In this document: positions 1-64,000 of the stretch, piece after piece | Numbering within the stretch: the first letter of the stretch is position 1 | How the letters are laid out: each line of letters starts with the position of its first letter | DNA from: a virus | IMG/VR virus record: IMGVR_UViG_3300040759_000032 | Span: 62,001 to 126,000 of that record | DNA: 64,000 bases | Direction: 5' to 3' (one strand) | The notes under the pieces: model-generated | Seen by the model: only the letters and a program-made list of their open reading frames with translations | The model's database searches: none | Told to the model about the DNA's origin: nothing | Translations under genes and position numbers: made by a program

Positions 1-347
1 AACTCGGCCGTCGCCGTCGAGGCCGCGAGCGACGCCATTTTCTGCACCCCGCCGCCGAACCACGGCTCGGTGCCGGCCGACCCGAAATCCGCCAGCAGCA
101 CCGAGATCTCGTCGGACTGGGCGTAGGCGAGCACCGCCCCCGTCATCTCCCGGCACAGGGCGGCGGTCGTGGCGTCCATCGCGCGCATGAACGCGTCGTC
201 GAACGGCTTCTCGGCGTGCCGCAGGTAGCTGTGGAAGGCCCGGCCGTCAACGCGGCAGATCGTGTAGGTGCGGCGCGGCAGGAGCATCCGGGTCGTCGCC
301 TCGTAGCGCTTCATCCGGTCGCCGAGGGCAGTCGAGTCGCTTGACAT
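1..347 (-). CDS. thg1: Thg1-like tRNA(His) guanylyltransferase, partial
   Basis: The gene runs leftward off the window, so only the first 115 residues are visible. They match the palm core of the Thg1 family: an RVDGRAFHSYLR segment (residues 33-44) with the metal-binding Asp, the PFDDAF motif, a YAQSDEIS motif carrying the catalytic acidic residues, and a W-GGGVQKMASLAAS stretch. Thg1 enzymes add nucleotides in the 3'-to-5' direction to tRNA ends; bacterial and phage members are often tRNA-repair enzymes. ATG at 347 was chosen because the family signature follows closely. A tRNA-like element lies at 45.2 kb, but a link between them is only a guess. Confidence 0.85.
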   Translation of the reverse strand, partial: MSSDSTALGDRMKRYEATTRMLLPRRTYTICRVDGRAFHSYLRHAEKPFDDAFMRAMDATTAALCREMTGAVLAYAQSDEISVLLADFGSAGTEPWFGGGVQKMASLAASTATAE

Positions 348-537
348 GAGCGCAATCATCCCAGGCGGGTTGTGCAATATCGTGCAGCGGCGATTTTGAT
401 CGTGCGCCGCCCCGGCCCCGCCGCGGACGCGGGGCAGTCTGACGGTGCCGCTTTCGAACCGGGTTATGCGTGACCTGCTGAGCCGGGGTGCTTGATCTGC
501 TGACATGGGCGAGCGACGGGCACGGCGATTGCGCAAG

Positions 538-564
538 GGGGCGGCCACGTGGGGTGGCCGCCCC
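538..564. terminator. Hairpin, terminator-like
   Basis: An 11-bp perfect stem (538-548 with 554-564) of GGGGCGGCCAC type with a 5-base loop. There is no long T-run, as is common for actinomycete terminators. It lies between the leftward gene at 735 and the Thg1 gene. Confidence 0.45.
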
Positions 565-696
565 TTCGTCATCGGGACGCCCCGCGCAGATTCGCTCAAG
601 CCTCGTTAAGCTCGCCCATCCCCTTGACGCCCCGCCGAATCCCCGGCGAGCATGACATCGCCTGCAACGCGGTCGAGGGAACGCGCAGGTTGTTCG

Positions 697-727
697 GGGG
701 GCGGCCAGCGGGGAACTGGCCGCCCCC
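697..727 (-). terminator. Hairpin terminator after the 735-932 gene
   Basis: A 12-bp perfect stem (697-708 with 716-727) and a 7-base loop sit 7 bases beyond the TAA stop of the leftward gene at 735. The position suggests it ends the leftward operon. Confidence 0.55.
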
Positions 728-734
728 GCTCGTC

Positions 735-932
735 TTACCGTCCCGGCGCGAGCAGCTCGGCGAGCGTGTCGAGGCGGACGGCCAGGCCCTCCGCCTCGGC
801 CTCGGCGAGGTCTCCCGCCATCGCCCGTCGCAGGCCCTCTCTGACCTCCGCAGGCCCCCCAACCTCAACCGCGGCGATCCCCATCCTCGCCAGGGACGCG
901 ACGAGGCGCGATGACAAGGCGACAGTATTCAC
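735..932 (-). CDS. Hypothetical small protein
   Basis: A 65-residue protein from a GTG at 932. The sequence is Ala/Leu/Glu-rich and looks alpha-helical, with a VAVRLDTLAELLAPG-like C-terminus. The longer open frame reaching to 1166 has an Arg-rich shadow-like start, so the internal GTG was preferred. A weak purine stretch (CGGAGA) precedes it. A hairpin terminator follows the stop. Function not recognised. Confidence 0.45.
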   Translation of the reverse strand: MNTVALSSRLVASLARMGIAAVEVGGPAEVREGLRRAMAGDLAEAEAEGLAVRLDTLAELLAPGR

Positions 933-1180
933 GAGGGGGGAAATCTCCGGCAGGGGGAAGGCGCGATCGCGCGACTCCAGCCTATCGGGCCGGACGACGG
1001 CGCTAGGCTGGTCTCCGAAGGCGCCGTCGACGCACCTAGAGTCTGAGCCGTGACTTGCGCGTCGTGCACCATAGCGGCGGCGGCGGCGCCTCCAGGCTAA
1101 GGCTCTCCGGGCCTGAACAGGGCGGCAGGCCCCCGGACGAGGACTGAGCCGCCCTGAGTCTTTCACGGCCGCAGGCGAGC

Positions 1181-1354
1181 CTAAATCGACGAGCTGAACG
1201 CGGAGACCCCGGTGTCCGCGCCGGTGTCGCCGACGCCCGCCCGCCGCATGATCCTCGCGTACTCCGAGTCGCTGATGTCGACCTCGGCGTCGAGCGGCGC
1301 GTCGAGCAGGTCGGGCACGGCGGACTCGATCGCTTCCAGCGGCAGGATGCTCAT
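1181..1354 (-). CDS. FxSxx-COOH-type small peptide (putative RiPP precursor)
   Basis: A 57-residue protein starting ATG at 1354 and ending exactly in Ala-Phe-Ser-Ser-Ser-Ile before TAG. The terminal Phe-x-Ser-x-x is the signature of the actinobacterial FxSxx-COOH family, whose members are paired with radical SAM/SPASM maturases and thought to be peptide precursors. The rest also fits that family loosely: a PLEAI-VPDLLDAPLD N-terminal half, a SEYARIMRRAG segment like the family's xLxxALRR part, and a short linker before the tail. No radical SAM gene is visible in the window, so it would be an orphan. A five-residue motif can arise by chance, so the family call is tentative. Confidence 0.5.
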   Translation of the reverse strand: MSILPLEAIESAVPDLLDAPLDAEVDISDSEYARIMRRAGVGDTGADTGVSAFSSSI

Positions 1355-1428
1355 GGTGCCAGCCTAGGCCGTCGCCGGGCTGATCCTCCGGGCCGGCGCG
1401 CCATCCCCGACGCTGCGCCCGCGCGGGC

Positions 1429-1662
1429 TCAGCCCTCGAACCTCCGGGCCGTCACCTCGAACCCCTCGACGCCCCGGACCGCCGCGAACGCCATGGCGAA
1501 CGCCTGCCCTGCGGAGTCCTCGGCCACGACGATGTCCATCACGCACCTCCGCCTGCCCCCGTCCGGGACCATGACGGTCACCTCGACCGGCCTCGCCCCG
1601 GGAGGGGGAAGCTCGGCGAACAAGGGCTCCATCGGGAGGGCCCGGGACTGCGCGAGGTCCAT
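1429..1662 (-). CDS. Hypothetical protein, 77 aa
   Basis: Starts ATG at 1662 and gives a well-formed mixed alpha/beta sequence: a VEVTVMVPDGGRRRCVMDIVVA beta-rich core and an AFAMAFAAVRG helix. It is in the leftward array of small phage-type genes. Family not recognised. Confidence 0.6.
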   Translation of the reverse strand: MDLAQSRALPMEPLFAELPPPGARPVEVTVMVPDGGRRRCVMDIVVAEDSAGQAFAMAFAAVRGVEGFEVTARRFEG

Positions 1663-1702
1663 GACCGCAGCCTACGGCGAGGCTCCGACATTCCGGGCGA
1701 GG

Positions 1703-1885
1703 CTACTCGCCCTCGGGGCCGGCGATCTCCGCGAAGTGCGGCCGCTCGCCGAGGTCCGCGGCGCGCTCCTGCCACTTCGCCGAGTCGAGGGCGAGGACGG
1801 GGCGGATCGGGGCGTCCGCCACGGCGGCCGCGTGCGCGTCCCACGGGTCCAGCCCGGTCCTGGCGATGACGTCCGCGAGGCGCAC
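1703..1885 (-). CDS. Hypothetical protein, 60 aa
   Basis: Starts GTG at 1885. The sequence has an N-terminal helix (VRLADVIARTGLDPWDAHAAA) and an acidic C-terminus. Codon use and spacing agree with the neighbouring leftward genes. Function not recognised. Confidence 0.55.
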   Translation of the reverse strand: MRLADVIARTGLDPWDAHAAAVADAPIRPVLALDSAKWQERAADLGERPHFAEIAGPEGE

Positions 1886-1902
1886 GGCCGCCCGGCAGGG
1901 AG

Positions 1903-2157
1903 TCAGCCGACCGCGCCCCAGACCCGCCCGTCCCCGACGTTCTCCGGGTCGGCGAACAGCGCGTCATCACTCCCGTCCGGGCGGATGACCAGCCACCCCG
2001 GGTAAGCCCGCCCCTCCCGGCCCTCCCGCGACGTGTACAGGGCGGCGTCCCCGTCCATCCGGACGAACTGGGATCCCGCCAGGGCGATGAACGGACCCGG
2101 GTTCCCCGGGTCCAGCGGCTCCGCGTCGGCGGACAGCGGGTTAGTGGCGAGGCGCAT
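1903..2157 (-). CDS. Hypothetical protein, 84 aa
   Basis: ATG at 2157 is preceded by a good ribosome site (GAGAGGAA, 7-9 bases upstream), so the longer open frame to 2283 was rejected. The protein is soluble, with FIALAGSQFVRMDGDAALY and AYPGWLVIRPDGSDDALF beta-type segments. Family not recognised. Confidence 0.65.
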   Translation of the reverse strand: MRLATNPLSADAEPLDPGNPGPFIALAGSQFVRMDGDAALYTSREGREGRAYPGWLVIRPDGSDDALFADPENVGDGRVWGAVG

Positions 2158-2198
2158 GATCGGTTCCTCTCGTCGCGGTTCTGCTGGCAGGCAAAAGG

Positions 2199-2858
2199 CT
2201 ACCGGGCCGCCCGCAGCTTCCCCGCCATGTTCCCGGCCCCGCATGCGAAGCCGTGCATGAACACTCCCGCCAAGCGCGCGCACTCCGCCTCGCCGATCCG
2301 GGTCAGCAGCCCCTCCCGCGTCAGGTAGTCCGCGAACGCAGCGGAGGCGATCTCCCCGTCCGCAGGCTCAAGGACCGGGGCCGGCTCCGTCGCGGGCTTC
2401 GCGTAGCCGTCGAGCAGCTCCGTCACTTTCGCCCGCACGACGGCGGGGAAGCCCGGATCGCCCCCGCCGCAGTCGATGAGCGCGAGCGCCCCGACGTCCT
2501 CGCCCTCCCGGATCAGCCCGAGCAGCAGGTGCTCCGTCGCGATGAAGTTGTCCCCCCGCGCCATCGCCTCCCGGAACCCGGACCGCAGCGCCTTCTTCAG
2601 CCGGGGCGCGAAGACCCGGTGCGCCGACGGGGAGGCGTCCCCGCCTGGATGACGGTCCCGGACCGCCTCCCGGACGCGCTCCGGGGTGACGGCGAGCGCC
2701 GCGAGCGCCTGGGACGCGACGCCGCCGCCCTCCCCCGCGAGGCCGACCAGGAGGTGGCCCGTGTCGACCTCGGGGTGCCTCATGTCCCGCGCCGCCTGGT
2801 CCGCGAGGACGACCACTCGCCTGGCCCTGTCGGTGTATCGCTCGAACATGGTCGTCAT
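2199..2858 (-). CDS. Clp R/N-domain protein (ClpC N-domain-like, no ATPase)
   Basis: A 219-residue protein with two Clp N-motif repeats: FERYTDRARRVVVLADQAARD followed by HPEVDTGHLLVGLAGE near residues 4-45, and FAPRLKKALRSGFREA followed by FIATEHLLLGLIREG near 90-130. ClpC/ClpA use this domain to receive substrates and adaptors. No AAA+ module follows, so it may be an adaptor or decoy for host ClpC. Its ATG overlaps the TGA of the upstream gene (ATGA), indicating translational coupling. The C-terminal 70 residues are unassigned. Confidence 0.8.
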   Translation of the reverse strand: MTTMFERYTDRARRVVVLADQAARDMRHPEVDTGHLLVGLAGEGGGVASQALAALAVTPERVREAVRDRHPGGDASPSAHRVFAPRLKKALRSGFREAMARGDNFIATEHLLLGLIREGEDVGALALIDCGGGDPGFPAVVRAKVTELLDGYAKPATEPAPVLEPADGEIASAAFADYLTREGLLTRIGEAECARLAGVFMHGFACGAGNMAGKLRAAR

Positions 2859-3070
2859 GCTACGGGCGCGGGCGCGAACCCGTACCGCTCCGCCAGCTCG
2901 GGAAGCTCGTCCGCCTTCAGCCCGTGGACCGCGATGTAGATCCTCGGCACGAGCCAGCCGCGGCCCTCGACGACGACGGCTACCTCCGGCGGGAGTCCTG
3001 CGGTGACGCCCTCGTAAGCAGCCCGGACGGTCGCCGACAGCTCGTGGACCTCCCCGCAGGGGCACTTCAT
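2855..3070 (-). CDS. Hypothetical protein with N-terminal CxC, 71 aa
   Basis: Starts ATG at 3070, overlapping the TGA of the upstream gene and overlapping the Clp-domain gene downstream by 4 bases. It begins MKCPCGEVHEL, a possible half zinc site, followed by a VAVVVEGRGWLVPRIYIAV beta-rich part. Translational coupling suggests a joint role with the Clp-domain protein. Family not recognised. Confidence 0.65.
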   Translation of the reverse strand: MKCPCGEVHELSATVRAAYEGVTAGLPPEVAVVVEGRGWLVPRIYIAVHGLKADELPELAERYGFAPAPVA

Positions 3071-3654
3071 CGCAGGCCCGCTGTGATGTCATGCCGCACG
3101 CATCCCCGCCATGAACCGGGGAGATCGCCGCACGTGCACGCCGCGAGCGGCGTCGGGGCCTGAGTCGGCGGAACCCATCCCGCCGGCAGGTCCGCGTCGC
3201 ACCCCGGGCAGATCCACCCGACCGTCTCGGTGCTCCCCGAGGGGATGACGCGCTCCGCGTCCGCGTGGGCGCACCCGCCGAGGGCCGAGGCCAGGCGGGT
3301 CATGCCGACCGCCACGTCGGCCATGCTCACGCCGGCGACCGGGGGCCGCACCGTGACCGTCCCGTGCATCCGCAGCGCCGAGTAGTGCTTGAGGCAGCAG
3401 CCCCGGGCCACCGCCGGATCGTGGCAGAACTCCACCACGCACCCCCGCGCGCGGCCCCGCGGCCGCAGGCTCCGGATCCCCAGCGACAGCCGGACGACCA
3501 GCAGCAGGTCGAAGACGAGCAGGAGCACCGGGAGGATGACCGCGCCGGGTACCGCCACCAGGGCCAGCCAGATCGCGACAGCGCACCCGGAGGCCACGGC
3601 GACCGCGATCCACCTCAACGTGCGAAGCATGCCGATGTCCCGCCGGGCGCTCAC
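3067..3654 (-). CDS. Membrane protein with Cys-rich cytoplasmic or surface part
   Basis: About 195 residues from a GTG at 3654 (GGAGG immediately upstream; the frame extends to 3729). Two hydrophobic segments lie near the N-terminus (WIAVAVASGCAVAIWLALVAV and AVILPVLLLVFDLLLVV). They are followed by several Cys pairs (CVVEFC, CCLKH, CPGCDADL, CTCGDL) suggesting zinc binding. It is the first gene of a three-gene translationally coupled set with 2855 and 2199. Start uncertain. Confidence 0.6.
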   Translation of the reverse strand: MSARRDIGMLRTLRWIAVAVASGCAVAIWLALVAVPGAVILPVLLLVFDLLLVVRLSLGIRSLRPRGRARGCVVEFCHDPAVARGCCLKHYSALRMHGTVTVRPPVAGVSMADVAVGMTRLASALGGCAHADAERVIPSGSTETVGWICPGCDADLPAGWVPPTQAPTPLAACTCGDLPGSWRGCVRHDITAGLR

Positions 3655-3817
3655 CGCCTCCGCCTCTTCCCGCCGAGGGTCTCCGACATCCCCAGCCATC
3701 CCCGCCTGCCTACCCTGACGCCTCCCCATGCCCGTGCCCGGCCCTTGCCGACAGGGGCGCTCGCGCCGAGGCGGAACGGGCCGACGCGGACGCTCGCGCC
3801 TATCCTCGCGCGTGATC

Positions 3818-4102
3818 TCATGATCGCGGCCTCCGGTCCCAGTCCTCGACGCGAGCAGGAGTCGTGCGGAGGATCTCGGCCGCCTCGGCGGTTGAGACCT
3901 GCCGTGCGGCCTCGCCCGCGCTGACGCCGATCAGGGCCACGATGACCGGGCTCCCCGCCGGCAGGATCTCGGTGCACACCCGGGCGGACTTGCCGGTCTT
4001 CTCCCGCAGCGTCCACCAGGCCTCGCCCGGGTCGCCAGCCCAGACGAGGGCCGTCGCCCCGTCGGGCTCCCCGGCGATCTCGGTGAGCATCCAGAGCTTC
4101 AT
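3818..4102 (-). CDS. Hypothetical protein, 94 aa
   Basis: ATG at 4102 overlaps the TGA of the upstream ribbon-helix-helix-like gene. The N-terminal half resembles a small alpha/beta domain (KLWMLTEIAG, ALVWAGDPGEAWWTL). The C-terminal third (STAEAAEILRTTPARVEDW) looks like a short HTH-type helix pair. Third gene of the operon led from the promoter at 4650-4694. Confidence 0.6.
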   Translation of the reverse strand: MKLWMLTEIAGEPDGATALVWAGDPGEAWWTLREKTGKSARVCTEILPAGSPVIVALIGVSAGEAARQVSTAEAAEILRTTPARVEDWDRRPRS

Positions 4103-4278
4103 TTCTGGCCCTCCGTTGTCGTTGCCTGCTGCTCGACGTGCTTGCGGTACCGAGCGAGCGCCTCGTCGAGGATGACCTTGAGCGCCACGCCTCGCCGCGC
4201 GGCCTCAGCCCTTGCCCATGCCCCGAGCTCCGCTGGCGGGTGCCAGCAGAGCGTCGGGTTCTTGTGCTGGTTAGGCAT
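4099..4278 (-). CDS. Small ribbon-helix-helix-like DNA-binding protein
   Basis: A 59-residue protein encoded between two well-defined neighbours, with start and stop codons overlapping both (TGATG and ATGA). Its sequence (NPTLCWHPPAELGAWARAEAARRGVALKVILDEALARY) has the short strand plus two-helix pattern of ribbon-helix-helix repressors or antitoxins. It may bind the paired palindromes in the operon promoter; that is an inference from position. Confidence 0.6.
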   Translation of the reverse strand: MPNQHKNPTLCWHPPAELGAWARAEAARRGVALKVILDEALARYRKHVEQQATTTEGQK

Positions 4279-4634
4279 CAGTGCGAGTGCTGCTCTCGGT
4301 GGTGGGCGATCAGCCGCTCAGGGTCCTCGCTGGCGAGGAAAGCGGTCTGGTGCGCCCGCGCGAGGTGCTCGGCGAGCATGTCGCCCGCGAGGTCCCGGTG
4401 GTCCGCCGGGATGTAGTCGGGGCTGGCCTCGGCGGCGAGCTGCTCCCCGACTGAGGCGTAGGCGACGTCTGCGCCGACGGCCCACCATCCGGCGTCGCCT
4501 GCGAGTCGGCGCGGCTGCGGCTCGCGCAGGTCCCGTGCCAGCTTGCGGAGGTCGTTGAGAACGTCGGCGTTCGAGAGCCGCTCGTCGGCGGCGACCGTGA
4601 GTTGGATGTTGACGACGTGCGTGCGCGGGATCAT
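4278..4634 (-). CDS. Hypothetical protein, 118 aa, first gene of a three-gene operon
   Basis: ATG at 4634 was chosen because GGGAG lies 5 bases upstream; an in-frame GTG two codons earlier would bury that site. The protein starts with a beta strand (RTHVVNIQLTVAA), then helices and an ADVAYASVGEQLAAEA segment, and ends His-rich. It directly follows a strong promoter with two operators. Function not recognised. Confidence 0.6.
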   Translation of the reverse strand: MIPRTHVVNIQLTVAADERLSNADVLNDLRKLARDLREPQPRRLAGDAGWWAVGADVAYASVGEQLAAEASPDYIPADHRDLAGDMLAEHLARAHQTAFLASEDPERLIAHHREQHSH

Positions 4635-4649
4635 TCGCACTCCCTTCGG

Positions 4650-4694
4650 AGGTGGATGCCACCTAAGCTAACGCGGGTGGATGCCACCTGTCAA
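4650..4694 (-). promoter_or_regulatory. Promoter with paired palindromic operators
   Basis: On the minus strand a consensus -35 TTGACA (4689-4694) is followed after 17-18 bases by TAGCTT/TTAGCT (about 4665-4671). Two copies of GGTGGATGCCACCT (4651-4664 and 4676-4689, 25 bases apart) fill the spacer and the start-site region. Each copy is a GGTGG/CCACC palindrome with a 3-base centre. The layout is typical for repression by a dimeric regulator. Confidence 0.7.
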
Positions 4695-4778
4695 GCCGAG
4701 CCGGGCGAGCAACTCACCCACTCAAGCCTCGCCCGCCGATCGCGGCGCCTCCCGGGTCGCTAGCGCCAGCCGCGCCGG

Positions 4779-5009
4779 TCAGTGAAGCCGGTCAACCCGC
4801 TCGACCGTGATCACATCCTCGTCTACCGCGTACAGGACCCGGTAGGGGCCGACCCGGAGCCGGTGGTAGCCGCCACGGTGGAATCCCTCAGCCGGGAGCG
4901 GGTCCTCGGCCAGCGCCTCGATAGCCGCGTCGACTGCGCGCATCCCGGGCTGGTCGCGCATGTACCGGCGGGCGGACGCGAGCGCGCCCGCCGTCCACTC
5001 GACCGTCAC
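4779..5009 (-). CDS. RelE/ParE-type toxin
   Basis: A 76-residue protein from GTG at 5009, overlapping the antitoxin stop (GTGA). It matches the RelE fold: an N-terminal helix pair, a central GGYHRLRVGPYRVLYAVDED stretch and a terminal beta strand (VITVERVDRLH). RelE toxins cleave mRNA in the ribosome; ParE relatives act on gyrase. The basic RLRVGPYRVLY strand and C-terminal Arg/His fit a RelE role. In the usual order it follows its antitoxin. Confidence 0.85.
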   Translation of the reverse strand: MTVEWTAGALASARRYMRDQPGMRAVDAAIEALAEDPLPAEGFHRGGYHRLRVGPYRVLYAVDEDVITVERVDRLH

Positions 5010-5245
5010 CGGTCGAGGAGCAGCTCGGCCATCGCCTCCGCGTGCGACATCGCGCCGGGACGCCCGGCGGCCACCCACGCCTCATGCTGGGCGACGACCG
5101 CGTCCATCTCCGCTTCCTCGACCTCCTCAGCCGAGGCGCGGTCCCTCAGCGCCCTCAGGAGCCGGTACTCGTCGATGGGGACGACCACGGCGGTCTCATC
5201 CCCGAGGCGGATCACGTCATGGCCGTCGAGGGGCTGCGCGCTCAT
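5006..5245 (-). CDS. Phd/YefM-type antitoxin
   Basis: A 79-residue partner of the RelE-type toxin. The segment VIRLGDETAVVVPIDEYRLLRALRDR matches the Phd/YefM DNA-binding domain. The C-terminal half is acidic and helical, as expected for a toxin-neutralising tail. ATG at 5245 is given; an in-frame GTG three codons upstream is possible. An inverted repeat of TGCCG/CGGCA type around the start could be the autoregulatory operator. Confidence 0.8.
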   Translation of the reverse strand: MSAQPLDGHDVIRLGDETAVVVPIDEYRLLRALRDRASAEEVEEAEMDAVVAQHEAWVAAGRPGAMSHAEAMAELLLDR

Positions 5246-5317
5246 GCCGTTCACCGTACGGCATTCCGGAGCGGGAACGGCGGCGCGACGCGGGTGATTT
5301 CCCGGGCGGCCGGGCGG

Positions 5318-5695
5318 TCACGGGGTGATCCTCTCGTAAGCCGACAGATCTTCAGATTCCGCCTTGAGCGCCATCTCGACGGGAAGCCGCTCGAAACCGA
5401 GCGCAGCCGAGCGTTCCCAGCGGTGGACGCCGTTGGTCAGGACGACAGTCCCGTCTTCCTGGGTGTACGCACAAAGCGCGTGCCCGTGGCTGACACCTCC
5501 CGCTTCGGCGATGAGGCGCGTGAGCGTTTCGCGGTCGAATCCGGCTTCGTGCCGACGTGTCTCCCAGATGCCGGGGTCTGCTGCGCGCTCGCGCACGGTT
5601 GGCCATGGCTGAGGATCACCGTGGCGCGCGGTCGGCCAGCCGCCAACCTCGGCGGTGTCGTACCACTTGTGGCAGTCGCATTCGTTCACGGCCAC
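5318..5695 (-). CDS. ParB-like nuclease-fold protein
   Basis: About 125 residues. The C-terminal half contains VVLTNGVHRWERSAALGFERLPVEM, which resembles the GxHRxxAAxxLG--xxVPV core of ParB/sulfiredoxin-like domains. The N-terminus has CDCHKWYD. Two starts are possible: GTG at 5695 with AAGGAG 7 bases upstream, or GTG at 5689, whose codon overlaps the stop of a 15-codon leader. No partner ParA is nearby, so a partition role is not implied. Confidence 0.6.
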   Translation of the reverse strand: MAVNECDCHKWYDTAEVGGWPTARHGDPQPWPTVRERAADPGIWETRRHEAGFDRETLTRLIAEAGGVSHGHALCAYTQEDGTVVLTNGVHRWERSAALGFERLPVEMALKAESEDLSAYERITP

Positions 5696-5733
5696 TTCGG
5701 CTCTCCTTGGGTCTGCGCGGAACGCTTCGCCAT
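5686..5733 (-). CDS. Possible 15-aa leader peptide
   Basis: ATG at 5733 with GAGAGGA 6 bases upstream opens a 15-codon frame (MAKRSAQTQGEPKWP). Its TGA overlaps a GTG of the ParB-like gene (GTGA), and its codons contain that gene's AAGGAG site. This looks like a translational-coupling leader, although so short a frame can occur by chance. Confidence 0.35.
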   Translation of the reverse strand: MAKRSAQTQGEPKWP

Positions 5734-5775
5734 GGCTCGTCCTCTCAATCGATCGGGTGGCCTGTTGCGCGTCTC

Positions 5776-5787
5776 GTTGCGCGCAAC
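5776..5787. promoter_or_regulatory. Perfect palindrome GTTGCGCGCAAC
   Basis: A 12-bp perfect palindrome between the divergent ParB-like gene and the lipoprotein-like gene, with a partial copy (TGTTGCGCG) about 12 bases to its left. It is a candidate operator controlling one or both divergent genes. Confidence 0.4.
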
Positions 5788-5890
5788 GCCCCGGCCACAA
5801 CCGGGCACCGAGAGCGTAACGCCCGTGCACCTCCCGTCCAGTTCGCACGTCACCTGACCGATACGGATGACTACGACAGAGGGGGACGGG

Positions 5891-6280
5891 ATGGGACAGG
5901 CGGGACATCGGCAGGGCCCGAAGACGAAGGGCGGCAGATCCCCGGCGGCATGCCTCGGCTGCCTCGTGTTGGTCATCGCCGCCGCGGGCCTGTCGACGTG
6001 GTTCGTCCTCGCAACCCAGAACGACGGGACCGCCCCGACCGGGCCCGTCCTCACGCCTTACGAGCGCGCCATGAACACGCTGACGGCCAACTGCACAGAG
6101 TCCCCCGACAGCCTTGAGGGCACGATCAGCGCGACCTACGCGACCCTGGCCAAGGCGGGCAAGAGCGTGACCGTCGACGGCGTCGCCCTCGGGCTGTCCT
6201 ACATGACGGCGGGGAATCCAGAGCCGATGGACTGCGCGGCGGAGTTCGCGGACTACCTGGCACAGCAAGGGGTGAAGTGA
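5891..6280 (+). CDS. Membrane-anchored exported small protein
   Basis: 129 residues from ATG at 5891, with GAGGGGGA 4 bases upstream. A charged N-terminus is followed by one hydrophobic segment (CLGCLVLVIAAAGLSTWFVLA, about residues 22-42). An extracytoplasmic part contains two Cys (ANCTES and MDCAAEF), suggesting a disulphide. The tail resembles small actinobacterial surface proteins of unknown role. Confidence 0.65.
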   Translation: MGQAGHRQGPKTKGGRSPAACLGCLVLVIAAAGLSTWFVLATQNDGTAPTGPVLTPYERAMNTLTANCTESPDSLEGTISATYATLAKAGKSVTVDGVALGLSYMTAGNPEPMDCAAEFADYLAQQGVK

Positions 6281-6343
6281 CCGCTGCCCGGAATGCCTGC
6301 TCGTTCTAGTCATTGAACGGGCTCTCGAAGCCGGGGCGCCCTT

Positions 6344-7108
6344 TCATGATGCCTCCGGATGCTCGGCCATCCACTCCTCGAACTCGCGGAGCTTCTCTTT
6401 GCGGAAGGCCTCGAAGTCGCCGGGATCATCTGCCAGCTCTGCAGGAAGTGCCGCGCCGGAAGGGGGTGCCGGTGCCCCGGTGGCCGGGACGGCGGCCGGC
6501 CACAGAGGCGTCATCACCCGAACTGGAGACGCCGCATCTGGTCCGTCGCGGACCTTGCGCGCGCGAACCGGTACCGGGTCCGACGAGAGGAGCGGATGGT
6601 CCTGTGTTTTTACTAGCTCCTCTGTCTCCTCATACTCCTTAGGCGGACGGTTTCCGTCCGGTGCTCGGTCACATTCCGTCCTATGCTCAGCCACTTTTCG
6701 TCCGGTGCTCGCCATATCCATAGGACGATTTCCGTCCGGTGCAAGCTCAGTCGCGCTCCGCTTGTCCACAGGACGCTTTTCGTCCGGTGCTGGCGCGGTA
6801 AGCCACAGCCGGTACGTCGCCCTGCCGAACCTCTCGCCGCGACCCGACGAGTGCTGCGCGACCGTGATCGCCCCGGCCTCGAATAGCGGCGTGATCGCGC
6901 GCCGGACGGCACGCAGGTCGCTGTCGTCAACGGACGCCTCATCCCGGCCGAGGCAGTGGACGGCGATCGCCTCGTGGCCGAGCCAGAAGCGGGGCTCGTC
7001 GTCTTTGTCCAAGGCCACGAGCGCCATGAACACGAGCACGTTGAGCGCGGTGGGCGGCACCTTGCCACCGTAAAGTCGGAATGCGCCCAGTGCGTTGGAT
7101 GCTCCCAC
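6344..7108 (-). CDS. Replication-initiator-like winged-helix protein
   Basis: 254 residues. The first 110 contain a conserved actinomycete HTH arrangement (VPPTALNVLVFMALVALD, FWLGHEAIAVHCLG, DLRAVRRAITPLFEAGAITV, RYRLW-like end). The middle is a repetitive linker (APDEKRP, APDGNRPM, APDGNRPP) encoded by iteron-like DNA. The C-terminus is Glu/Lys-rich (REKLREFEEWMAEH). Such proteins on actinomycete mobile elements are annotated as HTH or Rep-like. The control-region position supports a replication or regulatory role, which remains inferred. Confidence 0.55.
   Translation of the reverse strand: MGASNALGAFRLYGGKVPPTALNVLVFMALVALDKDDEPRFWLGHEAIAVHCLGRDEASVDDSDLRAVRRAITPLFEAGAITVAQHSSGRGERFGRATYRLWLTAPAPDEKRPVDKRSATELAPDGNRPMDMASTGRKVAEHRTECDRAPDGNRPPKEYEETEELVKTQDHPLLSSDPVPVRARKVRDGPDAASPVRVMTPLWPAAVPATGAPAPPSGAALPAELADDPGDFEAFRKEKLREFEEWMAEHPEAS
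6644..6790. repeat. Five iteron-like repeats inside the rep-like gene
   Basis: The core CCGTCCGGTGC or a close variant occurs at 6654, 6676 (CCGTCCTATGC), 6698, 6732 and 6780, always in the same orientation. The first three are spaced exactly 22 bp. Three copies are preceded by GGACG, making small inverted repeats (GGACG-N5-CGTCC). They encode the repeated linker of the protein but look like DNA-binding iterons. Confidence 0.6.
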
Positions 7109-7258
7109 GGGGCTACGCTGCCTTAGCCGCAGGACGGCAAGGGGAAATGGCGGGAAGAGCGGGCACTGTCGATTCTCCGTGAACGGGATTCGGATCGGGG
7201 CGCGCCCCCCGGAGCGCCCGCCAGCGCCCCGGAGGTCTGCGCAACCCCTCGGCCTACC

Positions 7259-7270
7259 TTATGCAGCATA
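7259..7270. promoter_or_regulatory. Operator-like palindrome TATGCAGCATA
   Basis: An 11-bp palindrome upstream of the rep-like gene. It is identical to sites at 9024 and 9054 and similar to one at 8970. The 195-base gap 7109-7303 holds no gene and presumably contains the promoter for the leftward rep-like gene. Confidence 0.6.
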
Positions 7271-7303
7271 GGTCACTCCGGCCGTCCGCCGCTACAGGCT
7301 CCG

Positions 7304-8167
7304 TCAGGCGTCGTCCGCGTCGCGTCGGCTGAGCCGCGCAAGAGCGGAGTGGATGAGGGCGCTCGCGCCGCGCCCTCCGACGCCAGCCTCGTGCAGCAGC
7401 CCGAACGCCTCGCGGTAGGCCTTGACCTCGTCCGGGTCGCTGAGCCGCTGCTCGCCAGTCAGCGTCTCGACAGACACCAGGTGATCGTCGAAGATGACGA
7501 ACCCGGACATCGGGAAGACCGGCACGAGCGCGCCGAACGGGATGATCCGGAAGTCAAGGGACGGCAGGCCGCCCGCCGTGACGGACAGCAGCCGGTCGAG
7601 CTGCGCGGCCATGGTCGGCGCCGAAACCAGGCGCGTGCTCAGCGCCGCCTCGAGGACGACGATCCGGAACAGCCGCCCCGGCTCGTAGAGGATCTTCTGG
7701 CGTTCCATCTGCGCGCCGACCATGGCGGCGACGCCCGCCTCGTCCTGGCCCCACGTCATCGGGCCGAGGGCCAGGTGGAGGAACTCCGAGGAGTACCGCG
7801 CGGTGCGCAGCTGGCTCGGTATGACCACCGGCTGGAACTTCGCGACGACCTCGGACGCCCTCTCCAGCTGGCCGATGCTCGCCTGCTTGGCCGCGCCGGT
7901 TCCCTGCTGCTTCCACGACGCGTACTCGGCGACCGCCCGCCCGCGCTGGGCCAGGAGCGGCGCAGGGTCGGCGTCCGCGGCCCGCGCCCAGGCGCGCACG
8001 GCGTCCTCGGACGGGAAGATCCCGCCCGTCTCGATCCGAGACACCCGCGACTGCTGCCAGCCGAGGGACTCGGCGAACCTGTTGCCGGAGATGCCCGTGG
8101 CCTCGCGCGCGCTTCTCAGCTGCTCTGCGAGCCTGCGGCGCTCGCGCAGGTGGCTGATGTCCGCCAA
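7304..8167 (-). CDS. XRE-family regulator with DUF5753 domain
   Basis: 287 residues from TTG at 8167, preceded by GGAGG at 6 bases. The longer frame to 8320 lacks such a site. The N-terminal HTH (LAEQLRSAREATGISGNRFAESL, WQQSRVSRIETG) lies at residues 12-55. The rest is the DUF5753 domain (LRTARYSSEFLHLALG, FRIVVLEAALSTRLV, LDFRIIPFGALVP, FVIFDDHLVSVETLTGE). This family is abundant in Streptomyces and usually pairs with small regulatory partners, as here. It is the best candidate to bind the TATGCAGCATA palindromes. Confidence 0.85.
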   Translation of the reverse strand: MADISHLRERRRLAEQLRSAREATGISGNRFAESLGWQQSRVSRIETGGIFPSEDAVRAWARAADADPAPLLAQRGRAVAEYASWKQQGTGAAKQASIGQLERASEVVAKFQPVVIPSQLRTARYSSEFLHLALGPMTWGQDEAGVAAMVGAQMERQKILYEPGRLFRIVVLEAALSTRLVSAPTMAAQLDRLLSVTAGGLPSLDFRIIPFGALVPVFPMSGFVIFDDHLVSVETLTGEQRLSDPDEVKAYREAFGLLHEAGVGGRGASALIHSALARLSRRDADDA

Positions 8168-8186
8168 CAGGTTCCTCCGTAGCTTT

Positions 8187-8735
8187 CTATGACGCGCGCA
8201 GCAGTTGCGGCATGCGCCTGACGTACGCGTCGTACGGCACGGCGTAGTGCAGCGCCGCGTCCCTTGCATAGCAGGCTGCGACGATCTCGGCAGGGTCGTC
8301 GGCGCGGTAGAGCCGGTCAAGCCGGCCGCGGCCGTCGTACTCCATCCGGACCATCGCGCGGCTGTCGAACAGCCAGTAGTCCGCGGTTCCCGTCAGGGCT
8401 GTCGGCGCCTCCCCTGACGGAAGGATGCGGACGTCCTCGCCCGCAGCCTGACTCTGGCCGTAAGCCCAGCCGATCTCGAACCGCAGGTAGTCGCTGAGGG
8501 GCTCGGAGACGACATGGACGCGCTGCATGACCTTGCCGGCGCCCTTGGCGTCGCGCACCCTCTCCAGCCAGCTGCGCCGGCCCGGGTAGATGTCCGGCTC
8601 TTGCCCGGCGAGGAATGACGCCAGCGCCTCAGCCTCGCTGGCCTCGTCGTAAGCGGGCAGGAGCTCAAGGCGGTAGGCGGTGTGCTCGAACCCGTCCAGC
8701 AGCCTGCCGAGCTCCTCGCGGGGGATCTCGCTCAC
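8187..8735 (-). CDS. DUF6879-family protein
   Basis: 182 residues from GTG at 8735, overlapping the upstream stop (GTGA). Segments LLDGFEHTAYRLELLPAYD, WLERVRDAKGAGKVMQRVHVV, LSDYLRFEIGWAYGQSQAAGEDVRI and TADYWLFDSRAMVRMEYD match the DUF6879 family. That family is regularly encoded next to DUF5753 XRE regulators in actinomycetes. Molecular function is unknown. Confidence 0.8.
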   Translation of the reverse strand: MSEIPREELGRLLDGFEHTAYRLELLPAYDEASEAEALASFLAGQEPDIYPGRRSWLERVRDAKGAGKVMQRVHVVSEPLSDYLRFEIGWAYGQSQAAGEDVRILPSGEAPTALTGTADYWLFDSRAMVRMEYDGRGRLDRLYRADDPAEIVAACYARDAALHYAVPYDAYVRRMPQLLRAS

Positions 8736-8944
8736 CGGGCGGCCTCCTCGTCGTAGGCGGCCAGGGCGCGCCTGACGACGTCGATGCTGATGCGGCTGGC
8801 GGTCTCCCCCGGCCGCACGTTCTGCAGGGCGGCGAGGTCCGCTGCCGGCCCTTGAACGGTGAACTGGCCGTCTTCGACGTAGACGGCGGGGCAGCCGTCG
8901 TCTCCGCAGCTGCCGTCCTTCGCGAGAAGTCTCGGGTTGGTCAT
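8732..8944 (-). CDS. Small hypothetical protein, 70 aa
   Basis: ATG at 8944 has GGAGGAAGCG immediately upstream. The protein has a CGDDGCPAVYVEDGQFTVQG segment and an ARRALAAYDEE helix. Small proteins with this DGSCGDDGCPAVY pattern commonly precede DUF6879 and XRE/DUF5753 genes. It is the first gene of that three-gene leftward operon. Confidence 0.7.
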   Translation of the reverse strand: MTNPRLLAKDGSCGDDGCPAVYVEDGQFTVQGPAADLAALQNVRPGETASRISIDVVRRALAAYDEEAAR

Positions 8945-8969
8945 CGCTTCCTCCGGATCGGGTCTCGGC

Positions 8970-9068
8970 TATGCACGCATAGTCAAAACGGCCCCTGACC
9001 TGCTGTCAACTGAGCCCGATCTTTATGCAGCATAAGTCATTGACGAGAAGATCTATGCAGCATAAGAT
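8970..9068. promoter_or_regulatory. Divergent promoter region with three operator palindromes
   Basis: Rightward promoter: TTGACG (9040-9045), 17 bases, TAAGAT (9063-9068). Leftward: TTGACA (minus strand, about 9005-9010) upstream of the 8944 gene. Palindromes TATGCACGCATA (8970-8981), TATGCAGCATA (9024-9034) and TATGCAGCATA (9054-9064) flank or overlap these elements. A half-like copy ATGCAGCA sits at 9076. The 30-bp spacing of the two perfect copies suggests cooperative binding. Confidence 0.65.
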
Positions 9069-9108
9069 GCCAGCAATGCAGCAAAACAGATCGCAGGAAG
9101 GACTCTTC

Positions 9109-9315
9109 ATGGCGTACGACGTGCGGCTGGCTACCCGGATCACCACCGGGGTAGACCGTCGGCTTCGCATGCTGGCGCTCGTGAAGAGCCAGCCTCTGAG
9201 CCACGTGCTCGTCTCGCTTCTCGATCAGGTGCTCCCGCCCGCCGACGAACTGGCCTCCCAACTCGGGACCGGCCAGCGCGCCGACGCAGCGCTTGAGTCA
9301 GAAGCGGCCGCATGA
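9109..9315 (+). CDS. Small putative ribbon-helix-helix protein
   Basis: 68 residues from ATG at 9109, preceded by AGGAAGGA at 6-8 bases. The frame upstream lies in the operator region and was excluded. The sequence VRLATRITTGVDRRLRMLALVKSQPLSHVLVSLLDQVLP has the strand-helix-helix pattern of Arc/CopG-type proteins. It is the first gene of the long rightward operon, so it may autoregulate it. Confidence 0.65.
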   Translation: MAYDVRLATRITTGVDRRLRMLALVKSQPLSHVLVSLLDQVLPPADELASQLGTGQRADAALESEAAA

Positions 9316-9683
9316 CCCCCGAACGCAAAGCGGCCCGTCACGGCGATCTCACCGCCGGACGGGCCAGGACCCCCCAATCGCACAACCGATCGGAGCCATC
9401 CGAGATGCCAACCCTAGACCCCGGCTCTCCCCGTATCACTTCCGACCCGTCCGCGTGGGACCTGGACCCGGAGACCGAGGTCCACGTCGCGAGGCTCTTC
9501 CTCGCCGTGATGACCCCCGACGGGCTCCGCGCCCGGATCGCCTCGGGCGTGTGCGGCCTGGAGCACATCAGCATGTTCCGCCGGATCGCCGACGCGATGG
9601 AGTCGCTGCTCGCCGGGGGCTTCGACCCTGAGGCGTTCGCGATGACCGTCCGGGCGTCGGCCCCTGTCCCGGCCGCCGCCTAG
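9312..9683 (+). CDS. Hypothetical protein, 123 aa
   Basis: ATG overlaps the previous TGA. The N-terminal 35 residues are polar; the core (VHVARLFLAVMTPDGLRARIA, ISMFRRIADAMESLLAGGFD) is helical and soluble. Part of the co-translated rightward series. Family not recognised. Confidence 0.6.
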   Translation: MTPERKAARHGDLTAGRARTPQSHNRSEPSEMPTLDPGSPRITSDPSAWDLDPETEVHVARLFLAVMTPDGLRARIASGVCGLEHISMFRRIADAMESLLAGGFDPEAFAMTVRASAPVPAAA

Positions 9684-9726
9684 CGGCCCGACTCGCGCAC
9701 CCGAGACCTACTGAAGAGAAAGCCCC

Positions 9727-9849
9727 ATGAAGAAATTCCTCCGCGCCATCCGCGCCAACTGCGACCAGTGCTGGGGGCACGGCGGCTACTGGTACCAGGG
9801 CCACTGGACCCGGTGCGACGCGTGCAACGGTTCGGGGAACGCGTCATGA
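9727..9849 (+). CDS. Small double-CxxC protein, 40 aa
   Basis: ATG at 9727 with GAAGAGAAAG upstream. The protein NCDQCWGHGGYWYQGHWTRCDACNGSG has two CxxC knuckles of the DnaJ-like CxxCxG type, suggesting zinc binding. Its TGA overlaps the ATG of the next gene. Confidence 0.65.
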   Translation: MKKFLRAIRANCDQCWGHGGYWYQGHWTRCDACNGSGNAS

Positions 9850-10013
9850 GCGCCCCCGACACCCCGATCCCTCCCGCCGAGCTCGACCGCTGGGACGCGA
9901 CCATCGCGACCGCCGAGGAGTGCGACAAGGCGGCCGGGGTCACCGACCCGGCCACCGTCAGCGCCCGCTCGGCCTTCGGGCGGTTCGCCGCCGCGAACGG
10001 GAGGAAGCCATGA
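9846..10013 (+). CDS. Hypothetical protein, 55 aa
   Basis: ATG at 9846 overlaps the preceding TGA, and its own stop overlaps the next ATG. The sequence is Ala-rich and helical (PAELDRWDATIATAEECDKAAG). Presence is supported mainly by the perfect chain of overlaps. Confidence 0.55.
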   Translation: MSAPDTPIPPAELDRWDATIATAEECDKAAGVTDPATVSARSAFGRFAAANGRKP

Positions 10014-10177
10014 GCGGCCGCCCGTTCGAGGGCTTCACCGACCAGCAACTCTCTGACTACTGCGGCGACGTAGACGCCAGGACGGTCAACGGCGACGGCG
10101 TCGCGTCCGCCGAGTCGGCGATCCGCGCCGGCGAGCGTCGCGTCGCCGAGGTCAACGCCCGCAGGGGGCGGTCATGA
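10010..10177 (+). CDS. Hypothetical protein, 55 aa
   Basis: ATG at 10010 overlaps the previous stop and the TGA overlaps the next start. The protein is polar with a FTDQQLSDYCGDVD N-terminus and an Arg-rich end. Function unknown. Confidence 0.55.
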   Translation: MSGRPFEGFTDQQLSDYCGDVDARTVNGDGVASAESAIRAGERRVAEVNARRGRS

Positions 10178-10632
10178 GCCGGGGCGCCGTGTCCGCGCCG
10201 CCGCCCGAGGCCATGGAGGGCTTCCGCCATCTGCGCGCGCTCGCCGCCTACTGGAACGGGACGTGGCGCTACCGCCCGGCGGGGGCCGATCTCGATGCCG
10301 CCCTCACCCGTGCCCAGGCCGAGGTCATGTCCGTGCTCGAGCAGGCCGGGGCCGCTGTCGACGCCGCCCGCAAGGTGGCTGCGGCGGCCCGCAGGGACGG
10401 CCCTGACATCCTCGTCGCGCACGTCTACGGCGACAGCATCCCGGAGATGACGGGCGCCGCGCTCATCGAGGCGGCGGCATTGTGGGGGGAGTGGGCGGAA
10501 TCCGAGGTGGAGGGCGTCAGCGACGTCCAGACGAATTGGCGCGGCGCCAGGGGCCGGTTCGAAGCCCGCGTCCGCGTCCGCTGCCTCAACTACGCGGAGA
10601 CCGGGCAGACGGTGCCGGAGGCGGGATCATGA
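10174..10632 (+). CDS. Hypothetical protein, 152 aa
   Basis: ATG at 10174 continues the overlap chain. An N-terminal helical region (LDAALTRAQAEVMSVLEQAGAAVDAARKVAAAA) is followed by a more globular part (DILVAHVYGDSIPEMTGAALIEAAALWGEWAESEVEG) that resembles actinomycete mobile-element proteins of unknown role. Confidence 0.6.
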   Translation: MSRGAVSAPPPEAMEGFRHLRALAAYWNGTWRYRPAGADLDAALTRAQAEVMSVLEQAGAAVDAARKVAAAARRDGPDILVAHVYGDSIPEMTGAALIEAAALWGEWAESEVEGVSDVQTNWRGARGRFEARVRVRCLNYAETGQTVPEAGS

Positions 10633-10862
10633 CCGCGCGCGAGGCCGGGGGCACCTTCGCCCTGTGCGCGGCCGTCGCCGCCGTCATCGTGGCGCTCGTC
10701 CTCGGAACCCCTCGGCCAGCCGAGCAGCCTGCGCCCGTGTTCACCCCGGCGGCGTTCTGCCCGTCAGGCCAGCATGCGGTGAAGGTCCGCGACGGGATGC
10801 CCGTGTGCGCGGCAACCGTTAAGCGGACCCCCTTCGATTTTCACCCGGGGCGGTCGTCATGA
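10629..10862 (+). CDS. Small single-pass membrane or exported protein
   Basis: 77 residues from ATG at 10629. One hydrophobic segment (TFALCAAVAAVIVALVLG) precedes a Pro-rich extracytoplasmic tail with two Cys (AAFCPSG, MPVCAAT). Overlaps the neighbouring genes by 4 bases on both sides. Confidence 0.6.
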   Translation: MTAREAGGTFALCAAVAAVIVALVLGTPRPAEQPAPVFTPAAFCPSGQHAVKVRDGMPVCAATVKRTPFDFHPGRSS

Positions 10863-11278
10863 CCGCCCGGCAGGGGCGCTCCGCGAGGGCTCCCCGGGTG
10901 ATCGAAGTCCTCGCCTGGCATCCTCCGCGCCCGGGACGGAACCTTCCCGACCGAGTTCAGCCCGACTGGCGGGAAGCGTCGCTGTGCGGGCAGTCCGACG
11001 CGGACGCCTGGTTCCCGGAGAAAGGCGGGTCGGTCCGGGCGGTCAGGCGGATCTGCCGCCGCTGCCCCGTCCGCGCCCTGTGCCTCGCCGAGGGCCTGGC
11101 CGTCGAGGAGCCGTCCGGCGTCTGGGGCGGCCTGACGGCCGGCGAGCTGAGCGAGGAGCGCGAGCGGAACCCGCGGCGCGCCCTCGCCCAGATGATGACC
11201 GAAAGCGACATCCGCGCCTACGCCACAGAGGCCCGCATCGACGCGATGCGGAAGAACCCGAGGGGGCTGGCCGCGTGA
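10859..11278 (+). CDS. WhiB-family iron-sulphur transcriptional regulator
   Basis: 139 residues. The four cluster-binding cysteines are C43 (LCGQSDAD), C66, C69 (ICRRCPV) and C75 (ALCLAEG), followed by the family GVWGGLT turn. The N-terminal 35 residues and a basic C-terminal extension (NPRRALAQMM, RKNPRGL) are longer than in the shortest WhiB proteins. WhiB proteins bind a [4Fe-4S] cluster and the primary sigma factor and are restricted to actinobacteria and their phages. Confidence 0.93.
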   Translation: MTARQGRSARAPRVIEVLAWHPPRPGRNLPDRVQPDWREASLCGQSDADAWFPEKGGSVRAVRRICRRCPVRALCLAEGLAVEEPSGVWGGLTAGELSEERERNPRRALAQMMTESDIRAYATEARIDAMRKNPRGLAA

Positions 11279-11775
11279 GCACAGCAGCCTCACGGGGCGC
11301 CTTCGCCGTCCTCGCGCCCTGCCCGGACTGCAAGGGGCGGGGCGGGTTCACGGAGCGGGTCTCCTTCGCCGGCGGCGGGGGCACTCTCACGACCCCGTGC
11401 GGTGCCTGCCGCGGCAGGGGCGAGGTCCGGCATCCGCGCCCGGGACCGCATCAACGGCATGCGCCGCGCCTCGCAGCAGCCGGCCGCCTGAACGTCGAAC
11501 CGCACGGTTCGACCGAGCCCAACCGAAAGAAGAAGCAAGTGAAACTCCTGTTCACCGCAGCCGGGGCCGTGCTCGCGGTGCTGGCGCTGACCAGCTCCGC
11601 GTTCGCCCACGCGCACTCCCGCGAGAAGTGGATCGCCGCAGCGCTCATCGTCGGGGTCTCCGCCCTGATCGGCGCCCTGATCGGCTTCGTCGCCTCGCGC
11701 GCCCGCAGGCCGAAGCCGCCTGCGGCCCCGGCGCGACCCGTCTACCCGTTCAGCGGCACCGGCACCCGCCGGTAG
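11275..11775 (+). CDS. CxxCxGxG zinc-ribbon and membrane protein (possibly two genes in one frame)
   Basis: The open frame from GTG at 11275 (overlapping the WhiB stop) encodes CPDCKGRGGF and CGACRGRGEV, two DnaJ-like zinc knuckles. A basic stretch follows, then two hydrophobic segments (KLLFTAAGAVLAVLALTSSAFA and AALIVGVSALIGALIGFVA). An internal GTG at 11539 after AAGAAGAAGC could start a separate 78-aa protein with a signal-like N-terminus. No stop separates the parts. Confidence 0.55.
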   Translation: MSTAASRGAFAVLAPCPDCKGRGGFTERVSFAGGGGTLTTPCGACRGRGEVRHPRPGPHQRHAPRLAAAGRLNVEPHGSTEPNRKKKQVKLLFTAAGAVLAVLALTSSAFAHAHSREKWIAAALIVGVSALIGALIGFVASRARRPKPPAAPARPVYPFSGTGTRR

Positions 11776-11811
11776 CCCATCCCGCCCGCCCGAGCAGAAG
11801 GAAGACCCAAG

Positions 11812-12075
11812 GTGGCCCGCAGCATCCGCCGAGCCTTCGCGGCCGGCATCGTGATCACGGTGGCGGTGTCGGCGCTGTGGGCGTGGTCGACTGCCCTGAC
11901 CTCGGCCGGGCCTGTCCCGCTCCCGCACCTGACCCGGAACCCGCTGCAGGACTACGCGCAGATGGCGGGGACGGTGACCGGGAGCATCCCGGAGTTCTTC
12001 GCCGTGACCGCCGCCATCTTCGCGGCGTGCTTCACGGTCGCGGGCCTGCACCGCATGAACAGGAAGGATGCGTGA
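11812..12075 (+). CDS. Small two-segment membrane protein
   Basis: 87 residues from GTG at 11812, with GAAGGAAGA upstream. Hydrophobic segments are FAAGIVITVAVSALWAWSTAL and IPEFFAVTAAIFAACFTVAGL. Such small proteins are common in actinomycete conjugation regions. Its stop overlaps the next ATG by one base. Confidence 0.6.
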   Translation: MARSIRRAFAAGIVITVAVSALWAWSTALTSAGPVPLPHLTRNPLQDYAQMAGTVTGSIPEFFAVTAAIFAACFTVAGLHRMNRKDA

Positions 12076-12305
12076 TGGCACGCGTCTACAGGAAGCAGGT
12101 CGGCCTGTGCCGACCGGACTGGACCGGCGGCGACGGCCGGGTCTACCGCTCGTACGCGGTCACGTACCTCAGCCGGGGATCCAACTTCGACGGCGTCGAA
12201 GGAGTCAAGTTCGTGGACGTGCCCGTCAAGCCCCCCCGTGGCCGCAAACTCACGGATGCGCAGGCCCGCGCGAAGGCGATCCGCATGGCGGGGAGGCTGC
12301 GCTGA
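12075..12305 (+). CDS. Hypothetical small basic protein, 76 aa
   Basis: ATG at 12075 after AGGAAGGATGCGTG. A beta-rich N-terminus (VYRKQVGLCRPDWTGGDGRVYRSYAVTYL) is followed by a basic helix with the LTDAQARAKAIRMAGRLR pattern. Unknown function. Confidence 0.6.
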   Translation: MARVYRKQVGLCRPDWTGGDGRVYRSYAVTYLSRGSNFDGVEGVKFVDVPVKPPRGRKLTDAQARAKAIRMAGRLR

Positions 12306-12589
12306 TGGCCAGAAGGTTCACGGCCGGAGGCCGCACCTACACCGACACCCCCGCCGGGCGCCTGCAGGCCGCCGCGGACAAGGTGAGCGACACGCTGCGG
12401 CTCCGTGGCCACGAAATGATGTACTGGCGCAAGGATGCGCGGGCCGCGCCGCCGTATTTCAGCGCGCGGTGCCGGAAGTGCGGCGCCGGCGTGAAGGTCG
12501 TGGCGGGGAGGCCGCCGGCGAACCTGCCCGGCTACCCGAGCCTCCTCCGCTTCCATCAGGTCCGCTGGTGCCCGGGTCGGCCCCGGTGA
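12305..12589 (+). CDS. Hypothetical protein with CxxC and C-terminal Cys
   Basis: 94 residues from ATG at 12305. SARCRKCGAGVKVVAG and the terminal VRWCPG suggest a zinc ribbon. The stop overlaps the next GTG. Function unknown. Confidence 0.6.
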   Translation: MARRFTAGGRTYTDTPAGRLQAAADKVSDTLRLRGHEMMYWRKDARAAPPYFSARCRKCGAGVKVVAGRPPANLPGYPSLLRFHQVRWCPGRPR

Positions 12590-12873
12590 CCGCCGTCCCG
12601 TGCGAGCCGATGCCCGGCCCGATGGGCGCCGTATGGCCGGCCGCGAAGCCGGGCGTCGACTACTGCGGCCCCTACCCGGCCTGCTGCCCGCCCGCCGCCC
12701 GGACCTGGTGGCAGCACCTGCTCGGGTTTTTCAACCCGCACGGCGACTGGTCCCTGATCGCGCTCGAAGCCGGGATGGCCGCCTTTTTCGCCGCGTTCTG
12801 CGTTTTCCTCTTCGGCGGCAACGCGCTGCAGCGTCACTGGCAGCAGGGTCGCGAGAACGGCCGGCGCCGGTGA
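12586..12873 (+). CDS. Single-pass membrane protein, 95 aa
   Basis: GTG at 12586 overlaps the preceding stop. A Pro/Cys-rich N-terminus (DYCGPYPACCPP) precedes one long hydrophobic segment (LIALEAGMAAFFAAFCVFLFG), then a short basic tail. Part of the membrane-protein cluster before the TraB gene. Confidence 0.55.
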   Translation: MTAVPCEPMPGPMGAVWPAAKPGVDYCGPYPACCPPAARTWWQHLLGFFNPHGDWSLIALEAGMAAFFAAFCVFLFGGNALQRHWQQGRENGRRR

Positions 12874-13454
12874 CCGCCTACCGCTGCCGGCCCTCGTCCC
12901 GGTACCGCTACCCGTACCGCCTGCGGAGGCGCAGCACGAGCGGCGAGAAGATCGCCGGGGCCGCGCTCGGCCTGTTCCTCGCGGCGTCGGTCGGCACCCG
13001 CGCCGCCGTCAGCCATCACCACCCGGCCGCCCGCGCGGCAACCGCGAAGACGGTGCCCGCGTCGGCCGCCCCGGTCGCCAGCGGAAGCCAGACGGCGTTC
13101 TGGCGGGCGCTCCTCGCTGACCTCGGCGCGCCCGACGACCAGGCGAACCTCGACGGCCTCGACGCATGGCGGCCCCTTGAGCAGCCCTGGCCCTCCCTCG
13201 CCCGGTGGAACCCCCTCGACTCCATCCTCCCCATGCCGGGGTCATGGGACTACAACACCTTCGACGGGGACCTGCACGTGCAGAGCTACCCGACCGCCGC
13301 AGAGGGCGCGGAAGCCGACGCGCTCACCCTCGAGAACGGCAGCTACCCCCTCATCGTCGCCGCGCTCAGAGCAGGCACCGGCCTGTGCGGCAACCCGAAC
13401 CTCGCCGCCGAGTTCCTCACCTGGTCCGGCGACGGCTACTCAGGAGTGTGCTGA
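12870..13454 (+). CDS. Secreted conserved mobile-element protein
   Basis: 194 residues from GTG at 12870. A very basic N-terminus and one hydrophobic segment (IAGAALGLFLAASVG) act as an anchor or signal. The C-terminal 110 residues (AFWRALLADLGAPDDQANLDGLDAW, NPLDSILPMPGSWDYNTF, VQSYPTAAEGAEADALTLENG, YPLIVAALRAGTGLCG, LTWSGDGYSGVC) form a recognisable domain seen in actinomycete integrative elements and phages. It resembles lysozyme-fold domains in length and pattern, but no catalytic residue can be assigned. Confidence 0.65.
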   Translation: MTAYRCRPSSRYRYPYRLRRRSTSGEKIAGAALGLFLAASVGTRAAVSHHHPAARAATAKTVPASAAPVASGSQTAFWRALLADLGAPDDQANLDGLDAWRPLEQPWPSLARWNPLDSILPMPGSWDYNTFDGDLHVQSYPTAAEGAEADALTLENGSYPLIVAALRAGTGLCGNPNLAAEFLTWSGDGYSGVC

Positions 13455-13456
13455 TC

Positions 13457-14398
13457 ATGGGTTTCCTGCTGCCCCTCATCGGATGGCCGGCGGCTGTCGC
13501 CCTGGCCGCGCTGGCCGTGTGGTCTACCTGGGATATCTTCCATGACGAGCTCTGGCGCCGCGCCGCGCAGTGGGTCACCCCGCTGCCGTTCGCGACTGCC
13601 GCCGTCGCGCTCCTGACCGCACTCGGGGCGCTCCCCGCCCTCGACGGCGCCCTCGCGTCGCTCACCCTGGCCGCGCTTACCGCGCTCGCGCTCTGGCGCG
13701 CCCCCGGCACCGCGCGCTACCTTCTGTGGTCATTCCGGAATGACCCGGCGCGCCTCGCCGCCGCCCTCCGGAATGCCGCGCCCCGCCTCGCCGCCGTGTT
13801 CCGCTCGGGCATCGCGCTGACCCGTCGCCGGGCCCCCGCCGACGATGGCCCTGTCCCTCCTGGCGCAGCCCCGGACGGGCCGGGCCCCCGCCGCGCGGTC
13901 CCCGTCCAGCGCCCGCCCGTGGACCCGGGCGACCGCCCCGCCCCGCCGGTACGCGAGGACCCGGCCCTCGGCGACCCCGGCCAGCCCGAGGACATCGCGG
14001 AGGATCTCGCCGCCTCCGGCGTGGCCGTCCCCGCCCACTGGGCCGCCCTCGCCGACCGTATCGCGGCGTTCGAGCCGGCCGACGAGGACGAGCTCCGCGA
14101 CGAGATCGCCGGGGACGCCGCCGGGGCGCTGCACGTCGCCGAGGCGATCCGGGCACGCGCCGACACCCTCCTGACCGTGACCGGCCTCGACCCGGCGTAC
14201 GTCGCCGGGCACGCCGACTTCGCCGACGAGTTCGCCGGCATGGCCCAGGCCGCCGCCCTGGTGCACCGCCGGTTCTACGTCATCTACAACGCGATCCGGG
14301 ACTTCGTCAGCGGCGGCGGGGTCCTCCCGCACCGCGCCCGCGAGTTCTTCGGAGGCGACGGGGCGGCCCCCGCCGGCGACGGCGAGGCCGCGGCCTGA
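13457..14398 (+). CDS. Multi-pass membrane protein of the conjugation region
   Basis: 313 residues from ATG at 13457. Hydrophobic helices lie near residues 1-25 and 40-80. A Pro-rich linker (about 115-165) is followed by a helical cytoplasmic domain (LAASGVAVPAHWAALADRIAAF, AGALHVAEAIRARADTLLTVTGLDPAYV). Together with the following TraB-type gene it is arranged as in actinomycete conjugative elements, where such a protein may assist DNA transfer or spread. Specific family not certain. Confidence 0.6.
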   Translation: MGFLLPLIGWPAAVALAALAVWSTWDIFHDELWRRAAQWVTPLPFATAAVALLTALGALPALDGALASLTLAALTALALWRAPGTARYLLWSFRNDPARLAAALRNAAPRLAAVFRSGIALTRRRAPADDGPVPPGAAPDGPGPRRAVPVQRPPVDPGDRPAPPVREDPALGDPGQPEDIAEDLAASGVAVPAHWAALADRIAAFEPADEDELRDEIAGDAAGALHVAEAIRARADTLLTVTGLDPAYVAGHADFADEFAGMAQAAALVHRRFYVIYNAIRDFVSGGGVLPHRAREFFGGDGAAPAGDGEAAA

Positions 14399-14436
14399 CG
14401 GCGGCCGGCCCCATTCACGCACGGGAAAGGAGCAGG

Positions 14437-16509
14437 GTGAACGAGCAGGGGCACGACCCGGCCGACCTGAGGCTGACCGCAGCCGAGCGGGCGGCCCGCG
14501 CGGTGCTGCCCGCGTCCGGGGCCGTCTGGCTCGCGGCGGAGATCCTGCACTGGGCGGGGCATCACCCCAGCGGCCTGTGGATGGGCGGGGCGACCGCTTT
14601 CGCCGCCGCGCTCTCCTTCGGCGCTTCGGCCCGCTGGGGCGTGCCGCGCCAGCTGCCCGCGTGGATCGTCATCGCCGGCGGCTGGTTCTCCGCGGCCGTC
14701 GCGGCGGGCCCCCTGTCCGGGATGCCGCACCCGCCGCTCACCATCGCCGCCGCCGGGATCGCCCTGTACGCCCGCTGGAAGGCGAACGGCCACGACGCCG
14801 TGACCTGCGCCCGCGAGTGGCGGGCCCAGCGCGCCGGCTGGCTCGGCAAGTCCCGCGAGTGGGGATTCGGCGGCACCCACCTTCTCGACTTCGAGGAGAC
14901 GCGCCTCGGCGAGCGGTACACCATCGACACCCGGGGCACCGGCAAGCGCGCGTCCGCCTTCGCCGGCAACCGGGCCCACGAGGAGTACATCGCCGAGCAG
15001 GAGGGCCTGCCCGCCGACCGGGTGCGCCTCAGCAGGACCCGCCCCGCCGGGCGCCTCACCGTCTCCATCCGCCGCGTCGACCCGTGGGGCGCCCCGGCCC
15101 TCCACCCCGCCCTGGCGGGCGACCCCGACGGCATCCTGGCCGGCCCTCGCAGCATCCGGCAGCCCGTCGTCATCGGCGAGGATCCCGAGACCGGGGACCC
15201 CCTCGGGGTGCCGCTGTGGGACGAGGAGCGCGGCGCTAAGAACGTCAACGTCGTGGGGATGAAGGGGGCTGGCAAGACGATCCTGCTGAACAACCTCAGC
15301 GAGGGGATCACCAGGGCCCCCGACGCGATCATGGTCCGGGTCAACCCGTCGATCAAGGGGGGCGCCGAGGTGAGGCGGTGGGGCGTCGCATGCCACCTGA
15401 CCGCGCTCGGCCCCAAGCAGGGCTCGCGCGCGGTGCAGGTGCTCCGAGCGGTCAACGCGATCATCGAGTACCGGGCGCAGCAGGACTCCGACACCGACAT
15501 TTTCGTCCCGTCCCCCCGGGACCCGCTGATCGTCGTCATCATCGACGAGTCGGACGCGGTCGCCTCGATCGCCGCCGCCCGCGCCGAGCTCGACAAGATC
15601 GCCACGAAAGGCCGCGAGTACGGGGTGGCCCTCGTCCGCGCCGGGCAGCGCGGGACCACGGACTACGGGTCCGCCACGACGCGGTCCCAGGACGAGGTGA
15701 TATGCCTGGGCGGCGTCAACCGCCCCGGTGAGGCCTACCACGCCGCCGGGGCCATGGGCCTGAGCATCCCCGACATGACGACCTACGGGGACGGCAAGCC
15801 GGGCGTGTGGCTCGTCATCCAGGGGGGCTCCTACCGGGCCGGGCGGACCTTCCTGCTGAAGCAGCCGCCCGACATCTACCGCATCGCCTGCGAGCGGGCG
15901 TTCGCGCAGCCGGAGCTTCCCGCCGCGTGCCGCGCGTACCTCGATGAGCGACTCAAGGGGCAGTACGACCTCCTCCTGGCCGGCGACGTGTTCGCGCAGT
16001 GGGCCCGGGAGCAGCAGGGGGTGACCGCTCCCCCGGCCTCTGCGCCGCAGCCGGCGGAGGCCGCCGAGGGGGCCGGGAGCGCGTCTTCCCCCGTGGCCAC
16101 CCTGACCGACATCAGCAACCTCGACTGGGAGCCCGACATGGACGACGAAACCCGCAGCAGGCTCGCGGACCTCGACGCGAAACTCGGCGGCGTCCGGGAC
16201 ATCATCGCGGGCACCGCCGCCCTCCCGAAGCCCCCGGAGGTCTCCCGTGAGGCACTGGCGGCGCACACGGCCGAGCGGTGGCGGCGGGTCGGCGAGGAAG
16301 CAAAACTGTCCGAAAAAGACCGTAATGTCCTAATTGAGATGCTAAAGGGGGACGGCACGACAGCCCCCGTCGTCGCCGAGAGGCTCGGGGTGACCCCCTT
16401 CATAGCTCGGGGCTACCTCCAGAAGCTCGCGGACGAGGGACTGGTCCGCCTCGACGGCAAGGGCCGCGGATCCCGCTGGCGCGCCACGGAACCAGGTGAC
16501 TCCCAGTGA
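14437..16509 (+). CDS. traB: TraB/FtsK-type DNA translocase with C-terminal winged helix
   Basis: 690 residues from GTG at 14437 after GGAAAGGAGCAGG. Two hydrophobic segments lie near residues 30-100. The motor has Walker A GMKGAGKT (274-281) and Walker B LIVVIIDESD (about 364-373), followed by GREYGVALVRAGQRGTT and a sensor-like FLLKQP segment. The C-terminus (KDRNVLIEMLKGDGTTAPVVAERLGVTPFIARGYLQKLADEGLV) is a winged helix. Streptomyces TraB proteins form hexamers that move double-stranded DNA between mycelial cells and read 8-bp repeats (clt) with this domain. A segregation role like FtsK is the alternative. Confidence 0.8.
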   Translation: MNEQGHDPADLRLTAAERAARAVLPASGAVWLAAEILHWAGHHPSGLWMGGATAFAAALSFGASARWGVPRQLPAWIVIAGGWFSAAVAAGPLSGMPHPPLTIAAAGIALYARWKANGHDAVTCAREWRAQRAGWLGKSREWGFGGTHLLDFEETRLGERYTIDTRGTGKRASAFAGNRAHEEYIAEQEGLPADRVRLSRTRPAGRLTVSIRRVDPWGAPALHPALAGDPDGILAGPRSIRQPVVIGEDPETGDPLGVPLWDEERGAKNVNVVGMKGAGKTILLNNLSEGITRAPDAIMVRVNPSIKGGAEVRRWGVACHLTALGPKQGSRAVQVLRAVNAIIEYRAQQDSDTDIFVPSPRDPLIVVIIDESDAVASIAAARAELDKIATKGREYGVALVRAGQRGTTDYGSATTRSQDEVICLGGVNRPGEAYHAAGAMGLSIPDMTTYGDGKPGVWLVIQGGSYRAGRTFLLKQPPDIYRIACERAFAQPELPAACRAYLDERLKGQYDLLLAGDVFAQWAREQQGVTAPPASAPQPAEAAEGAGSASSPVATLTDISNLDWEPDMDDETRSRLADLDAKLGGVRDIIAGTAALPKPPEVSREALAAHTAERWRRVGEEAKLSEKDRNVLIEMLKGDGTTAPVVAERLGVTPFIARGYLQKLADEGLVRLDGKGRGSRWRATEPGDSQ

Positions 16510-16582
16510 CCGCCGCGAGCTCGCCGGCGAACGTGAGGAACGTCAGGGCCGGCCGGCCGCCTCGTCTCGCATACGCGCGCGT

Positions 16583-16640
16583 GGAAACGTTTGATCTAAC
16601 GTTCCGGCTAACGTTTCCGGGCCCCCGCGCCTCACGTTTC
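16583..16640. repeat. AACGTT-centred repeat cluster
   Basis: Between traB and the next gene, GGAAACGTTTGA, TAACGTTCCGG, TAACGTTTCCGG and CACGTTTCC follow each other within 60 bases. They form both direct and inverted copies of GGAAACGTTA-like units. The position 30-90 bases upstream of the next start suggests an operator or another protein-binding array. Confidence 0.5.
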
Positions 16641-16672
16641 CCCGTCACCGTCAGTGAGCGGGGGAGGGGTTG

Positions 16673-17266
16673 ATGATCACCTGGGCTGATGCGGCCAGCC
16701 AGCTCGCCGAGGACATCCGCGAGCCCGGCTTCGACATCGCCGCCCTCGTCGCCTCCGCCTGGCGCGCCCGCGTCGACCCGTACGCCACCCGCAGCCTCAT
16801 TTCCGCAGCTCACATCCTCGCAGGCCCCGAGGTCATGCGCCGCCTGTGGGACCAGGCTGAACCCTGCCCGAGCGACGGCGCGCTGCTCGAGGCCGCGGAA
16901 GGGCTCGAGGCGCAGGTCGCCCACATGCTCCGCCACGCGATCGGCATGGCCGCCGACTGCGAGAGCACCCGGGACCGGGCCGCAGGCGACTACCGCGCCG
17001 CAGTCGCCCGCGCGCAGGCCCCGGCGGAGGGGAACAGGGCAGATCCCGCCCTGGCGCAGGTCATGCAGGCGGCACGCGCGGCGGTCGCCGGCTGCGAGGC
17101 GGCCCTCGACATCCTCGAAGCCGTCCAGGCGCAGCTCAAACAGGCCCTCGACTCGCTCCGCCAGGCCCCCGCCGAGCTTGCCGACACCTACGAGGCGGCC
17201 TACGACCTGCTGCGAGGCGGCGGGAGCCTGCCCCGCTCCGGCCACTTCCTGACCGGCGCGGCGTGA
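16673..17266 (+). CDS. Hypothetical helical protein, 197 aa
   Basis: ATG at 16673 with GGGGGAGGGG 3-10 bases upstream. The sequence is almost all alpha-helical and Ala-rich, with a coiled-coil-like stretch from residue 90 on (AQVMQAARAAVAGCEAALDILEAVQAQLKQALDSLRQAPAELA in part). Followed by a strong hairpin. Function unknown. Confidence 0.65.
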   Translation: MITWADAASQLAEDIREPGFDIAALVASAWRARVDPYATRSLISAAHILAGPEVMRRLWDQAEPCPSDGALLEAAEGLEAQVAHMLRHAIGMAADCESTRDRAAGDYRAAVARAQAPAEGNRADPALAQVMQAARAAVAGCEAALDILEAVQAQLKQALDSLRQAPAELADTYEAAYDLLRGGGSLPRSGHFLTGAA

Positions 17267-17280
17267 ACCCCCCCTGAGAC

Positions 17281-17318
17281 GTGACCGCCCGGCTAATGCG
17301 GCCCGGCCGGGCGGTCAC
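17281..17318 (+). terminator. Strong hairpin terminator
   Basis: A perfect 13-bp stem (17281-17293 with 17306-17318, GTGACCGCCCGGC arm) with a 12-base loop begins 14 bases after the previous stop. Confidence 0.65.
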
Positions 17319-17378
17319 CCCGAAACCCCTGAAACGATCTTGGAGGCAGGCGACGATGGACGGTATGGGTGGATCCTC

Positions 17379-18125
17379 ATGATCAGCAAAGGCGAACCCC
17401 GGACCGCGCTGTACCGCTTCTACGGCACGGACGAGACGCTGCTCTACGTCGGGATCACGGATGATCCATGGCGCAGGTGGCGCGAGCACGTCCAGACTCA
17501 GCCGTGGTATCCGCTGGTCAAGCATCAGGCCATCACCTGGTACGAGGACAGGCTGGCCGCCGAGATCGCGGAGCGGGTGGCGATCCGTCGCGAACGACCG
17601 CGCTTCAATATCGCGGGGGCAGTCCGCCCTGTCGCGGTCGAGCTTCCCGCAGAGCTTGTGCTGCACCCGCCAGCCGTGCTGGAGGTTCCCGCAAAGCCCG
17701 CTTCCTGGTCTCAGCCCGAATCCCGGCCGGATCCGCCGCCCGAGGTTCGGCCTAGATTGCGCCCGGAACCTGCCCCTGAGCCAGAGCCTGAAGGGGAGCC
17801 GACCGCGCTCCCTGAGCCAAAGGTTGCCCCGGCGCCGCTCATGATCCCGGGGACGGCGCCTGCGGGCTGGCAGGCGGACCCGCTGCTGAACACCAGGCGG
17901 GGTCGCCGGATTCTGATGACCGTCATGGTTTGCGTCGTATGGGCGTTCCTGCCGTCATTCCCAGGCATGCCGTTCAGCTGGCGCAGCCCCTGGATGGAAG
18001 GGCTCGTCATCAGCACCATCATCCCGGTGCTCGTGATTCTGGTAATCGCGTTCGCGCCCAAGCTCCACAGGCTCGGGCGGTGGCTCGACGCCAGCTTCGG
18101 ACCCCCGAGGGAGTTCTGCGAATGA
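17379..18125 (+). CDS. GIY-YIG-like domain protein with membrane segments
   Basis: 248 residues from ATG at 17379. The N-terminal 75 residues (ALYRFYGTDETLLYVGITDDPWRRWREH, then YEDRLAAEIAERVAIRRERPRFNIA) match the GIY-YIG nuclease fold with YRFY/YVG replacing GIY/YIG. A Pro/Glu-rich linker follows, then two hydrophobic helices near the C-terminus (MTVMVCVVWAFLPSF and VISTIIPVLVILVIAFA). Similar proteins occur beside DUF2637 genes in actinomycetes. An 8-codon frame (17356-17382) with GGAGG upstream overlaps this ATG and may couple its translation. Confidence 0.65.
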   Translation: MISKGEPRTALYRFYGTDETLLYVGITDDPWRRWREHVQTQPWYPLVKHQAITWYEDRLAAEIAERVAIRRERPRFNIAGAVRPVAVELPAELVLHPPAVLEVPAKPASWSQPESRPDPPPEVRPRLRPEPAPEPEPEGEPTALPEPKVAPAPLMIPGTAPAGWQADPLLNTRRGRRILMTVMVCVVWAFLPSFPGMPFSWRSPWMEGLVISTIIPVLVILVIAFAPKLHRLGRWLDASFGPPREFCE

Positions 18126-19219
18126 CCGCGCCCAAGCTCTCCGGCGGGCAGCGGTGGCTGGCTGTCGGCGTGGTCACGCTCGGCCTCGCGCTCACCCCGA
18201 TCGCGTTCGGGGTCATGTACGTCACCGTCACGGACCTCCTGCGGGCCTCGTTCGGCACCCTCGCGTGGACGGTGCCGGTCGGCACGGAGGTCGGCTTCCT
18301 CGGCCTGTTCCTCGCGGACCTGCTGCTGGAGTGGATACACAAGCCGCTGCGCTGGCTGCACGCCGCGCCCTACGTCCTGGCGGCCGTGTCCCTGTGCCTG
18401 AACGCCCTCGCCGCGCGGGGCTCTCTCGCGGCCACGCTCGGGCACGCCGTGCTGCCCCTGGTGTTCTTCGGGTACCTGCTCGCCGCGAAGGCCGTCGTCC
18501 GCCGCCTCGTCGCCGACGACGACGCGCGCAGGCACGAGGTCGCGCTGGCCGACGCGCGAGCGCACGCCCACGACATTCTCCGGTCGGCCTTCGGTGTCTT
18601 CTGGCGACTCCACGCCCCGGTGCTGCTGCGCCGCCAGTTGCGCTCCGGACGCCTCCCGGCGAAAGTCCTGGAGGCCATCGAGAGCGGCGCGAGGTTCGGC
18701 GGGGCGACCGTCTGGGAGCCTGCCGTGGAGGCGTGGATCACGACGGCCGTGGTGCTCCCGGAGAGGTTCGCCGGAGTGCTCGCGGCAGCCCGCGCGGAGG
18801 CATCCCAGAGCGCCCCCGCGAGTGTCATCCGGAGCGCCCTGGAGGTTGCCCCTGGAGGCATTGGGAGCGACCCCGGCGGAGTGCCGGCGGATGCCTCCGG
18901 AACCGCTCCGGGGAGTGTCCCGCAGAGCGCTCCCGCGGCGCGCGGCGTCACTTCGGGGCGCGCCTCGGGAGGTACCTCCGGGAGGCATGCGCGACTGGTC
19001 CCGTCGAAGGCGACGAACGAGGAGCTGGCCGATCTCGTGGTGCCCCTGCTGGCCAAGGGCGCGGTGTCGAAGTACCGCGTGATCGAGGTCGTGCGGGAGG
19101 CGGCAGGCGGCAAGGGGAAGCCGAGCATCGGCGACGAGCGGGCCGGCGCGGTGCTCTCGCTGGCGCACGAGCGGGCCGGGGCTACGGTGCTCCAGCTCGA
19201 CTCCCGGAAGCACGCGTAA
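18122..19219 (+). CDS. DUF2637 (SpdB-like) membrane protein
   Basis: 365 residues from ATG at 18122, overlapping the upstream TGA. Four hydrophobic segments in the first 130 residues (RWLAVGVVTLGLALTPIAFGV, VGFLGLFLADLLLEW, APYVLAAVSLCLNALAA, AVLPLVFFGYLLAAK) fit DUF2637. A charged helical region follows, then a repetitive Ser/Ala/Gly/Pro linker (about 220-300) and a C-terminal HTH-like domain (ATNEELADLVVPLLAKGAVSKYRVIEVV). DUF2637 proteins accompany TraB in actinomycete plasmids and integrative elements and are linked to intramycelial spread. Confidence 0.75.
   Translation: MTAPKLSGGQRWLAVGVVTLGLALTPIAFGVMYVTVTDLLRASFGTLAWTVPVGTEVGFLGLFLADLLLEWIHKPLRWLHAAPYVLAAVSLCLNALAARGSLAATLGHAVLPLVFFGYLLAAKAVVRRLVADDDARRHEVALADARAHAHDILRSAFGVFWRLHAPVLLRRQLRSGRLPAKVLEAIESGARFGGATVWEPAVEAWITTAVVLPERFAGVLAAARAEASQSAPASVIRSALEVAPGGIGSDPGGVPADASGTAPGSVPQSAPAARGVTSGRASGGTSGRHARLVPSKATNEELADLVVPLLAKGAVSKYRVIEVVREAAGGKGKPSIGDERAGAVLSLAHERAGATVLQLDSRKHA
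18796..18988. repeat. 8-bp repeat cluster GGAGGCAT (candidate clt-like site)
   Basis: GGAGGCAT occurs at 18796, 18854 and 18981 on the plus strand and at 18891-18898 on the minus strand, with several GGAGTGYY variants between. The cluster lies in the linker-coding part of the DUF2637 gene. Streptomyces TraB proteins recognise clustered 8-bp repeats, so this is a candidate transfer locus. The function is inferred. Confidence 0.4.
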
Positions 19220-19249
19220 CCAATGCCCCACCTACGAACGGAGACCGGA

Positions 19250-19390
19250 ATGCTGTTCAACGTCATCGGCAGCGTCATCGTCGGCCTGATTGTCATCGCC
19301 TCGGTGTGGGCGTGCTGCAGCGCGAGCCTGACCGTTCCGCCGAAGGATCTCGCGCGCCGCTGGCGCGCGGAGACCCGCGGCCGACGCTAA
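19250..19390 (+). CDS. Small single-pass membrane protein, 46 aa
   Basis: ATG at 19250 with CGGAGACCGG just upstream. A hydrophobic stretch (LFNVIGSVIVGLIVIASVWAC) is followed by a basic tail (KDLARRWRAETRGRR). Last gene of the rightward conjugation block, followed by a strong terminator. Confidence 0.6.
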   Translation: MLFNVIGSVIVGLIVIASVWACCSASLTVPPKDLARRWRAETRGRR

Positions 19391-19462
19391 CGGGGAGCTC
19401 GCCCCCCGGTACTTTTTCCACGTCCTGAACTAACGTCTGGGCCTCGAGCGGGCCGCACGGCA

Positions 19463-19497
19463 GAGAGGCTCCCGTCATCACCTGACGGGAGCCTCTC
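19463..19497. terminator. Bidirectional hairpin terminator
   Basis: A perfect 15-bp stem (19463-19477 with 19483-19497, GAGAGGCTCCCGTCA arm) and a 5-base loop between convergent genes. Confidence 0.8.
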
Positions 19498-19508
19498 GCG
19501 ATCCGCGC

Positions 19509-19778
19509 TCAGTCCTCCCAGGAGAGCCTGTGCTTGTCCTCGCCTCCGCACCGCACCGCGGCGGCCCGGTCCGCAGGCGTCAGCATCATCTGGTTCTCCT
19601 GCGGCGCGAGGTTGATCTCGCCCGCCTGGTACATCCCGACCAGGGTCCGGTCGAGGTCGGCGACCCGCCCGCCGAGGGCCTCGCGCAGGAGACGGATGCT
19701 GACGAACTCGCCGGGCCTCGGGGCGAGGCCCTCATAGGCCTCTGCGATCGCGCCCTGGTCGATGGCGTCCGCGCTCAT
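19509..19778 (-). CDS. Hypothetical protein, 89 aa, with winged-helix-like core
   Basis: ATG at 19778 overlaps the upstream TGA. The sequence FVSIRLLREALGGRVADLDRTLVGMYQAGEINLAPQENQMMLTPADRAAAV resembles a small winged-helix or FtsK-gamma-like fold that tests chromosome or DNA signals. Known family not certain. Confidence 0.6.
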   Translation of the reverse strand: MSADAIDQGAIAEAYEGLAPRPGEFVSIRLLREALGGRVADLDRTLVGMYQAGEINLAPQENQMMLTPADRAAAVRCGGEDKHRLSWED

Positions 19779-19936
19779 CGCGCGGCCGGCGTGATGACGA
19801 CGCCGGGGGCGTCGGCGCGGAGCTCGAGCATGTGCTCGTTGCCGTTGCCGTAGGCGGCGAACACCGGGCCGCCGTCGCGCGCCTGCATGACGGTGGCCTC
19901 GATGGTGATGGTGACCTTGGTTCCCGGCTGGATCAT
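19775..19936 (-). CDS. Small beta-rich protein, 53 aa
   Basis: ATG at 19936 is preceded by GAGGAGAGGGA, so the longer frame to 20059 was rejected. The protein (KVTITIEATVMQARDGGPVFAAYGNGN) is beta-rich and soluble. Co-translated with the 19509 gene. Confidence 0.65.
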   Translation of the reverse strand: MIQPGTKVTITIEATVMQARDGGPVFAAYGNGNEHMLELRADAPGVVITPAAR

Positions 19937-19989
19937 TTCCCTCTCCTCAGGTTGCGTTGCTTTGCGCAGGCGGCCCCGACTTCGCCTCG

Positions 19990-20382
19990 TCAGGCGGCCT
20001 TCACGATCGTGCGGCGGGAGGCGATGGCCAGGACCCGGGCGGCGAGCTCGTGGTAGCACTTCCGGTCCTTCGCCCCGGCCGGGCAGGTGCAGCTGTGCCC
20101 GTCGGTGGCGTAGGTCGCGTCGCCCTTGCTGGACACGGCCTCGAACAGGCCGGGCGCCTGGGCGACGATCCCGCCGTCGCGGATGAGCTCGTCGGCCTTG
20201 GCGGCCTGCTCGGGGGTGAAGTCCGCGCGGGCCTCGTCAAGCTGGGCCTGGCGGATCTTCCGCAGGCAGACCGGGCCGTACCCTGCGGCGACCGACTTGG
20301 CGCTGGTCAGCTTCCGGCCGCAGCCAGGGCGGAGGCAGCGGTGCTCGGGGGCGGGGGTCTGGGTGCTCGCGGCGTTGCTCAT
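19990..20382 (-). CDS. SWIM zinc-finger protein
   Basis: 130 residues from ATG at 20382. The C-terminus carries a SWIM motif (CTCPAGAKDRKCYHELA: CxCx8CxH). The N-terminus has a second Cys set (HRCLRPGCGRKL, GYGPVCLRKI). SWIM domains bind DNA or proteins. The gene is divergent from 20456 across a short promoter region with a palindrome. Confidence 0.75.
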   Translation of the reverse strand: MSNAASTQTPAPEHRCLRPGCGRKLTSAKSVAAGYGPVCLRKIRQAQLDEARADFTPEQAAKADELIRDGGIVAQAPGLFEAVSSKGDATYATDGHSCTCPAGAKDRKCYHELAARVLAIASRRTIVKAA

Positions 20383-20393
20383 GAGTAAGACTA

Positions 20394-20409
20394 TACACAT
20401 ACTTGTGTA
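20394..20409. promoter_or_regulatory. Palindrome TACACATACTTGTGTA in a divergent promoter
   Basis: A 6-bp inverted repeat with a 4-base centre lies in the AT-richer gap between the SWIM gene and the 20456 gene. On the plus strand TATCCT (20445-20450) lies 6 bases before the ATG at 20456, consistent with a leaderless transcript. Confidence 0.45.
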
Positions 20410-20455
20410 GGTACGCAACTAGGTTTGCCTACAGAGACAGGTGTATCCTGAATCC

Positions 20456-20689
20456 ATGGACACCGACGACCTCATCGCTGCCGAGCTGCGCGACTCGCAA
20501 GCCGCCGTGCTCACCATCGACCCGATCCGGCGCCGACGGCAGGCAGCCGTCATGGCCGCGCTGGACGCCCACTGGACGAAGTACCGCATCGCAGCCGAGC
20601 TCGGCGTCGCCGCACCCACAGTCGACTCGATCATCGAGACGGTCCGCAGGGAGCGCGACAAGGCCGCCCGCAAGGACGGCGCCGGGTAA
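20456..20689 (+). CDS. Small HTH protein, 77 aa
   Basis: ATG at 20456 (an in-frame GTG lies at 20441). The core AALDAHWTKYRIAAELGVAAPTVDSIIETVRRERDKAAR is an HTH of the resolvase/sigma-region-4 type. The first 25 residues are a helical dimerisation-like segment. Likely leaderless. Probably a regulator. Confidence 0.7.
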   Translation: MDTDDLIAAELRDSQAAVLTIDPIRRRRQAAVMAALDAHWTKYRIAAELGVAAPTVDSIIETVRRERDKAARKDGAG

Positions 20690-20705
20690 GGCGTTGCGGC
20701 GTTCG

Positions 20706-20727
20706 GTAGTCGCGCACGGTCGACTAC
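20706..20727. terminator. Hairpin after the 20456 gene
   Basis: GTAGTCG (20706-20712) pairs with CGACTAC (20721-20727) across an 8-base loop, 17 bases after the previous stop. Confidence 0.4.
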
Positions 20728-20815
20728 TCCGGATATACGCCCGCCAATCACCCCAGCCAGCACGCCCCGCGTGTCCCGGTCGCACCATCCGCGCCCGTGC
20801 GTGATCATTTGCACC

Positions 20816-22096
20816 ATGGGACGCTGGTCAATCTCCTTCCGCTCATCCGACTTCAACGGCGACGACCGGCACTCCCGCGCGAAACGGGGCCGCCAGCAGG
20901 CCCCCGACCTCACCCCGCAGGCGAGCGGCGAGGGTCAGCGCGAGTGCCCCCGCGGAGCCTTGTGCGCCTCCTCGACCCGAGACGCCGAGGGAACATGGCA
21001 CCCGCTCCTCATCAACGGCGCGTTCTGCCCCGCCGACGAGTCCGCCATAGCCAACGCCCTCCCCGGCCTCCCTCGCAGCTACTTCCTCCTCGCCGCGAGG
21101 ATCGGCGACCCCGTCCGCTCCGGCCGCGGCGTCCGCCGCCCGCCGGGCTCCCGGGTCCTGATCGACGCCGAGGCCGACGCCCTCCTCCGCACCTCCGCCG
21201 CCGTGCTCATGGGGTGGGCGTCGCGCGTCCGCCACGTCCCCGGCCTGCAGCTCTCGCCGAACCGGCACCTCCCGGACAAGCCCGAGGGGGTCCGGGACAA
21301 CTGCGGGGTCCTCGCGAGGCACGTCACGCAGATGCTCGCCCTCCCGCCGGGCCCGGTGACCCGCACCTGGACCTGGCGGCCCGGCTGGGGCAACGGCCGC
21401 CCCGCCGCCGTCCCGTGCCTGCGCTGCGGGCTGCCCGTCTCGCCGTCACCGTCGGGGAGGCGCTGGTGGCCCGCCGTCTGCGCGCACACCCTCTCCGTCG
21501 TCGCGGCGTACGCGGAGGGCGAGGACGGGGCGATGATCCCGGCAGCATGGGCCTGCGCCGCCTGCTCGAAGCGCCTGCCCCCGGAGCGCGGCCCCGCCCC
21601 GCGCTGCGACCACCAGGCGGCGGCCCCTGCGGCATGGCGCCCCGCCGACGACTACGCCGAGGTCGAGGAGGAGATCGGCCACCTCGAGATCGTCCACGCA
21701 GGGGACGGCTGGGCGACCGTCGTGACCGAGCTGTCCGGCGTCGACGCCGGCCTGGACGTCCTCGACCTCGCGGCGAGGTTCAGGAAGTCGCTCGCGGAGT
21801 CCCCGGCGCGCCCCGAGCCCCTGCACGGCATCCCCTGCCGGAACTGCCCGAAGATGTCGGCCCTCGTCCGCGCCGAACCGCCGTCGGACCCGTCATCGAA
21901 GGCGATGCACTCCCGCTGCACCGAGTGCGGCGACGTGATGGACAAGGACGAGTACGACGACTGGGTGCGCCAGTGGAACGCCTACGCCAAGGGCGGCGGG
22001 AAGCCCCCGACGTGCAGGCTCTGCGAGCTCGACCGATGCCGGGAGTGCTCTTGGCGGGCGTGCGGGTGCGCCAAACCCGCCCACCGGGCGGCCTGA
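20816..22096 (+). CDS. Large Cys-rich protein of unknown function
   Basis: 426 residues from ATG at 20816. It contains many zinc-ligand patterns: CLRCGLP, CAACSKRL, CRNCPKM, CTECGDV, and a C-terminal CRLCELDRCRECSWRACGC. An N-terminal part has CPRGALC and conserved LLINGAFCPADE and LSPNRHLPDKPEGVRDNCGV segments. Similar Cys-rich proteins occur in actinophage accessory regions. No catalytic motif is evident. Confidence 0.65.
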   Translation: MGRWSISFRSSDFNGDDRHSRAKRGRQQAPDLTPQASGEGQRECPRGALCASSTRDAEGTWHPLLINGAFCPADESAIANALPGLPRSYFLLAARIGDPVRSGRGVRRPPGSRVLIDAEADALLRTSAAVLMGWASRVRHVPGLQLSPNRHLPDKPEGVRDNCGVLARHVTQMLALPPGPVTRTWTWRPGWGNGRPAAVPCLRCGLPVSPSPSGRRWWPAVCAHTLSVVAAYAEGEDGAMIPAAWACAACSKRLPPERGPAPRCDHQAAAPAAWRPADDYAEVEEEIGHLEIVHAGDGWATVVTELSGVDAGLDVLDLAARFRKSLAESPARPEPLHGIPCRNCPKMSALVRAEPPSDPSSKAMHSRCTECGDVMDKDEYDDWVRQWNAYAKGGGKPPTCRLCELDRCRECSWRACGCAKPAHRAA

Positions 22097-22130
22097 CCGG
22101 CGACACGCCCCTGCGCATTGACGACCCTCG

Positions 22131-22158
22131 TTGAAAGCAGGCAGGCCGGGGGTATAGC
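22131..22158 (+). promoter_or_regulatory. Sigma-70-type promoter
   Basis: TTGAAA (22131-22136), 16-base spacer, TATAGC (22153-22158), about 70 bases upstream of the excisionase-like gene. It probably starts the transcript leading into the methyltransferase and terminase genes. Confidence 0.6.
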
Positions 22159-22231
22159 CTCTCCGGGTAGCAGGTGTATTGCGCCCGCTGCCCGCCCCGC
22201 CGTGAAGCGACCGGTTCGAGGGCGGGTGAGC

Positions 22232-22513
22232 ATGACCCCCTCCCGCCCCGATGGCTTCCTCACAACGCGCGAGGCGGCCGACCTCATCTGCGTCAGCCGC
22301 AAGACGATCCAGGCCTGGCGGCGCGCCGGATGGCTCCCCACCCAGGGCCTCGACGAGCGCGGCTACCCCCTCCACACCCCCGAAGCGGTCCGCGCCGCCG
22401 AGCTGCGGGTGCACGAGAACGGGATCGCGAAGGGCGGCTACGACCCCCGCCGCCTCAGGGGCCGGCCCCGCGAGCCCGAGGCGACGCAGGCGGACTCGGA
22501 GATCGCGGCCTAG
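22232..22513 (+). CDS. MerR/excisionase-like helix-turn-helix protein
   Basis: 93 residues from ATG at 22232 (a GTG two codons earlier is also possible). FLTTREAADLICVSRKTIQAWRRAGWLPTQGLDERGYPLHTPEAVRAAELR is the winged HTH of excisionase-type proteins. The start lies 9 bases after GAGGG. It could be a directionality factor or a terminase-region regulator. No integrase is seen nearby. Confidence 0.75.
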   Translation: MTPSRPDGFLTTREAADLICVSRKTIQAWRRAGWLPTQGLDERGYPLHTPEAVRAAELRVHENGIAKGGYDPRRLRGRPREPEATQADSEIAA

Positions 22514-22671
22514 TGACCGTCACAGTCGCCGAGGAAGGCCTCCGCCACTGGGCGCTCATCAGCGGAACCGTCTGCTGCGGCCCGGGCCATGCCGACGCGC
22601 TGGAAGCGGCACGGCACGCGTGGATGCTCACGAGGGCGATCGCCCGGCGCGAGGCGAAGGCGGCGGTGTGA
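22513..22671 (+). CDS. Small hypothetical protein, 52 aa
   Basis: GTG at 22513 shares its G with the preceding TAG. The protein (VAEEGLRHWALISGTVCCGPGHADALEAARHAWMLTRAIARREAKA) is compact and soluble with a Cys-Cys pair. Unknown function. Confidence 0.5.
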   Translation: MTVTVAEEGLRHWALISGTVCCGPGHADALEAARHAWMLTRAIARREAKAAV

Positions 22672-22672
22672 C

Positions 22673-23929
22673 GTGCCGGCTACGTGGCTCGCCACCAAGG
22701 ACGTCCCGCTCGCCGACCTCGAGCGCTTCCCCGGCAACGCCCGGCGCGGCAACGTCGGAGAAATCCGCAAGAGCATCAAGCGCCACGGCCAGTACCGGTC
22801 CCTCGTCGTCCGCTCCCATGACGGCAAGCTGACGATCCTCGCGGGCAACCACACCCGCGACGCGCTCGAGGCCGAGGGCTTCGACGGCGCACGGTGCGAG
22901 ATCATCGAGTGCGACGACGCCGAGGCGCGCAGGATCAACGCGGCAGACAACCGCCTAGGCGAGCTGCCCGACCCTGAGACGGGCGAGCGGTACGACGGCG
23001 ACGCCCTCGCCGAACTGCTCGGCTCATTCGAGGGCGACTTCGACGGCACCGGGTGGACCGAGGAAGACCTCGCCGACCTGCTGGCCGAAGGCGAGCCTGA
23101 CCCCGTGGGGGGGGGCGGTGATCCGGACGACTCGCCGGAGCCTCCGGCGGAACCGGTGTCCGCTCACGGGGACCTGTACCTACTGGGCCCGCACCGGCTC
23201 CTCTGCGGCGACGCGACGAACCCCGACGACCTGAAGCGGGTCACGGACGGGCACGGCGAGATCGGGATCGTCTACACCGACCCGCCGTACGGTATCAAGG
23301 CGGTCCCGAAGGATGGCGGCGCGAGCCGGGGCGGCCGGTTCCGAGGTAAAAGCGGGACCGGCGACTTCATCTCACCGAACATCTACTCGCCGGTTGCCGG
23401 CGATGACTCCACCGAAACCGTGAGGGACTCATTCGGCCTGCTGACGGCAGAGTACCCGCACGCTGCCCACGTCTGGTGGGGCGGCAACCACTTCGCTGCC
23501 TCGGCCGGGCTCCCTGACGCAACCTGCTGGCTGGTCTGGGACAAAGACAACACCGGCGACTTCGCCGACGCCGAACTCGCGTGGACGAGCCACCATGGCC
23601 CGGTCCGCCTGCTGCGGCACATGTGGAACGGCATGCTCCGCGCCTCCGAGCGGGGCAAACGAGTGCACCCGACACAGAAGCCCGTGGCGCTCGCAGAGTG
23701 GGCCTTCACTGTAATGGATCCCAAGAATGAGCGGAAGACCGTCCTCGACGTGTTCGGCGGTTCGGGCTCCACCCTGATCGCAGCCCACCGCACCAAGCGC
23801 ACGGCGGCGGTGGTCGAGATGGAGCCCGCGTACGTGGATGTGATCGCCCGCCGCTACGAAGAGGCCACGCAGGACATCCCGCTCCGGGTGCTCCCTGACG
23901 GCGGCACCGTCCCCGTCTCCTTCACCTGA
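22673..23929 (+). CDS. ParB-domain and DNA methyltransferase fusion
   Basis: 418 residues from GTG at 22673. An N-terminal ParB-like domain (LADLERFPGNARRGNVGEIRKSIKRHG, ILAGNHTRDALEAEGF, residues 8-100) is followed by an amino-methyltransferase. The catalytic TDPPYGIK lies near 202-209, and HPTQKPVAL and the AdoMet motif DVFGGSGSTLIAAH near 340-370. Catalytic before AdoMet motif is the beta-class order. The acidic Pro-rich linker between them is variable. Such fusions are common beside phage terminases and may protect phage DNA from restriction. Confidence 0.9.
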   Translation: MPATWLATKDVPLADLERFPGNARRGNVGEIRKSIKRHGQYRSLVVRSHDGKLTILAGNHTRDALEAEGFDGARCEIIECDDAEARRINAADNRLGELPDPETGERYDGDALAELLGSFEGDFDGTGWTEEDLADLLAEGEPDPVGGGGDPDDSPEPPAEPVSAHGDLYLLGPHRLLCGDATNPDDLKRVTDGHGEIGIVYTDPPYGIKAVPKDGGASRGGRFRGKSGTGDFISPNIYSPVAGDDSTETVRDSFGLLTAEYPHAAHVWWGGNHFAASAGLPDATCWLVWDKDNTGDFADAELAWTSHHGPVRLLRHMWNGMLRASERGKRVHPTQKPVALAEWAFTVMDPKNERKTVLDVFGGSGSTLIAAHRTKRTAAVVEMEPAYVDVIARRYEEATQDIPLRVLPDGGTVPVSFT

Positions 23930-24008
23930 ACCCGTTCCGCCAACGCATGGAATGGCCAACGCCCCAGGGTGGTGAGCGCCCACGCCCCCCCGCCGCACCT
24001 CCGCCGCG

Positions 24009-24491
24009 ATGGAGAAGGACCAGCAGGCTTACGACCTGTTCCGCCGGGGCCTGTCGTACCGGCAGATCGCCTCGCAGCTGGACTGGAAGTCGCAGAAGTC
24101 CGCGTTCGAGGCCGTGCGCCGAGCCGCCCGCGACAACGCCGCCGACCCCCTCGAGCAGGCGGAGGCACGGCAGGCGTTCTACGACCGGCTGCAGGACTAC
24201 CGGCGGGCCGCCCAGCGGGTCCTGTCGACGCGGCACTACGTCACGACCCAGACGGGGAACCTCGCGCACGGACCGGACGGGAGCCCGCTCCTCGACGACG
24301 ACCCGGTGCTGCGGGCGCTGGACCGGCTCGTGAAGATCGACGACATGGAACTGCGGCTGCGGGACCTGTACCCGGCGGCGAAGTCCCGCGTCGAGGTGAT
24401 CACTGAGGACGTGGTCGACGCGGAGATGGCGATGCTGGCCAGGCAGGTGGCGGAGAACGATGCCCGCGCCGCTGATTCTGGCGCCGCCTGA
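24009..24491 (+). CDS. terS: Terminase small subunit (putative)
   Basis: 160 residues. The N-terminal HTH (YDLFRRGLSYRQIASQLDWKSQKSAFEAVRRAARD) suits DNA recognition. The rest is helical with LLDDDPVLRALDRLVKIDDMELRLRDLYPAAK, as in actinophage small subunits. It overlaps the large subunit gene by 32 bases, the expected order. Confidence 0.75.
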   Translation: MEKDQQAYDLFRRGLSYRQIASQLDWKSQKSAFEAVRRAARDNAADPLEQAEARQAFYDRLQDYRRAAQRVLSTRHYVTTQTGNLAHGPDGSPLLDDDPVLRALDRLVKIDDMELRLRDLYPAAKSRVEVITEDVVDAEMAMLARQVAENDARAADSGAA

Positions 24492-27400
24492 GAAGATCCG
24501 GCGTCTGGCCGAGCTCCGGGCGAGGCTCCGCGAGCAGGAGGCCGAGCGGCGCAAGACCGAGGGCCCGCGGTGGGCGACGCCCGGCGAGCTCGCCAGGGCG
24601 ATCGACCCGGCGACGGTGCAGACGCCCGCGCTTGACCTGATCGACGAGGCGCTCGTGTGGGCGTACTCGACGCCCGGCGCGCGGCTCGCGGTGTCCATCG
24701 CACCTCAGGAAGGCAAGTCACAGAGAGTAACCAGAGTTGGCTCTCTGTGGGCGCTATCGCAGGATCCCGAGACGCGGATCGGCATCGCCTCCTACGCTCA
24801 GTCCCTCGCCGAGGGGTTCGGCCGCGACATCAGGAACATGATCGCGTCCAACAACGGCGACGAGGGCACGCTGGACATCGGGCTGCGCATCGCGGGCGAC
24901 TACGGGTCGGCGCGGCGCTGGCAGCTCGACGGGCACCGCGGCGGCGTTGTCTGCGTCGGAATCGGCTCCGGTCTAACCGGCCGCCCGCTGGACTGCATAG
25001 CGGGCGATTCCGGTATTATTACCCCTGATGGGGTGGTGTGCGCCGCCGACCTGGTAAAGGCGGAAACGCTCCCTCTCGTCCTGTCGTGGAACCACGGCAG
25101 CAGGCGTGCGGAGTGGCGGCAGGTCGAGGCCACGCGCACGATCCCCGGAAGAGAGATCGTTGAAGTCCGCACCGCCGCAGGCCGCGTCATCCGCTGCACT
25201 CCCGACCACCGCGTCTACGTCGCCGGACGCGGCTACGTTCCCGCCGCTGACCTGCGCGCCGGAGACCGTCTCGTCACTTCCGGCGCGAGTCCCGATCCTG
25301 TGCGGCGGATGCGGGACGGTCTTCACGAGGTTCCGGTCGGCCCTGAGGAACAACAAGCCGGGCACGCCCCTCTACTGCACGAAGGCGTGCCAGAACGCGT
25401 CGGCCAAGGTGGCGCTCACCTGCGAAGGCTGCGGCGGCGGCTACACGCGGATGCGATGCGAAGTGGACAAGGCCGCCAGGAACGGGTTCACGCGCTCGTT
25501 CTGCTCCAAGGCGTGCTTCCTGGGAACCCAGAGCGCCGAGTTCGCCGCGAAGAGGCCGTGCCTGACGTGCGGCAAGCCGAGGCCTCGCAAAGAAGACCGC
25601 TCCGACACGCGGTTCTGCTCCGACGAGTGCCGCCGGCAGTTCTTCACGGCGTCCGCGGACTGCGCCCACTGCGGCGCCTCATTCGAGATGCCGCGCTACG
25701 AGCTGGCGAAGAGGCGCAGGCGCGGCGGGAACGTGTACTGCTCCCAGCCGTGCGCCCGCGCCGGCATCGCGGTGACGCTCACGAAGGCCACGTGCCAGGG
25801 ATGCGGCGCGAAGATGCCGCAGCCGTGGAACGGCCGACGGTACTGCTCGGACGAGTGCCGCGCAGCGCACGGGGCGGTAACCCGGACGCTCCCGGACCAG
25901 GTGTGCACGTCGTGCGGCGTGGTCTTCCGGCCGAAGACCGGCCGGACGGGATACTGCTCCCGCGAGTGCGCCGACTCCGCGCACTCCGCCCGGATGACCG
26001 GCCCCGGGAACTCCCACTTCGTGGACGGCACCAGCTACGCGGACTGGTTCCGCAAGATGCGCCCGCTGATCATCGAGCGGGACGGCGGAGTCTGCGCCGC
26101 CTGCAAGACCTGCCCGCCGCCGACGAGGTACAAGCGCAACGGGGTCCCGGCCGAGAGAAGCTCGCTGCTCGTGCACCACATCAACGAGACGCCGGCGGAC
26201 AACAGGCCGCAGAACCTGATAACGCTCTGCAAGACCTGCCACATGATCCACCACAAGTCGAAGGCGACGCCGTTTCCGTGGTTCGCCGCATACGCGGCGA
26301 GCGCCACACGGTGTATGACCTCCAAGTGGAAGGCAACCGCAACTTCTTTGCAGACCAGGTACTCGTCCACAACTGCCTGATCATCGATGACCCGTTCGCG
26401 GACGCCGAGCAGGCGGGAAGCGCCTACTACCGCGACCGCGTGTGGGACTGGTGGAGGTCAGTCGGGGCGCCCCGCCTCGCTCCCGCCGCCCCCGCGATCC
26501 TGATCAACACCCGCTGGCACGAGGACGACCTCACAGGCCGGATGCTCGCCGCCGAGGACGGCCACCGCTGGCGCGCGATCAACATCCCGGCCCTCGCCGA
26601 CCACAAGCCGGAGCTCGGCCAGTCCGACCCGCTCGGCCGGGAGCCCGGCGAATGGCTGACCTCCGCCCGGGGCCGCACGCCGGCCCAGTGGGAGCAGATC
26701 CGGATCCAGGCCGGGTCGCGTGTCTTCGCCAGCCTGTACCAGGGCAGGCCGTCCCCGGACCAGGGGAACGTCTGGCAGCGGCAGTGGTGGCGCCGCTACC
26801 AGGAGCCGCTGTGGTCGCAGCACCCCACGACGCCGGAAGCGTGGCTCGTCCACGACGCCGACGAGGTCCTCATCTCGGTTGACTGCGCGTTCAAGGACAC
26901 GAAATCATCCGACTTCGTCGTCATGCAGACGTGGGCGCGGCGCGGCGCGATGGCGTACCTCGTCGACCAGGTACGCAAGCGCCTCTCGTTCACCGACACC
27001 GTGACGGCGCTCCTCGCGCTGATCGCCAAGTGGCCGCAGGCGTCCCGGAAGCTCATCGAGGACAAGGCCAACGGCACCGCGGTCATAAGCTCGCTGAAGT
27101 CCAAGGTCCCCGGCCTGGTGCCCGTCAACCCGACGGACTCCAAGTACGGGCGGGCGACAGCGGTCGCGCCGTTCATCGAGTCGGGGAACGTGCTGCTGCC
27201 CGCGGCGGGCGTGGGCCTGTTCGACCCCTCGGAGCTGATCGAGGAAGCGGCCGGGTTCCCGAACGCAGCGCACGACGACCAGGTCGACACCACGTCGCAG
27301 GCTCTCGCGGAGATGTTCTTGGACGGGAACGGCGCCGCAGCTTGGATCGCGTGGGCGAAGCGCAAGGCCGAGGCCGTCGCGACGGGGCACGTTGCCGAGT

Positions 27401-27531
27401 CGCAGTCGGCCCCGAAAGCCCCCGCCGTGCCGGAGGCCGCCCCGGACCCCGAGCCCCCTCCCGCCCCCCTCGATCCTGCTGCGGCGCTGAGGGCGGCCAG
27501 GACCGCGATGTTCCGCCAGCAGGGCCGCTAG
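24460..27531 (+). CDS. terL: Terminase large subunit with intein
   Basis: The frame codes 1023 residues, 563 after removal of a 460-residue intein (179-638). The N-extein has the ATPase part with a deviant Walker A (SIAPQEGKSQ) and IGIASYAQSLAEGFGRD. The exteins join as GRPLD-CLIIDDPFAD, rebuilding Walker B. The C-part has the INTRWHEDDLTGRML ATPase-coupling region and an RNase H-like nuclease with DCAFKDTKSSDF and HDDQVDTTSQAL. It packages DNA through the portal. ATG at 24460 gives the usual N-terminal length. Confidence 0.92.
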   Translation: MPAPLILAPPEKIRRLAELRARLREQEAERRKTEGPRWATPGELARAIDPATVQTPALDLIDEALVWAYSTPGARLAVSIAPQEGKSQRVTRVGSLWALSQDPETRIGIASYAQSLAEGFGRDIRNMIASNNGDEGTLDIGLRIAGDYGSARRWQLDGHRGGVVCVGIGSGLTGRPLDCIAGDSGIITPDGVVCAADLVKAETLPLVLSWNHGSRRAEWRQVEATRTIPGREIVEVRTAAGRVIRCTPDHRVYVAGRGYVPAADLRAGDRLVTSGASPDPVRRMRDGLHEVPVGPEEQQAGHAPLLHEGVPERVGQGGAHLRRLRRRLHADAMRSGQGRQERVHALVLLQGVLPGNPERRVRREEAVPDVRQAEASQRRPLRHAVLLRRVPPAVLHGVRGLRPLRRLIRDAALRAGEEAQARRERVLLPAVRPRRHRGDAHEGHVPGMRREDAAAVERPTVLLGRVPRSARGGNPDAPGPGVHVVRRGLPAEDRPDGILLPRVRRLRALRPDDRPRELPLRGRHQLRGLVPQDAPADHRAGRRSLRRLQDLPAADEVQAQRGPGREKLAARAPHQRDAGGQQAAEPDNALQDLPHDPPQVEGDAVSVVRRIRGERHTVYDLQVEGNRNFFADQVLVHNCLIIDDPFADAEQAGSAYYRDRVWDWWRSVGAPRLAPAAPAILINTRWHEDDLTGRMLAAEDGHRWRAINIPALADHKPELGQSDPLGREPGEWLTSARGRTPAQWEQIRIQAGSRVFASLYQGRPSPDQGNVWQRQWWRRYQEPLWSQHPTTPEAWLVHDADEVLISVDCAFKDTKSSDFVVMQTWARRGAMAYLVDQVRKRLSFTDTVTALLALIAKWPQASRKLIEDKANGTAVISSLKSKVPGLVPVNPTDSKYGRATAVAPFIESGNVLLPAAGVGLFDPSELIEEAAGFPNAAHDDQVDTTSQALAEMFLDGNGAAAWIAWAKRKAEAVATGHVAESQSAPKAPAVPEAAPDPEPPPAPLDPAAALRAARTAMFRQQGR
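24994..26373 (+). other. Terminase intein (splicing halves in the host frame)
   Basis: The intein begins at Cys (24994) with CIAGDSGIITPDGVVCAADL (block A). It has block B TPDHRVYVAGRGYVPAADLRAGDRLV and ends with block F/G (GERHTVYDLQVEGNRNFFADQVLVHN), followed by extein Cys at 26374. Between about 25285 and 26265 the host frame reads an Arg/Pro-rich sequence without family features. The +1 frame there encodes a zinc-ribbon HNH nuclease. No stop interrupts the host frame, so a continuous precursor can be made. Confidence 0.85.
25160..26380 (+). CDS. HNH endonuclease with six zinc ribbons, in +1 frame inside the intein
   Basis: In the +1 frame relative to terL, six ribbons of the form CxxC...CxxxC follow each other (CGGC/CTKAC, CEGC/CSKAC, CLTC/CSDEC, CAHC/CSQPC, CQGC/CSDEC, CTSC/CSREC). 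An HNH domain follows (LIIERDGGVCAACKTC, LLVHHINETPADNRPQNLITLCKTCHMIHH). The frame opens at a GTG (25106). TTG at 25160 has GGAAGAGAG upstream and is given as start. The last 40 codons overlap the intein C-terminal splicing block. It could be an independent homing nuclease or need frameshifting to join the intein. Confidence 0.75.
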   Translation: MKSAPPQAASSAALPTTASTSPDAATFPPLTCAPETVSSLPARVPILCGGCGTVFTRFRSALRNNKPGTPLYCTKACQNASAKVALTCEGCGGGYTRMRCEVDKAARNGFTRSFCSKACFLGTQSAEFAAKRPCLTCGKPRPRKEDRSDTRFCSDECRRQFFTASADCAHCGASFEMPRYELAKRRRRGGNVYCSQPCARAGIAVTLTKATCQGCGAKMPQPWNGRRYCSDECRAAHGAVTRTLPDQVCTSCGVVFRPKTGRTGYCSRECADSAHSARMTGPGNSHFVDGTSYADWFRKMRPLIIERDGGVCAACKTCPPPTRYKRNGVPAERSSLLVHHINETPADNRPQNLITLCKTCHMIHHKSKATPFPWFAAYAASATRCMTSKWKATATSLQTRYSSTTA

Positions 27532-27546
27532 CTGACAGGAGTCCGC

Positions 27547-27807
27547 GTGGCCGACGAGCAGCCGCCCGTTTTCGAGACGGACGGCCAGTGGCCGTTTTCC
27601 GGGACCGTGAAGGTGAACGGGCACCCGCTCGCGTCCGTCTCTTCCTGGTCCGTCTCCGCCGCCTCCGACGGAGTCCCGGTCGTCACGCTCGGCCTCGTCG
27701 ACCAGGGGGCGCTGAGGCTGCTCCTCGGGCCCGGCGCCCGGGTGCAGGTTTCCGACGCGACCCGTGACGCCCTCATCTCCCTCGGCTGGACCCCTCCGGC
27801 AGGCTGA
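27547..27807 (+). CDS. Small virion-module protein, 86 aa
   Basis: GTG at 27547 with CAGGAG 5 bases upstream. A beta-rich protein (QWPFSGTVKVNGHPLASVSSWSVSA, VPVVTLGLVDQGALRLLLGPGARVQV) found between terminase and portal. Small proteins of this kind occur in this position in actinophages. Role unknown. Confidence 0.6.
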   Translation: MADEQPPVFETDGQWPFSGTVKVNGHPLASVSSWSVSAASDGVPVVTLGLVDQGALRLLLGPGARVQVSDATRDALISLGWTPPAG

Positions 27808-27862
27808 CGGCCGCGAACGGCACCAAGAACGGCCGCCGAGCGGCGCGCGGGGAGGGCACCGC

Positions 27863-30800
27863 ATGAGCGTCCGATCCCGAGCCGCCGTCCTCGACGCCCC
27901 GGCCGTCCAGGTCGCAAAGGTGTTCGGTCCGGGGGTCCCGCCGGCGATCCGGGCGGCCGAGGCCGAGGCGCAGATGACGCCGACGTCCCCGTTCGGCCCC
28001 GGCACGCCGATCGGCCCGTACGACGGGTACTCGCGGCAGCCGCGCAGCCAGAACTTCGTGACCGGGGTCAACATCTCGACCCGGCCGCGGACCCACGAGC
28101 GCGTCAGCTTCGAGACGCTCGTGGGATTGATAAACGCCTACGACATCGCCCAGATAGCCATCTGGCATCGCATCGACTCCATTAGGTCGCTCGACTGGCG
28201 CCTCATTCCGGCCGCGCATTTCCAGGGCGACGCGACTGACGCCATCCGCATCGGGACTAAGGCGCTCAAGAAGCCGGACCGGATCAACTCGTTCAGCTCA
28301 TGGCTGGCGAAATGGCTATTCGACGTCCTCGCCTATGACGCGGGAGCGCTTTACCGGCTGCGGAACCGGGCCGGGCGCTGTATTGGGCTTCTCCCGGTTG
28401 ACGGCACGACGATCGCGCCGATGCTCGATTACTGGGGCAATCCGCCTGGCGCGATGGCCGCCCCCGGCGAGGAACTGCCCGAGGCGTTCGTCCAGTACGT
28501 CAACGGGCTGCCGTGGAACTGGCTGACGCTCGCCGATCTGGTCTACCAGCCGTTCCGGCCGCGCACCAACTCCCCGTACGGCCATGCGCCGCTTGAGTCG
28601 ATAATCCTCAACGCGAACACCGATATTCGCTTCCAGCTCTTTTTCCTTCAGCGTTTTACTGAAGGAAACATTCCGGAGGCGTTCGCCGCCGCCCCGGAAA
28701 CATGGTCCCCCGATCAGATAGAGCAGTTCCAGGAATACTGGGACGGCTTCATGTACGGCGACCAGTCGCGGAAGCACCAGATTCGGTGGATGCCCGGCGG
28801 CTCGAAATTCGCGTGGTCCAACGAGAAGGACTTCAGCGACACCTTCTCGCTGTTCCTGATGCGGAAGACGCTCGCCGCGTATCACACAGTCCCGGCCGAC
28901 GTCGGATTCACCGAAAACGTGAACAAATCGTCCGGCGAAAGCCAGGCTGACGTGCAGCACCGCGTCGGCGAGCTCCCTCTCGACGCCTATGTCGAGGCGA
29001 TCCTGACGGACTTCCTCCAAGACGACCTGGGCCTGCCGGTCGAGTTCGAGTTCGACAAGGGCGAGGAGCAGGACGACCGCCTCGCCGTCGCGCAAGCGCA
29101 CGAGATCTACATCCGCAACGCCGTGATCGGGGCGTCCGAAGTCCGCGAGGAGGTCTTCGGCCTCCCCGAGCCGGACGGCCAGGTCGTGCCCCGCGGGTTC
29201 TTCACCGAGCGTTCCGGGCTCATCCCGCTCAACTCGGTGCTCGCCGTCGCAGGGCCGATCGACCCCGCCACGGCCGCCCCGGAACCGGGGTCGCCCCTGC
29301 CGCACATGGTGTTCGGCGGCGTCGAGGGCGTGCTCCCCAACCCGCCGATCAAGGTCCCGAGCCTCGCCGAGCAGGAGTACGGGCCGTCGGCGATGCCGCC
29401 CGCCCCGCCGCCGCAGCCGAAGATGACCGACGCCGACGCGACCCCGGAACTGACTGCGGGCGCGGTCGCCAAGGAAGGCGAGGGCGCGGGCGGGAACGTC
29501 ACGGCGGGCATCACCGCGGCGACGGGCCTGTACTCCTACGACCTCGACGGCAGGGGCGGCGACGAGGACGAGGATGACGGCCCGGTCGGCCAGGCGGTGA
29601 TCGCGAAGGAGATGCAGGCGTTCCGCCGGTACTCAAGGGCGCGCAGGCGCTCGGGAGAGTGGCGGGACTTCGAGTTCCGGGCGGTCGCCAAGGTCGCCGG
29701 CCACAACCTGAACGACTCCGGCCGCCTCGCTGTCCGCAAGGACGCCGGGCAGGTGGCTGTCGCAGGGCTGGCTGTTCTCGCCGCGGACACAGGCCGCGTG
29801 CTGATGATCCAGCGGGCGCTTGACGACAGCGACCCTGCGGCCGGTACCTGGGAAGTGCCAGGCGGCCATCTGGAAGGCGCGGAGACGCCCCTCCATGGTG
29901 CGTGGCGCGAGTGGTCAGAGGAGTGCGGCGTAGCACCCCCGCCGGGCACTCAGACAGGCTCGTGGGCATCTCCGGACGGGATCTACCAGGGCATCGTGTG
30001 GACGGTCGACAGCGAGGCTCTCGTCCCGGTTCGCTCGGACACGCAGATCAGCAACCCCGATGACCCCGACGGCGACTCAATCGAGGCAATCGCCTGGTGG
30101 GACCCGGAGACGCTGCCGGGCAACCCGGCGGTGCGCCCCGAGCTGCTCGCGAACATCGATGACGTGATGGCCGCCCTCGGCTACGGCGTGACGGACGACG
30201 CCGAGGCGGAAGAGGTGGCCAAGGCGGCCGGTGGTTCAGGCCCAAAAGGGCCCGCCTGGCACGGGTGGACGCTCGACCGGAAGACGGCCGCGCACTGGGC
30301 CCCGAGGGTCCGCGACTCGGTTAAGGCGGCGGTCCCGAAGGCGAAGGCCCGCGACATGGGCCGTGACTACCTCGCTGATCACCCCGAGCAGGACGGGTCC
30401 GCCCCGGGCAAGCGGGACCGGAACAAGGCCGCCGCGGCGTGGGTCCTCGCCTGGCTGGCCAGCCACGGCATCACCCTCGTCCCGTCGTCGACGGCTGAGG
30501 CGATCGCGGTCGACGGGTACGCGATAGGCGCGGTCTCCGCTCAGCATCAGGTCACCGGGCAGCCGCCGGGGAAGACCGCTCCGGGCGGCCGGGACTCCGC
30601 CTTCGACCGGGTCGGGGAGGCCGGGCTGGCCGCCGAGCTCGCCCTGCTGCTGCGCGGAGGGAACGGCGCCGAGGCCGCCGCCGAGATCGTCGCTGAGGCG
30701 ATCGCCGGCGGGTACGCGAACGCGCTGGCGATCATCCTCGCCGGGACGGACGCGGACTGGGCGGACAGCCAGGACACCCTCGACGAGCTCGGGGACCTGC

Positions 30801-31075
30801 TGTCAGACGCGCTCGCCGACGAGGACACCGCCGTGACGCTCGTCGGGACGCAGATCAACATCTACACCGGGCTGTCAGCGCACGACTACTACATGCAGAA
30901 CAGCGTGACCCTGGTGAACTGGGTCACCGACCCGTCGAAGTCCGGCGTCTGCCCGGTCTGCGTGGCGAACGAGGCGGCAAGCCCGCAGACGAACGGGCAG
31001 CCCTGGCCCAGCGGGGACGTCTCGCCGCCAGCGCACCCGAACTGCCGGTGCCAGTTGCTTCCGGCGTGGCTCTAG
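27863..31075 (+). CDS. Portal-NUDIX-head morphogenesis fusion protein
   Basis: 1070 residues from ATG at 27863 after GGGGAGGG. Residues about 50-520 are a phage portal (VGLINAYDIAQIAIWHRIDSIRSLDW, LLPVDGTTIAPMLDYWGN, FRPRTNSPYGHAPLESII, MRKTLAAYHTVPADVGFTENVNKSSGE). Residues about 627-770 are a NUDIX hydrolase with the complete box GHLEGAETPLHGAWREWSEECGV. Residues about 780-1070 are an SPP1 gp7/Mu F-like head protein ending DPSKSGVCPVCVANEAAS...HPNCRCQLLP. VAK motifs sit at residues about 17, 533, 604 and 783, at domain borders. The portal gates DNA; the role of the NUDIX part is unclear. Confidence 0.88.
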   Translation: MSVRSRAAVLDAPAVQVAKVFGPGVPPAIRAAEAEAQMTPTSPFGPGTPIGPYDGYSRQPRSQNFVTGVNISTRPRTHERVSFETLVGLINAYDIAQIAIWHRIDSIRSLDWRLIPAAHFQGDATDAIRIGTKALKKPDRINSFSSWLAKWLFDVLAYDAGALYRLRNRAGRCIGLLPVDGTTIAPMLDYWGNPPGAMAAPGEELPEAFVQYVNGLPWNWLTLADLVYQPFRPRTNSPYGHAPLESIILNANTDIRFQLFFLQRFTEGNIPEAFAAAPETWSPDQIEQFQEYWDGFMYGDQSRKHQIRWMPGGSKFAWSNEKDFSDTFSLFLMRKTLAAYHTVPADVGFTENVNKSSGESQADVQHRVGELPLDAYVEAILTDFLQDDLGLPVEFEFDKGEEQDDRLAVAQAHEIYIRNAVIGASEVREEVFGLPEPDGQVVPRGFFTERSGLIPLNSVLAVAGPIDPATAAPEPGSPLPHMVFGGVEGVLPNPPIKVPSLAEQEYGPSAMPPAPPPQPKMTDADATPELTAGAVAKEGEGAGGNVTAGITAATGLYSYDLDGRGGDEDEDDGPVGQAVIAKEMQAFRRYSRARRRSGEWRDFEFRAVAKVAGHNLNDSGRLAVRKDAGQVAVAGLAVLAADTGRVLMIQRALDDSDPAAGTWEVPGGHLEGAETPLHGAWREWSEECGVAPPPGTQTGSWASPDGIYQGIVWTVDSEALVPVRSDTQISNPDDPDGDSIEAIAWWDPETLPGNPAVRPELLANIDDVMAALGYGVTDDAEAEEVAKAAGGSGPKGPAWHGWTLDRKTAAHWAPRVRDSVKAAVPKAKARDMGRDYLADHPEQDGSAPGKRDRNKAAAAWVLAWLASHGITLVPSSTAEAIAVDGYAIGAVSAQHQVTGQPPGKTAPGGRDSAFDRVGEAGLAAELALLLRGGNGAEAAAEIVAEAIAGGYANALAIILAGTDADWADSQDTLDELGDLLSDALADEDTAVTLVGTQINIYTGLSAHDYYMQNSVTLVNWVTDPSKSGVCPVCVANEAASPQTNGQPWPSGDVSPPAHPNCRCQLLPAWL
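28642..28668. repeat. AT-rich perfect hairpin inside the portal gene
   Basis: TTTCCTTCAG (28642-28651) pairs perfectly with CTGAAGGAAA (28659-28668) over a 7-base loop (CGTTTTA). It lies in a locally AT-richer part of the gene. Confidence 0.55.
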
Positions 31076-31605
31076 CCCATCCCGGCCAGCATCGACGGCG
31101 TGAGCGCCGTGCTGGCGATCAGGAGCTTCTGCCCGCCGGGCCGGTTCGGGATGTGCTCGGAGCACACTTCGGTGCCGCCGACCATGGTGACGGCTACGGT
31201 CAGGGGCGGCATTCCCTCCGCCCCGCCGAGCTGCAGCCGCTCGGGCAGGAACGGCGCGGGGTCGAGCTGGGCGAGGCGCGGGTCGCCGTCCGCGAGCTCG
31301 AGGCCGTGCGCCTGCGCGGCCTTCGCGAGCGCGATCTTGATGTCCCGCTCGTGGAGCATCTGCCAGCCCATCCGGGCGACGACGCACTGGGCGCACAGGT
31401 GCTGGCGGGTCTGGATAGGCACCTGCTGGAGAACCTGCTGCAGGACCCCGGCGATGGCCTGCGGGAGCTGCGGCAGCATCCCGGCTATCGCGGCGGCGGC
31501 CTGGGCGGTCTGCTGCGCGGGAGTCGGGGAGCCGTTCGCGGAGCCGTTGAATGCGGCGGGGGCGGCCGGGGGAAGTTCGGCGGGGCTGTCGGTCATGGGT
31601 TTCAT
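31072..31605 (-). CDS. Hypothetical protein, 177 aa
   Basis: Leftward gene convergent with the portal fusion, overlapping it by 4 bases. An Ala/Gln-rich N-terminus (QQTAQAAAAIAGMLPQLPQAIAGVLQQVLQQV) is followed by HLCAQCVVARMGWQMLHERDIKIALAKAAQAHGLE, then a beta-rich end with LTVAVTMVGGTEVCSEHIP. ATG at 31605 is given; a second Met follows at codon 4. Family not recognised. Confidence 0.65.
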   Translation of the reverse strand: MKPMTDSPAELPPAAPAAFNGSANGSPTPAQQTAQAAAAIAGMLPQLPQAIAGVLQQVLQQVPIQTRQHLCAQCVVARMGWQMLHERDIKIALAKAAQAHGLELADGDPRLAQLDPAPFLPERLQLGGAEGMPPLTVAVTMVGGTEVCSEHIPNRPGGQKLLIASTALTPSMLAGMG

Positions 31606-31634
31606 TATCGCGAACAGAGGCGAATGGGAGTGAC

Positions 31635-31916
31635 GTGGCTCTGACGCGGCTCTGCCCGTTCTGCCTGCTGCCCGCCGCGACGGAATGCATCTGCACTGAC
31701 GTCGAGACCCGCGCCACCGTCCCCTCCTGCTGCGACCTTCATGGCCCGGCCTGCGAGCCCGGCGACCCTTGCTGCGCAGACTGCACCGAGGAGCACCACG
31801 GCGCGTGGATTGACGCCCGCGGCGTCCGCCGCACCGGGCACCCGCCCGGCGAGACGTGCTCAGCCCCGGACGCGCCCCCTCCGCCTGGCGTCGGCCCCGA
31901 CTGGAGGCTCGCTTGA
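31635..31916 (+). CDS. Cys-rich small protein, 93 aa
   Basis: GTG at 31635 with GGGAG 4 bases upstream. CPFCLLP, CICTD, CCDLHGPACEPGDPCCADCTEEHHG and ETCSAP give a dense zinc- or metal-ligand pattern. Accessory gene between head genes. Function unknown. Confidence 0.6.
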   Translation: MALTRLCPFCLLPAATECICTDVETRATVPSCCDLHGPACEPGDPCCADCTEEHHGAWIDARGVRRTGHPPGETCSAPDAPPPPGVGPDWRLA

Positions 31917-32239
31917 GCGAGAACGACGAGCCCGGCGACTACCGGGGCGTGATCATCATCGAGTGGCCTCCTCGCGGCCCGAGCCCGTACCACGCCATGG
32001 ACGGCTGGCAGTCCCTGTTCCTCGACGCGGTGACCGGGAAGCCGATCATGACCGTGTCCGAGGCGGACGTCATCGTGCACACGGGCGCGGAGAGCCGCGT
32101 CACGGCCACCCTGACGATGTTCGCCGACGAGGCGGGCGACCCCATCCTCGAAGGCCTGCCGGTCGTCAGAGACGGCGAGATCCTGACGGGGACGTTCCCG
32201 TTCGCCGTCAGCGAGATGCGGGTCCGGCCCAAGTCCTGA
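31913..32239 (+). CDS. Hypothetical protein, 108 aa
   Basis: TTG at 31913 has GGAGG 5 bases upstream and overlaps the previous TGA, so this rare start was preferred. The protein is beta-rich (GVIIIEWPPRG, MDGWQSLFLDAVTGKPIMTVSEADVIVHTG, VTATLTMFADEAGDPI). Role unknown. Confidence 0.6.
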   Translation: MSENDEPGDYRGVIIIEWPPRGPSPYHAMDGWQSLFLDAVTGKPIMTVSEADVIVHTGAESRVTATLTMFADEAGDPILEGLPVVRDGEILTGTFPFAVSEMRVRPKS

Positions 32240-32338
32240 CGGGCGGCCGGCGGCCAATTCCTTCCGGCCGCTTGCAACAGTGCGCCTGCTTCGGGTGTCA
32301 GGACATCACGGCACGGAAGGCGCATAGGCCGCCCGTCA
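32237..32338. repeat. Long-range inverted repeat
   Basis: TGACGGGCGGCC (32237-32248) and GGCCGCCCGTCA (32327-32338) are perfect inverted copies separated by 78 bases without a gene. They may form a stem enclosing a structured RNA or mark protein-binding sites. Confidence 0.4.
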
Positions 32339-32359
32339 GCCAGGAACGGTAGCGTGGGC

Positions 32360-32394
32360 GGACAACCTGACAACCCACCGGACAACCTGACAAC
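32360..32394. repeat. Direct repeat GGACAACCTGACAAC x2
   Basis: Identical 15-bp units at 32360-32374 and 32380-32394, period 20 bp, about 20 bases before the 32414 start. A candidate operator or promoter element; only two copies are present. Confidence 0.5.
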
Positions 32395-32413
32395 GGAAGG
32401 CTGAGCGAATCTC

Positions 32414-32743
32414 GTGAAGATGGCCGAGTGGACCGGGCTGTGCGAGCGCGAGGCGGAGCGGGGCGGCGAGGTGATCGCCGTGACCCTCACCAGGGCCAGC
32501 ATGCAGGAACTGGCCGGCGACGTCCTGCGCTCGGCGAGCCTCGGGGAGATCGACTTCACCGACCAGGACGGCAACCCGAGGCCAGGCCCCGATGTCGCGG
32601 CCTGCGGAGCCCGGATCGGGCAGATGTACAACGTCGCCGCCGGTCGCAAGGAAGTCGACTTCACCCCTCTCGCGGACGCTGACACCATCACCGTGCGGGA
32701 CGCGGACGGGCAGACTCGCGTGATCGCGCTCGCCGCCGCCTGA
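32414..32743 (+). CDS. Hypothetical protein, 109 aa
   Basis: GTG at 32414 (an ATG two codons later is possible). Soluble alpha/beta sequence with VIAVTLTRASMQELAGDVLRSASLGE and TITVRDADGQTRVIAL. Its stop overlaps the next ATG (TGATG). Family not recognised. Confidence 0.6.
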   Translation: MKMAEWTGLCEREAERGGEVIAVTLTRASMQELAGDVLRSASLGEIDFTDQDGNPRPGPDVAACGARIGQMYNVAAGRKEVDFTPLADADTITVRDADGQTRVIALAAA

Positions 32744-33105
32744 TGTGCTCCTGCCCCGGTGACTGCGAGGGCGCGCCGGAGTGCCTCGACGACGAGGGCG
32801 GCCCGCTCCTCGACCTGGACAAGCCCTGCCCGCACGAGGACTTCGAGGCCGACGTCGAGGTCAACCGGCTGACCGGCGACCCGGACGGCCCTGTGACCGC
32901 CTACTCGGCTGACATCCGCATCCGGTGCGCGCAGTGCGGCGAGCCGTTCCGGTGGATCGGCGTCCAGGCCGGGCTGAAACCGGACCGGCCGATGGTGTCG
33001 GTCGACGAGACGGAGCTTCACGCGCCCCTACGGCCTGCGTCGTCCGACCCTGATTTCGGGCTGGGGATACCAGGGTTCGCCGTGACCTGGACGGAAGCGC
33101 CGTGA
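32743..33105 (+). CDS. Hypothetical protein with Cys clusters, 120 aa
   Basis: ATG at 32743. N-terminal CSCPGDCEGAPEC and central CAQCGEPFRW suggest metal binding. The middle is beta-rich (FEADVEVNRL, TAYSADIRIRC). Coupled to both neighbours by overlaps. Confidence 0.6.
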   Translation: MCSCPGDCEGAPECLDDEGGPLLDLDKPCPHEDFEADVEVNRLTGDPDGPVTAYSADIRIRCAQCGEPFRWIGVQAGLKPDRPMVSVDETELHAPLRPASSDPDFGLGIPGFAVTWTEAP

Positions 33106-33356
33106 GCCGGGCCTACTGCTGCGAGGTCTGCGACACCGATGACCCGCACTGGGTGATCGAGCGCCACGGCGACGCGGTTGTCACCTGGGCGTGCGACACC
33201 GACCTGGCCGAGGTCTGCGAGCGGCTGCAACGCGGCGGCGAGGTCACCAAGCTGTCGGTCAGGGACGCCCGCAAGGCGCGCGAGTGGGCGGGCGTCACCC
33301 CGCTCAACGCTGTCTCCGACCCCTTCGCGGACAAGGCGGCGCAGAGGGGCGGCTAG
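33102..33356 (+). CDS. Hypothetical protein, 84 aa
   Basis: GTG at 33102 overlaps the previous stop. CCEVCDTDDPHW at the start and AVVTWACDTDLAEVCERLQRGGEVTKLSV give a small alpha/beta domain. Last rightward gene before a five-gene leftward island. Confidence 0.6.
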   Translation: MSRAYCCEVCDTDDPHWVIERHGDAVVTWACDTDLAEVCERLQRGGEVTKLSVRDARKAREWAGVTPLNAVSDPFADKAAQRGG

Positions 33357-33433
33357 CGCGGCCACCGGAGGCCAGCCGGTGCGAGGGGCTGTCTGCAACG
33401 CTCGTTGCGGGCCTGCTCGCCGCGCGGTCAAGG

Positions 33434-33859
33434 CTACCGGAACCACGTCCGCCCGTCCCGGTGCCACGTCCCCTCCGGATGAGGCTCAAGCTCGCACCTG
33501 AGCGGCGTCGGGCCCTGCGCCGGGTCGAAGTACACGGCCTGGCTCGGATGCACGGGGATCCGGTTCATGATCAGCTCGTTCCGGAACGCGACCTTGACCG
33601 ACTCGTCAGGCGCGAACAGGACGGCCTGGCAGAACGGGTCCGGGGGGAGTGCCGCGCGGGCCGCGTACTCGTCGGACTCCCGCGCCGACGGCCACCTCCC
33701 CGCCGCCCATAGCTCGTCAAGCCACCGTTCGAACTGGGCCAGCGTCAGCGTCCCCGCAGGTGCGGTGATCTCCGGGTCAGGCGGGACGGGGTACCTCGCC
33801 GCGAAGTCCGCCCGCACGGCGCCGGCGATCGCGGTGAAGAAGTCGTCCCAGTCGGTCAC
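33434..33859 (-). CDS. Hypothetical protein, 141 aa
   Basis: GTG at 33859 overlaps the upstream stop. WDDFFTAIAGAVRADFAARYP and LAQFERWLDELWAAGRWPSARESDEYAARAAL are helical. The end has beta strands (QAVLFAPDESVKVAFRNELIMNRIPV). Last gene of the leftward island. Function unknown. Confidence 0.6.
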   Translation of the reverse strand: MTDWDDFFTAIAGAVRADFAARYPVPPDPEITAPAGTLTLAQFERWLDELWAAGRWPSARESDEYAARAALPPDPFCQAVLFAPDESVKVAFRNELIMNRIPVHPSQAVYFDPAQGPTPLRCELEPHPEGTWHRDGRTWFR

Positions 33860-34260
33860 GGGCTCGCCGCCTTTACTCGCCCCGTCACCGGGCTGACGTG
33901 CGGAGCCCACTCCCGCCTGTACCCGCCCCTGAACCTGTAGCCGTGACCGAGCAGGCAGAGAGTCTCGCACCAGCCGTCGGGACGGACGTCCGCGTACCCG
34001 TCGGGGTCGCTCATCTCATGGCACTGCGTGCAGCCGAAGTCGAACGGCGTCCCGTACGCCCCGGTCCTCGTCGGCGCATGCTTGTGCTCCCGGATGATCG
34101 CGAGCTCGGCGCGGCACCGGTCCACGCGCTCCCGCGCCTCGAAGTAGTGGAAGTCCCCCTCGCGCTCCCTGCTGAGCTGATAGGCCGCCTTGAGCTCGCG
34201 CCACCTGCGCAGGTCCGCCTCGATCTTGGGCCGCAGCCACGCCGCCAAGTCGCCGCTCAC
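33856..34260 (-). CDS. Helical protein with CxxCH, paralogue of 34257 gene
   Basis: 134 residues from GTG at 34260 with GGAAG upstream. The N-terminal helix AAWLRPKIEADLRRWRELKAAY and the LGHGYRFRGGYRREW end are shared with the upstream gene (VPWLRGTIEADLSRWRAREEAY, LGHGYRFRAGYDARAW). That shows a tandem duplication. It has FGCTQCHEMSD in the middle. Confidence 0.65.
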   Translation of the reverse strand: MSGDLAAWLRPKIEADLRRWRELKAAYQLSREREGDFHYFEARERVDRCRAELAIIREHKHAPTRTGAYGTPFDFGCTQCHEMSDPDGYADVRPDGWCETLCLLGHGYRFRGGYRREWAPHVSPVTGRVKAASP

Positions 34261-34571
34261 GGCTTCCAGGCCCTCGCGTCGTAGCCGGCCCTGAACCGGT
34301 AGCCGTGACCGAGCTGCCGCGCCACGATGCGCAGCACTTCCGCCTGCTTCAAGGGCTTGCCCTCCGCTCGCTCCCATGTCTCCGCCAGGTCATGGAAGTC
34401 AAGGACCGCCAGCCCCGCCTCGCACCGGGCTATCTGCTCCCTTGCCTCGAAGAGCGCCTCGTGGCGTCCGCGCCGGCTGCTGGCCAGGTATGCCTCTTCA
34501 CGGGCACGCCACCTGCTCAGGTCCGCCTCGATCGTGCCGCGTAGCCACGGGACCAGCTCGTCACTCGCCAT
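34257..34571 (-). CDS. Helical protein, 104 aa, paralogue of 33856 gene
   Basis: ATG at 34571. It has a coiled-coil-like N-terminus (ASDELVPWLRGTIEADLSRWRAREEAYLASSR) and the shared RIVARQLGHGYRFRAGYDARAW ending. This N-terminal pattern is frequent in DUF6221-like actinophage proteins. Function unknown. Confidence 0.65.
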   Translation of the reverse strand: MASDELVPWLRGTIEADLSRWRAREEAYLASSRRGRHEALFEAREQIARCEAGLAVLDFHDLAETWERAEGKPLKQAEVLRIVARQLGHGYRFRAGYDARAWKP

Positions 34572-35049
34572 CGGCCACCCACTCGAAGCACATCTCGTCA
34601 GGCAGATCCCCGGCGAACCGCTCGTTGACCAGATCCGTGACCTCCGGCACGAACGCGCGGGCATGGGCGAGCGCATCGCCGAACGCTTCCTTCAGGTACA
34701 TGCAGCCGACCGCGGCCTCGGCGCAGCCGGACCGCTGGCAATGCCACCCCCAGGACCACGGGGAAGTCTTCCGGAGGCGGGGCCGGTGCACCTCAGCCAC
34801 GAGCCCGAGCCGCCGCCTGACCTCCTCGATCCACTCGCGGCGGTCCCGGACCTCGGCCGCCCGCTTCTCCGCCGCGAACGCTTCCCGGATCACCAGCGAG
34901 TTGCGGAGCGGCGAGAAGTAGATCGGCCTGGGGTGCTGGCCGAGCATCTCGCTCTTCAGGTCAGCGCGCGTCACCCAGCCGCGCCGGATGAGCGCCTCCG
35001 TCGCCCGTTCGTACCGCTCGCGGGCCTCCGCGTGGATGTCATCGCTCAT
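34561..35049 (-). CDS. Hypothetical protein, 162 aa
   Basis: ATG at 35049 overlaps the upstream TGA. Helical start (HAEARERYERATEALIRRGW), PRPIYFSPLRNSLVIREAF, a basic helix, and a CQRSGCAEAAVGCMYLKEAFGDALAHARAF segment with Cys. Co-transcribed with the island. Unknown function. Confidence 0.6.
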   Translation of the reverse strand: MSDDIHAEARERYERATEALIRRGWVTRADLKSEMLGQHPRPIYFSPLRNSLVIREAFAAEKRAAEVRDRREWIEEVRRRLGLVAEVHRPRLRKTSPWSWGWHCQRSGCAEAAVGCMYLKEAFGDALAHARAFVPEVTDLVNERFAGDLPDEMCFEWVADGE

Positions 35050-35348
35050 CTTCCGAGCCCCTCGATGACGTGATCATGCTCCGCGCAGTACAGCACCGCG
35101 CCGCCGTGGTCGCCCGTCTGCTGCTCGGCTAGCCAGCGGTCGAGTTGCAGGTCCCCCTCGCGCGGGCAGCCGTCCTTGTGCACGTACGGCGCCCTCCCGT
35201 CGGTCCGGTAGCTGCCGCAGTCAGGGCAGGCGCCCACCCGGTGCGGGTTCGCCTCCCGCACGGGACCGCGTGGGATCAGGTCCCGAAACGGATTGCCGGA
35301 CGGCTGGCAGTCCGGGCCGATGTCGAACGGGATCAGTTCCTCGCTCAC
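35046..35348 (-). CDS. Zinc-ribbon-like protein, 100 aa
   Basis: GTG at 35348 chosen because the longer frame becomes Arg/Gly-rich. Segments CPDCGSYRTDGRAPYVHKDGC and LYCAEHDHVI give possible zinc sites. First gene of the leftward five-gene island and divergent from the protease gene. Confidence 0.6.
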   Translation of the reverse strand: MSEELIPFDIGPDCQPSGNPFRDLIPRGPVREANPHRVGACPDCGSYRTDGRAPYVHKDGCPREGDLQLDRWLAEQQTGDHGGAVLYCAEHDHVIEGLGR

Positions 35349-35374
35349 CCGCCCATTCTCGCGGAGGTGAGGCG

Positions 35375-36031
35375 ATGGTCGGCGCGCCGAGCCTCCTCGG
35401 ACCGTTCGGCGAGACCGACCGCCGGCAGCCGCACATGTACGCCCGCGACATCCGCTCTGACGCAGGGGCCTGCGTCTGCAAGGCCGACCCGTGGGACGGC
35501 GTGCACTCGGCGATCGCGCCCGGCCTCGGCGCGTCGGAGCTCGCCGCCGCGATCCGGAAGAGCATCGCCGGAGAGCCACGGGAGTTCGCCGACGACCTTA
35601 GGCGCGGCGTCGTCCGCCAGCTCGTCCCCGTCGCCAAGAGCGCCGAGAAGCAATTCCTGCTCGGCCTCGCCTACGTGGCCGGACGCGATCCGCGCATCCG
35701 CAAGGGCATGGACGGCGGCCGCGATTTCCTCGACCCCGAGGATCTCGAGCGCGCCTGCTGGAGTTTCCTCCCCGGCGGCGGCCAGGTCGGCATCGGCCAC
35801 ATCGACGGGACGCTCGGCCATCTGACCGTGACCGAGAACTACATCTACCGGGGCCCCGACTGGGAGCAGCCGTCCGGCCTGATCCTCAAGTCCGGCATGG
35901 CGTGGCTTATCGGGGGCCTTTGCGACGATCACGCCTGGCGGATGGCCAAGGCCGGGCACGTGAACGGGTTCAGCCCCCAAGGCGGGGGACGTCGGCTGCG
36001 GGTTCCGGCCATGGCGGGAGGTCTGTCGTGA
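35375..36031 (+). CDS. XkdF-like prohead protease
   Basis: 218 residues from ATG at 35375 with GGAGGTGAGGCG upstream. The C-terminal 100 residues (RDFLDPEDLERACWSFL, HIDGTLGHLTVTENYIYRGPDW, LKSGMAWLIGGLCDDHAWRMAKAGHVNGFSPQGG) match the XkdF/prohead serine protease family. It contains one VAK motif (LVPVAKSAEK). Its place before the scaffold and capsid genes fits. The catalytic Ser/His could not be fixed by eye. Confidence 0.8.
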   Translation: MVGAPSLLGPFGETDRRQPHMYARDIRSDAGACVCKADPWDGVHSAIAPGLGASELAAAIRKSIAGEPREFADDLRRGVVRQLVPVAKSAEKQFLLGLAYVAGRDPRIRKGMDGGRDFLDPEDLERACWSFLPGGGQVGIGHIDGTLGHLTVTENYIYRGPDWEQPSGLILKSGMAWLIGGLCDDHAWRMAKAGHVNGFSPQGGGRRLRVPAMAGGLS

Positions 36032-38277
36032 CGCTTCTCTCGGGCATTGACGATGACGATGAGTTCACCCAGCTCACAGACGTGAACACCCCGCGCGCGG
36101 ACATGGTTGGGGCCCCGGCTCACGGCTGGCCCGGCTGGCTCGTGATGAAGCAGGACGCCGAGGGCGCGCTGCTCGACCCGGAGTTCGTCCGGGACCTGCT
36201 CTCCAAGAACACCGACGAGGAGGCCCCCGTGCCCCAAGCAGCCGAGGCCGGGGAAACGGTCCTCCCGAACGGCATCACGCTCAAAGGCTCGTGGGCGGAC
36301 GTGGCCGCGTTCATCCACGCCGCGTCGATCCGCAAGGCGGACGGAAGCGAGTCGGAGCCCGGCGCGGGCGAGGTGGCCAAGGCCAAGAACGACACCGCCG
36401 ACCGGGAGAAGAAGGCCGCTTCCGGCGCCGCGATGCCCGACGGCAGCTACCCGATAGCCGACCGGGCGGACCTCGGCAAGGCCATTCACGCGGTCGGCCG
36501 GGGCGGCGCGAGCCATGACGCGATCCGCAAGCACATCATCTCGCGGGCCCGCTCGCTCGGCGCCTCCTCCGAGATCCCCGACAACTGGAACTCTGACGGC
36601 TCCCTCAAGGGCGACGTCGCCAAGGAGGCCGCCGTGCCCGCTGCCGTGACCAAGGACATGATGGACGCCGCCGGGGACGCGATGCCCCTCGACGACGGCA
36701 TGGACGGCATGGACCCGACGGTCCCGCTGGCGATGCCGGGCGACGAGATGGAGGTCCCCGGCGACCCGACCGACCCGGGCTCCCCGGCGTGGGAGGCGAT
36801 CGACGCGGCGACTGCGGCGAAGTGGCTGAGCATCGCCGCCCGGCTGAAGAACGCCCTCGGGATCCTCGCCGAGCGGGAGATGCTCGAGGCCGCCAGCGCC
36901 GACCCGTCCGACGCGGAGAACGCGTTCGACCTCGAGGACGCCGCCTGCGCCGTCGACTACGTCATCAGCACCCTCGCCGTGTTCGCCGCAGGGGAGATGG
37001 CCGAGGCCGAGCTCGGCGCGGAGATGGCCGAGATGTGCAAGGCGCTGGCCGCCTTCGACCCGGCCCCGCTCGGCGTGATCGAGGGCCTGACCGCGATCGC
37101 GAAGTCCGGCCGGGTCCTGTCGTCGGTGAACGAGAGCCGCATCCGGGACGCCTACGGGGCGCTCGGGGACGTGCTCGCCAGCCTGCCTGCGGCGCCCGCC
37201 GCACCTGACCAGCCGGTCGCCAAGGAAACGGAGGGCGCTATGCCCAACCACACAATCGATCTGCGGGGCAGGCAGCTGGCCCAGGGCTCCGCGGCGGACA
37301 CGCTCGCCCGCCCCGGCCCGGTCGCCAAGACCGCCATGTCCCCCGAGGACCAGGCCCGGAACACAGGCCCCGTGAACGCGGGCGGCACGACCGGCATGGG
37401 CCAGCCGCGCACGACCGGCCCCGATTCCGCCCTGCCCGGCGACGGCCCGCAGGACATGCGCCCCGGCGACGCCCCCGGCCGCCAGGTCGTCAAGGCCTCG
37501 CTCCAGGTCGCCGTCTACGGCCAGCCTCCTGGCAGGCTCCTCGGCCTCGCCCGTCCCGAGGCGATCGTCCAGCAGGTCGCCAAGGCCGACGGCGACGGCG
37601 ACGGGGACGGCAAGGTCCCCATGCAGGCCGTCTTCGACGAGAAGGGCAACCTCGTCGGCATCGTCGACCCGTCCGACATCACCCCGGTATCGGGAGCGGG
37701 CGGGTCCTCGAGTGACGACGGCGACGGCATGCAGGCCGGCCCCGCAGCAGCCGCCGCCCCGGCGGACGACATGACCCCGCAGCCCCCGGCCGAGGCGGGA
37801 ACCCCCGCCGACGCGGTCGGCAAGGCCGCGGACGAGAACGTGATCACAGCGCAGACCGCGGATCTCGACAGCATCATCGCGAAGGCAGTGGCGGCAGCGC
37901 TCGGCGCGGCCGCCCCGGCGGAGGACGTCGCCAAGCAGGCCGACGTCGCCGGGGCGCTCGCAGAGGTCGAGCTGCTCAAGGCCCGTCTCGCGAAGGTGGA
38001 GGAGACGCCCGCGGCGCCGAAGGTGTTCACCAACGGGGCGGTCCCCCCGGCGGAGCAGCTCCGCGGACAGGACCGGGGGCGCAACTCCGGCCAGATCGAT
38101 GTGGCCAAGGCGCTGGAGCGCCGCCACGAGCTCTACACCGCACCTGACGCCGGGACCCAGAACCAGATCGCCAAGTCGATGCAGGGTGACGCGATCGCCG
38201 CCCTCACCGCGATCTACGCGGCCGGGCCGAGCCCTGTCCGGGTGCAGCCCGCCCCCGTGCCGGCCGCCGCCCCGTAG
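36028..38277 (+). CDS. Scaffold-like head assembly protein
   Basis: 749 residues from GTG at 36028 with GGGAGGT upstream, overlapping the protease stop. Low-complexity Ala/Asp/Gly/Pro-rich segments alternate with helices. A GSYPIADRADLGKAIHAVGRG region (about 145-200) resembles the YPI-hydrophobic domain seen in phage head proteins. VAK-type motifs recur (GEVAKAK, GDVAKEA, QPVAKET, GPVAKTA, QQVAKAD, EDVAKQA, IDVAKAL). Likely a protease-processed scaffold preceding the capsid gene. Confidence 0.7.
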   Translation: MTLLSGIDDDDEFTQLTDVNTPRADMVGAPAHGWPGWLVMKQDAEGALLDPEFVRDLLSKNTDEEAPVPQAAEAGETVLPNGITLKGSWADVAAFIHAASIRKADGSESEPGAGEVAKAKNDTADREKKAASGAAMPDGSYPIADRADLGKAIHAVGRGGASHDAIRKHIISRARSLGASSEIPDNWNSDGSLKGDVAKEAAVPAAVTKDMMDAAGDAMPLDDGMDGMDPTVPLAMPGDEMEVPGDPTDPGSPAWEAIDAATAAKWLSIAARLKNALGILAEREMLEAASADPSDAENAFDLEDAACAVDYVISTLAVFAAGEMAEAELGAEMAEMCKALAAFDPAPLGVIEGLTAIAKSGRVLSSVNESRIRDAYGALGDVLASLPAAPAAPDQPVAKETEGAMPNHTIDLRGRQLAQGSAADTLARPGPVAKTAMSPEDQARNTGPVNAGGTTGMGQPRTTGPDSALPGDGPQDMRPGDAPGRQVVKASLQVAVYGQPPGRLLGLARPEAIVQQVAKADGDGDGDGKVPMQAVFDEKGNLVGIVDPSDITPVSGAGGSSSDDGDGMQAGPAAAAAPADDMTPQPPAEAGTPADAVGKAADENVITAQTADLDSIIAKAVAAALGAAAPAEDVAKQADVAGALAEVELLKARLAKVEETPAAPKVFTNGAVPPAEQLRGQDRGRNSGQIDVAKALERRHELYTAPDAGTQNQIAKSMQGDAIAALTAIYAAGPSPVRVQPAPVPAAAP

Positions 38278-38293
38278 CGGCAGCACCACCCCG

Positions 38294-38325
38294 AAGCCCT
38301 CGCAGGCACCAGCCGGCGAGGGCTT
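38294..38325 (+). terminator. Hairpin between scaffold and capsid genes
   Basis: AAGCCCTCGC (38294-38303) pairs with GCGAGGGCTT (38316-38325) over a 12-base loop, in the 78-base gap before the capsid gene. It may terminate or attenuate, or cap a processed capsid mRNA. Confidence 0.55.
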
Positions 38326-38355
38326 TGCCATGCCCCCATGAAAGGAGGCACAGCG

Positions 38356-39849
38356 ATGACCGCACCCATGCAGAACGTCTCCGACGAGACCATCGCCCAG
38401 ATCCAGAAGGCGCAGACGGCCGGCATCTACGAGAGCACGGGCATCTGGTCCTATGACCTGTCCAGCCTGGTCAGCCTGATCCCCGTCGTCACGCCGTTCC
38501 GCGACATCGTCGCACGCGAGAAGTCGCCCGAGGGCAACCCGTACGCAATTTGGCGCGCCCTGATGAACGTCAACTCCTCGCAGCTCGACCCCAGCATGGG
38601 GATCGACTTCGCGGCGAACGAGGCGACGTTCGACGAGCAGGACTTCCAGGCGAAGTACGCCAGCACCGGCTACGCGGGCCTGGTGACGCAGGATGCGTTT
38701 GACTTCGGAACCGGATACGCAGATCCCTACGCAGTGGCAACTTTTCAAACACTTAATCAAGTGCTGATCGGCGACGACCGCAAGCAGCTCGGCGCGCAGA
38801 GTTTCGCCCTCGCGGCGGCGGCGGCCCCCTCGCTGACCACCGCCACGACCGGCGGCACCATCGCCGCGTCCACCCTCGTCTACGTCGGCGTCGCGGCCCG
38901 CACCGGCTCGGGCTTCTACTACGGCTCCGGCAACAGCCAGGGCAGCAGCGCGAGCGTCACCGTCGGCTCCACCACCAGCACCAACACGATCTCCGCCACG
39001 GTCACCGCGATCCGCGGCGCCGTCTGCTACGACTGGTTCCAGTCGAGCAACGGCGTCACCTGGTACTACTTCACCACGACCACGGTCAACGCGGTCACCA
39101 TGACCAAGACGATCGCCGCCAACCAGGCGCTCCCGACCACCGTCGCGGACCTGTCCCTGAACTGGAACGGCGTCGCCGGCGTCCCGACCTTCAACTCCGC
39201 GGCCGACAACGGCAGCGCGAACGCCAACGACTACGACGGCTTCCTCGCCAGCCTCAGCGGCGACTACTCCAGCACCGGCCAGTGGGTCAAGCCCGGCACC
39301 GGCACCGCCAACCCGTCGGTCTGGAACTCGCTCAACGGCGCCGCGCTGACCCTGACCGGCGGCACCATCACCGAGATCGAGGCGGACATCTTCGTCCCCC
39401 TGTGGAACCAGGTGAAGTGCAGCCCGACGGCCATCATGGTCAACGCAGCCCAGGCGCAGGAAATAGCCAACCTGATCCTCGGGTCCGGCTCGGCGACGAC
39501 CTTCCTGAACACGGACGCCTCGGGCCGTATCTCGGTCACCGCGGGCGGCCGGGTCGGGGAGATCGTCAACGCTCCTGCGGGCGGCGTGACGGTGCCGATC
39601 GAGGTGCACGTCAGCCTTCCGCCGGGCACGATCATCGGCCGCACGGACCGGGTTCCTTTCCCGCAGGCCAACATCAGCAACGTCATCGCCCAGCGCTGCC
39701 TGAGGGACACCGCGCAGTTCGATTACGGCATCGCGCGAGTGGCCGGTGTTAAAGGCGGAGGTCCGAGGCGTGAATTCGAAATCCGTTCCGTATCGAGCTT
39801 CGTCAATAGGGCACCAGTCGCCATGGCGACGTTGAGCAACGTGGCCTAA
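38356..39849 (+). CDS. Major capsid protein (HK97-like) with inserted domain
   Basis: 497 residues from ATG at 38356 with AAAGGAGG 7 bases upstream, an excellent site. The start (DETIAQIQKAQTAGIYESTG, VTPFRDIVARE) and end (NVIAQRCLRDTAQFDYGIARVAGVKGGGPRREFEIR) suit phage capsid proteins. A Thr/Ser/Val-rich stretch at about 155-290 (GTIAASTLVYVGVAART, SASVTVGSTTSTNTISATV, WYYFTTTTVNAVTMT) looks like an inserted Ig-like surface domain. Identification rests on size, place and pattern. Confidence 0.8.
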   Translation: MTAPMQNVSDETIAQIQKAQTAGIYESTGIWSYDLSSLVSLIPVVTPFRDIVAREKSPEGNPYAIWRALMNVNSSQLDPSMGIDFAANEATFDEQDFQAKYASTGYAGLVTQDAFDFGTGYADPYAVATFQTLNQVLIGDDRKQLGAQSFALAAAAAPSLTTATTGGTIAASTLVYVGVAARTGSGFYYGSGNSQGSSASVTVGSTTSTNTISATVTAIRGAVCYDWFQSSNGVTWYYFTTTTVNAVTMTKTIAANQALPTTVADLSLNWNGVAGVPTFNSAADNGSANANDYDGFLASLSGDYSSTGQWVKPGTGTANPSVWNSLNGAALTLTGGTITEIEADIFVPLWNQVKCSPTAIMVNAAQAQEIANLILGSGSATTFLNTDASGRISVTAGGRVGEIVNAPAGGVTVPIEVHVSLPPGTIIGRTDRVPFPQANISNVIAQRCLRDTAQFDYGIARVAGVKGGGPRREFEIRSVSSFVNRAPVAMATLSNVA

Positions 39850-39911
39850 CCGAGAGTGACATTCCGTAGAGCGCGGCCGGATAGGGCCGGCTCTGCTCTG
39901 AGACGAGACCG

Positions 39912-39946
39912 GAAGGCCGGGAAGACTGCTCCGCTTCCCGGCCTTC
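39912..39946 (+). terminator. Hairpin terminator after the capsid gene
   Basis: A perfect 13-bp stem GAAGGCCGGGAAG/CTTCCCGGCCTTC with a 9-base loop, 62 bases after the capsid stop. Confidence 0.7.
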
Positions 39947-39966
39947 GGCATGCCCAGGGAGTTTTC

Positions 39967-40401
39967 ATGGCAGACCTTTACTCGCAGATAGGCGCCGACG
40001 CCCACGTGGACCCGGAGTACGGACGGTTCGCCCCGGACCCGCAGACGGGCGCGTTCCACTTCCCCGACGAGGTCTCCGACCGCCTCGAAAGCTTCGCGGT
40101 CAAGGGCCGGAAGCTGTGGGAGACCGAGGAGACGCGCGCCGAGCGGCTCCACGGCGTGGAGCTCGCCCGCCGCCGCGACCCCGCCAGCATGCTCACCGTG
40201 ATGGAGGAGAACGCGGCCCTGGTCAGGCAGCTGACGGAGCTGACGGCGGCGCTCGCGTCGGCGCAGCTCGGCCGGGCCGCGGCTCCCGCGCCCGACCCGG
40301 GAGGCGAGGTCCGCGCCATCGCCGAGGCCGCCGTCGATGCTCCCGCCGAGGCTCCCGCGAAGGCCGCCCGCGCCCCGAAGGCCCCGGCGAAGGCCGCGTA
40401 G
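39967..40401 (+). CDS. Small head-region protein, 144 aa
   Basis: ATG at 39967 after CAGGGAG. A soluble N-terminal half (ADLYSQIGADAHVDPEYGRF, FHFPDEVSDRLESFAVKGRKLWETEETR) is followed by a helix (LTVMEENAALVRQLTELTAALASAQ) and an Ala/Pro/Lys-rich tail. Similar Ala/Pro/Lys tails occur on small actinophage head proteins. Role unknown. Confidence 0.65.
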   Translation: MADLYSQIGADAHVDPEYGRFAPDPQTGAFHFPDEVSDRLESFAVKGRKLWETEETRAERLHGVELARRRDPASMLTVMEENAALVRQLTELTAALASAQLGRAAAPAPDPGGEVRAIAEAAVDAPAEAPAKAARAPKAPAKAA

Positions 40402-40532
40402 CCCCCGCACCGCCGCCCCCGTGAGCGCCCCGCTCCCGGGGGCCTGTTCATGCCCCGCCTCCGCGGCCGGGCAGCCGCCCCGAGCCCGACCCCGCGCGGC
40501 ACTCCCGCGCACGCCCACCCGGAGGTAAAGCA

Positions 40533-41213
40533 ATGCCGAACTCACTTCTCGTCGCCGGCACGAACAACGGCCCCCTCGCCGTCGAGTCCGTCCAGAACCC
40601 GGCGACGGTCAACGGGATCCTGACCGCCCAGAGCGAGATCATCGCCCAGGCGGGCGTGTCCACCCAGGCGCCCGCCGCGGGCTACCTCGGCCAGTCGGTC
40701 ACCTCGGACGTCCTGTCGGCGACCGCCGTGTCCCTGACGACCGCCTACGGGTACCTGACCCGCGTCTACATCCCGGTGCCGGGCCTGACCACCTACCTGG
40801 ACGTGGTCTTCACCACCGGCAACACGGTCACCAACGCGATCTGGGGGCTCTACACCGGGACCGGCGTCAACCCGGTCGCCTGGACCGCGGAGTCCCACGC
40901 GACGGTCAGCGGCACCGCGAACCTCTACAGCATCCCGTGGGTCACCCCGGCGAACCTGCCCGCCGGGTACTACTACGTGTACCAGGAGGTCACCGGCACC
41001 ACGCCGAGCATGCCGGGGGTCACCGCGACGGCCACCGGCTCGATCGGGGCGACCATCATGAACCCCAACAACTCGCTGTCGGCGACCGTCCCCAGCCTGA
41101 ACTCGGCGTCGCTCGCCTCGGGCGCCCCGACGACGATCGGCGCGTCGACCACGCTGGCGTGGGGCACCTCGTGGGCGCTGTTCACCAGCAAGCTGTGGTA
41201 CGGCATCCGCTAA
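40533..41213 (+). CDS. Virion surface or decoration protein (putative)
   Basis: 226 residues from ATG at 40533 with CGGAGGTAAAG upstream. Beta-rich throughout with aromatic strands (YGYLTRVYIPVPGLTTYLDVVF, IWGLYTGTGVNPVAW, AGYYYVYQEVTG). No catalytic motif. Position after the capsid suggests a decoration protein or a fibre; not proven. Confidence 0.6.
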   Translation: MPNSLLVAGTNNGPLAVESVQNPATVNGILTAQSEIIAQAGVSTQAPAAGYLGQSVTSDVLSATAVSLTTAYGYLTRVYIPVPGLTTYLDVVFTTGNTVTNAIWGLYTGTGVNPVAWTAESHATVSGTANLYSIPWVTPANLPAGYYYVYQEVTGTTPSMPGVTATATGSIGATIMNPNNSLSATVPSLNSASLASGAPTTIGASTTLAWGTSWALFTSKLWYGIR

Positions 41214-41217
41214 GCCG

Positions 41218-41712
41218 GTGCGTCTCGTCGTCCCGTACACCAGCCTCCGGCCGGAGACCGCCGCGGCGCTGACAGCGTCCGGCTTCCCCTGGGAAGAGAT
41301 CGCGGTCGACGAGGGCGACGGGTACCACCGGCTGCTCTCGTCGCTGTGGGCGGCCGGCGAGGCGTTCGCCGTCGTCGAGCAGGACATCGTGGTGGGTCCG
41401 GGAACGCTCCCGGACCTGGCCGCGTGCCCCCGGGACTGGTGCAGTTTCGGCTACGCCTACTTGTCGAGCGGGAACTACCACGGGCTCGGCTGCGTGCGGT
41501 TCTCGGCGGCGCTGCTGGCCCGGGTGCCGGACGCGCTCGAGCGGGTAGGGCTGATGTCCGACGCGAAACACGGGCCAGGCCACTGGTGCCGGATAGATGC
41601 TTGGCTTGCGCTGACGCTCGCGAGGTCCGGCGAGAGGCGCTGCGAACACTTTCCGCCTGTCGGGCACCTGCACCGGTACCCGAGCCACGGGTGCGTTACG
41701 GTGCGCGGATGA
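41218..41712 (+). CDS. Glycosyltransferase-like paralogue 1
   Basis: 164 residues from GTG at 41218. It shares with the next two genes a VPYTSLRP start, a EAFAVVEQDIVVGPG turn, an AACPRDWCSFGY Cys pair, LGCVRFSAALL and a DAWLALTLARSGER end. The ExDI/V-G turn resembles the acidic metal site of GT-A glycosyltransferases, but this is tentative. Confidence 0.6.
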   Translation: MRLVVPYTSLRPETAAALTASGFPWEEIAVDEGDGYHRLLSSLWAAGEAFAVVEQDIVVGPGTLPDLAACPRDWCSFGYAYLSSGNYHGLGCVRFSAALLARVPDALERVGLMSDAKHGPGHWCRIDAWLALTLARSGERRCEHFPPVGHLHRYPSHGCVTVRG

Positions 41713-42173
41713 TCCTGGTCCCCTACACCCGCCTTCACCCCGCCACGTCCCGGCTCCTGAACCGGCACACCGCGAGCCACTGGCGGGTGCGCCTGGACCC
41801 GGACGACACGTCCGCGTACTGGAGCCTCCTCGCGTCCGTGTGGCGGGAGCCCGGCGAGCTCGTGGTCGTCGAGCACGACGTCGGGATCAGCGCCGAGGTC
41901 ATTCCCGCGTTCGCCGCCTGTCCCGAGCCATTCTGCGGGAACCCGTACCGGATCGGCAGGCAGCTTCTCACCGCCCTCGGGTGCGCCCGGTTCTCCGCCT
42001 CCCTGAAGGCGGCGGAGCCGGACCTCCTTGAGGTCGTCGGCGAGATCGACGGCGACGGCTACCCGGCCCGCGACTGGCGGAGGCTCGACATGCGGATCGC
42101 CCGGGAACTCCGCAAACGCGGCCACCGGCAGCACTGGCACGAACCTGTTCTGAAGCACTACCGGAAGTACTGA
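41709..42173 (+). CDS. Glycosyltransferase-like paralogue 2
   Basis: 154 residues from ATG at 41709, overlapping the previous stop. Segments VPYTRLHPATSRLLNRH, LVVVEHDVGISAEVIPAFAACPEPFCG, ALGCARFSASLKAAEPDLLEVVG and RRLDMRIARELRKRGHRQHWHEP mark the family. It is much closer to paralogue 3 than to paralogue 1. Confidence 0.65.
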   Translation: MILVPYTRLHPATSRLLNRHTASHWRVRLDPDDTSAYWSLLASVWREPGELVVVEHDVGISAEVIPAFAACPEPFCGNPYRIGRQLLTALGCARFSASLKAAEPDLLEVVGEIDGDGYPARDWRRLDMRIARELRKRGHRQHWHEPVLKHYRKY

Positions 42174-42184
42174 CGGCGGCCCGG

Positions 42185-42658
42185 ATGATCATCGTCCCCT
42201 ATACCCGCCTGCACCCGGCGACGGCGAGGCTGCTGAACAAGCACGCCCCCGGTCACCGGCGGGTGAAACTCGACCCGGCCGACATGAGCGCCTACTGGCG
42301 TCTCCTCGCCGCCTGCTGGCGGGAGCCCGGCGAGCTTCTTGTCATCGAGCAGGACATCGGGGTCCGCGCCGGGGTCGTCGAGGAACTCGCCGCCTGCCCG
42401 GAGCCCTGGTGCGGGTTCGGCTACCCGATCGACGGGAGCACCGCGGTCTGCCTCGGCTGCACGCGGTTCGCTGCGGCACTTAAGGCGGCCGAGCCGGACT
42501 TGCTCGAGGAGGTCGGCGAGGACGCGTCGGCCGGGCTTCCGGCGAGGGACTGGAGGCGGCTGGACGTGCGGATCCTCGACGCGCTCCGCAAACGCGGCTA
42601 CCAGCAGCACCGTCACCATCCGAACGTTTTGCACTATCACCGGTACGCGGCCCGTTGA
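42185..42658 (+). CDS. Glycosyltransferase-like paralogue 3
   Basis: 157 residues from ATG at 42185. VPYTRLHPATARLLNKH, LLVIEQDIGVRAGVVEELAACPEPWCGFGYP and RRLDVRILDALRKRGYQQHRHHP closely match paralogue 2. Its stop overlaps the TTG of the next gene. Three tandem copies followed by a family 2 enzyme suggest a virion- or host-surface sugar modification set. Confidence 0.65.
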   Translation: MIIVPYTRLHPATARLLNKHAPGHRRVKLDPADMSAYWRLLAACWREPGELLVIEQDIGVRAGVVEELAACPEPWCGFGYPIDGSTAVCLGCTRFAAALKAAEPDLLEEVGEDASAGLPARDWRRLDVRILDALRKRGYQQHRHHPNVLHYHRYAAR

Positions 42659-43239
42659 GCGGCGTCACGGTCGTCATACCGACCATTCCGCCCCGCACGG
42701 AGATGCTGCAGCGCGCGGTCGCCTCCGTCGCCGCGCAGACCGTCCCGGCGGGCCTCCTCATCGAGACCGACCCGGGCCGCACCGGCTCGGCCGCGACCCG
42801 CAACAGGGCGCTGGCAAGAGCGTCCGCAGACTTCATTCTGTGCCTGGACGACGACGATCTTTTGATGCCGAACGCGGTTCAGGTGCTGCTCGAGGCGCAG
42901 GCGGAGACCGGCGCCGACGTCGTGTCCGGGGCCGCGTGGATACCGCAGCGACCAGGCCACCGGGAGCCGGTGGCGACTCCCTCGCCGGGGTGGATCGCCC
43001 CGGAGGCGGTCACGGCCCGGTCGGTGCTGCACGTGTCGTCGCTCGTGCGGACCTCCCTCGCACGGGAGGCCGGCGGATTCCAGTTCCGCAGTGACCCCGG
43101 CACCGGGATGGCCCTCGACGACTACGGCTTCTACCTCGCGCTCGCGGAGGCCGGGGCCCGATTCTGGCGCGTGCCCGAGACGGTGCTGATCTGGAACGTC
43201 CACGGGAAGAACACGTCAGGCAAGCCCTCTAACTGGTGA
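42655..43239 (+). CDS. Family 2 glycosyltransferase
   Basis: 194 residues from TTG at 42655, overlapping the previous stop. VTVVIPTIPPRTEMLQRAVASVAAQ (strand 1 and UDP-site region), TRNRALARASADFILCLDDDDLL with the DDD metal site, and DDYGFYLALAEAGARFWRVPETVL follow GT-A family 2 order. The protein is short, so it may be a compact catalytic domain. Acceptor unknown. Confidence 0.85.
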   Translation: MSGVTVVIPTIPPRTEMLQRAVASVAAQTVPAGLLIETDPGRTGSAATRNRALARASADFILCLDDDDLLMPNAVQVLLEAQAETGADVVSGAAWIPQRPGHREPVATPSPGWIAPEAVTARSVLHVSSLVRTSLAREAGGFQFRSDPGTGMALDDYGFYLALAEAGARFWRVPETVLIWNVHGKNTSGKPSNW

Positions 43240-43263
43240 CATCGCGCGCGGGATAATCGAGCG

Positions 43264-43617
43264 GTGGAAATCCTCCCGCACCACTGTGACGAGCGCTGCG
43301 CCTGCCCCCGTCACGGGACGCCGCTCATCTACTGGCCGGCCGGCAACGACCATGCCTGCCAGGACCCGGCGTGCGAGTACGCGCACGGCGTTATGAAGGC
43401 GATCCGGGAGATGGGCCGCCTGGTCGCGCCGCCTCCGCCGCGCGGGCCCAGCTGGCCGAGAGACGATCCCCGGTACGCCCGCGCGTTCGCCCGGATCACC
43501 GAGGGATACCAGGGAAGCGCCATGGTCGGCCGCCTTCAGCAGGCATGGGCCGGCGGCTGGATAACCGAGGACTTCGCGGTGCCGATGATCGAGGACGCGC
43601 TCAGGTGGCACCGTTGA
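43264..43617 (+). CDS. Hypothetical protein, 117 aa
   Basis: GTG at 43264. An N-terminal Cys/His region (HHCDERCACPRHGTPLIYW, HACQDPACEYAHG) suggests a zinc fold. The rest is helical (RAFARITEGYQGSAMVGRLQQAWAGGW). Unknown function. Confidence 0.6.
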   Translation: MEILPHHCDERCACPRHGTPLIYWPAGNDHACQDPACEYAHGVMKAIREMGRLVAPPPPRGPSWPRDDPRYARAFARITEGYQGSAMVGRLQQAWAGGWITEDFAVPMIEDALRWHR

Positions 43618-45065
43618 CGGCGTCGTGCGCAAGGTGCACGCGGTGCTGCGACCCGGTGCCGTTCAGCGCCGCCGAGCACGAGACCATCACGACGTGGTCA
43701 GGCGCGGCGATGGAAGCCGCAGGCACCCCGGACCCGCGCACGGACGACGGCTGGGCCTGGTGGCTCGAGCACGGCTGGGACGCGGCCGAGCGGGACAAGG
43801 CGATCGGCCGCACCGACCCGTCCGGCTCGTGGCGGCAGGACGCCGACTTCATCGCCGCGCACTGGACGCCGGAAGGCGACGGCTGCAAGTGCGACGTGTT
43901 CGACCCGGCGACGGGGCTGTGCGGCGCTTACGAGAGCCGGCCGCCGGTCTGCCGGAGCTACCCGTGGTACGGCGACGGGCCGTGCGCCGAGCGGGCGGCA
44001 TGCCTGCCACTGCAGTGCTCCTACCTCGCCGACGTCCCACCGGAGCAGCGGCCCGAGGGCTCCCGGCCCCTGATCCCGGTCACGGTCGTCCGGGGTGCCG
44101 CGAACCGGTTAAGTGACCGCGCAGACCTTCGCCACGTCTGCGGCCATGCGCTCGGCCCGCCACCGCTCGTACGCCTGCCGGTCTGCTTCCTCTCCGGTGC
44201 GGGACGCCGCGTAGGTGCCGTCAGTGACCGCCTTGCCCGCGTCCGGGTGCAGGTGCTCGATGACGACGCCCGGGACGTAGGCGAGGCAGTCGGCCGCCCG
44301 GCCGAGGTCCCGCCAGGCGTTGTCCAAGTACATGTGGGCCAGCGAAGGCTCGCACATCCACCCGAGGGCCTCCACGATGTCCGAGGAGATCACGGGCGCG
44401 GTCGGGAGCGCCGCGCCTTGGTGCAGGTCGTCCCCGTAGGCGATGCCCGAGCCCGTGTCGTTCAGCTTGTCGATCGCCTCGAGCAGCAGGCCATCCCACC
44501 CGGGGGTGCGGGGCAGGTGGTCGTCGCCGAGCGAGGCGAAGGCGCGGTACTGGTCGATGTTCGCCGCGGCGATCCGGTTCGTCCACGCGCCGAGGGTCCT
44601 GCGCCCCGCCTTCGTGTAGAACACGTACCCGGGCGGGAACGCCCGCAGGAACGCCTCGTAAGCCTCCGTCGCCGGGTCGTCGTCGTCGATGCCGACCGCG
44701 ATGTCCGTGTCGGCCTCCGAGAGCGACAGGCAGGCCTCGATCATCGCCCGCAGCCGCTCCGGCCGGCCGCGGCTCGGGACGATCACCAGAAGGTCGCGCA
44801 TCAGCGGAGCCGCTCGCGGACCTGCGCGTGCATCAGCCGGGCGCGCTCGCCGGTCAGCTTCTCGATCTCGTCCTCCATCATCCCGAACGCCTCCTTCGCC
44901 GACCGCCACCGCTCGTACTGCTCTCGCGGCACGTCGAACACCCGGTGGGGCTGCGGCGTCGTCGAGTGCTCCTCGTGCAGCTGGAAGTCGGCGGGCTCCC
45001 CGTTGCATCCGGCGGAGTCGAGCACGACGCGGACGGTTCCCTCGGGCGGCTGGGCGGGGACGTAG
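43605..45065 (+). CDS. YkgJ-type Cys-rich protein running on antisense to two genes
   Basis: The first about 170 codons (GTG at 43605) look coding: CARCTRCCDPVPFSAAEHE, GDGCKCDVFDPATGLCGAYESRPPVCRSYPWYG match the Fe/Zn-cluster CxxCC...CxYxxRPxxCRxYP pattern of YkgJ proteins. After about 44110 the frame continues to 45065 opposite two convincing leftward genes. A TAA at 44110-44112 lies in the +1 frame exactly where the gene would be expected to end. Either the 3' end is frameshifted or the protein truly has a long antisense-encoded tail. Confidence 0.6.
   Translation: MAPLTASCARCTRCCDPVPFSAAEHETITTWSGAAMEAAGTPDPRTDDGWAWWLEHGWDAAERDKAIGRTDPSGSWRQDADFIAAHWTPEGDGCKCDVFDPATGLCGAYESRPPVCRSYPWYGDGPCAERAACLPLQCSYLADVPPEQRPEGSRPLIPVTVVRGAANRLSDRADLRHVCGHALGPPPLVRLPVCFLSGAGRRVGAVSDRLARVRVQVLDDDARDVGEAVGRPAEVPPGVVQVHVGQRRLAHPPEGLHDVRGDHGRGRERRALVQVVPVGDARARVVQLVDRLEQQAIPPGGAGQVVVAERGEGAVLVDVRRGDPVRPRAEGPAPRLRVEHVPGRERPQERLVSLRRRVVVVDADRDVRVGLRERQAGLDHRPQPLRPAAARDDHQKVAHQRSRSRTCACISRARSPVSFSISSSIIPNASFADRHRSYCSRGTSNTRWGCGVVECSSCSWKSAGSPLHPAESSTTRTVPSGGWAGT
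44109..44801 (-). CDS. Glycosyltransferase-like protein (GT-A fold)
   Basis: 230 residues from ATG at 44801, overlapping the upstream TGA. DLLVIVPSRGRPERLRAMIEACL, DIAVGIDDDDPATEAYEAFL (acidic metal site), LGAWTNRIAAANIDQYRAFASLGDDHLP and GVVIEHLHPDAGK fit phage-type glycosyltransferases. It is a second sugar-transfer gene near the 41.2-43.2 kb cluster but in the opposite direction. Confidence 0.75.
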   Translation of the reverse strand: MRDLLVIVPSRGRPERLRAMIEACLSLSEADTDIAVGIDDDDPATEAYEAFLRAFPPGYVFYTKAGRRTLGAWTNRIAAANIDQYRAFASLGDDHLPRTPGWDGLLLEAIDKLNDTGSGIAYGDDLHQGAALPTAPVISSDIVEALGWMCEPSLAHMYLDNAWRDLGRAADCLAYVPGVVIEHLHPDAGKAVTDGTYAASRTGEEADRQAYERWRAERMAADVAKVCAVT

Positions 45066-45190
45066 ACCGGCCGGCCCCGCGCGTCAGGTACGCGGTCCCG
45101 GAAGAGAGGCAGCAACTGCACGGGCGACTCCGGCGCCGCCAGTGCCGGTTCGAGGTCGTAGGCGATGATTCCCGTCTGGTTCTCGCTCAT
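44801..45190 (-). CDS. Hypothetical protein, 129 aa
   Basis: ATG at 45190; the longer frame into the tRNA-like element was rejected. A beta-rich first half (IIAYDLEPALAAPESPVQLLPLFRDRV, GTVRVVLDSAGCNGEPADFQL) and a helical second half (REQYERWRSAKEAFGMMEDEIEKLTGERARLMHAQVRE). Unknown function. Confidence 0.6.
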   Translation of the reverse strand: MSENQTGIIAYDLEPALAAPESPVQLLPLFRDRVPDARGRPVYVPAQPPEGTVRVVLDSAGCNGEPADFQLHEEHSTTPQPHRVFDVPREQYERWRSAKEAFGMMEDEIEKLTGERARLMHAQVRERLR

Positions 45191-45210
45191 GCGGCCAATG
45201 CTAGACGCGG

Positions 45211-45295
45211 GCGGCCGGGCGGGAATCGAACCCGCGAGCCCGTGAGGGCACGACACTGCAGTTACCGCTGCCGTCTCCAGCATGGCGGCCGGCCG
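45211..45295 (-). tRNA. tRNA-like element (class II shape, abnormal anticodon arm)
   Basis: On the minus strand a perfect 7-bp acceptor stem (CGGCCGG with CCGGCCG), a D-arm GCC...GGC with GG in the loop, a variable-arm hairpin GCCC/GGGC and a canonical T-arm GCGGG-TTCGATT-CCCGC can be folded over 85 bases. No CCA is encoded. The anticodon arm folds only as GCAG/CTGC with a 6-base loop CGGTAA, lacking U33. GTA (Tyr) would be displayed if the loop were repaired. It may be degenerate or non-canonical. Confidence 0.5.
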
Positions 45296-45339
45296 CCCGC
45301 GACAGCAGGCTAGCGAATGGCCTGTCCGGACGGGGGGTG

Positions 45340-45456
45340 ATGCCCGTGCAATCGACCCCTTATATAACTCCGTCTATGTTGATTAATGCGCCTACCGGAG
45401 TGAGCTGGTCGATTATTTTAGCTCCCTCGACCAAAAGCCACCAGCGCCGAAGTTAA
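45340..45456 (+). CDS. Head-tail connector, N-terminal part in a different frame
   Basis: ATG at 45340 preceded by GGGGGG. The 38-codon frame reads TPYITPSMLINAPTGVSWSI, the typical start of actinophage head-tail connector proteins, then leaves homology after LAPSTK at the run AAAA (45433-45436) and stops at 45454. The +1 frame continues with ATSAEVNAELNNVCWRATS, so the two frames together give a 331-residue connector. Confidence 0.55.
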   Translation: MPVQSTPYITPSMLINAPTGVSWSIILAPSTKSHQRRS

Positions 45457-45493
45457 CGCCGAGCTAAATAACGTTTGCTGGCGCGCCACCAGC

Positions 45494-46336
45494 ATGGTGG
45501 ACACCTACGCCCGGCAGGTGCTTCGCTCCACTCTGGCCGTCGAGTACCTCAACGGCCCGGGGATGCCGCGCTGCAATGTCGACCAGACCGGCAACGGGGT
45601 CCTGCAGACCCGGTGGTGGCCGGTGACCGAGGTTCTCGCGATCCAGATCTCCTCCAGTCGCGCTTTCCCCCGGGTCTGGACGCCCGTCACCGCGGGCCAG
45701 TGGGATATCCGCCACCCGCTGATCTCGCCGGGGGACTCCGCCTCTGCCACGGCCCCTGACGGGGGCTGGACGGTCGACGTCGCCCCGGGGTGGATCTCCT
45801 GGTACGACTACGGGCGGGGCATCCCGACCCAGGCGGGGCCGTGGCGGGGCGGCGGCGGGCGGGGCGGGCTGCGGGTGCAGCTCGCCTACCTCAACGGCTG
45901 GCCGCACACGTCGCTGACCGAGGACGCCGAGGCGGGCGCGACGCAGATCGACGTCGATGACGTGACCGGATGGACGAACGCGAGCGGGTTCGCCTACGAC
46001 GGCGCGGCGACCGAGTCCATGTCGGGCGAGTCGGTCGCGGCGACTGACCCCTTCGTCCTCCCGGACAACGCGGGCACCGCGCAAGCCGGGCCGGGGACGA
46101 TCACCCTCGCCTCGCCGCTGAGCTTCCCCCACCAGGCCGGGACCGTCGTCTCCGCGCTCCCGGCGGACGTGATCTACGCGACGATCCTCGCCGCGGCGGT
46201 GCAGGCGCTGACGGGCGGAACGGACGCGATCACGATCCAGTCGGTCAGCGGGGAGCACTCGAGCCCGCAGCCGACGGCCGACGGCATGACGAAGCAGTAC
46301 CAGGCGCTCTTGGACGAGTATCGCAGGATTGTGTAG
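45494..46336 (+). CDS. Head-tail connector, main part
   Basis: ATG at 45494 is the first start codon in this frame, but the frame is open back to 45422 and homologous-looking sequence begins there. The protein has CWRATSMVDTYARQVLRSTLAVEYLNGPG in the N-terminal region, ADVIYATILAAAVQALTGG near the C-terminus and a beta-rich middle with AGATQIDVDDVTGW. The position after capsid genes and before gp10-like genes supports a connector. Expression as full protein needs a +1 shift at 45433-45437. Confidence 0.7.
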   Translation: MVDTYARQVLRSTLAVEYLNGPGMPRCNVDQTGNGVLQTRWWPVTEVLAIQISSSRAFPRVWTPVTAGQWDIRHPLISPGDSASATAPDGGWTVDVAPGWISWYDYGRGIPTQAGPWRGGGGRGGLRVQLAYLNGWPHTSLTEDAEAGATQIDVDDVTGWTNASGFAYDGAATESMSGESVAATDPFVLPDNAGTAQAGPGTITLASPLSFPHQAGTVVSALPADVIYATILAAAVQALTGGTDAITIQSVSGEHSSPQPTADGMTKQYQALLDEYRRIV

Positions 46337-46352
46337 AGGCCGGTGATCGCAG

Positions 46353-46859
46353 TTGTTGGACAGCGTGCAATCTTACGTGGCCAACAGCGTTCTCCAGGGC
46401 CTCCCGATCCCCGTTCAGGGCATCCCGCCGCTGACCGCGTGGATCACGCCGCCGGCGCTCGAGCAGGCCGACGGCCCGCGCGCGCACGTCTGGGGCGGGT
46501 CGGTCGACATCAGCCGGCAGACCGCCCCGCGCGGACAGGGCTTCAAGAAGCTCCCGTGGACCATCGACGTCTACCTGGTGTACCTCACCACCCCCGACGA
46601 CGGGCTGGAGACGGAACCGTTCCCGAAGATCATCGACACGGTGCTGCGGGCGTTCTTCACGACGACGATGCCGCTGTTCATCGACGCCAGCGGGAACCCG
46701 GTAGGGCCCAACGCGGGCAGCGACTCGGACACGCAGATCCAGAAGATCGGCGAGTCCCCGCGCCTTCAGTACCCGACCGAGAAGATGGTCGGCCCGATGC
46801 AGATGCTCTGGTACACGGGTCTCATACAGCTAGACGTGCTCGAGGTGGTGCAGTCGTGA
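46353..46859 (+). CDS. Tail completion or neck protein (putative)
   Basis: 168 residues from TTG at 46353. VQSYVANSVLQGLPIPVQGIPPLTAWITPPAL, WTIDVYLVYLTTPDDGLETEPFPKIIDTVLRAFFTTTMP and MLWYTGLIQLDVLEVVQS suit the tail-terminator/completion proteins found between connector and gp10-like genes. Start codon weakly supported. Confidence 0.65.
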   Translation: MLDSVQSYVANSVLQGLPIPVQGIPPLTAWITPPALEQADGPRAHVWGGSVDISRQTAPRGQGFKKLPWTIDVYLVYLTTPDDGLETEPFPKIIDTVLRAFFTTTMPLFIDASGNPVGPNAGSDSDTQIQKIGESPRLQYPTEKMVGPMQMLWYTGLIQLDVLEVVQS

Positions 46860-47302
46860 GCATGACGATGACGGTGTCCGGCGCGGACCGGAGCCTGAAG
46901 TTCGACTGGAAAGCCGCGTCCGAGGCGTGGGCCGCGGACGTCGAGCCCGCGGCGACCGGGTCGATGAAGAGGTTCGCCCCGTTCAAGACCGGTGCGATGC
47001 GGCAGGGGATCGGCTCCCGCCTCGAGCCCGGCCCGGGGCGGATGTGGGTGGTGGTGTACTCCACCGCCAGCTACGCCCCGTACGTCCTCGGCGGGACCGC
47101 CCCGCATGTCATCACCGCGCGGAACGCCAAGGCGCTCCGCTGGTTCGCCAACGCCGGGCACGGGCCCATCATGTTCGCCAAGTCGGTCAACCACCCGGGG
47201 ACGAAGGCGAACGACTTCCCCGAGAAGGCCATCGCGCCCCTGAAGACGATGATCCTCCAGTCCTTCGTCGACGCGGCCCGGGAGGCGACGATCATTGACT
47301 GA
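46856..47302 (+). CDS. HK97 gp10-like head-tail or tail-component protein
   Basis: 148 residues from GTG at 46856, overlapping the previous stop. FAPFKTGAMRQGIGS, WVVVYSTASYAPYVLGGTAPHVITARNAKALRW and VNHPGTKANDFPEKAI match the HK97 gp10-like family (core KTGxLxxS, YAxxxExG-like, HPGxxxxxF). Confidence 0.85.
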   Translation: MSMTMTVSGADRSLKFDWKAASEAWAADVEPAATGSMKRFAPFKTGAMRQGIGSRLEPGPGRMWVVVYSTASYAPYVLGGTAPHVITARNAKALRWFANAGHGPIMFAKSVNHPGTKANDFPEKAIAPLKTMILQSFVDAAREATIID

Positions 47303-47639
47303 CGACACGGTCCGGCTGAGGTACACCGGAGATCAGGCGACCACGTTCCAGGCTCCGGGCGTGGGCCACCTGCAGCCCGGAGACGGGTTCGAGGTCCCGC
47401 CCGAGCTGGTGCTGTCGTTCATGCGCCGGGCCGACGTCGAGCACGTGGGCAAGTGCCCATCCCCGCCGTGCAGGTGCGGCGAGGAGCCGGTGCCCCGCGG
47501 GCCGGAAGATCCCGAGGCAAGCGAGGCCGCCAGCGACAGCCAGGACGGCGAGACCAGCGGCGGCAGGCGATCGGGCGGCCGCTCGCGCTCGGGCTCGCCG
47601 AAAGGCAAGAACGAGGTCAGCGAGACCGCGGTCCCGTAG
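47295..47639 (+). CDS. Small structural-module protein, 114 aa
   Basis: TTG at 47295 overlaps the gp10-like gene. The first 50 residues (TVRLRYTGDQATTFQAPGVGHLQPGDGFEVPPELVLSFMRRADVEHVG) form a small beta domain seen in actinophage tail regions. The tail is Ser/Gly/Arg-rich and disordered. Role unknown. Confidence 0.65.
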   Translation: MTDDTVRLRYTGDQATTFQAPGVGHLQPGDGFEVPPELVLSFMRRADVEHVGKCPSPPCRCGEEPVPRGPEDPEASEAASDSQDGETSGGRRSGGRSRSGSPKGKNEVSETAVP

Positions 47640-47713
47640 ATCAGCAGATCCTCGACCAGCTCGGTGAAGACTGCGCCGGACGGCAGGGAGTGATACCGGT
47701 ACCGGGCGCTCAC
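47333..47713 (-). CDS. Small leftward protein with antisense run-on
   Basis: GTG at 47713 overlaps the upstream stop (GTGA). The first 30 residues (SARYRYHSLPSGAVFTELVEDLLIYGT) look coding, but the remainder lies antisense to the 47295 gene and is Ser/Pro/Gly-rich. Only the N-terminal part is credible; the true 3' end is uncertain. Confidence 0.35.
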   Translation of the reverse strand: MSARYRYHSLPSGAVFTELVEDLLIYGTAVSLTSFLPFGEPERERPPDRLPPLVSPSWLSLAASLASGSSGPRGTGSSPHLHGGDGHLPTCSTSARRMNDSTSSGGTSNPSPGCRWPTPGAWNVVA

Positions 47714-48144
47714 GCCTGCCTGCCGAGCGGGACGAAGAAACTTAGCCGCGCGTGACACTCGGCACAGGGAACCTCAAGCCCAGTGTCGTGGTCAGTGTTG
47801 ATCCGGCCGCGCACCTCGATCTCCGGGTGCTGCGCGAGCCTGTACCCGGCCGCCGCGGCAGCCGTGATCGCGTCCTCGGCGGCCCTGTACATGGCTTCGC
47901 GGGTCGCACGGGCGAGCCCGTCGATGAGCCGCTGATGGTCCGGGCCGATGAGCTTGTCAAGGTCGGCGCCCGTGTCGCCGACCGTCTCCGGGCCTTTCAC
48001 GATGCCCTCGACGCGCTCCAGTTGGTAAACGGCGCGCCTGCTGCGGACCTGGTCGACGCTGACCGCCTGAACCCACAGGTACGGCTCCAGGACGCCAGGC
48101 AGCGAGTCCGCCGGGAACTCTCGCAACGTGAGGTACGGCGTCAC
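47710..48144 (-). CDS. Hypothetical protein, 144 aa
   Basis: GTG at 48144 overlaps the upstream stop. EPYLWVQAVSVDQVRSRRAVYQLERVEGIVKG, DKLIGPDHQRLIDGLARATREAMYRAAEDAITAAAAAGYRLA, and a terminal VPCAECHARLSFFVP. Phage accessory gene; function unknown. Confidence 0.65.
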   Translation of the reverse strand: MTPYLTLREFPADSLPGVLEPYLWVQAVSVDQVRSRRAVYQLERVEGIVKGPETVGDTGADLDKLIGPDHQRLIDGLARATREAMYRAAEDAITAAAAAGYRLAQHPEIEVRGRINTDHDTGLEVPCAECHARLSFFVPLGRQA

Positions 48145-48542
48145 GGCCTCCAGAGCTCCCTGTACTCCGGGTGATCGTCCCAGACGGTCACCTCGTCGCG
48201 CATCTGCCCGACGAGCGCCGTGACGGTCGGGTCGAAGTCCTCCTCGCGGACCCCCATCGCGACCTGGTAGCGGAGGATCAGCTTCCGCCCGGCCCTGACC
48301 TTCCGAAGCGCCCGCGCCGGGTCATGGCGGGCGATCCACGCCGCCGCGTCTTCCCGCCACATGTCCGCCACGGCCTCCGTCGCCAGCTGGCCTGCGGTGA
48401 CCGTGAAATCGAACTCGCCGCCGTTCTCGCGGATCACCCAGTCGGCGACACCCTCGAACGCGGCGACCATGGCCTTCGCCGCCGCCTCTTCCTCGTCGAG
48501 CCTCGCCGCGTAGAACGCCGCGATCTCGTCCGTCGTGCTCAT
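48141..48542 (-). CDS. DUF6221-like protein, 133 aa
   Basis: ATG at 48542. The start TTDEIAAFYAARLDEEEAAAKAM and the RKVRAGRKLILRYQVAMG region resemble the DUF6221 family common in actinobacteria and their phages (xxLxxRLDEDE...EVEAKRRI). Helical and acidic. Function unknown. Confidence 0.6.
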   Translation of the reverse strand: MSTTDEIAAFYAARLDEEEAAAKAMVAAFEGVADWVIRENGGEFDFTVTAGQLATEAVADMWREDAAAWIARHDPARALRKVRAGRKLILRYQVAMGVREEDFDPTVTALVGQMRDEVTVWDDHPEYRELWRP

Positions 48543-48630
48543 CTCGCCTGTCTCGATCACCCCGCCAGCATCCCACGCCCTGCCGCCCTAGCGCGGTCCT
48601 CAGCCATGCCCGCGCGCAAGGAGGCCGACG

Positions 48631-50688
48631 TTGCCATACCCAACGATCACGGAAAGGCCCGGCAGCCTCTCCGCCACCGGGCTAGCAGTCGAGTCGACCT
48701 TCGGCACGCCGGTGGCCGCGACCACCTTCCTGCCTATGACCAGCAACGGGATGGAGTACGACTCCGGCTGGTTCAGCCCGACGCTTATGCAGGGCGATCG
48801 GGACAAGCAGATTTTCAATTTGCAAGGAGAAGCAAAAAACGTAGGGTCGATTGAGGGCCCGCTATTCCCAAGCAATGCGATACCATTGCTTGTGGCGGCA
48901 ATTGGAACGGATGCGGTAACCGGCACGGCGGCTCCTTACTGCGCCGATGAGGAGACGGAAATCCTCACGGCGGACGGGTGGAAGACCGTTCACCAGCTCC
49001 GCGCCGGGGACGAGGCCCTGACCTACAACCACGAGACCGGGCTGTCGGAATGGCAGCCGGTCCAGGAGGTCTGCGTCTTCCCGGCCGAGCGGCGCGAACT
49101 GATCCGGATGCGCGGGCGCGGCCACTCGTCGCTCACCACGCCGAACCACCGGTGGCCGGTCGTGCGGCCGTGGCACATGCACGGGGGCTCCGGCCCCGGT
49201 GCCTACGGCGAAAAGCGCGCCTGGGCGACCACCGATACCCTCAAGTTCGGCGACCGCATCCCAATCGCCGCCTACTGCGCCGGCCTTCCGGCGGAGGCCA
49301 AGTACACGGACGCGTTCGTGGAGCTCCTGGCCTGGTTCTGGACGGAGGGGCACATCCGCCCGAGCGGTGCCGTCACGCTGGTCCAGTCCACCAAGAACGC
49401 TGACAACGTGGAGCGCATCCACGGTGTCCTACGGCAGCTTTTCGGCGAGCCGGTCGACTACATCGGCCACGGGGACCACGAGCGGGACTGGCACGGGCGT
49501 CAGACCTCTGTGCGCAAGACCGACGCCATCCCGACGTGGCGCTGGTACATGGACGGCGATAAGGCGCGGTGGACCCTGAACGTCATCGCCGGGGACCTGC
49601 TCACCTTCCACGCCCCCGGGAAGATCGTGGACCGCGGGTTCATCCGCTCGCTGACGCAGGCGCAGCTCGACCTGTTCATCGACGTCTCGATGAGGGCCGA
49701 CAACTGCGGGCCGACGCGCCTCGGGCAGAAAAGCCGGGAGATGGCCGAGGCGTTCCAGTTCGCCGCGATCCTCGCCGGGCGCGCCACATCCCTGCTTGAG
49801 CGGATCTACAAGCGCGATGACTACCGGATGTGGCAGGTCACGATGCGCCGCAATCACCGGCACATCGTGCCTGCAAACGCCGCCCAGGAAAAGCGGCCCG
49901 GCGGCGGCTTTTCTATTGAGCGCGTAGAGCACGACGGTCTCGTGTGGTGCCCGCGCACCCCGAACCAGACGTGGTATGCCCGCCGTGATGGGACCTGCTA
50001 CTTCACCGGGAACACGCACACGATCTCGCAGGCCAACACACTGGCCAGCCTGACCGTCGAGAAGAACCTCGGCGGCTACCAGAGCCTGCAGTTCGCCGGC
50101 TGCCGGGTCGGCAAGTTCTCCGTCAAGGCCCCGGTCGGCAACGAGCCGGTGATGATCACCGCCGACATGTCCGGCCAGTCGGTGGCGATCCTCACCTCGC
50201 CGACCGCGATCTCCGTCACGAACGAGCTCCCGTGGGTGTTCTCCGAGGCGTCGCTGACGCTCGCGACCAACGCCCGCGCGGACGTCACGAACGTGCAGAT
50301 CGACATCGACAACGGGCTCAAGGAAACCTGGACGTACAGCTCGAATCACGGGCCGTCGTTCATCACCCCGGTCAGCCTGCACGTCTCCGGGACGATCGAC
50401 GTCGTCTGGTCGAGCCTCAACAGCGCCACCTACGGCGACTTCACCACGATGGAGAACCTCACCCTGGGGGCCCTGTCGGTCTCGTTCACCCACCCCGGGG
50501 GCGGCGGGTACTCGGTGACGTTCAACATGCCGCAGGTGGTGCTTTCGAAATATGGGAACGACGTGAAGTTCGACGATGTGATTATGTCGAGCATGACGTT
50601 CGAAGCGTCGAGGCCCCTCACTGGCGGCAGCCAGTACTCCATTCAGGCGGTCGTGCTCAACCAGGTTTCCACGCAGTACACCGGCTGA
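48631..50688 (+). CDS. Major tail protein with intein
   Basis: 685 residues from TTG at 48631, supported by AAGGAGG 6 bases upstream. The exteins (1-103 and 462-685) total 327 residues and look like a tail tube protein: LAVESTFGTPVAATTFLPMTS, SIEGPLFPSNAIPLLVAAIG, then TISQANTLASLTVEKNLGGYQSLQFAGCRVG and DVKFDDVIMSSMTFEASRPL. A 358-residue intein interrupts at TGTAAPY-THTISQ. Followed by a rho-independent terminator and the chaperone genes, the usual order. Confidence 0.88.
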   Translation: MPYPTITERPGSLSATGLAVESTFGTPVAATTFLPMTSNGMEYDSGWFSPTLMQGDRDKQIFNLQGEAKNVGSIEGPLFPSNAIPLLVAAIGTDAVTGTAAPYCADEETEILTADGWKTVHQLRAGDEALTYNHETGLSEWQPVQEVCVFPAERRELIRMRGRGHSSLTTPNHRWPVVRPWHMHGGSGPGAYGEKRAWATTDTLKFGDRIPIAAYCAGLPAEAKYTDAFVELLAWFWTEGHIRPSGAVTLVQSTKNADNVERIHGVLRQLFGEPVDYIGHGDHERDWHGRQTSVRKTDAIPTWRWYMDGDKARWTLNVIAGDLLTFHAPGKIVDRGFIRSLTQAQLDLFIDVSMRADNCGPTRLGQKSREMAEAFQFAAILAGRATSLLERIYKRDDYRMWQVTMRRNHRHIVPANAAQEKRPGGGFSIERVEHDGLVWCPRTPNQTWYARRDGTCYFTGNTHTISQANTLASLTVEKNLGGYQSLQFAGCRVGKFSVKAPVGNEPVMITADMSGQSVAILTSPTAISVTNELPWVFSEASLTLATNARADVTNVQIDIDNGLKETWTYSSNHGPSFITPVSLHVSGTIDVVWSSLNSATYGDFTTMENLTLGALSVSFTHPGGGGYSVTFNMPQVVLSKYGNDVKFDDVIMSSMTFEASRPLTGGSQYSIQAVVLNQVSTQYTG
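48940..50013 (+). other. Intein with LAGLIDADG-type endonuclease in the major tail protein
   Basis: It starts with Cys (CADEETEILTADGWKTVHQL, block A), has block B SSLTTPNHRWPVV and ends FTGN before Thr at 50014. The middle has FVELLAWFWTEGHI and LDLFIDVSMRADNC, which fit the two LAGLIDADG-type helices of a DOD homing endonuclease, with acidic residues near their ends. All parts are in one frame, unlike the terminase intein. Whether the nuclease is active cannot be told. Confidence 0.85.
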
Positions 50689-50719
50689 TCTTGACCTGCT
50701 CTTTCCCTCCCATTCTAAG

Positions 50720-50746
50720 CCCTCGGATAACCATCCGGGGGTTTTT
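50720..50746 (+). terminator. Rho-independent terminator after the major tail gene
   Basis: CCCTCGGAT pairs with ATCCGGGGG (one wobble) over a 4-base loop, followed directly by TTTTT. This is the only classic T-tract terminator noticed in the window. Confidence 0.85.
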
Positions 50747-50777
50747 CCATTCCCGCATTTTAGGAGCGCAATAGGCA

Positions 50778-51299
50778 ATGCCCGGCTTTCTCTCCGCGTA
50801 CGAGACCCCCGTGCGGATCCCCTTCGGCCGCGGGTACTGGGTTGACGTCAAGCCCTGCCTGTCGTCGGCCGAGTACGCCCCGGTCGAGCTGGCGCTCGGC
50901 TCGAGGCATCACATCAGCGCGACGTCCAACGGCAGGGTGCAGTTCTCCGACATCGACCAGCGCGAGGCCCAGATCCGGCTGCTGATCGCGTCGATCGTCG
51001 ACTGGAACCTCGACGAGGACGACGGCGAGACGATCTGGGCGCTGGCGCCGGAGAAGGCGAAGCGGGCGAACATCGAGCGGATGCCCGTGTGGATGCGGAT
51101 GCAGATCTACGCCAAGTGCGACGAGCTGAACGGCCCGCCGGAGCCGGCCGAACAGGCCACGTTTCCTGACGAAACTGTCGGGCGCGATCCGGATGGGGAC
51201 GGCGGGTCCGGAGGTTCTGCAGGACTTCCTGATCGAGCGGGAGTTCTGGCAGCAGCTGGGGCTGACGAGGGAGGCGCTGAGGGACCGCCCGTGGCGTGA
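50778..51299 (+). CDS. Tail assembly chaperone, first frame
   Basis: 173 residues from ATG at 50778. ETPVRIPFGRGYWVDVKPCLSSAEYAPVE, DIDQREAQIRLLIASIVDWNLDED and ERMPVWMRMQIYAKCDELN match actinophage tail assembly chaperones placed just before the tape measure gene. After about residue 135 the frame turns Gly/Asp-rich while the +1 frame becomes coding-like, as expected for a frameshifted pair. Confidence 0.8.
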   Translation: MPGFLSAYETPVRIPFGRGYWVDVKPCLSSAEYAPVELALGSRHHISATSNGRVQFSDIDQREAQIRLLIASIVDWNLDEDDGETIWALAPEKAKRANIERMPVWMRMQIYAKCDELNGPPEPAEQATFPDETVGRDPDGDGGSGGSAGLPDRAGVLAAAGADEGGAEGPPVA

Positions 51300-51534
51300 G
51301 GTCGAGCACTACGCCCTGATAATCCAGCTGATCCGCCGCGAGGAGAACGCGCGGGCCGCCCAGGCGAACCGCCGCCGGTTACCCCCTTACCCCCGTCTGG
51401 CGGTGAGCGGTGGCAGGCGCCGAGAGCTTCACCGTCCTGGCGATCCTCGAGGCCCGGGACGCCGCGTCGGAGATTTTCGCGAAGGTCGACGAGTCCCTCG
51501 GCAAGTTCAGCGAGACCGCCAGCAAGGCCGCTGA
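51193..51534 (+). CDS. Tail assembly chaperone, second frame (frameshift extension)
   Basis: In the +1 frame LQDFLIEREFWQQLGLTREALRDRPWREVEHYALIIQLIRREE is a typical second chaperone domain. The ATG at 51193 has no ribosome site, so it is probably reached by slippage near GAT GGG GAC (51192-51200). The last 40 codons overlap the tape measure start. Confidence 0.7.
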   Translation: MGTAGPEVLQDFLIEREFWQQLGLTREALRDRPWREVEHYALIIQLIRREENARAAQANRRRLPPYPRLAVSGGRRRELHRPGDPRGPGRRVGDFREGRRVPRQVQRDRQQGR

Positions 51535-54500
51535 GACCGCGAAGGGCGCCGGGGACTCGATCGACGAGTCGCTGACGCAGACGGCGTCCGGCGCCGACGC
51601 CCTCGAGCTCGCCAGCGCCCGGGTCGAGGCGGCGCAGGCGAGGCAGGCTCGGACCGCGAAGACCCTCGCGGACGCAGAGCGGGACCTGCTGTCGATCACC
51701 AGCCAGGAGAAGGCCTCGGAGGACGAGGTCGCGGCTGCCGCTGACGCCGTGTCGGCGGCGCAGGACAGGGCGACGATCTCGGCGACGGCGCTGAAGGACG
51801 CGCAGGCGTCGCTGGCCGCCGCGGCCGGTGACGAGGATGCCCTCGCGGCGGCGTCGGAGCGGGTCGCGGTCGCCGACAAGGCGGCCGCGGACGCCGCGGG
51901 CGAGCTCGCGGCCGCGCAGGCGCGGCAGGCGGGGCTGAACACCGACGAGAACGCGATGGCGGCGGCGCAGAGCCTGACGGCGGCGGAGAAGGACGCGAAG
52001 AAGGCGTCCGACGACCTGACAGCGTCGCAGGCCCGGCAGGCGGACGTGCAGAAGGCCGTCGCCGCGTCCGACACCGAGGCCGCCGCCGCCGCCGCCGAGG
52101 AGGCCGCCGCCCAGAAGGACGCGGCCGACAAGGCGGCGGCGTCCTCGAAGCTCCTGTCCACCGCGGGCAAGGCCGCCGGGATCACCGCCCTCGGCATGGG
52201 CGTGGCCGCCGCGGTCATGGTCAAGGCCGCGGGCAACTTCCAGGACAGCACGACGCACCTGGTGACGGACGCCGGGGAGTCCGCGAAGAACCTCGGCATG
52301 GTGCAGGCCGGGATCCTGAGCGTGTCCACGGCGACCGGGCAGAGCGCCTCCGACATCACGAACGCGATGTACCACATCGAGTCCGGCGGCTTCCACGCCG
52401 CGTCCGGGCTGGCGATCCTGAAGACCGTCGCGGAGGGCGCGCGGGTCGGCGGCGCCGACCTAGACACCACGTCGAAGGCCCTGGTCGGCACCCTGACCGC
52501 CTACTACGGCACGTCCCTGACGGCCGCGCAGGCGACGAAGGACTCGACGTCGCTGATGAACCAGCTGGTGGAGACGGTCGGGTCCGGCGACATGCGGATG
52601 CAGGACCTCGCGTCGTCCCTGTCGGCCGTCACCCCGGTCGCCGCCGCCGCGCACCTGTCCTTCGCGCAGGTCGGCGGCGCGATCGCCACCATGACCGCGC
52701 AGGGCATGAGCGCCCAGCAGACGACCCAGGATCTCGCGCACTTCATCCGCTCGATGCAGGCCCCCACCCTCGTCAGCTCGAACGAGATGAAGGCCCTCGG
52801 CCTGAACGCGAACAGCCTGTCGGAGAACCTCGGCAAGACCGGGCTGGCCGGGACGATCGACGAGATGCGGAACGCGATCCTGCGGAACACCTCCGGCGGC
52901 AGCGTCATGCTCGGCTACCTGAAGGAGATGTCCCCGGCCGCGCAGTCGCTGGCGAACCAGATCCTCGCCGGGTCCATCACCACCGGGGCGCTGACGACGG
53001 CGGTGAAGGGGCTCAACCCCGAGCAGGCCCACATGGTCACCATGTTCAAGTCGTCGGCGACGTCGGCGACCGGCCTGAAGCAGACCTACACCGAGGCCAT
53101 GTCGAAGATGGCCGGCGGGGCCACCGGCCTGAACGTGGCCCTGATGCTGTCCGGCAAGCACATGGGCGACCTGACGAAGAACACCGCGGCGATCGCGGCG
53201 CGGGCGAAGGACGCCAGCGGCAACGTCCAGGGCTGGTCGGCGATCCAGGGCACCTTCAACTTCAAGCTCTCGCAGGCCAAGACGGGCGTGGAGAACACCG
53301 GGATCGCGATCGGCACCGCCCTGCTGCCCGCCGTCACCTCGGTCCTGTCGGCCGTCACGAAGATCGTCATCCCGATCGCCGAGTGGACCGCGAAGCACAA
53401 GACCCTCACCGAGGTCATCTTCGTGTCGGTGACCGCGATCGCCGCCGTGATCGCGATCATCGCGGTCGCCGCCAAGGCGTTCAAGGCCGTCACCGGGGCC
53501 ATCGACACCGTGAAGGCGACCCTGAAGGCCCTCGGGATCCTCTCCAAGGAGACCGCGGACACGCAGGCCGCCTCGGCGGAGAAGGCGGCGGCGGCGCAGG
53601 AGTCGGCCGCCGAGGAGTCCGCCGCCGTGCAGGAGGAGGCCGCGGGGGAGGCGGCGGCGGCGAACGACGAGGCCGCCGCCGAGTCGTCCGGGTCGTGGAT
53701 CACCGCCGCCGGGCAGCAGATCGCCTCGGCCGCAGGGTGGGTCGCCGAGCAGGCGGTGAAGGTCGCGACCGTGGTCGCGAGCAACGTCGCCGCCGCCGCG
53801 ACCACGGCGGGGGCGTGGCTCGCGGCCGGGGCGCAGCAGGTCGCGGGGGCTGCGGTGTGGGTGGCGCAGACGATCGCGAAGGTCGCGGTGATCGTCGCCT
53901 CCAACGTCACCGGGGCGGCCGTCACCATGGCCGCGTGGATCGCCGCGAACGCGGCGATGCTCCTCGGGATCGGCCTGATCGTGGCCGCGGTCGTCGTCGC
54001 GGTCGTCCTGATCGTCAAGTACTGGAAGCAGATCTCGGACGCCGCGAAAGAGGCGTTCGACTTCGTGGTCCATATCGCGGAGACCGTCCTCGACTGGGTG
54101 AAGTCCCACTGGCCGCTGCTGCTCGGGATCCTGACCGGCCCGTTCGGGCTGGCCGCCGGGGAGATCATCCAGCACTACAAGATCATCCTCAAGGCGGTCT
54201 CCGACGCGATCGACTGGGTCAAGTCGCACTGGCCGGCGCTGCTCGCGATCATCACCGGGCCGATCGGCCAGGCGGTCACGTGGGTCGTCAACCACTTCGA
54301 CCAGCTGCGGCACGGGGCGGCATCGCTGCTGGACGATTTCGTCGGCTACTTCAAGGCCCTGCCGGGGCGGGTCCTGTCGGGCCTCGGCAATATCGGCTCG
54401 ATGCTGTTCGGGGCCGGCCAGAAGATCATCCAGGGGCTGATCAACGGGGTAGAGAACATGCTCGGGAGCCTCGGGTCGACGATGGGCTCGGTCGCCTCGA

Positions 54501-54874
54501 CCATCACCTCGTTCCTGCCGTTCAGCCCGGCCAAGCGGGGGCCGCTGTCGGGGTCCGGGTCGCCGGACAAGTCGGGGCGGTCGATCGCCCGCCTGATCGC
54601 CACGGGGATGCTCGCCGGGCGCGGCGACGTCACCGCGGCTTCCCACCTGCTCGCCTCGTCGGCCTCCCTCGCCCACGCGGGCGGATCCGGGTCGAGCCTC
54701 GGCCTCGGGCTTACGGCGTCCTCAGGCGGCGGAGGGGGAGGGGCGACGATCGTCATCGACGTCCACGACAACACCGTCATGAGCGACAGCGACATCAACA
54801 ACCTGGTCCGCAAGCTCGGGCCCGCCGTAACCAAGTCGCTGAACCAGGCGGGCATAAAAGTGAGGATGCCGTGA
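51410..54874 (+). CDS. Tape measure protein (TP901 type)
   Basis: 1154 residues from GTG at 51410. A long Ala-rich coiled coil (about 10-260) is followed by the TP901 core (DSTTHLVTDAGESAKNLGMVQAGILSVSTATGQSASDITNAMYHIESGG in part). Then come hydrophobic segments near 660-700 and 780-880, repeated TVLDWVKSHWPLLLGILTGPFG / AIDWVKSHWPALLAIITGPIG units, and a C-terminus SDINNLVRKLGPAVTKSLNQAG. It sets tail length and may span the host membrane. Confidence 0.92.
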   Translation: MAGAESFTVLAILEARDAASEIFAKVDESLGKFSETASKAAETAKGAGDSIDESLTQTASGADALELASARVEAAQARQARTAKTLADAERDLLSITSQEKASEDEVAAAADAVSAAQDRATISATALKDAQASLAAAAGDEDALAAASERVAVADKAAADAAGELAAAQARQAGLNTDENAMAAAQSLTAAEKDAKKASDDLTASQARQADVQKAVAASDTEAAAAAAEEAAAQKDAADKAAASSKLLSTAGKAAGITALGMGVAAAVMVKAAGNFQDSTTHLVTDAGESAKNLGMVQAGILSVSTATGQSASDITNAMYHIESGGFHAASGLAILKTVAEGARVGGADLDTTSKALVGTLTAYYGTSLTAAQATKDSTSLMNQLVETVGSGDMRMQDLASSLSAVTPVAAAAHLSFAQVGGAIATMTAQGMSAQQTTQDLAHFIRSMQAPTLVSSNEMKALGLNANSLSENLGKTGLAGTIDEMRNAILRNTSGGSVMLGYLKEMSPAAQSLANQILAGSITTGALTTAVKGLNPEQAHMVTMFKSSATSATGLKQTYTEAMSKMAGGATGLNVALMLSGKHMGDLTKNTAAIAARAKDASGNVQGWSAIQGTFNFKLSQAKTGVENTGIAIGTALLPAVTSVLSAVTKIVIPIAEWTAKHKTLTEVIFVSVTAIAAVIAIIAVAAKAFKAVTGAIDTVKATLKALGILSKETADTQAASAEKAAAAQESAAEESAAVQEEAAGEAAAANDEAAAESSGSWITAAGQQIASAAGWVAEQAVKVATVVASNVAAAATTAGAWLAAGAQQVAGAAVWVAQTIAKVAVIVASNVTGAAVTMAAWIAANAAMLLGIGLIVAAVVVAVVLIVKYWKQISDAAKEAFDFVVHIAETVLDWVKSHWPLLLGILTGPFGLAAGEIIQHYKIILKAVSDAIDWVKSHWPALLAIITGPIGQAVTWVVNHFDQLRHGAASLLDDFVGYFKALPGRVLSGLGNIGSMLFGAGQKIIQGLINGVENMLGSLGSTMGSVASTITSFLPFSPAKRGPLSGSGSPDKSGRSIARLIATGMLAGRGDVTAASHLLASSASLAHAGGSGSSLGLGLTASSGGGGGGATIVIDVHDNTVMSDSDINNLVRKLGPAVTKSLNQAGIKVRMP

Positions 54875-54896
54875 CGCGCCCGCCGAGGGGGTCGGC

Positions 54897-56279
54897 GTGG
54901 TCGCACGGCCGAGCCTGACCCTCACCCTGACCCCGCCGGGCGGGTCGCCGACCCAGTACCAGTCCCTGCTCGCCTACGAGGGCCACAGCAACGACTTCAC
55001 GATCACCCAGAACTTCGGCCGCCAGGGCGACACCGCCTGTTTCCCGCTGGTCGACGAGTACTCGGGGTCGCCGAACCTGGCCTACGTCGAGCCGATGACG
55101 CTCGTGAGTCTTTACGACGGGAACTGCTCGCAGACGCTGTTCGCCGGGGTGGTCAACGACCCGAACCTGTCGCCGACGGGGCCGACCAGGAACGAGTGGA
55201 CGCTCAACTGCACGGACTTCACCTTTTACGCGGACAACGCGATCGTGCACGGGGTGTTCAACGGGCTGACCGTCGACCAGGTGATCGTCGACCTGACCTC
55301 CCAGGCGAACTGCGGGATCAGCGCGGCGACGGTCGCGGACGGCGGGTTCGTCGCCCCGGGCCCGGTGCTCCCGAACCTGATCCTCAACTACGGCAGCCTC
55401 AGCGATGCGTGGCGGAAGCTCGCCACCCTCGCCGGGGCGGCGACCCCGTACGGCTGGTACGTCGACCAGAACCGGGCGCTGCACTTCTTCGACGCCAGCA
55501 CGGCGATCAACTCCGGGGTCACGTTCACCACGACCCCGACCGTCGGCGGGTCGATCACCCAGGGCCACATGCTGCTGGATAACACGAACAACTACGAGTG
55601 GGACGGAACAGCGGTCCACAACAAGGTCCTGGTCCAGGGCGCCACGCAGACGATCTCGCAACCGACGACAGGGAACCCGACGGACGTGTGGCTCGCCGAC
55701 GGGGCGCAGCAGGCATGGCCCCTCCGCTACACCGTCAGCGGCACCCCCGAGTTGACCGTCGGGGGGGTCGGCCAGACCGTGACGTCCGTGACGCCCGGCA
55801 CCGCCGCCCCCTCGGGCTGGTCCTGCCAGCAGAACGCGTTCGGCCAGTTCTTCCTGTTCTCCTCCGCCGCCCCCGCAGCCGGGAACATCATCGAGGCCTG
55901 GTACTCCTACCAGGTGCCCGTCGTCGCCCAGGCCACCGACTACAGCTCGGTCGCCGCCTACAACGGGCCGAACGGCGGCGTCTTCGCCGAGTTCATCTCC
56001 GACACGACCCTGACGACCGCGCCGATGGCCCTCGCGAGGGCGCAGCAGGAACGGCAGGAGTACGCGTTCGCCGCCGAGAAGTGCACGTTCAACACCAGCG
56101 AGGACTTCCTCGGCTGGGTCCGCGCCGGCGACACGTTCACCTACGTGAACCGGTTCATCCCCGACTCGCAGCGCTCCTGGGCTATCGGGGTGAACGACAC
56201 GTTCATCTGCACCGCGAACACCATCACGTTCGGGACCGGCGGGTACAGGCAGCTGCAGCCGACCGGCGTCAGGCTCTGA
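54897..56279 (+). CDS. Minor tail protein / tail tip hub (putative)
   Basis: 460 residues from GTG at 54897, the second large gene after the tape measure in phage order minus a distal tail gene. Beta-rich N-terminal domain (NDFTITQNFGRQGDTACFPLVDEY, LVSLYDGNCSQTLFAGVVND) and later SDAWRKLATLAGAATPYGWYVDQNRALHFFD resemble gp27/Dit-Tal-type hub proteins. The end (FLGWVRAGDTFTYVNRFIPDSQ) is typical for tail hub rings. Confidence 0.75.
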   Translation: MVARPSLTLTLTPPGGSPTQYQSLLAYEGHSNDFTITQNFGRQGDTACFPLVDEYSGSPNLAYVEPMTLVSLYDGNCSQTLFAGVVNDPNLSPTGPTRNEWTLNCTDFTFYADNAIVHGVFNGLTVDQVIVDLTSQANCGISAATVADGGFVAPGPVLPNLILNYGSLSDAWRKLATLAGAATPYGWYVDQNRALHFFDASTAINSGVTFTTTPTVGGSITQGHMLLDNTNNYEWDGTAVHNKVLVQGATQTISQPTTGNPTDVWLADGAQQAWPLRYTVSGTPELTVGGVGQTVTSVTPGTAAPSGWSCQQNAFGQFFLFSSAAPAAGNIIEAWYSYQVPVVAQATDYSSVAAYNGPNGGVFAEFISDTTLTTAPMALARAQQERQEYAFAAEKCTFNTSEDFLGWVRAGDTFTYVNRFIPDSQRSWAIGVNDTFICTANTITFGTGGYRQLQPTGVRL

Positions 56280-56298
56280 GTCCGCTAGCCTCTACCTC

Positions 56299-56664
56299 GT
56301 GCCCCGACCCCGACGCTCCGGATGGTTCCCGCTGCCGTCCGATAGCTCCCTGCCGTTCCTGGTCAAATGCTCGGACGGACACGGGCGCAAGGGGCCGAGG
56401 CTGCTTCACCGGGGCATCCTCGCCCTCCCGCCGGACACCCCTCCTGCCATTGAATGGGTTGAGCACGGCGCGTCCCCAGTGCCGCCGCTCGGCGAATTGG
56501 GAGACGACGGGGACCGCAAGGTGACCCTGAAGTGCAACGTGTGCGGCCTTGACCGGCAGATGCGGGAAAGCCTTCTGGTCAGGGCGCTGCGCGGACTGGC
56601 CGACGCGGGCCTGAAAGACGGAAGCGGTCGCGTGACGCTGGACATCGCCTACGTGCCGCGCTAG
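56299..56664 (+). CDS. Hypothetical protein, 121 aa, CNVCG motif
   Basis: GTG at 56299. SLPFLVKCSDGHGRKGPRLLHRGILALPP and VTLKCNVCGLDRQMRESLLVRALRGLADAG suggest one zinc ribbon with CSDGH and CNVCG ligands. Accessory gene in the tail module. Confidence 0.6.
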   Translation: MPRPRRSGWFPLPSDSSLPFLVKCSDGHGRKGPRLLHRGILALPPDTPPAIEWVEHGASPVPPLGELGDDGDRKVTLKCNVCGLDRQMRESLLVRALRGLADAGLKDGSGRVTLDIAYVPR

Positions 56665-56724
56665 GGCGGAGGGCGCGCAGGTTGGCCCCGAAGATCTCGT
56701 CGGCGCGCTGGCCGTCTGCCCGCA

Positions 56725-57123
56725 TCACGAGCCGACCCTCCTGCATGTGTTGCAGGTGAAGCCGACGGGCACCTTCCCGTCACAGGTCAAGCACTGCGCG
56801 GTAGAGAGCCATGCAACCGCGTGATCGCGCGGAAGGAACTCGCCCGGCGCGACCTCGGCCTGGCCACCGGCCTCTGCGGGAAACAGAAGGTCCACCGGGG
56901 CCACGTCCAGGGCCCTTGCGAGGATGAACAGTTCTCCAACGGAGATGTAGTCCCTGCGGCCGCTCGCAAGGTTGGCCAGAACGTTGCGTGGGATGGGCTT
57001 GCCGAGTTCCGTATCGGTGTGGTCGGCGAGGCGCTGCATGCTCAGCCCGCGCTTGATCCGCCACTGACTCACCCGGGACGCTATTGCGCTAGTAAGGCGT
57101 ACTTCCCAGTCTGATTGATCCAT
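56725..57123 (-). CDS. XRE-type repressor with C-terminal zinc ribbon
   Basis: 132 residues from ATG at 57123. The HTH is VSQWRIKRGLSMQRLADHTDTELG and PIPRNVLANLASGRRDYISVGELFILARALDVAPVDLLFP (residues 18-85). The C-terminus ends CLTCDGKVPVGFTCNTC, a CxxC pair. The divergent position opposite a rightward gene with palindromes between suggests an autoregulated repressor, possibly of lysogeny or of the fibre operon. Confidence 0.75.
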   Translation of the reverse strand: MDQSDWEVRLTSAIASRVSQWRIKRGLSMQRLADHTDTELGKPIPRNVLANLASGRRDYISVGELFILARALDVAPVDLLFPAEAGGQAEVAPGEFLPRDHAVAWLSTAQCLTCDGKVPVGFTCNTCRRVGS

Positions 57124-57127
57124 AGAG

Positions 57128-57160
57128 ACACAATATCAAGTTTCTTGTGTTCTGGCACAA
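57128..57160. promoter_or_regulatory. Operator-like inverted repeats upstream of the XRE repressor
   Basis: ACACAA (57128-57133) and TTGTGT (57145-57150) are inverted copies 11 bases apart; TTGTG/CACAA (57145-57149/57156-57160) gives a second, overlapping pair. The gap between the divergent genes is AT-rich. Confidence 0.5.
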
Positions 57161-57184
57161 ACTAGGCAGAGAGCGGGGGTCGAA

Positions 57185-57367
57185 ATGACCGCCATGACCG
57201 AAGAGGACATCAACAGACTGGTGTCCAAGCTCGGGCCTGCGGTCGCGAAGGCGCTCCGACTCCGCCCCGGCGATGACGGCACCGCGCCCTGTCCTACCGC
57301 GCCGGGCCGCCCGCCGAGGCCGCTCCCGCCGCAGGTCATGCACGCGACCGCCGACCCGGAAGGGTAG
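57185..57367 (+). CDS. Small protein similar to the tape measure C-terminus
   Basis: 60 residues from ATG at 57185. EEDINRLVSKLGPAVAKALR closely parallels SDINNLVRKLGPAVTKSLNQ at the end of the tape measure protein, then a Pro-rich tail follows. It looks like a duplicated C-terminal tag; a partner-binding role is an inference. Confidence 0.55.
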   Translation: MTAMTEEDINRLVSKLGPAVAKALRLRPGDDGTAPCPTAPGRPPRPLPPQVMHATADPEG

Positions 57368-57373
57368 CCGCGC

Positions 57374-57583
57374 GTGCCCGGCGTCTTTCGTCCCTCGACG
57401 CTCGCCGACGTGCTCAACACCATCCAGCAGCAGGCCATCGGGGACACCGACACCTCTGTCAGCGGCGTCGGCTACATCGGCGAGGCTGACGACCAGATGA
57501 CCATGGCCGACTCCGTCACGGCGAGCGCCGGGACCAACCCGACATGGGGGGGCGGCGAGTGGGGATCGGTCGTCTGGGGCTGA
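57374..57583 (+). CDS. Small tail-region protein, 69 aa
   Basis: GTG at 57374. GVFRPSTLADVLNTIQQQAIGDTDTS and the Gly/Trp-rich ending GTNPTWGGGEWGSVVWG. Short proteins of this kind occur between tail-tip and fibre genes. Function unknown. Confidence 0.6.
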   Translation: MPGVFRPSTLADVLNTIQQQAIGDTDTSVSGVGYIGEADDQMTMADSVTASAGTNPTWGGGEWGSVVWG

Positions 57584-58101
57584 GGGCGGGCTCCGGCATC
57601 CCGCTGGCCGGGCGCCTGGCCGTGTCGTCGGTCCGCCCCGACGGCACGGTCAGGGACCGGCGGGAGGGCTTCAACGTCGTCTGCACCGCCGGGTACACCG
57701 CCCTCGCCGCCGCGCTCGTCTGGTCCGGGATCCAGGACCAGGCGGCGAACCTCGGCGTGACCTCCCCGACGTACCTGACTCCGCTCTGGGGCGCAGTGGG
57801 GAGCGGGGCCGGAACCCCGGCGGAGTCGGACACGGCCCTGTTCTCCGAGCTCGGCCGGCAGACCGTCGGAGCCGGGGCGCCATCCCCCGCGACCCCCTCG
57901 ATCGCGGCGGAAACGACGTTCCTCTTTTACTTCCCGCAGCAGCTCTCGGTGTGGACGGTCACCGAGGCGGGGGCTTTCGCCGGGGGGACTTCCGCCGCAG
58001 GGTCGGGGACGCTCCTCGACCACTGGGCCTTCAGCCCGGTCATTACGGTCCCGACCACGGACACGTTGTTGCTGGAAATAGCGCTACTACTCGGACCATA
58101 A
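57559..58101 (+). CDS. Minor tail / fibre-associated protein, 180 aa
   Basis: GTG at 57559 after GGGGGGCGGCGA; the frame opens at ATG 57544. REGFNVVCTAGYTALAAALVWSGIQDQAA and PTYLTPLWGAVGSGAGTPAESDTALFSELGRQTV, then beta strands (TTFLFYFPQQLSVWTVTEAGAFAGG), match phage tail-collar-like proteins with the AESDTxLxxELxR pattern. Confidence 0.7.
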   Translation: MGIGRLGLRAGSGIPLAGRLAVSSVRPDGTVRDRREGFNVVCTAGYTALAAALVWSGIQDQAANLGVTSPTYLTPLWGAVGSGAGTPAESDTALFSELGRQTVGAGAPSPATPSIAAETTFLFYFPQQLSVWTVTEAGAFAGGTSAAGSGTLLDHWAFSPVITVPTTDTLLLEIALLLGP

Positions 58102-58196
58102 GTTAACCGCACACAAGTCGGATACGATAGAATGTTCGACGTAAGGACCCCCGCGACAGCAGGCCGCCTAGCGCACTACCGCCCCGGGGGTGAGCG

Positions 58197-58928
58197 TTGG
58201 CCGCTCCCTCCTGGCTAGGCGCGACTACCGGATACAACGCGTACGCCGGGCAGGTCAACCAGTTCCTCGCGACCCACGCCGTGACCTACCTTTACACGGC
58301 CGCCGAGCAGGCCAGCCAGGGCACCGCCGGGAGCGGCGGGGTGAACAGCGACGGGCTTTACATCGCCCAGTCGTTCGCCACGACCTCAGCCCAGACGACG
58401 ACCGGGTACGTCGTGGTGACGGCGAAGGTCACCGGGTCGCCGGCCCCGCTGTCCGTCAGCGTCCAGGCGACCTCGGCCGGGGCGCCGTCGGGGACGGCCC
58501 TGGTGTCGACGTCGCTGCCGAAAGAGTTCCTCACCGGCTCGGCGGCCGCAGTCGCGGTGATGCTCCCCGTCACGGGGCTCTCGGCCAGCACGACGTACTG
58601 GATCGTCGCCAGCGCGGCCGGGGACGCATCCGACTACTTCACCTGGTCTAAGAGCAACCAGACTTCCGGCGCGTCGACGAGCACGAACGGGACGGCGTGG
58701 AGCGCCCAGACGTACGGGCTGCTGTACCAGGTCTACGACCAGACCCCGGCGCCGCCGCTGGCGGGCACCTGGGAGGACTCCGGGGCCCGGTGGACGAGCC
58801 TGGGCTACAACGGCTCCGGGCAGCTGACGTCGATCGGCGAGTACACCGCCGGGCAGTCCGCCGCCGGCTACACCGCCTCGAACCGGGCCCTGTCCTACTC
58901 CGGGCCGCTGCTGATCGGGGTGGCGTAA
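58197..58928 (+). CDS. Tail fibre-type protein, short paralogue
   Basis: 243 residues from TTG at 58197 (GGGGGTGAGCG upstream). The N-terminus GATTGYNAYAGQVNQFLATHAVTYLYTAAEQ and the C-terminus GTWEDSGARWTSLGYNGSGQLTSIGEY are shared with the 59523 gene. The middle is a jelly-roll-like beta domain (LSVSVQATSAGAPSGTALVSTSLP). A promoter-like AT-rich stretch (TACGATAGAATG) lies upstream at about 58122-58133. Confidence 0.7.
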   Translation: MAAPSWLGATTGYNAYAGQVNQFLATHAVTYLYTAAEQASQGTAGSGGVNSDGLYIAQSFATTSAQTTTGYVVVTAKVTGSPAPLSVSVQATSAGAPSGTALVSTSLPKEFLTGSAAAVAVMLPVTGLSASTTYWIVASAAGDASDYFTWSKSNQTSGASTSTNGTAWSAQTYGLLYQVYDQTPAPPLAGTWEDSGARWTSLGYNGSGQLTSIGEYTAGQSAAGYTASNRALSYSGPLLIGVA

Positions 58929-59492
58929 GTGGCTTCCACGATCGAGCTGCTGCTGCTCGCGCAGCAGTCGGCGTTCCCGCCGCCGGCCGCGTGGACGGAC
59001 CTGACGGCGGTCACCGTGACCAACAACACCGCCGCGGCGGCCGTGACCAGGTCCTGGCCCGCGCTGCCGGGGACGCCGACGGCCGGCACGGTGTACCAGG
59101 TGGAGTGCGACTTCGGCGGGTCGTTCGGCGCCGTCGCGATGGGCGTCTACGCGGGCATCGCCGGGACGTACACGAAGCTCGCCACGGTCGACGCGGGATT
59201 CGGCACGAACGGGCAGTCGATCGGCGGCTCGATGAGCATGACGCTCCGGGTGACGTCATCATCCCTGTGCGAGGCGTCGCTGTCGGGGGCGATCCAGAAC
59301 ATCAGCGCGAACCCGCACATCACCGGCTCCGGGAACGTCGTCCCGCTGACCAGCGCCGGCATCGTGGGGTCGATCGCGATCGCGGCGGGGAACGCGATCA
59401 CGATCGGGGTCAACTTCGCCTCGTCGGTCTCCGGGCAGCACGTGGGCTGCAGCGGCTCGACGTTCTGGGCTTACGGTGCGGGAGTCTCCTGA
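58929..59492 (+). CDS. Beta-rich tail protein, 187 aa
   Basis: GTG at 58929 directly after the previous stop. ELLLLAQQSAFPPPAAWTDLTAVTVTNNTAAAAVTRSWPALPGTPTAG in part, then repeated beta strands. Probably part of the fibre or receptor-binding apparatus. No enzyme motif. Confidence 0.6.
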   Translation: MASTIELLLLAQQSAFPPPAAWTDLTAVTVTNNTAAAAVTRSWPALPGTPTAGTVYQVECDFGGSFGAVAMGVYAGIAGTYTKLATVDAGFGTNGQSIGGSMSMTLRVTSSSLCEASLSGAIQNISANPHITGSGNVVPLTSAGIVGSIAIAAGNAITIGVNFASSVSGQHVGCSGSTFWAYGAGVS

Positions 59493-59522
59493 CGGCCATC
59501 AGGCCGCCGTGACGGCGCCCTG

Positions 59523-61388
59523 ATGGCCGTCATCGCCGACGAGGCGGGCTTCTCGGTCGAGGACGAGGCCGGCGGCCTCGTCCTCGACGAGGCCGGCCTG
59601 CCGTCGACCGTCGACCCCGCGTGGTCCGCCGCCCGCACGGGGCTGCCGGGCTCGGCTGCCGCCCCTAACTACGCCGCGCAGGTCGCCCAGTTCCTCACAG
59701 CCCACGCGATCACCCCCGTCTACGCGGGGGCGCAGATCGTCATCCCGTCGGGGAACGTCGGCTACGGGTTCGGCGGCATCGACTGGGTGAACCTGGGCGT
59801 CTCCGACGTCGACCAGCCGTTCGCGATGCCGGCGGGGAAGACGGCGGTCGGCCGGGTGACACTGCCGCTGTCCCCGTCCGGCGATGGGGCGGACGTCACC
59901 GTGTCGCTGTGCGCGGACTCGGGCGGGTCGCCCGGGACCGTCATCGCCTCCACGAGGCTCCCCGCGGCGTGGCTCGCGCAGCTCGCCGCGCCCGGCGGCC
60001 CCGGAACCGGCGGCCCCCTGGCGACCGCCGCGTCGGGCACCCTGCGGATGGGCGAGATGACCAGCGTTACGTGGGCGTCGCCCGTGACCGGGACCGCGCC
60101 CGCCCTCCCGTCCGTCACCGTGTCCGGGAACTTCCTCTACGAGGCCGGCGGCACCGTCTCCGGGGCCCCGATCGCCGGGGCGTACACGATCGGGTGGGGC
60201 GGCGGATCCGCCCCCGGGACGGTCCTGCCGCAGCCGTCCCTCCCCGCGGCGACCGGCTACCCGGCGATCGCGGCGACCGCCGACACCATCGTCTGCGCGG
60301 GCGGGCAGAACGCGGTCCCCGCGCCCCTCGCGAACGTGTGGGCGGCGAGCTGGAGCCCGTCCACCGGGATCGCGGGGGCGTGGTCGGCGCAGGCCGCCCT
60401 GCCCCAGGCCACCAGCAACGCCGCCGCGGCGGCCTGGGGAAGCACCGTCTACGTCATCGGCGGGCAGACCACGGGCGGCGACACGGGCGCCGTGTATCGG
60501 GCGGCGGTGTCGAACGGGCAGATCACCGCGTGGACGGTGTGCCCGCCGCTGCCGATCCCGGCCCTGATCCCGGCGACGGCTGCGGTGAACGGCTGGCTGA
60601 TCGCCGCAGGCGTCACCTCGGGATCCCTGTCCACGGTCGTCTACGGCGCCCAGATCAACTCCGACGGCAGCATCGGCGGGTGGCAGGCGTGGCCGCCGCT
60701 GCGCGTCGCCGCGGCACCTGACGACCCTGGCTGCTCCCTGGCCGTCACCGCCTGCGGGATCGCCCTCATCGGCGGCGGGGGCGCGGCCGCCGTGCAGACC
60801 CTGACCGTGACCGCCGACGGCCCGGGGCAGTGGCAGTCGCAGACCCTGAACACGGCGGCCGTCCCCGTCAGCGCGAACCCCTGCGCGGCGTTCCCCCTCG
60901 GGACCGGCACCTGGGAGACGTTCGCGTTCACCCCCGGCAACGGCTACTACGCCTCCGGGGTCCTGTCGTCCGTCCCGGTCATCTCCGTCCCCCTCCCCGC
61001 CACGGGCCTGACCTCCGGGGCTACCTATCACATCCTCGTGCACCAGGACGGCGGGGACCTCAACGACTACGCGTCGATCGCCCTCGACCCGGGGGCGCTC
61101 GCGACGGCCGCCCAGACGCGGCCCAGCGGCGGCGGCTCGTGGACGCCGCTGACGCACACGTACTCGATGCTCGCCGGGATCTGGGACCAGACCGCCGGCG
61201 GGCAGGTCCTCCACACCTGGGAGGACTCCGGCGCGAGGATCACCGCGATGGTCTACGCCGGCTCGGGCGGGCAGCTGCTCGGCCTCTGCGAGGCGACGGC
61301 GTTCGAGGACGGCGCCATGCTCCCCGCCGTCACGCAGATCGGCTACGACTCCGCCGGGCAGGTGACGGGGCTCGCCCAGCTCGCATAG
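59523..61388 (+). CDS. Tail fibre with Kelch-like beta-propeller
   Basis: 621 residues from ATG at 59523. The N-terminus (FSVEDEAGGLVLDEAG, then NYAAQVAQFLTAHAITPVY) and C-terminus (HTWEDSGARITAMVYAGSGGQLLGLCE) match the shorter paralogue. Between, about 230-430, repeated blades (TVYVIGGQTTGGDTGAVYRAAVSNGQITAWTVCPPLP, GWLIAAGVTSGSLSTVVYGAQINSDGSIGGWQAWPPL) are of Kelch type. Likely receptor binding. Confidence 0.78.
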   Translation: MAVIADEAGFSVEDEAGGLVLDEAGLPSTVDPAWSAARTGLPGSAAAPNYAAQVAQFLTAHAITPVYAGAQIVIPSGNVGYGFGGIDWVNLGVSDVDQPFAMPAGKTAVGRVTLPLSPSGDGADVTVSLCADSGGSPGTVIASTRLPAAWLAQLAAPGGPGTGGPLATAASGTLRMGEMTSVTWASPVTGTAPALPSVTVSGNFLYEAGGTVSGAPIAGAYTIGWGGGSAPGTVLPQPSLPAATGYPAIAATADTIVCAGGQNAVPAPLANVWAASWSPSTGIAGAWSAQAALPQATSNAAAAAWGSTVYVIGGQTTGGDTGAVYRAAVSNGQITAWTVCPPLPIPALIPATAAVNGWLIAAGVTSGSLSTVVYGAQINSDGSIGGWQAWPPLRVAAAPDDPGCSLAVTACGIALIGGGGAAAVQTLTVTADGPGQWQSQTLNTAAVPVSANPCAAFPLGTGTWETFAFTPGNGYYASGVLSSVPVISVPLPATGLTSGATYHILVHQDGGDLNDYASIALDPGALATAAQTRPSGGGSWTPLTHTYSMLAGIWDQTAGGQVLHTWEDSGARITAMVYAGSGGQLLGLCEATAFEDGAMLPAVTQIGYDSAGQVTGLAQLA

Positions 61389-61445
61389 GCCGACCCGGCG
61401 GCCGGCGTGGCCATGACCGGAATCTACCGTCCGGGGAGGCGGCCC

Positions 61446-61784
61446 GTGTCCGATGACGGCCCGAGCATCTCATACACCGTTCGCGACCTCGTCGCGGACC
61501 TCCGGGCGGAGATCGTCGCCCTCCGCAACCAGATGCAGCAGCAGCTCGACCGCATCGAGCAGCAGCTCTCCCGGCAGGCCGACACGAAGGCCGAGAAGTC
61601 CGACCTTCTCGCCCTGGACATCCGCGTCAAGGCGGTCGAGGACCGGGACCGGGAGCGGGCCGAGCGGGAGCGGGTCGAGGAGAAGCACCGCCGCGACGGC
61701 ATCGACTGGCGGCGGTGGATCTGGCCGACCCTCATCGCCCTCGCCGTCGTGATCATCGGCGTGCTGCAGCTCGTCCTGAAGTGA
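61446..61784 (+). CDS. Coiled-coil protein with C-terminal membrane segment
   Basis: 112 residues from GTG at 61446 with GGGGAGG 5-6 bases upstream. A coiled coil (VRDLVADLRAEIVALRNQMQQQLDRIEQQLSRQAD) and an Arg/Glu helix precede one membrane helix (WPTLIALAVVIIGVLQLVL). Similar tail-anchored small proteins are annotated as holins or haemolysin XhlA-like. Confidence 0.65.
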   Translation: MSDDGPSISYTVRDLVADLRAEIVALRNQMQQQLDRIEQQLSRQADTKAEKSDLLALDIRVKAVEDRDRERAERERVEEKHRRDGIDWRRWIWPTLIALAVVIIGVLQLVLK

Positions 61785-61793
61785 GGAGGCGGC

Positions 61794-62339
61794 ATGGCGC
61801 TGGCTGACCTGTCCGCGATCGCCGGGTTCCGCAAGCGCGGCCCGTGGCCTCCCGGCCAGACCCCTGACGAGTACACCTTCTGGGCGCCGGACGACGACCT
61901 GCACGGCGTACTGGTGACGATGGTCCGCTCCGCGGCCCACAGTCTCGTGCTCGCGATGTACGGGTTCGCCGACGACGAACTCGCGGCGGCGGTCCACGAC
62001 AGGCTCGACGACCCGGCTTGCTACGTGTCGCTGACGCTCGACTCGTCACAGGCCGGCGGGGTGCACGAGCGGGCGATCCTCGCCAAGTCGGGGTTCCCGT
62101 CGAACTCCGTCGCGATCGGGCAGAGCGAACGCCACCGGATCATGCACCTCAAGGTCGCCGTCATCGACGGAACCGACCGGGTCACCGGCTCGACGAACTG
62201 GTCCACGGCAGGCGAGTCGCTCCAGGACAACGAGCTGACCGTGCGCCGCGACCCGGTGAGGGCGGCGGACGCGCGCGCGAAGATCGACCTCATTCACGAG
62301 TCGATGCTGACCGCCGCCGCAGAGAAGGCGGCGAAGTGA
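61794..62339 (+). CDS. Phospholipase D-like nuclease (single HKD domain)
   Basis: 181 residues from ATG at 61794 with GAGGAGGCGGC upstream. The catalytic motif is HLKVAVID (HxKx4D) followed by TGSTNWSTAG and QDNELTV. LVTMVRSAAHSLVLAMYGFADDELAAAV is the N-terminal strand-helix of this fold. One motif means a dimeric enzyme, as in bacterial Nuc/PLD nucleases. It acts on phosphodiesters, possibly DNA or phospholipid. Confidence 0.88.
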   Translation: MALADLSAIAGFRKRGPWPPGQTPDEYTFWAPDDDLHGVLVTMVRSAAHSLVLAMYGFADDELAAAVHDRLDDPACYVSLTLDSSQAGGVHERAILAKSGFPSNSVAIGQSERHRIMHLKVAVIDGTDRVTGSTNWSTAGESLQDNELTVRRDPVRAADARAKIDLIHESMLTAAAEKAAK

Positions 62340-62388
62340 CCGGCGTCGCGCGTGAACGACGTTACGGCGGGAAGCCGGTGGATGCCTG

Positions 62389-62691
62389 ATGGCCGGCGAC
62401 TGCGCGAGGTGCGCCGGCGAGGGCTGGGTGTGCGAATCCCACCCCTCGCGCCCGTGGGGCGGCCTGTGCTGCGACGGGCCGCGCTGGGCTCAGCGGCTCC
62501 GCCCGCTGGGCCGGCTGGCGCCCTGGGGGCCTGCCCTGCTGCCCTACCGGGGGCCGTTCCGGCTGGCGTGGCGTATCCGCCCGCTGTGCGAGCACGGCGC
62601 CTGCTACTGCGGCGGCGCTGGGCTCGCGTGCCAGTCATGCAACCTTGACGGCCGGGTTGACTGGCTGTCGGTCATCGCGGAGGCGACGTGA
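62389..62691 (+). CDS. Cys-rich zinc-ribbon protein, 100 aa
   Basis: ATG at 62389. CARCAGEGWVCESHPSRPWGGLCCDG at the N-terminus and CEHGACYCGGAGLACQSC at the C-terminus suggest two zinc sites. A frequent actinophage accessory protein pattern (CxxCxGxGWxCExHPxxPW). Confidence 0.7.
   Translation: MAGDCARCAGEGWVCESHPSRPWGGLCCDGPRWAQRLRPLGRLAPWGPALLPYRGPFRLAWRIRPLCEHGACYCGGAGLACQSCNLDGRVDWLSVIAEAT

Positions 62692-64000: not shown

What the first reader, a model, noticed from the sequence alone, without database searches (positions are those of the whole stretch)
24994..26380. Zinc-ribbon HNH endonuclease nested out of frame inside the terminase intein
The intein's splicing blocks A, B, F and G are in the terL frame. 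The intervening about 980 bases encode, in the +1 frame, six CxxC...CxxxC ribbons and an HNH domain. The terL frame stays open through the whole stretch but reads as Arg/Pro-rich filler of about 325 codons. The HNH frame also overlaps the C-terminal splicing block. This could be a free-standing homing gene that invaded a mini-intein in another frame, keeping splicing possible while making its own nuclease. Frameshifting into and out of the nuclease, or two compensating indels, are alternatives. Whether this arrangement has already been reported in actinophage inteins was not checked.
Basis: partly seen in the sequence, partly recalled or inferred. Interest (0 to 1): 0.9.

Follow-up and report, generated by a model that had tools for sequence, protein, structure and literature searches.

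The report
Out-of-frame endonuclease inside a terminase intein
A virus packaging gene carries a self-splicing protein insert (intein) whose DNA is read twice: one frame keeps the packaging protein intact and splices, and the next frame encodes a separate DNA-cutting enzyme; about 36 distinct relatives in phages and one archaeal contig, plus a second independent family, show that this double use is maintained by selection and is not a sequencing error.

Summary
TerL (24460-27531) carries an intein (24994-26373) with intact blocks A, B, F and G. A six-ribbon HNH endonuclease lies in the +1 frame (start probably TTG 25160, stop 26378-26380), and the terL frame stays open across it. It is not an indel artefact. 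About 36 distinct relatives (Gordonia phage Clown, Synechococcus phage S-EIV1, IMG/VR contigs, a Methanosaeta bin; G+C 35-71%) have the HNH in exactly the same +1 frame under an open terL frame. None of the same-site inteins seen has an in-frame nuclease; five are mini-inteins. The open frame is selected: HNH codons that would create a terL stop occur 0/865 times (22% elsewhere), and 6-18 stops are expected but none seen in most lower-GC relatives. The HNH frame is under purifying selection (pN/pS about 0.3); the filler is not (about 1.3). Many relatives have a Shine-Dalgarno sequence and start codon inside the intein, so separate internal initiation is the best explanation. A second TerL intein site carries an unrelated HNH in the +2 frame: an independent origin. 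Out-of-frame HNH insertions without an intein are published (ShiLan, PMC11855218). A preprint on actinophage intein architecture could not be read and may anticipate part of this.

The parts
24460..27531 (+). TerL precursor ORF (exteins + intein), open throughout
   Evidence: Terminase_6C 5e-14; PHROG 38 3e-92
24460..24993 (+). N-extein of TerL (ends ...LTGRPLD)
   Evidence: intein-less TerL of Glutamicibacter phage BIM BV-113 reads LTGRAVD|ALFIDDP across this point
24994..25284 (+). Intein N-terminal splicing half, blocks A-B (Cys1, TxxH)
   Evidence: AlphaFold pLDDT 93-98 for residues 1-90
25285..26250 (+). terL-frame filler (322 codons), the off-frame reading of the HNH gene; predicted disordered; not under protein-level selection
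26251..26373 (+). Intein C-terminal splicing half, blocks F-G (VYDLQVEG...VHN), followed by +1 Cys
26374..27528 (+). C-extein of TerL starting C-LIIDDP (Walker B)
25160..26380 (+). HNH endonuclease gene in terL+1 frame, proposed TTG start (406 aa); ORF open upstream to 25058 with an alternative GTG at 25106
   Evidence: AlphaFold residues 43-403 folded, mean pLDDT 78.8
25147..25155 (+). Weak Shine-Dalgarno-like GGAAGAGAG upstream of TTG 25160 (stronger GGGAG/GAGAGGGAG at the same place in L007, L004, L009, L010, L051)
25301..26047 (+). Six CxxC...CxxxC zinc ribbons of the HNH protein
26048..26257 (+). HNH nuclease domain (HH...N...H, invariant in 25 relatives)

Best explanation
The 1380-base insert is a class-1-like intein at the Walker B site of TerL that carries its homing endonuclease as a separate gene overlapping in the +1 frame. 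Ribosomes from the TerL start read the terL frame through the whole element; the two Hint halves fold around a disordered 322-residue filler and splice it out to give TerL (splicing inferred). Other ribosomes start inside the intein (here probably TTG 25160) and make a free six-ribbon HNH nuclease, which would cut intein-less TerL genes near the Walker B codons so that repair copies the element in (nuclease activity and homing inferred). Selection for TerL removes every stop from the terL frame by constraining wobble bases of the nuclease; selection on the nuclease shapes everything else. Conserved architecture, double-frame selection and stop avoidance are shown; splicing, cutting and homing are not.
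For: Same architecture and same +1 frame in about 36 distinct relatives from several phage lineages and one Methanosaeta bin, G+C 35-71%. The set was found through the terL-frame intein C-terminus, so it is not biased towards a given HNH frame: 19 have the out-of-frame HNH, 1 a shortened HNH, 5 are mini-inteins, 0 have an in-frame nuclease. HNH codons ending in T before AA/AG/GA codons (the only way to make a terL stop): 0/865 versus 611/2812 elsewhere; shuffles expect 6-14 terL stops in 11 of the first 16 loci, 0 observed in all; the third frame matches expectation (second set). Cyanophage group: substitutions sit at terL codon position 3 in exteins and intein nt 1-120, are suppressed at nt 121-240, and move to HNH position 3 over nt 241-930. 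pN/pS is 0.29 in the HNH frame and 1.27 in the terL frame of the same DNA; win/L007 omega 0.32 and 1.86. SD plus start in the HNH frame at intein nt 146-182 in 12/23 loci versus 2/23 and 0/23 in the other frames. AlphaFold gives a Hint fold in one frame and a folded multi-ribbon nuclease in the other; Foldseek matches the Hint part to solved inteins.
Against: No experiment shows splicing, nuclease or homing. The window's own start is weak (TTG, SD -3.8 kcal/mol) and its open terL frame alone could be chance at GC3 0.95. Not every relative has a clear start (L052, L054, L014). In the cyanophages dual constraint begins near nt 121, before the TTG at nt 167, so the start there is uncertain. The HNH model has no significant PDB match as a whole.
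Confidence: 0.88

Rival explanations
1. Two compensating indels or sequencing errors split an ordinary in-frame HNH intein.
For: Would give the same picture in a single sequence.
Against: Identical frame relation in about 36 distinct loci from independent assemblies, including finished phage genomes Clown and S-EIV1; no in-frame version found.
Confidence: 0.01
2. Programmed +1 frameshifting from terL makes a TerL-N/intein-N/HNH fusion; no internal start is used.
For: The HNH frame is always terL+1; in the window the HNH start is weak and the HNH frame is open back to intein nt 65.
Against: SD and start codons inside the element in many relatives; HNH-frame stops at various places upstream of the start, in L024 just before a GTG with AAAGGAG and in L044 near block B. 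No shared slippery site was noticed by eye, but no systematic motif search was made.
Confidence: 0.07
3. The HNH is a passenger without function and the insert persists only as an intein.
For: Mini-inteins and a shortened HNH (L057) exist at the same site.
Against: Purifying selection in the HNH frame, invariant HNH and Cys residues across 25 divergent proteins.
Confidence: 0.03
4. The element is a self-splicing RNA intron with an ORF, and the Hint similarity is incidental.
For: Phage group I introns often carry HNH ORFs.
Against: All splicing blocks and +1 Cys conserved; no Rfam match at E<=0.1 in 24400-27000; the terL frame is kept open throughout.
Confidence: 0.01

Closest known systems
ShiLan domain and Pacc40 insertion: out-of-frame HNH in phage DNA methylase genes (PMC11855218); also Applejack gp54/gp55 (PMC12613952)
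   Same: HNH with zinc fingers in another frame of a host gene whose own frame stays open; proposed separate translation and homing
   Different: No splicing domain there (the host protein keeps the insert); different host gene, site and frame (third). Here a complete intein removes the off-frame filler from an essential protein.
Canonical bifunctional inteins, e.g. mycobacteriophage TerL1-b/-c with in-frame LAGLIDADG (PMC5050341)
   Same: Hint splicing domain in TerL, mobile element, nuclease located between blocks B and F
   Different: Nuclease is HNH, in another frame, and made as a separate protein
Fractured genes: split inteins interrupted by a free-standing endonuclease gene (Dassa et al. 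2009, from memory)
   Same: Endonuclease gene located between the intein halves
   Different: Here the host gene is unbroken and the nuclease overlaps it in another frame
Intron-encoded and free-standing HNH homing endonucleases (I-HmuI type; PHROG 1271)
   Same: Zinc-ribbon HNH nuclease
   Different: Coding DNA shared with an intein

Membership tests
Intein (class-1-like, Hint) | Cys1, block B TxxH, block G HN, +1 Cys/Ser/Thr | tested here: met
   Cys1, TPDH, VHN|C; invariant or near-invariant in 19 relatives (terminal His replaced by Leu in the cyanophages)
Intein (class-1-like, Hint) | Insertion within a conserved motif, with intein-less homologues | tested here: met
   Before the Walker B IIDDP; L129 TerL continuous at the site
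Intein (class-1-like, Hint) | Protein splicing activity | not testable with these tools
   Needs expression of the intein between reporter exteins
Bifunctional intein with in-frame homing endonuclease | Endonuclease domain in the host frame between blocks B and F | tested here: not met
   terL-frame filler is predicted disordered and has no Pfam nuclease hit; nuclease is in +1 frame
HNH endonuclease | H-N-H catalytic residues and zinc Cys | tested here: met
   H339 H340 N352 H361 H365 and Cys invariant in 25 sequences
HNH endonuclease | DNA cleavage | not testable with these tools
   Needs a cleavage assay
ShiLan-type hidden HNH insertion | Out-of-frame HNH in an open host ORF | tested here: met
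ShiLan-type hidden HNH insertion | No splicing domain in the insert | tested here: not met
   Complete Hint domain here
Group I/II intron | Ribozyme core | tested here: not met
   No Rfam match in 24400-27000
Homing element | Transfer beyond host-gene relatedness | tested here: inconclusive
   Overall Hint, HNH and extein distances correlate (Mantel r 0.83-0.86), but some pairs share intein and HNH more than exteins (L054: Hint 0.58 to L042, best extein match 0.37)

The most novel reading that the evidence does not exclude
Dual-coded inteins are a general, ancient and repeatedly evolved class of mobile element: the homing endonuclease is a separate gene in another frame of the intein DNA, protected because any stop in the splicing frame would kill an essential host gene. 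They occur at two or more TerL sites (+1 and +2 frames, unrelated HNH types) in viruses of Actinobacteria, Cyanobacteria, Proteobacteria and probably archaea, have been annotated as plain terminases, and have not been described before.
Probability: 0.5. Interest if true: 0.88.

Novelty: new variant of a known kind. Interest (0 to 1): 0.8.

Why it matters
Inteins are taught as one polypeptide holding splicing and nuclease domains. Here the two functions share DNA but not a reading frame, so each can be made, regulated and lost separately. It is a large natural overlapping-gene system (about 200-320 codons, dozens of distinct sequences) in which dual-frame selection can be measured directly, it suggests how a nuclease gene can enter an essential gene at little cost, and it warns that 'mini' or 'degenerate' inteins and oversized terminases may hide a gene in another frame. 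Selection to keep one gene's frame open over another also resembles engineered gene entanglement.

Tried and rejected
Indel or error hypothesis: rejected by relatives. RNA intron: rejected. Significance of the open frame in the window alone: rejected as uninformative. L024 first looked like a broken HNH; rereading showed an SD-preceded GTG after the stop. Gaia TerL1-e, a Walker B intein shown to splice in PMC5050341, was checked as possible existing splicing evidence; its terL frame shows LAGLIDADG-like sequence between the splicing blocks and no out-of-frame ORF of 120 aa or more was listed there, so it is a different kind. PDB search with the HNH model gave no significant whole-protein match. 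Paper searches found no report of an out-of-frame nuclease inside a true intein, but the most relevant preprint (bioRxiv 2025.01.02.630785) is not held.

Full report
OBSERVATION. The TerL ORF 24460-27531 is open throughout. Intein motifs in the terL frame are Cys1 at 24994, TPDH (block B), VYDLQVEGNRNFFA (block F) and VHN|C (block G/+1), directly before the Walker B IIDDP; Pfam and NCBIfam recognise the splicing domains. The +1 frame over the same DNA holds six CxxC...CxxxC ribbons and an HNH domain (PHROG 1271, 8.7e-34) and stops at 26380. AlphaFold on alignments gives pLDDT above 90 for terL-frame intein residues 1-90 and about 421-460 and below 50 for most of 99-416, while in the HNH frame residues 43-403 are folded and the first about 40 are disordered.

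NOT AN ARTEFACT. tblastn found Gordonia phage Clown and Synechococcus phage S-EIV1. In both, and in IMG/VR contigs L007 and L008, the HNH lies in the +1 frame of an unbroken TerL with intein blocks. An HNH alignment brought L009-L024 from IMG/VR and L034 from a Methanosaeta bin, all with the same frame relation and 100% cover by the open terL frame. An independent search with the intein C-terminus plus C-extein in the terL frame found the same-site inteins L041-L069: 19 with a +1-frame multi-ribbon HNH, one (L057) with a shortened HNH, five mini-inteins (L047, L055, L058, L062, L068), three cut by contig ends, none with an in-frame nuclease. L055 has a LAGLIDADG_3 match, but in its other intein at the Walker A site; L058 has a similar second intein by inspection. 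Altogether about 36 distinct sequences, G+C 35-71%.

SELECTION ON BOTH FRAMES. A terL stop arises only when an HNH codon ending in T precedes a codon beginning AA, AG or GA. Over 16 loci this occurs 0 times in 865 chances, against 611 of 2812 before other codons; synonymous shuffles expect 6-14 stops in 11 of the loci and none is seen in any; the third frame matches expectation. The second set agrees (up to 17.6 expected, 0 observed in all 19). For the window itself the expectation is 0.16, so its own open frame proves nothing. In six cyanophage sequences, substitutions fall on terL position 3 in the exteins and intein nt 1-120, are low at both sites at nt 121-240, and fall mainly on HNH position 3 over nt 241-930 before returning to terL position 3. 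Nei-Gojobori pN/pS is 0.29 for the HNH frame and 1.27 for the terL frame of the same DNA (exteins 0.08-0.15); window versus L007 gives omega 0.32 and 1.86. So the nuclease is maintained as a protein and the filler only as an open frame.

EXPRESSION. Across 23 non-redundant loci, a start codon with SD pairing of -4.5 kcal/mol or better lies in the HNH frame at intein nt 146-182 in 12, against 2 in the terL frame and 0 in the third. Examples: L046 aaggaaggagtttactgATG, L049 acgaaggagagggagtcgaATG, L056 ATG at nt 146 as the only start. In the window clade the equivalent is TTG at intein nt 164-179, with rare AGA/AGG Arg codons forming the purine-rich stretch in six of six loci; in the window itself (TTG 25160) the pairing is weak. 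L024 and L044 carry HNH-frame stops close upstream of SD-preceded starts. A second set of possible starts lies at nt 236-307. Internal initiation is therefore the best explanation; programmed frameshifting is not formally excluded for the window.

SECOND ORIGIN. IMG/VR loci L081-L083, Rhodobacteraceae phage LS06-2018-MD07, Tetrasphaera phage TJE1, Acinetobacter phage Highwayman and MT838676 carry inteins near the C-terminal end of TerL, after the nuclease domain ((H/S)N|(C/S)xD.xRY), with a different, HNH_3-type endonuclease in the +2 frame under an open terL frame. Stops are fewer than expected in the low-GC members (0 versus 3-4, P 0.0003-0.004), while the high-GC L121 and L122 are not individually significant. 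Different site, frame and nuclease family indicate an independent origin of the same solution.

MOBILITY. Intein-less TerLs exist: Glutamicibacter phage BIM BV-113 reads LTGRAVD-ALFIDDP through the site. Hint, HNH and extein distances correlate (Mantel r 0.83-0.86), implying long co-inheritance, yet some pairs share more in the intein than in the exteins (L054). Between the window and L007, intein nt 91-1350 is much less diverged than exteins and intein nt 1-90, as if the nuclease part was exchanged more recently. Homing is plausible but not shown.

PRIOR WORK. Arsenault, Gosselin and Gogarten (PMC11855218) described an out-of-frame HNH insertion in phage methylases without any splicing domain, and Applejack has another (PMC12613952). 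TerL inteins with in-frame LAGLIDADG nucleases are known, and Walker-B inteins are known (PMC5050341); Gaia TerL1-e was checked here and carries LAGLIDADG-like sequence in frame.

Noticed in passing
L081, L082, L083, L121 (OP947163), L122 (NC_019930), L123 (OZ038341), L125 (MT838676): Second TerL intein family near the C-terminal end of TerL, with an HNH_3-type endonuclease in the +2 frame; records that carry annotation call it simply 'terminase large subunit' or 'large terminase'.
   Followed up: partly
L030 3755-4387 within 3367-5154: Out-of-frame HNH (host +1) inside an N6/N4 DNA methylase ORF, ShiLan-like without intein; 0 stops in the host frame where 6.2 are expected.
   Followed up: partly
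L028 4004-4627: HNH gene with its own AAGGAGG and ATG, overlapped by an 836-aa open frame on the same strand; local sequence looks methyltransferase-like but the ORF had no Pfam hit, so the host gene is unclear.
   Followed up: partly
L055 and L058: TerL with two inteins: one at the Walker A site (in-frame LAGLIDADG_3 match in L055; similar by inspection in L058) and a mini-intein at the Walker B site.
   Followed up: no
window intein nt 91-1350 (about 25084-26343) versus L007: This stretch is far less diverged than the exteins and the first 90 nt of the intein, suggesting recent exchange of the nuclease part within the intein.
   Followed up: partly
window 27764-31075: Portal ORF of 1103 aa carrying a NUDIX domain (Pfam 2.8e-14) after the portal domain.
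   Followed up: partly
L124 (ON529862, Brevundimonas phage Poludnitsa): Free-standing HNH of the second family lies just after TerL, with no intein in TerL; the match has no annotated gene.
   Followed up: no

What the first reader, a model, noticed from the sequence alone, without database searches (positions are those of the whole stretch)
27863..38277. Recurring Val-Ala-Lys motif at linkers of head proteins: possible prohead protease site
VAK followed by A/E/T/V/S/Q occurs at domain borders of the portal fusion (residues about 17, 533, 604, 783), in the protease itself (VPVAKSAEK) and at least seven times in the scaffold-like protein. It was not noticed in the capsid or tail proteins. Shared linker motifs in exactly the proteins made with a prohead protease suggest a cleavage signal, which would cut the portal fusion into portal, NUDIX and head parts.
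Basis: partly seen in the sequence, partly recalled or inferred. Interest (0 to 1): 0.7.

Follow-up and report, generated by a model that had tools for sequence, protein, structure and literature searches.

The report
Lysine cleavage code in phage head
A short protein motif (hydrophobic–any–lysine) recurs between the domains of this phage's portal fusion, before its protease, through its scaffold and at the start of its capsid protein, and it looks like the cutting signal by which the phage's own protease takes its head precursors apart, although no cut has been shown.

Summary
Observation confirmed. VAK occurs 12 times in portal fusion + protease + scaffold (2,018 aa) against 4 times in 188 other called proteins of the same 132-kb virus record (38,120 aa), and is the most over-represented tripeptide there. 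The real motif is broader, [V/I/L]-x-K followed mostly by A/E/D/S/T, and the major capsid protein (MCP) has it too (window IQK|AQ, residues 22-25; relatives IAK|AQTTG): K24 is kept in 44 of 47 aligned MCPs. In relatives the motif recurs at the portal N-terminus, in linkers flanking the cargo domain, at the border of several N-extended proteases and at protease–scaffold junctions; it is depleted in the portal core, and the Arg version is not enriched. Best reading: cleavage site of the S78_2 (XkdF-type) prohead protease, releasing portal, cargo enzyme (NUDIX, or 2H phosphoesterase in relatives) and MuF parts. No cleavage is shown. Unexpected second find: the portal linker right after the second site copies the MCP's N-terminal arm (window TGLYSYDL vs TGIWSYDL), seen in 34 non-redundant portal ORFs and one scaffold lineage above decoys; own pairs match better than swapped pairs.

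The parts
27863..31075 (+). Portal-NUDIX-MuF-like fusion protein, 1070 aa, 114.4 kDa (ORF also open from GTG 27764)
   Evidence: Pfam NUDIX 53.7 bits; Phage_portal 37.8 bits, just under its cut-off of 39.1; PHROG portal phrog_2662 3.8e-48 and weak head-morphogenesis hits at the C-terminus
27911..27919 (+). Candidate site VQVAK|VFG (res 17-19), portal N-terminus
   Evidence: N-terminal site in 23 of 26 aligned portals; low-confidence region (pLDDT about 34)
29465..29473 (+). Candidate site GAVAK|EGEG (res 535-537), portal/linker border, directly before the MCP-arm copy
   Evidence: disordered in the model (514-573 below pLDDT 50)
29501..29551 (+). Copy of the MCP N-arm, TAGITAATGLYSYDLDG (res 547-563)
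   Evidence: SW score 53 against 36 for the best of 60 shuffled arms; HMM 23.1 bits against best reversed decoy 8.5
29600..29608 (+). Candidate site AVIAK|EMQA (res 580-582)
   Evidence: VAKEMQAF or similar in many relatives; lies in a predicted helix 574-597, so less certain
29684..29692 (+). Candidate site RAVAK|VAGH (res 608-610) before the NUDIX domain
   Evidence: between two predicted helices, confident region
29732..29740 (+). Candidate site LAVRK|DAGQ (res 624-626) at the NUDIX edge
   Evidence: AVRK[ADE] in most relatives; end of a predicted helix
29693..30223 (+). Predicted released cargo fragment with NUDIX domain (res 611-787, 18.5 kDa)
   Evidence: Pfam NUDIX; replaced by a 2H phosphoesterase in L011
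30215..30223 (+). Candidate site EEVAK|AAGG (res 785-787) between NUDIX and the MuF part
   Evidence: segment 776-796 below pLDDT 50
30224..31072 (+). Predicted MuF-like head fragment (res 788-1070, 29.2 kDa)
   Evidence: weak PHROG head-morphogenesis hits; PF04233 in relatives
35435..36031 (+). S78_2 (XkdF-like) prohead protease, 198 aa
   Evidence: PF14550 27.9 bits, cut-off 24; HMM family of 52 ORFs
35630..35638 (+). Candidate self-cleavage site VPVAK|SAEK, just before the protease domain
36028..38277 (+). Scaffold-like protein, 749 aa, 7 VAK and 20 [VIL]xK; overlaps the protease stop (GTGA)
   Evidence: [VIL]xK[ASDETG] 19.9 per 1000 aa in relatives' scaffolds against 2.26 in other genes
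38338..39849 (+). Major capsid protein, 503 aa (HK97 fold)
   Evidence: phrog_13692; AF2 mean pLDDT 81.7; Foldseek hits to SU10, HK97 and other capsids
38401..38409 (+). Candidate MCP site QIQK|AQTAG (res 22-24); mature MCP predicted to start at A25 (49.7 kDa)
   Evidence: K in 44 of 47, I/L/V/M at P3 in 44 of those 44; residues 1-50 low confidence

Best explanation
[V/I/L]-x-K followed by A/E/D/S/T is the cleavage code of the phage's S78_2 (XkdF-type) prohead protease, cut after the lysine. During head maturation the protease would free its own domain from an N-terminal extension, chop the scaffold at about 10-20 sites, trim the MCP N-terminus after K24, and cut the portal fusion into portal (about 57 kDa), a 45-aa acidic linker peptide, a cargo enzyme (NUDIX; a 2H phosphoesterase in some relatives) and a MuF-like head part. 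The fusion carries one cargo enzyme per portal subunit into the head, and proteolysis frees it, probably for injection with the DNA. The linker peptide is a copy of the MCP N-terminal arm. I infer that it occupies an MCP arm site near the portal vertex, or acts as a placeholder for it, during assembly. Shown by computation: motif, positions, conservation, cargo swap, arm copy. Inferred: cleavage, the enzyme responsible, injection, the arm's role.
For: Enrichment inside the record and in 38 contigs: 407 scaffold hits (19.9 per 1000 aa) vs 2.26 per 1000 in other genes; the Arg version (4.55 vs 5.49) and the P3-non-hydrophobic version (7.2 vs 6.9) are not enriched, and the shifted version only slightly (3.6 vs 2.5). 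In 26 portals: N-terminus 23 vs 2.4 by shuffling, first linker 66 vs 11.0 (26 of 26 sequences), core 17 vs 30.6, NUDIX 4 vs 2.3, C-part 41 vs 21.0. Protease borders and protease-scaffold junctions carry it. MCP K24 in 44 of 47, with A/S/T/D/G after it in 43 of 44. Distant scaffolds: 15 of 23 enriched at shuffle fraction 0.05 or less, Arg version 0 of 23; L081, whose MCP lacks the site, also lacks enrichment. Cargo swap inside conserved flanks between the window and L011. Arm copy: 41 non-MCP hits above the best decoy, 40 on the + strand in portal or scaffold ORFs. HK97 cuts after lysine (K103/S104) and its N-arm later occupies about the scaffold's place (passages of PMC10275583).
Against: No proteomic or biochemical evidence; no solved relative of the MCP by sequence. 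Sites 580 and 624 lie in predicted helices and 608 in a confident region (portal model only 65.0 mean pLDDT). 8 of 23 distant scaffolds are not clearly enriched. The C-part of the portal is only 2-fold enriched. With a strict motif the window's portal alone is borderline. Conserved K24 could be structural. A docking motif would give the same sequence pattern as a cut site in several tests. The arm copy was not detected in the portals of L002, L003, L060, L063 or L071.
Confidence: 0.8

Rival explanations
1. The motif is a short binding motif (docking of scaffold, portal linker, protease and MCP N-terminus to a common head partner), not a cut site.
For: It sits in disordered linkers and in the MCP N-arm region; the arm copy shows that binding-type mimicry may exist in the same linker.
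Against: Binding does not readily explain a site at the border of N-extended proteases or at protease-scaffold junctions, nor borders around a swapped cargo, nor the match to lysine-directed cutting in HK97.
Confidence: 0.12
2. Composition artefact: Ala/Val-rich disordered linkers in a 71% GC genome, with lysines falling into VAK by chance.
For: Linkers are Ala-rich; the scaffold is richer in Lys (46 per 1000 aa vs 27 in other genes).
Against: Composition shuffles, Arg and shifted controls, conservation at fixed places across relatives.
Confidence: 0.03
3. The sites are cut, but by a host protease or by another phage protease, or only some linkers (535, 785, MCP 24, scaffold) are real sites and the rest are chance.
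For: Enzyme identity is untested; 580 and 624 sit in predicted helices.
Against: The S78_2 gene lies between portal and scaffold genes, is fused to the scaffold in L017 and L022, and bears the motif itself.
Confidence: 0.15

Closest known systems
HK97 gp4 prohead protease and gp5 (cut K103/S104)
   Same: Protease in the head module; cut after lysine in an unstructured stretch before the N-arm; N-arm later occupies roughly the scaffold's position (passages read, PMC10275583)
   Different: In HK97 the scaffold is a domain of the MCP; here it is a separate protein with about 20 motifs, and the portal fusion is a predicted substrate
T4 gp21 system
   Same: One protease degrades core proteins to peptides, trims packaged proteins including gpAlt, and activates by removing its own N-terminus (passages read, PMC9958956)
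   Different: The T4 motif is I/L-x-E (recalled, not from a call); there the packaged proteins are separate gene products, not parts of the portal
Salmonella phage SPN3US gp245
   Same: Short three-position motif shared by MCP, portal, ejection proteins and protease (passages read, PMC10052503)
   Different: Motif A-x-E; the passages seen describe cleaved propeptides, not a portal-enzyme fusion
Polyvalent portal/MuF fusion proteins (Iyer et al. 2017)
   Same: 2H and other enzyme domains fused to portal or MuF, predicted to be packaged and injected (passages read, PMC5512222)
   Different: The passages seen do not mention prohead-protease sites between the domains or an MCP-arm copy; their NUDIX passage concerns InPase neighbours
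Arthrobacter phages Mufasa8 and Sonali
   Same: Same gene order and portal fusion (Sonali: 'portal and MuF-like fusion protein'), [VIL]xK motifs such as VEKAA in the scaffold
   Different: 60-61 kb genomes, 37-39% portal identity, no N-extended protease, no arm copy detected

Membership tests
Peptidase_S78_2 / XkdF prohead protease (PF14550) | Profile match above the curated cut-off | tested here: met
   27.9 bits against cut-off 24
Peptidase_S78_2 / XkdF prohead protease (PF14550) | Located between portal and capsid genes | tested here: met
Peptidase_S78_2 / XkdF prohead protease (PF14550) | Catalytic His and Ser | tested here: inconclusive
   A G-x-S-(P/I)-QG-type end is shared in most outputs and H-x-DGT is visible in the window, Mufasa8 and Sonali proteins; the assignment as catalytic is recalled, not tested
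Peptidase_S78_2 / XkdF prohead protease (PF14550) | Proteolytic activity on head proteins | not testable with these tools
   needs experiment
Multi-target prohead maturation (T4/SPN3US-like) | One motif shared by MCP N-terminus, scaffold, protease and packaged proteins | tested here: met
Multi-target prohead maturation (T4/SPN3US-like) | Cleavage at the motif in virions | not testable with these tools
   no mass spectrometry available
HK97-fold major capsid protein | HK97 fold | tested here: met
   AF2 model and Foldseek hits to SU10 (E 1.2e-10), HK97 (E 1.6e-7) and others
HK97-type MCP with fused scaffold (delta) domain | About 100-residue N-terminal scaffold domain on the MCP | tested here: not met
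   only 24 residues precede the predicted cut; scaffold is a separate ORF
Polyvalent portal/MuF proteins | Enzyme domain fused to portal/MuF | tested here: met
   26 portal-bearing ORFs scanned: 18 NUDIX, 5 2H phosphoesterase, 3 neither
Polyvalent portal/MuF proteins | Packaged and injected | not testable with these tools
   inference from architecture

The most novel reading that the evidence does not exclude
The portal fusion is a polyprotein with a swappable cargo slot bounded by prohead-protease sites, and its linker carries a complete copy of the MCP's N-terminus (cleavage site plus arm). After cutting, this peptide docks into MCP arm sites next to the portal, or holds them open until the real arms are cut free, thereby coupling portal and shell. 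The copy tracks the phage's own MCP and in other lineages sits in the scaffold instead, as if arm mimicry were a general way to attach inner head proteins to the shell.
Probability: 0.35. Interest if true: 0.82.

Novelty: new variant of a known kind. Interest (0 to 1): 0.66.

Why it matters
It gives a testable cleavage code (P3 hydrophobic, P1 lysine) for an S78_2-type prohead protease; I found no such code in print in my searches. Cleavage after lysine is easily missed because trypsin cuts there too. It explains how a giant portal-enzyme fusion could coexist with a functional portal, shows a natural slot where phages swap head-carried enzymes (NUDIX, 2H phosphoesterase) that are plausible early counter-defence effectors, and points to MCP-arm mimicry as a possible answer to how portal and scaffold grip the shell.

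Tried and rejected
DNA-level repeat as cause of VAK: rejected for 11 of the 12 VAKs (synonymous codon variation, flank identity 40%; the protease entry of that call was read in the wrong frame and is void). Hidden further substrates in the 188 other called proteins of the record: none stood out (best shuffle fraction 0.074). A solved MCP relative whose chain starts at the site: no PDB relative by sequence. A first arm/copy test was misregistered by one residue and is discarded; one search replaces it. Literature for a published motif or a portal copy of the MCP arm: searches gave none in the listings and passages read; most subscription papers are not held. The 5'-most GTG (27764) of the portal ORF was not used; ATG 27863 was.

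Own slips: protease start typed as 35434 instead of 35435, so the protease query and one of three seeds were out of frame (the seeds were replaced by hits in later iterations, and the window's true ORF was recovered), and the protease has one extra residue. One search has the right frame. In one search L002 and L003 lost their scaffolds (and L003 its protease) because the gene caller or the length rule did not pick them, and L061 and L067 contributed an MCP and background only. In one search the three MCPs without K in the column are L078 and L110 (motif present nearby, unaligned) and L081 (absent). In one search, 4 of 27 requested contigs (L069, L074, L107, L110) gave no scaffold ORF, and a second, overlapping L123 frame with 0 hits is not counted.
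Full report
Setting. The window is bases 62001-126000 of a 132,427-base virus record, 71% GC. The head module on the + strand is terminase (24460-27531), portal-NUDIX-MuF-like fusion (27863-31075), S78_2 protease (35435-36031), scaffold-like protein (36028-38277, start overlapping the protease stop) and major capsid protein (38338-39849). The same gene order is annotated in Arthrobacter phages Mufasa8 and Sonali, where the corresponding genes are called portal / 'portal and MuF-like fusion protein', capsid maturation protease, hypothetical protein and major capsid protein.

The observation. With genes called by a GC3 heuristic over the whole record, VAK occurs 12 times in portal, protease and scaffold (2,018 aa) and 4 times in 188 other proteins (38,120 aa); it is the top over-represented tripeptide of the three (12 against 0.68 expected). 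Shuffles: portal 4 vs 0.26, scaffold 7 vs 0.40, protease 1 vs 0.045; MCP has 0. VAR occurs 0 times in the three proteins and 17 times in the rest. Positions are 17, 535, 608, 785 in the portal, one in the protease, and 116, 197, 397, 432, 517, 634, 692 in the scaffold. For 11 of the 12 the codons vary and the flanks are unrelated.

The motif is wider than VAK. Reading the motif in them shows [VIL]-x-K followed mostly by A, E, D, S, T or G. In 38 contigs it is 19.9 per 1000 aa in scaffolds (407 hits), 4.7 in portals and 2.26 in other genes (316 in 139,626 aa). The same pattern with Arg is 4.55 vs 5.49, with the hydrophobic residue at the wrong spacing 3.6 vs 2.5, and with a non-hydrophobic P3 7.2 vs 6.9. 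So both the hydrophobic P3 and the lysine matter.

Where it sits. In 26 aligned portals it is 23 vs 2.4 (shuffled) before the portal core, 66 vs 11.0 in the linker between core and cargo (26 of 26 sequences), 17 vs 30.6 in the portal core, 4 vs 2.3 in the NUDIX region and 41 vs 21.0 in the C-part (25 of 26 sequences with at least one). In several proteases with an N-terminal extension a site lies just before the domain (window VAK|SAEKQFLLG, L025 VAK|SGDEKRFLLG, L041 LAK|SAPEQKFIVG, L051 VCK|AAEPQRYVLG, L067 VVK|AAGEQRYTLA, L126 IHK|ATAQEQRYVLG). In L017 and L022, where protease and scaffold are one ORF, sites follow the protease domain (RVQK|EGAVALAK|TS, RVAK|EGAVSIAK|SS). Several other extended ORFs (for example L031, L037, L054, L124) show no such site in the printed stretch just before the domain; their true start codons are uncertain.

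The capsid protein. Among 47 aligned MCPs (down to 28% identity to the window's) the column of K24 holds K in 44, always with I, L, V or M two before, and A, S, T, D or G after it in 43 of 44. Two of the three exceptions have the motif a few residues away (L078, L110); L081 lacks it. Measured another way, 102 of 105 MCPs have [VILM]xK 5-13 residues before the conserved TG(L/I)xxYDL, 65 of them at exactly 9. The MCP model (mean pLDDT 81.7) has low confidence over residues 1-50, the site being at the end of a weak helix 16-28, and the body has the HK97 fold by Foldseek. No PDB chain matches by sequence, so no experimental N-terminus is at hand.

Distant lineages. Of 23 distant contigs with a scaffold ORF before the MCP, 15 have the motif above composition at shuffle fraction 0.05 or less, and the Arg form is enriched in none. 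L081, the one lineage here without the MCP lysine (L082 and L083 have the same MCP), also has no enrichment in its scaffold (3 vs 3.1): a co-loss in a single lineage.

The cargo slot. In 26 portal-bearing ORFs scanned with Pfam, the slot holds NUDIX in 18, a 2'-5' RNA ligase-like (2H phosphoesterase) domain in 5 (L011, L028, L032, L035, L041) and neither in 3 (L060, L063, L065). The window and L011 are 76-100% identical in 25-residue blocks up to about residue 550 and 84-92% at 801-900, but only 20-36% at 626-775, where L011 has the 2H domain: a clean cassette swap whose edges lie near the sites at 608-624 and 785. L041 further carries a C-terminal ADP-ribosyltransferase domain after MuF. The window's NUDIX box is intact by eye (GHLEGAETPLHGAWREWSEECGV). 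Portal or MuF fusions to 2H and other effector domains, predicted to be packaged and injected, are known (PMC5512222, passages); the passages seen do not discuss prohead-protease sites between the domains.

Mechanism. Established parallels: HK97 is cut at K103/S104 in an unstructured stretch, and its N-arm then occupies about the place where the scaffold was (PMC10275583, passages). T4 gp21 degrades the core to peptides, trims packaged proteins including gpAlt and removes its own N-terminus (PMC9958956, passages). SPN3US gp245 uses AxE in MCP, portal, ejection proteins and itself (PMC10052503, passages). By analogy, the S78_2 protease here would cut after [VIL]xK. Predicted portal products are 1-19, 20-537 (56.9 kDa), 538-582 (4.4 kDa, pI 4.1), 583-610, 611-787 (NUDIX, 18.5 kDa) and 788-1070 (29.2 kDa); the mature MCP would be 49.7 kDa, starting AQTAG. 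In the portal model (mean pLDDT only 65.0) the sites at 17, 535 and 785 lie in disordered stretches, but 580 lies in a predicted helix, 624 at a helix end and 608 between helices in a confident region, so those three are less certain.

The arm copy. The portal linker after site 535 reads TAGITAATGLYSYDLDG; the MCP after its own site reads AQTAGIYESTGIWSYDLSSL. In L014 the MCP reads IAK|GSTTGITSQTGLFSYDLGDL and the portal VAK|DSEGGGPAMPTAGITSATGIYSYDLAGH. For each contig I compared its MCP arm with all upstream + strand ORFs: 27 of 103 contigs gave a match better than all 60 shuffled arms by 4 or more (the window among them; L048 repeats L019, and L079 and L080 repeat L078); many of the other contigs hold no complete portal. 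Among 24 non-redundant pairs, own pairs score 50.3 on average and swapped pairs 44.9 (20,000 permutations, fraction 5e-5), and the own copy ranks first of 24 in all five divergent cases looked at (L005, L051, L054, L065, L078). For example L065 has GLQGIDLTG in its MCP and GLEGVDLQG in its portal, and THSA-485A (L005) has VASGLQMYNL in its MCP and VASGLSNYNL in its scaffold. A profile of MCP arms found 41 non-MCP ORFs above the best reversed decoy (8.5 bits); 40 are on the + strand and are portal ORFs or the scaffold of L078-L080, one is a minus-strand ORF of the window. Of 36 non-redundant ones, the 35 on the + strand (34 portal, one scaffold) all have [VILM]xK 9-18 residues before the TG; 25% of 30-residue windows in those ORFs hold the motif. 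The copy therefore reproduces the MCP's site plus arm. Weaker candidates lie in L073 and L105/L106 scaffold ORFs, in L105 at the very N-terminus, and in the THSA-485A scaffold, which the profile scores only 1.6 bits although it matches its own MCP closely. No copy was detected in L002, L003, L060, L063 or L071. The excess of own-pair similarity could come from coevolution or from repeated copying, and part of it reflects lineage structure.

Verdict. The kind of system (multi-target head proteolysis) is known; the lysine code of this lineage, the cargo-slot portal polyprotein bounded by it, and above all the MCP-arm copy are what I would call new. Novelty in print was checked only in an open-access library.

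Noticed in passing
24460-27531 and 25106-26380 (+): The large terminase carries an intein (PF14890, residues 220-638); an HNH/zinc-finger ORF of 424 aa lies nested inside it in another reading frame while the outer frame stays open. L033 (terminase 1861-4932, HNH 2558-3862, 92% identical) has the same out-of-frame arrangement.
   Followed up: partly
44801-45283 (-): Minus-strand ORF whose likely start MSENQTGIIAYDLEP resembles the MCP arm (11.7 bits); ORFs with similar stretches occur on the minus strand of L044, L045 and L051. Possibly a further arm-tagged small protein.
   Followed up: partly
L041:420-4520 (+): Portal fusion with 2H phosphoesterase, MuF and a C-terminal ADP-ribosyltransferase domain.
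   Followed up: no
L035:3755-9553, L037:4853-9406, L030:5038-7620 (+): Intein-like insertions (LAGLIDADG, Hint or intein-splicing hits) inside portal-fusion ORFs of relatives.
   Followed up: no
31072-35049: Several minus-strand small ORFs lie between the portal and protease genes; in many relatives the protease follows the portal directly.
   Followed up: no
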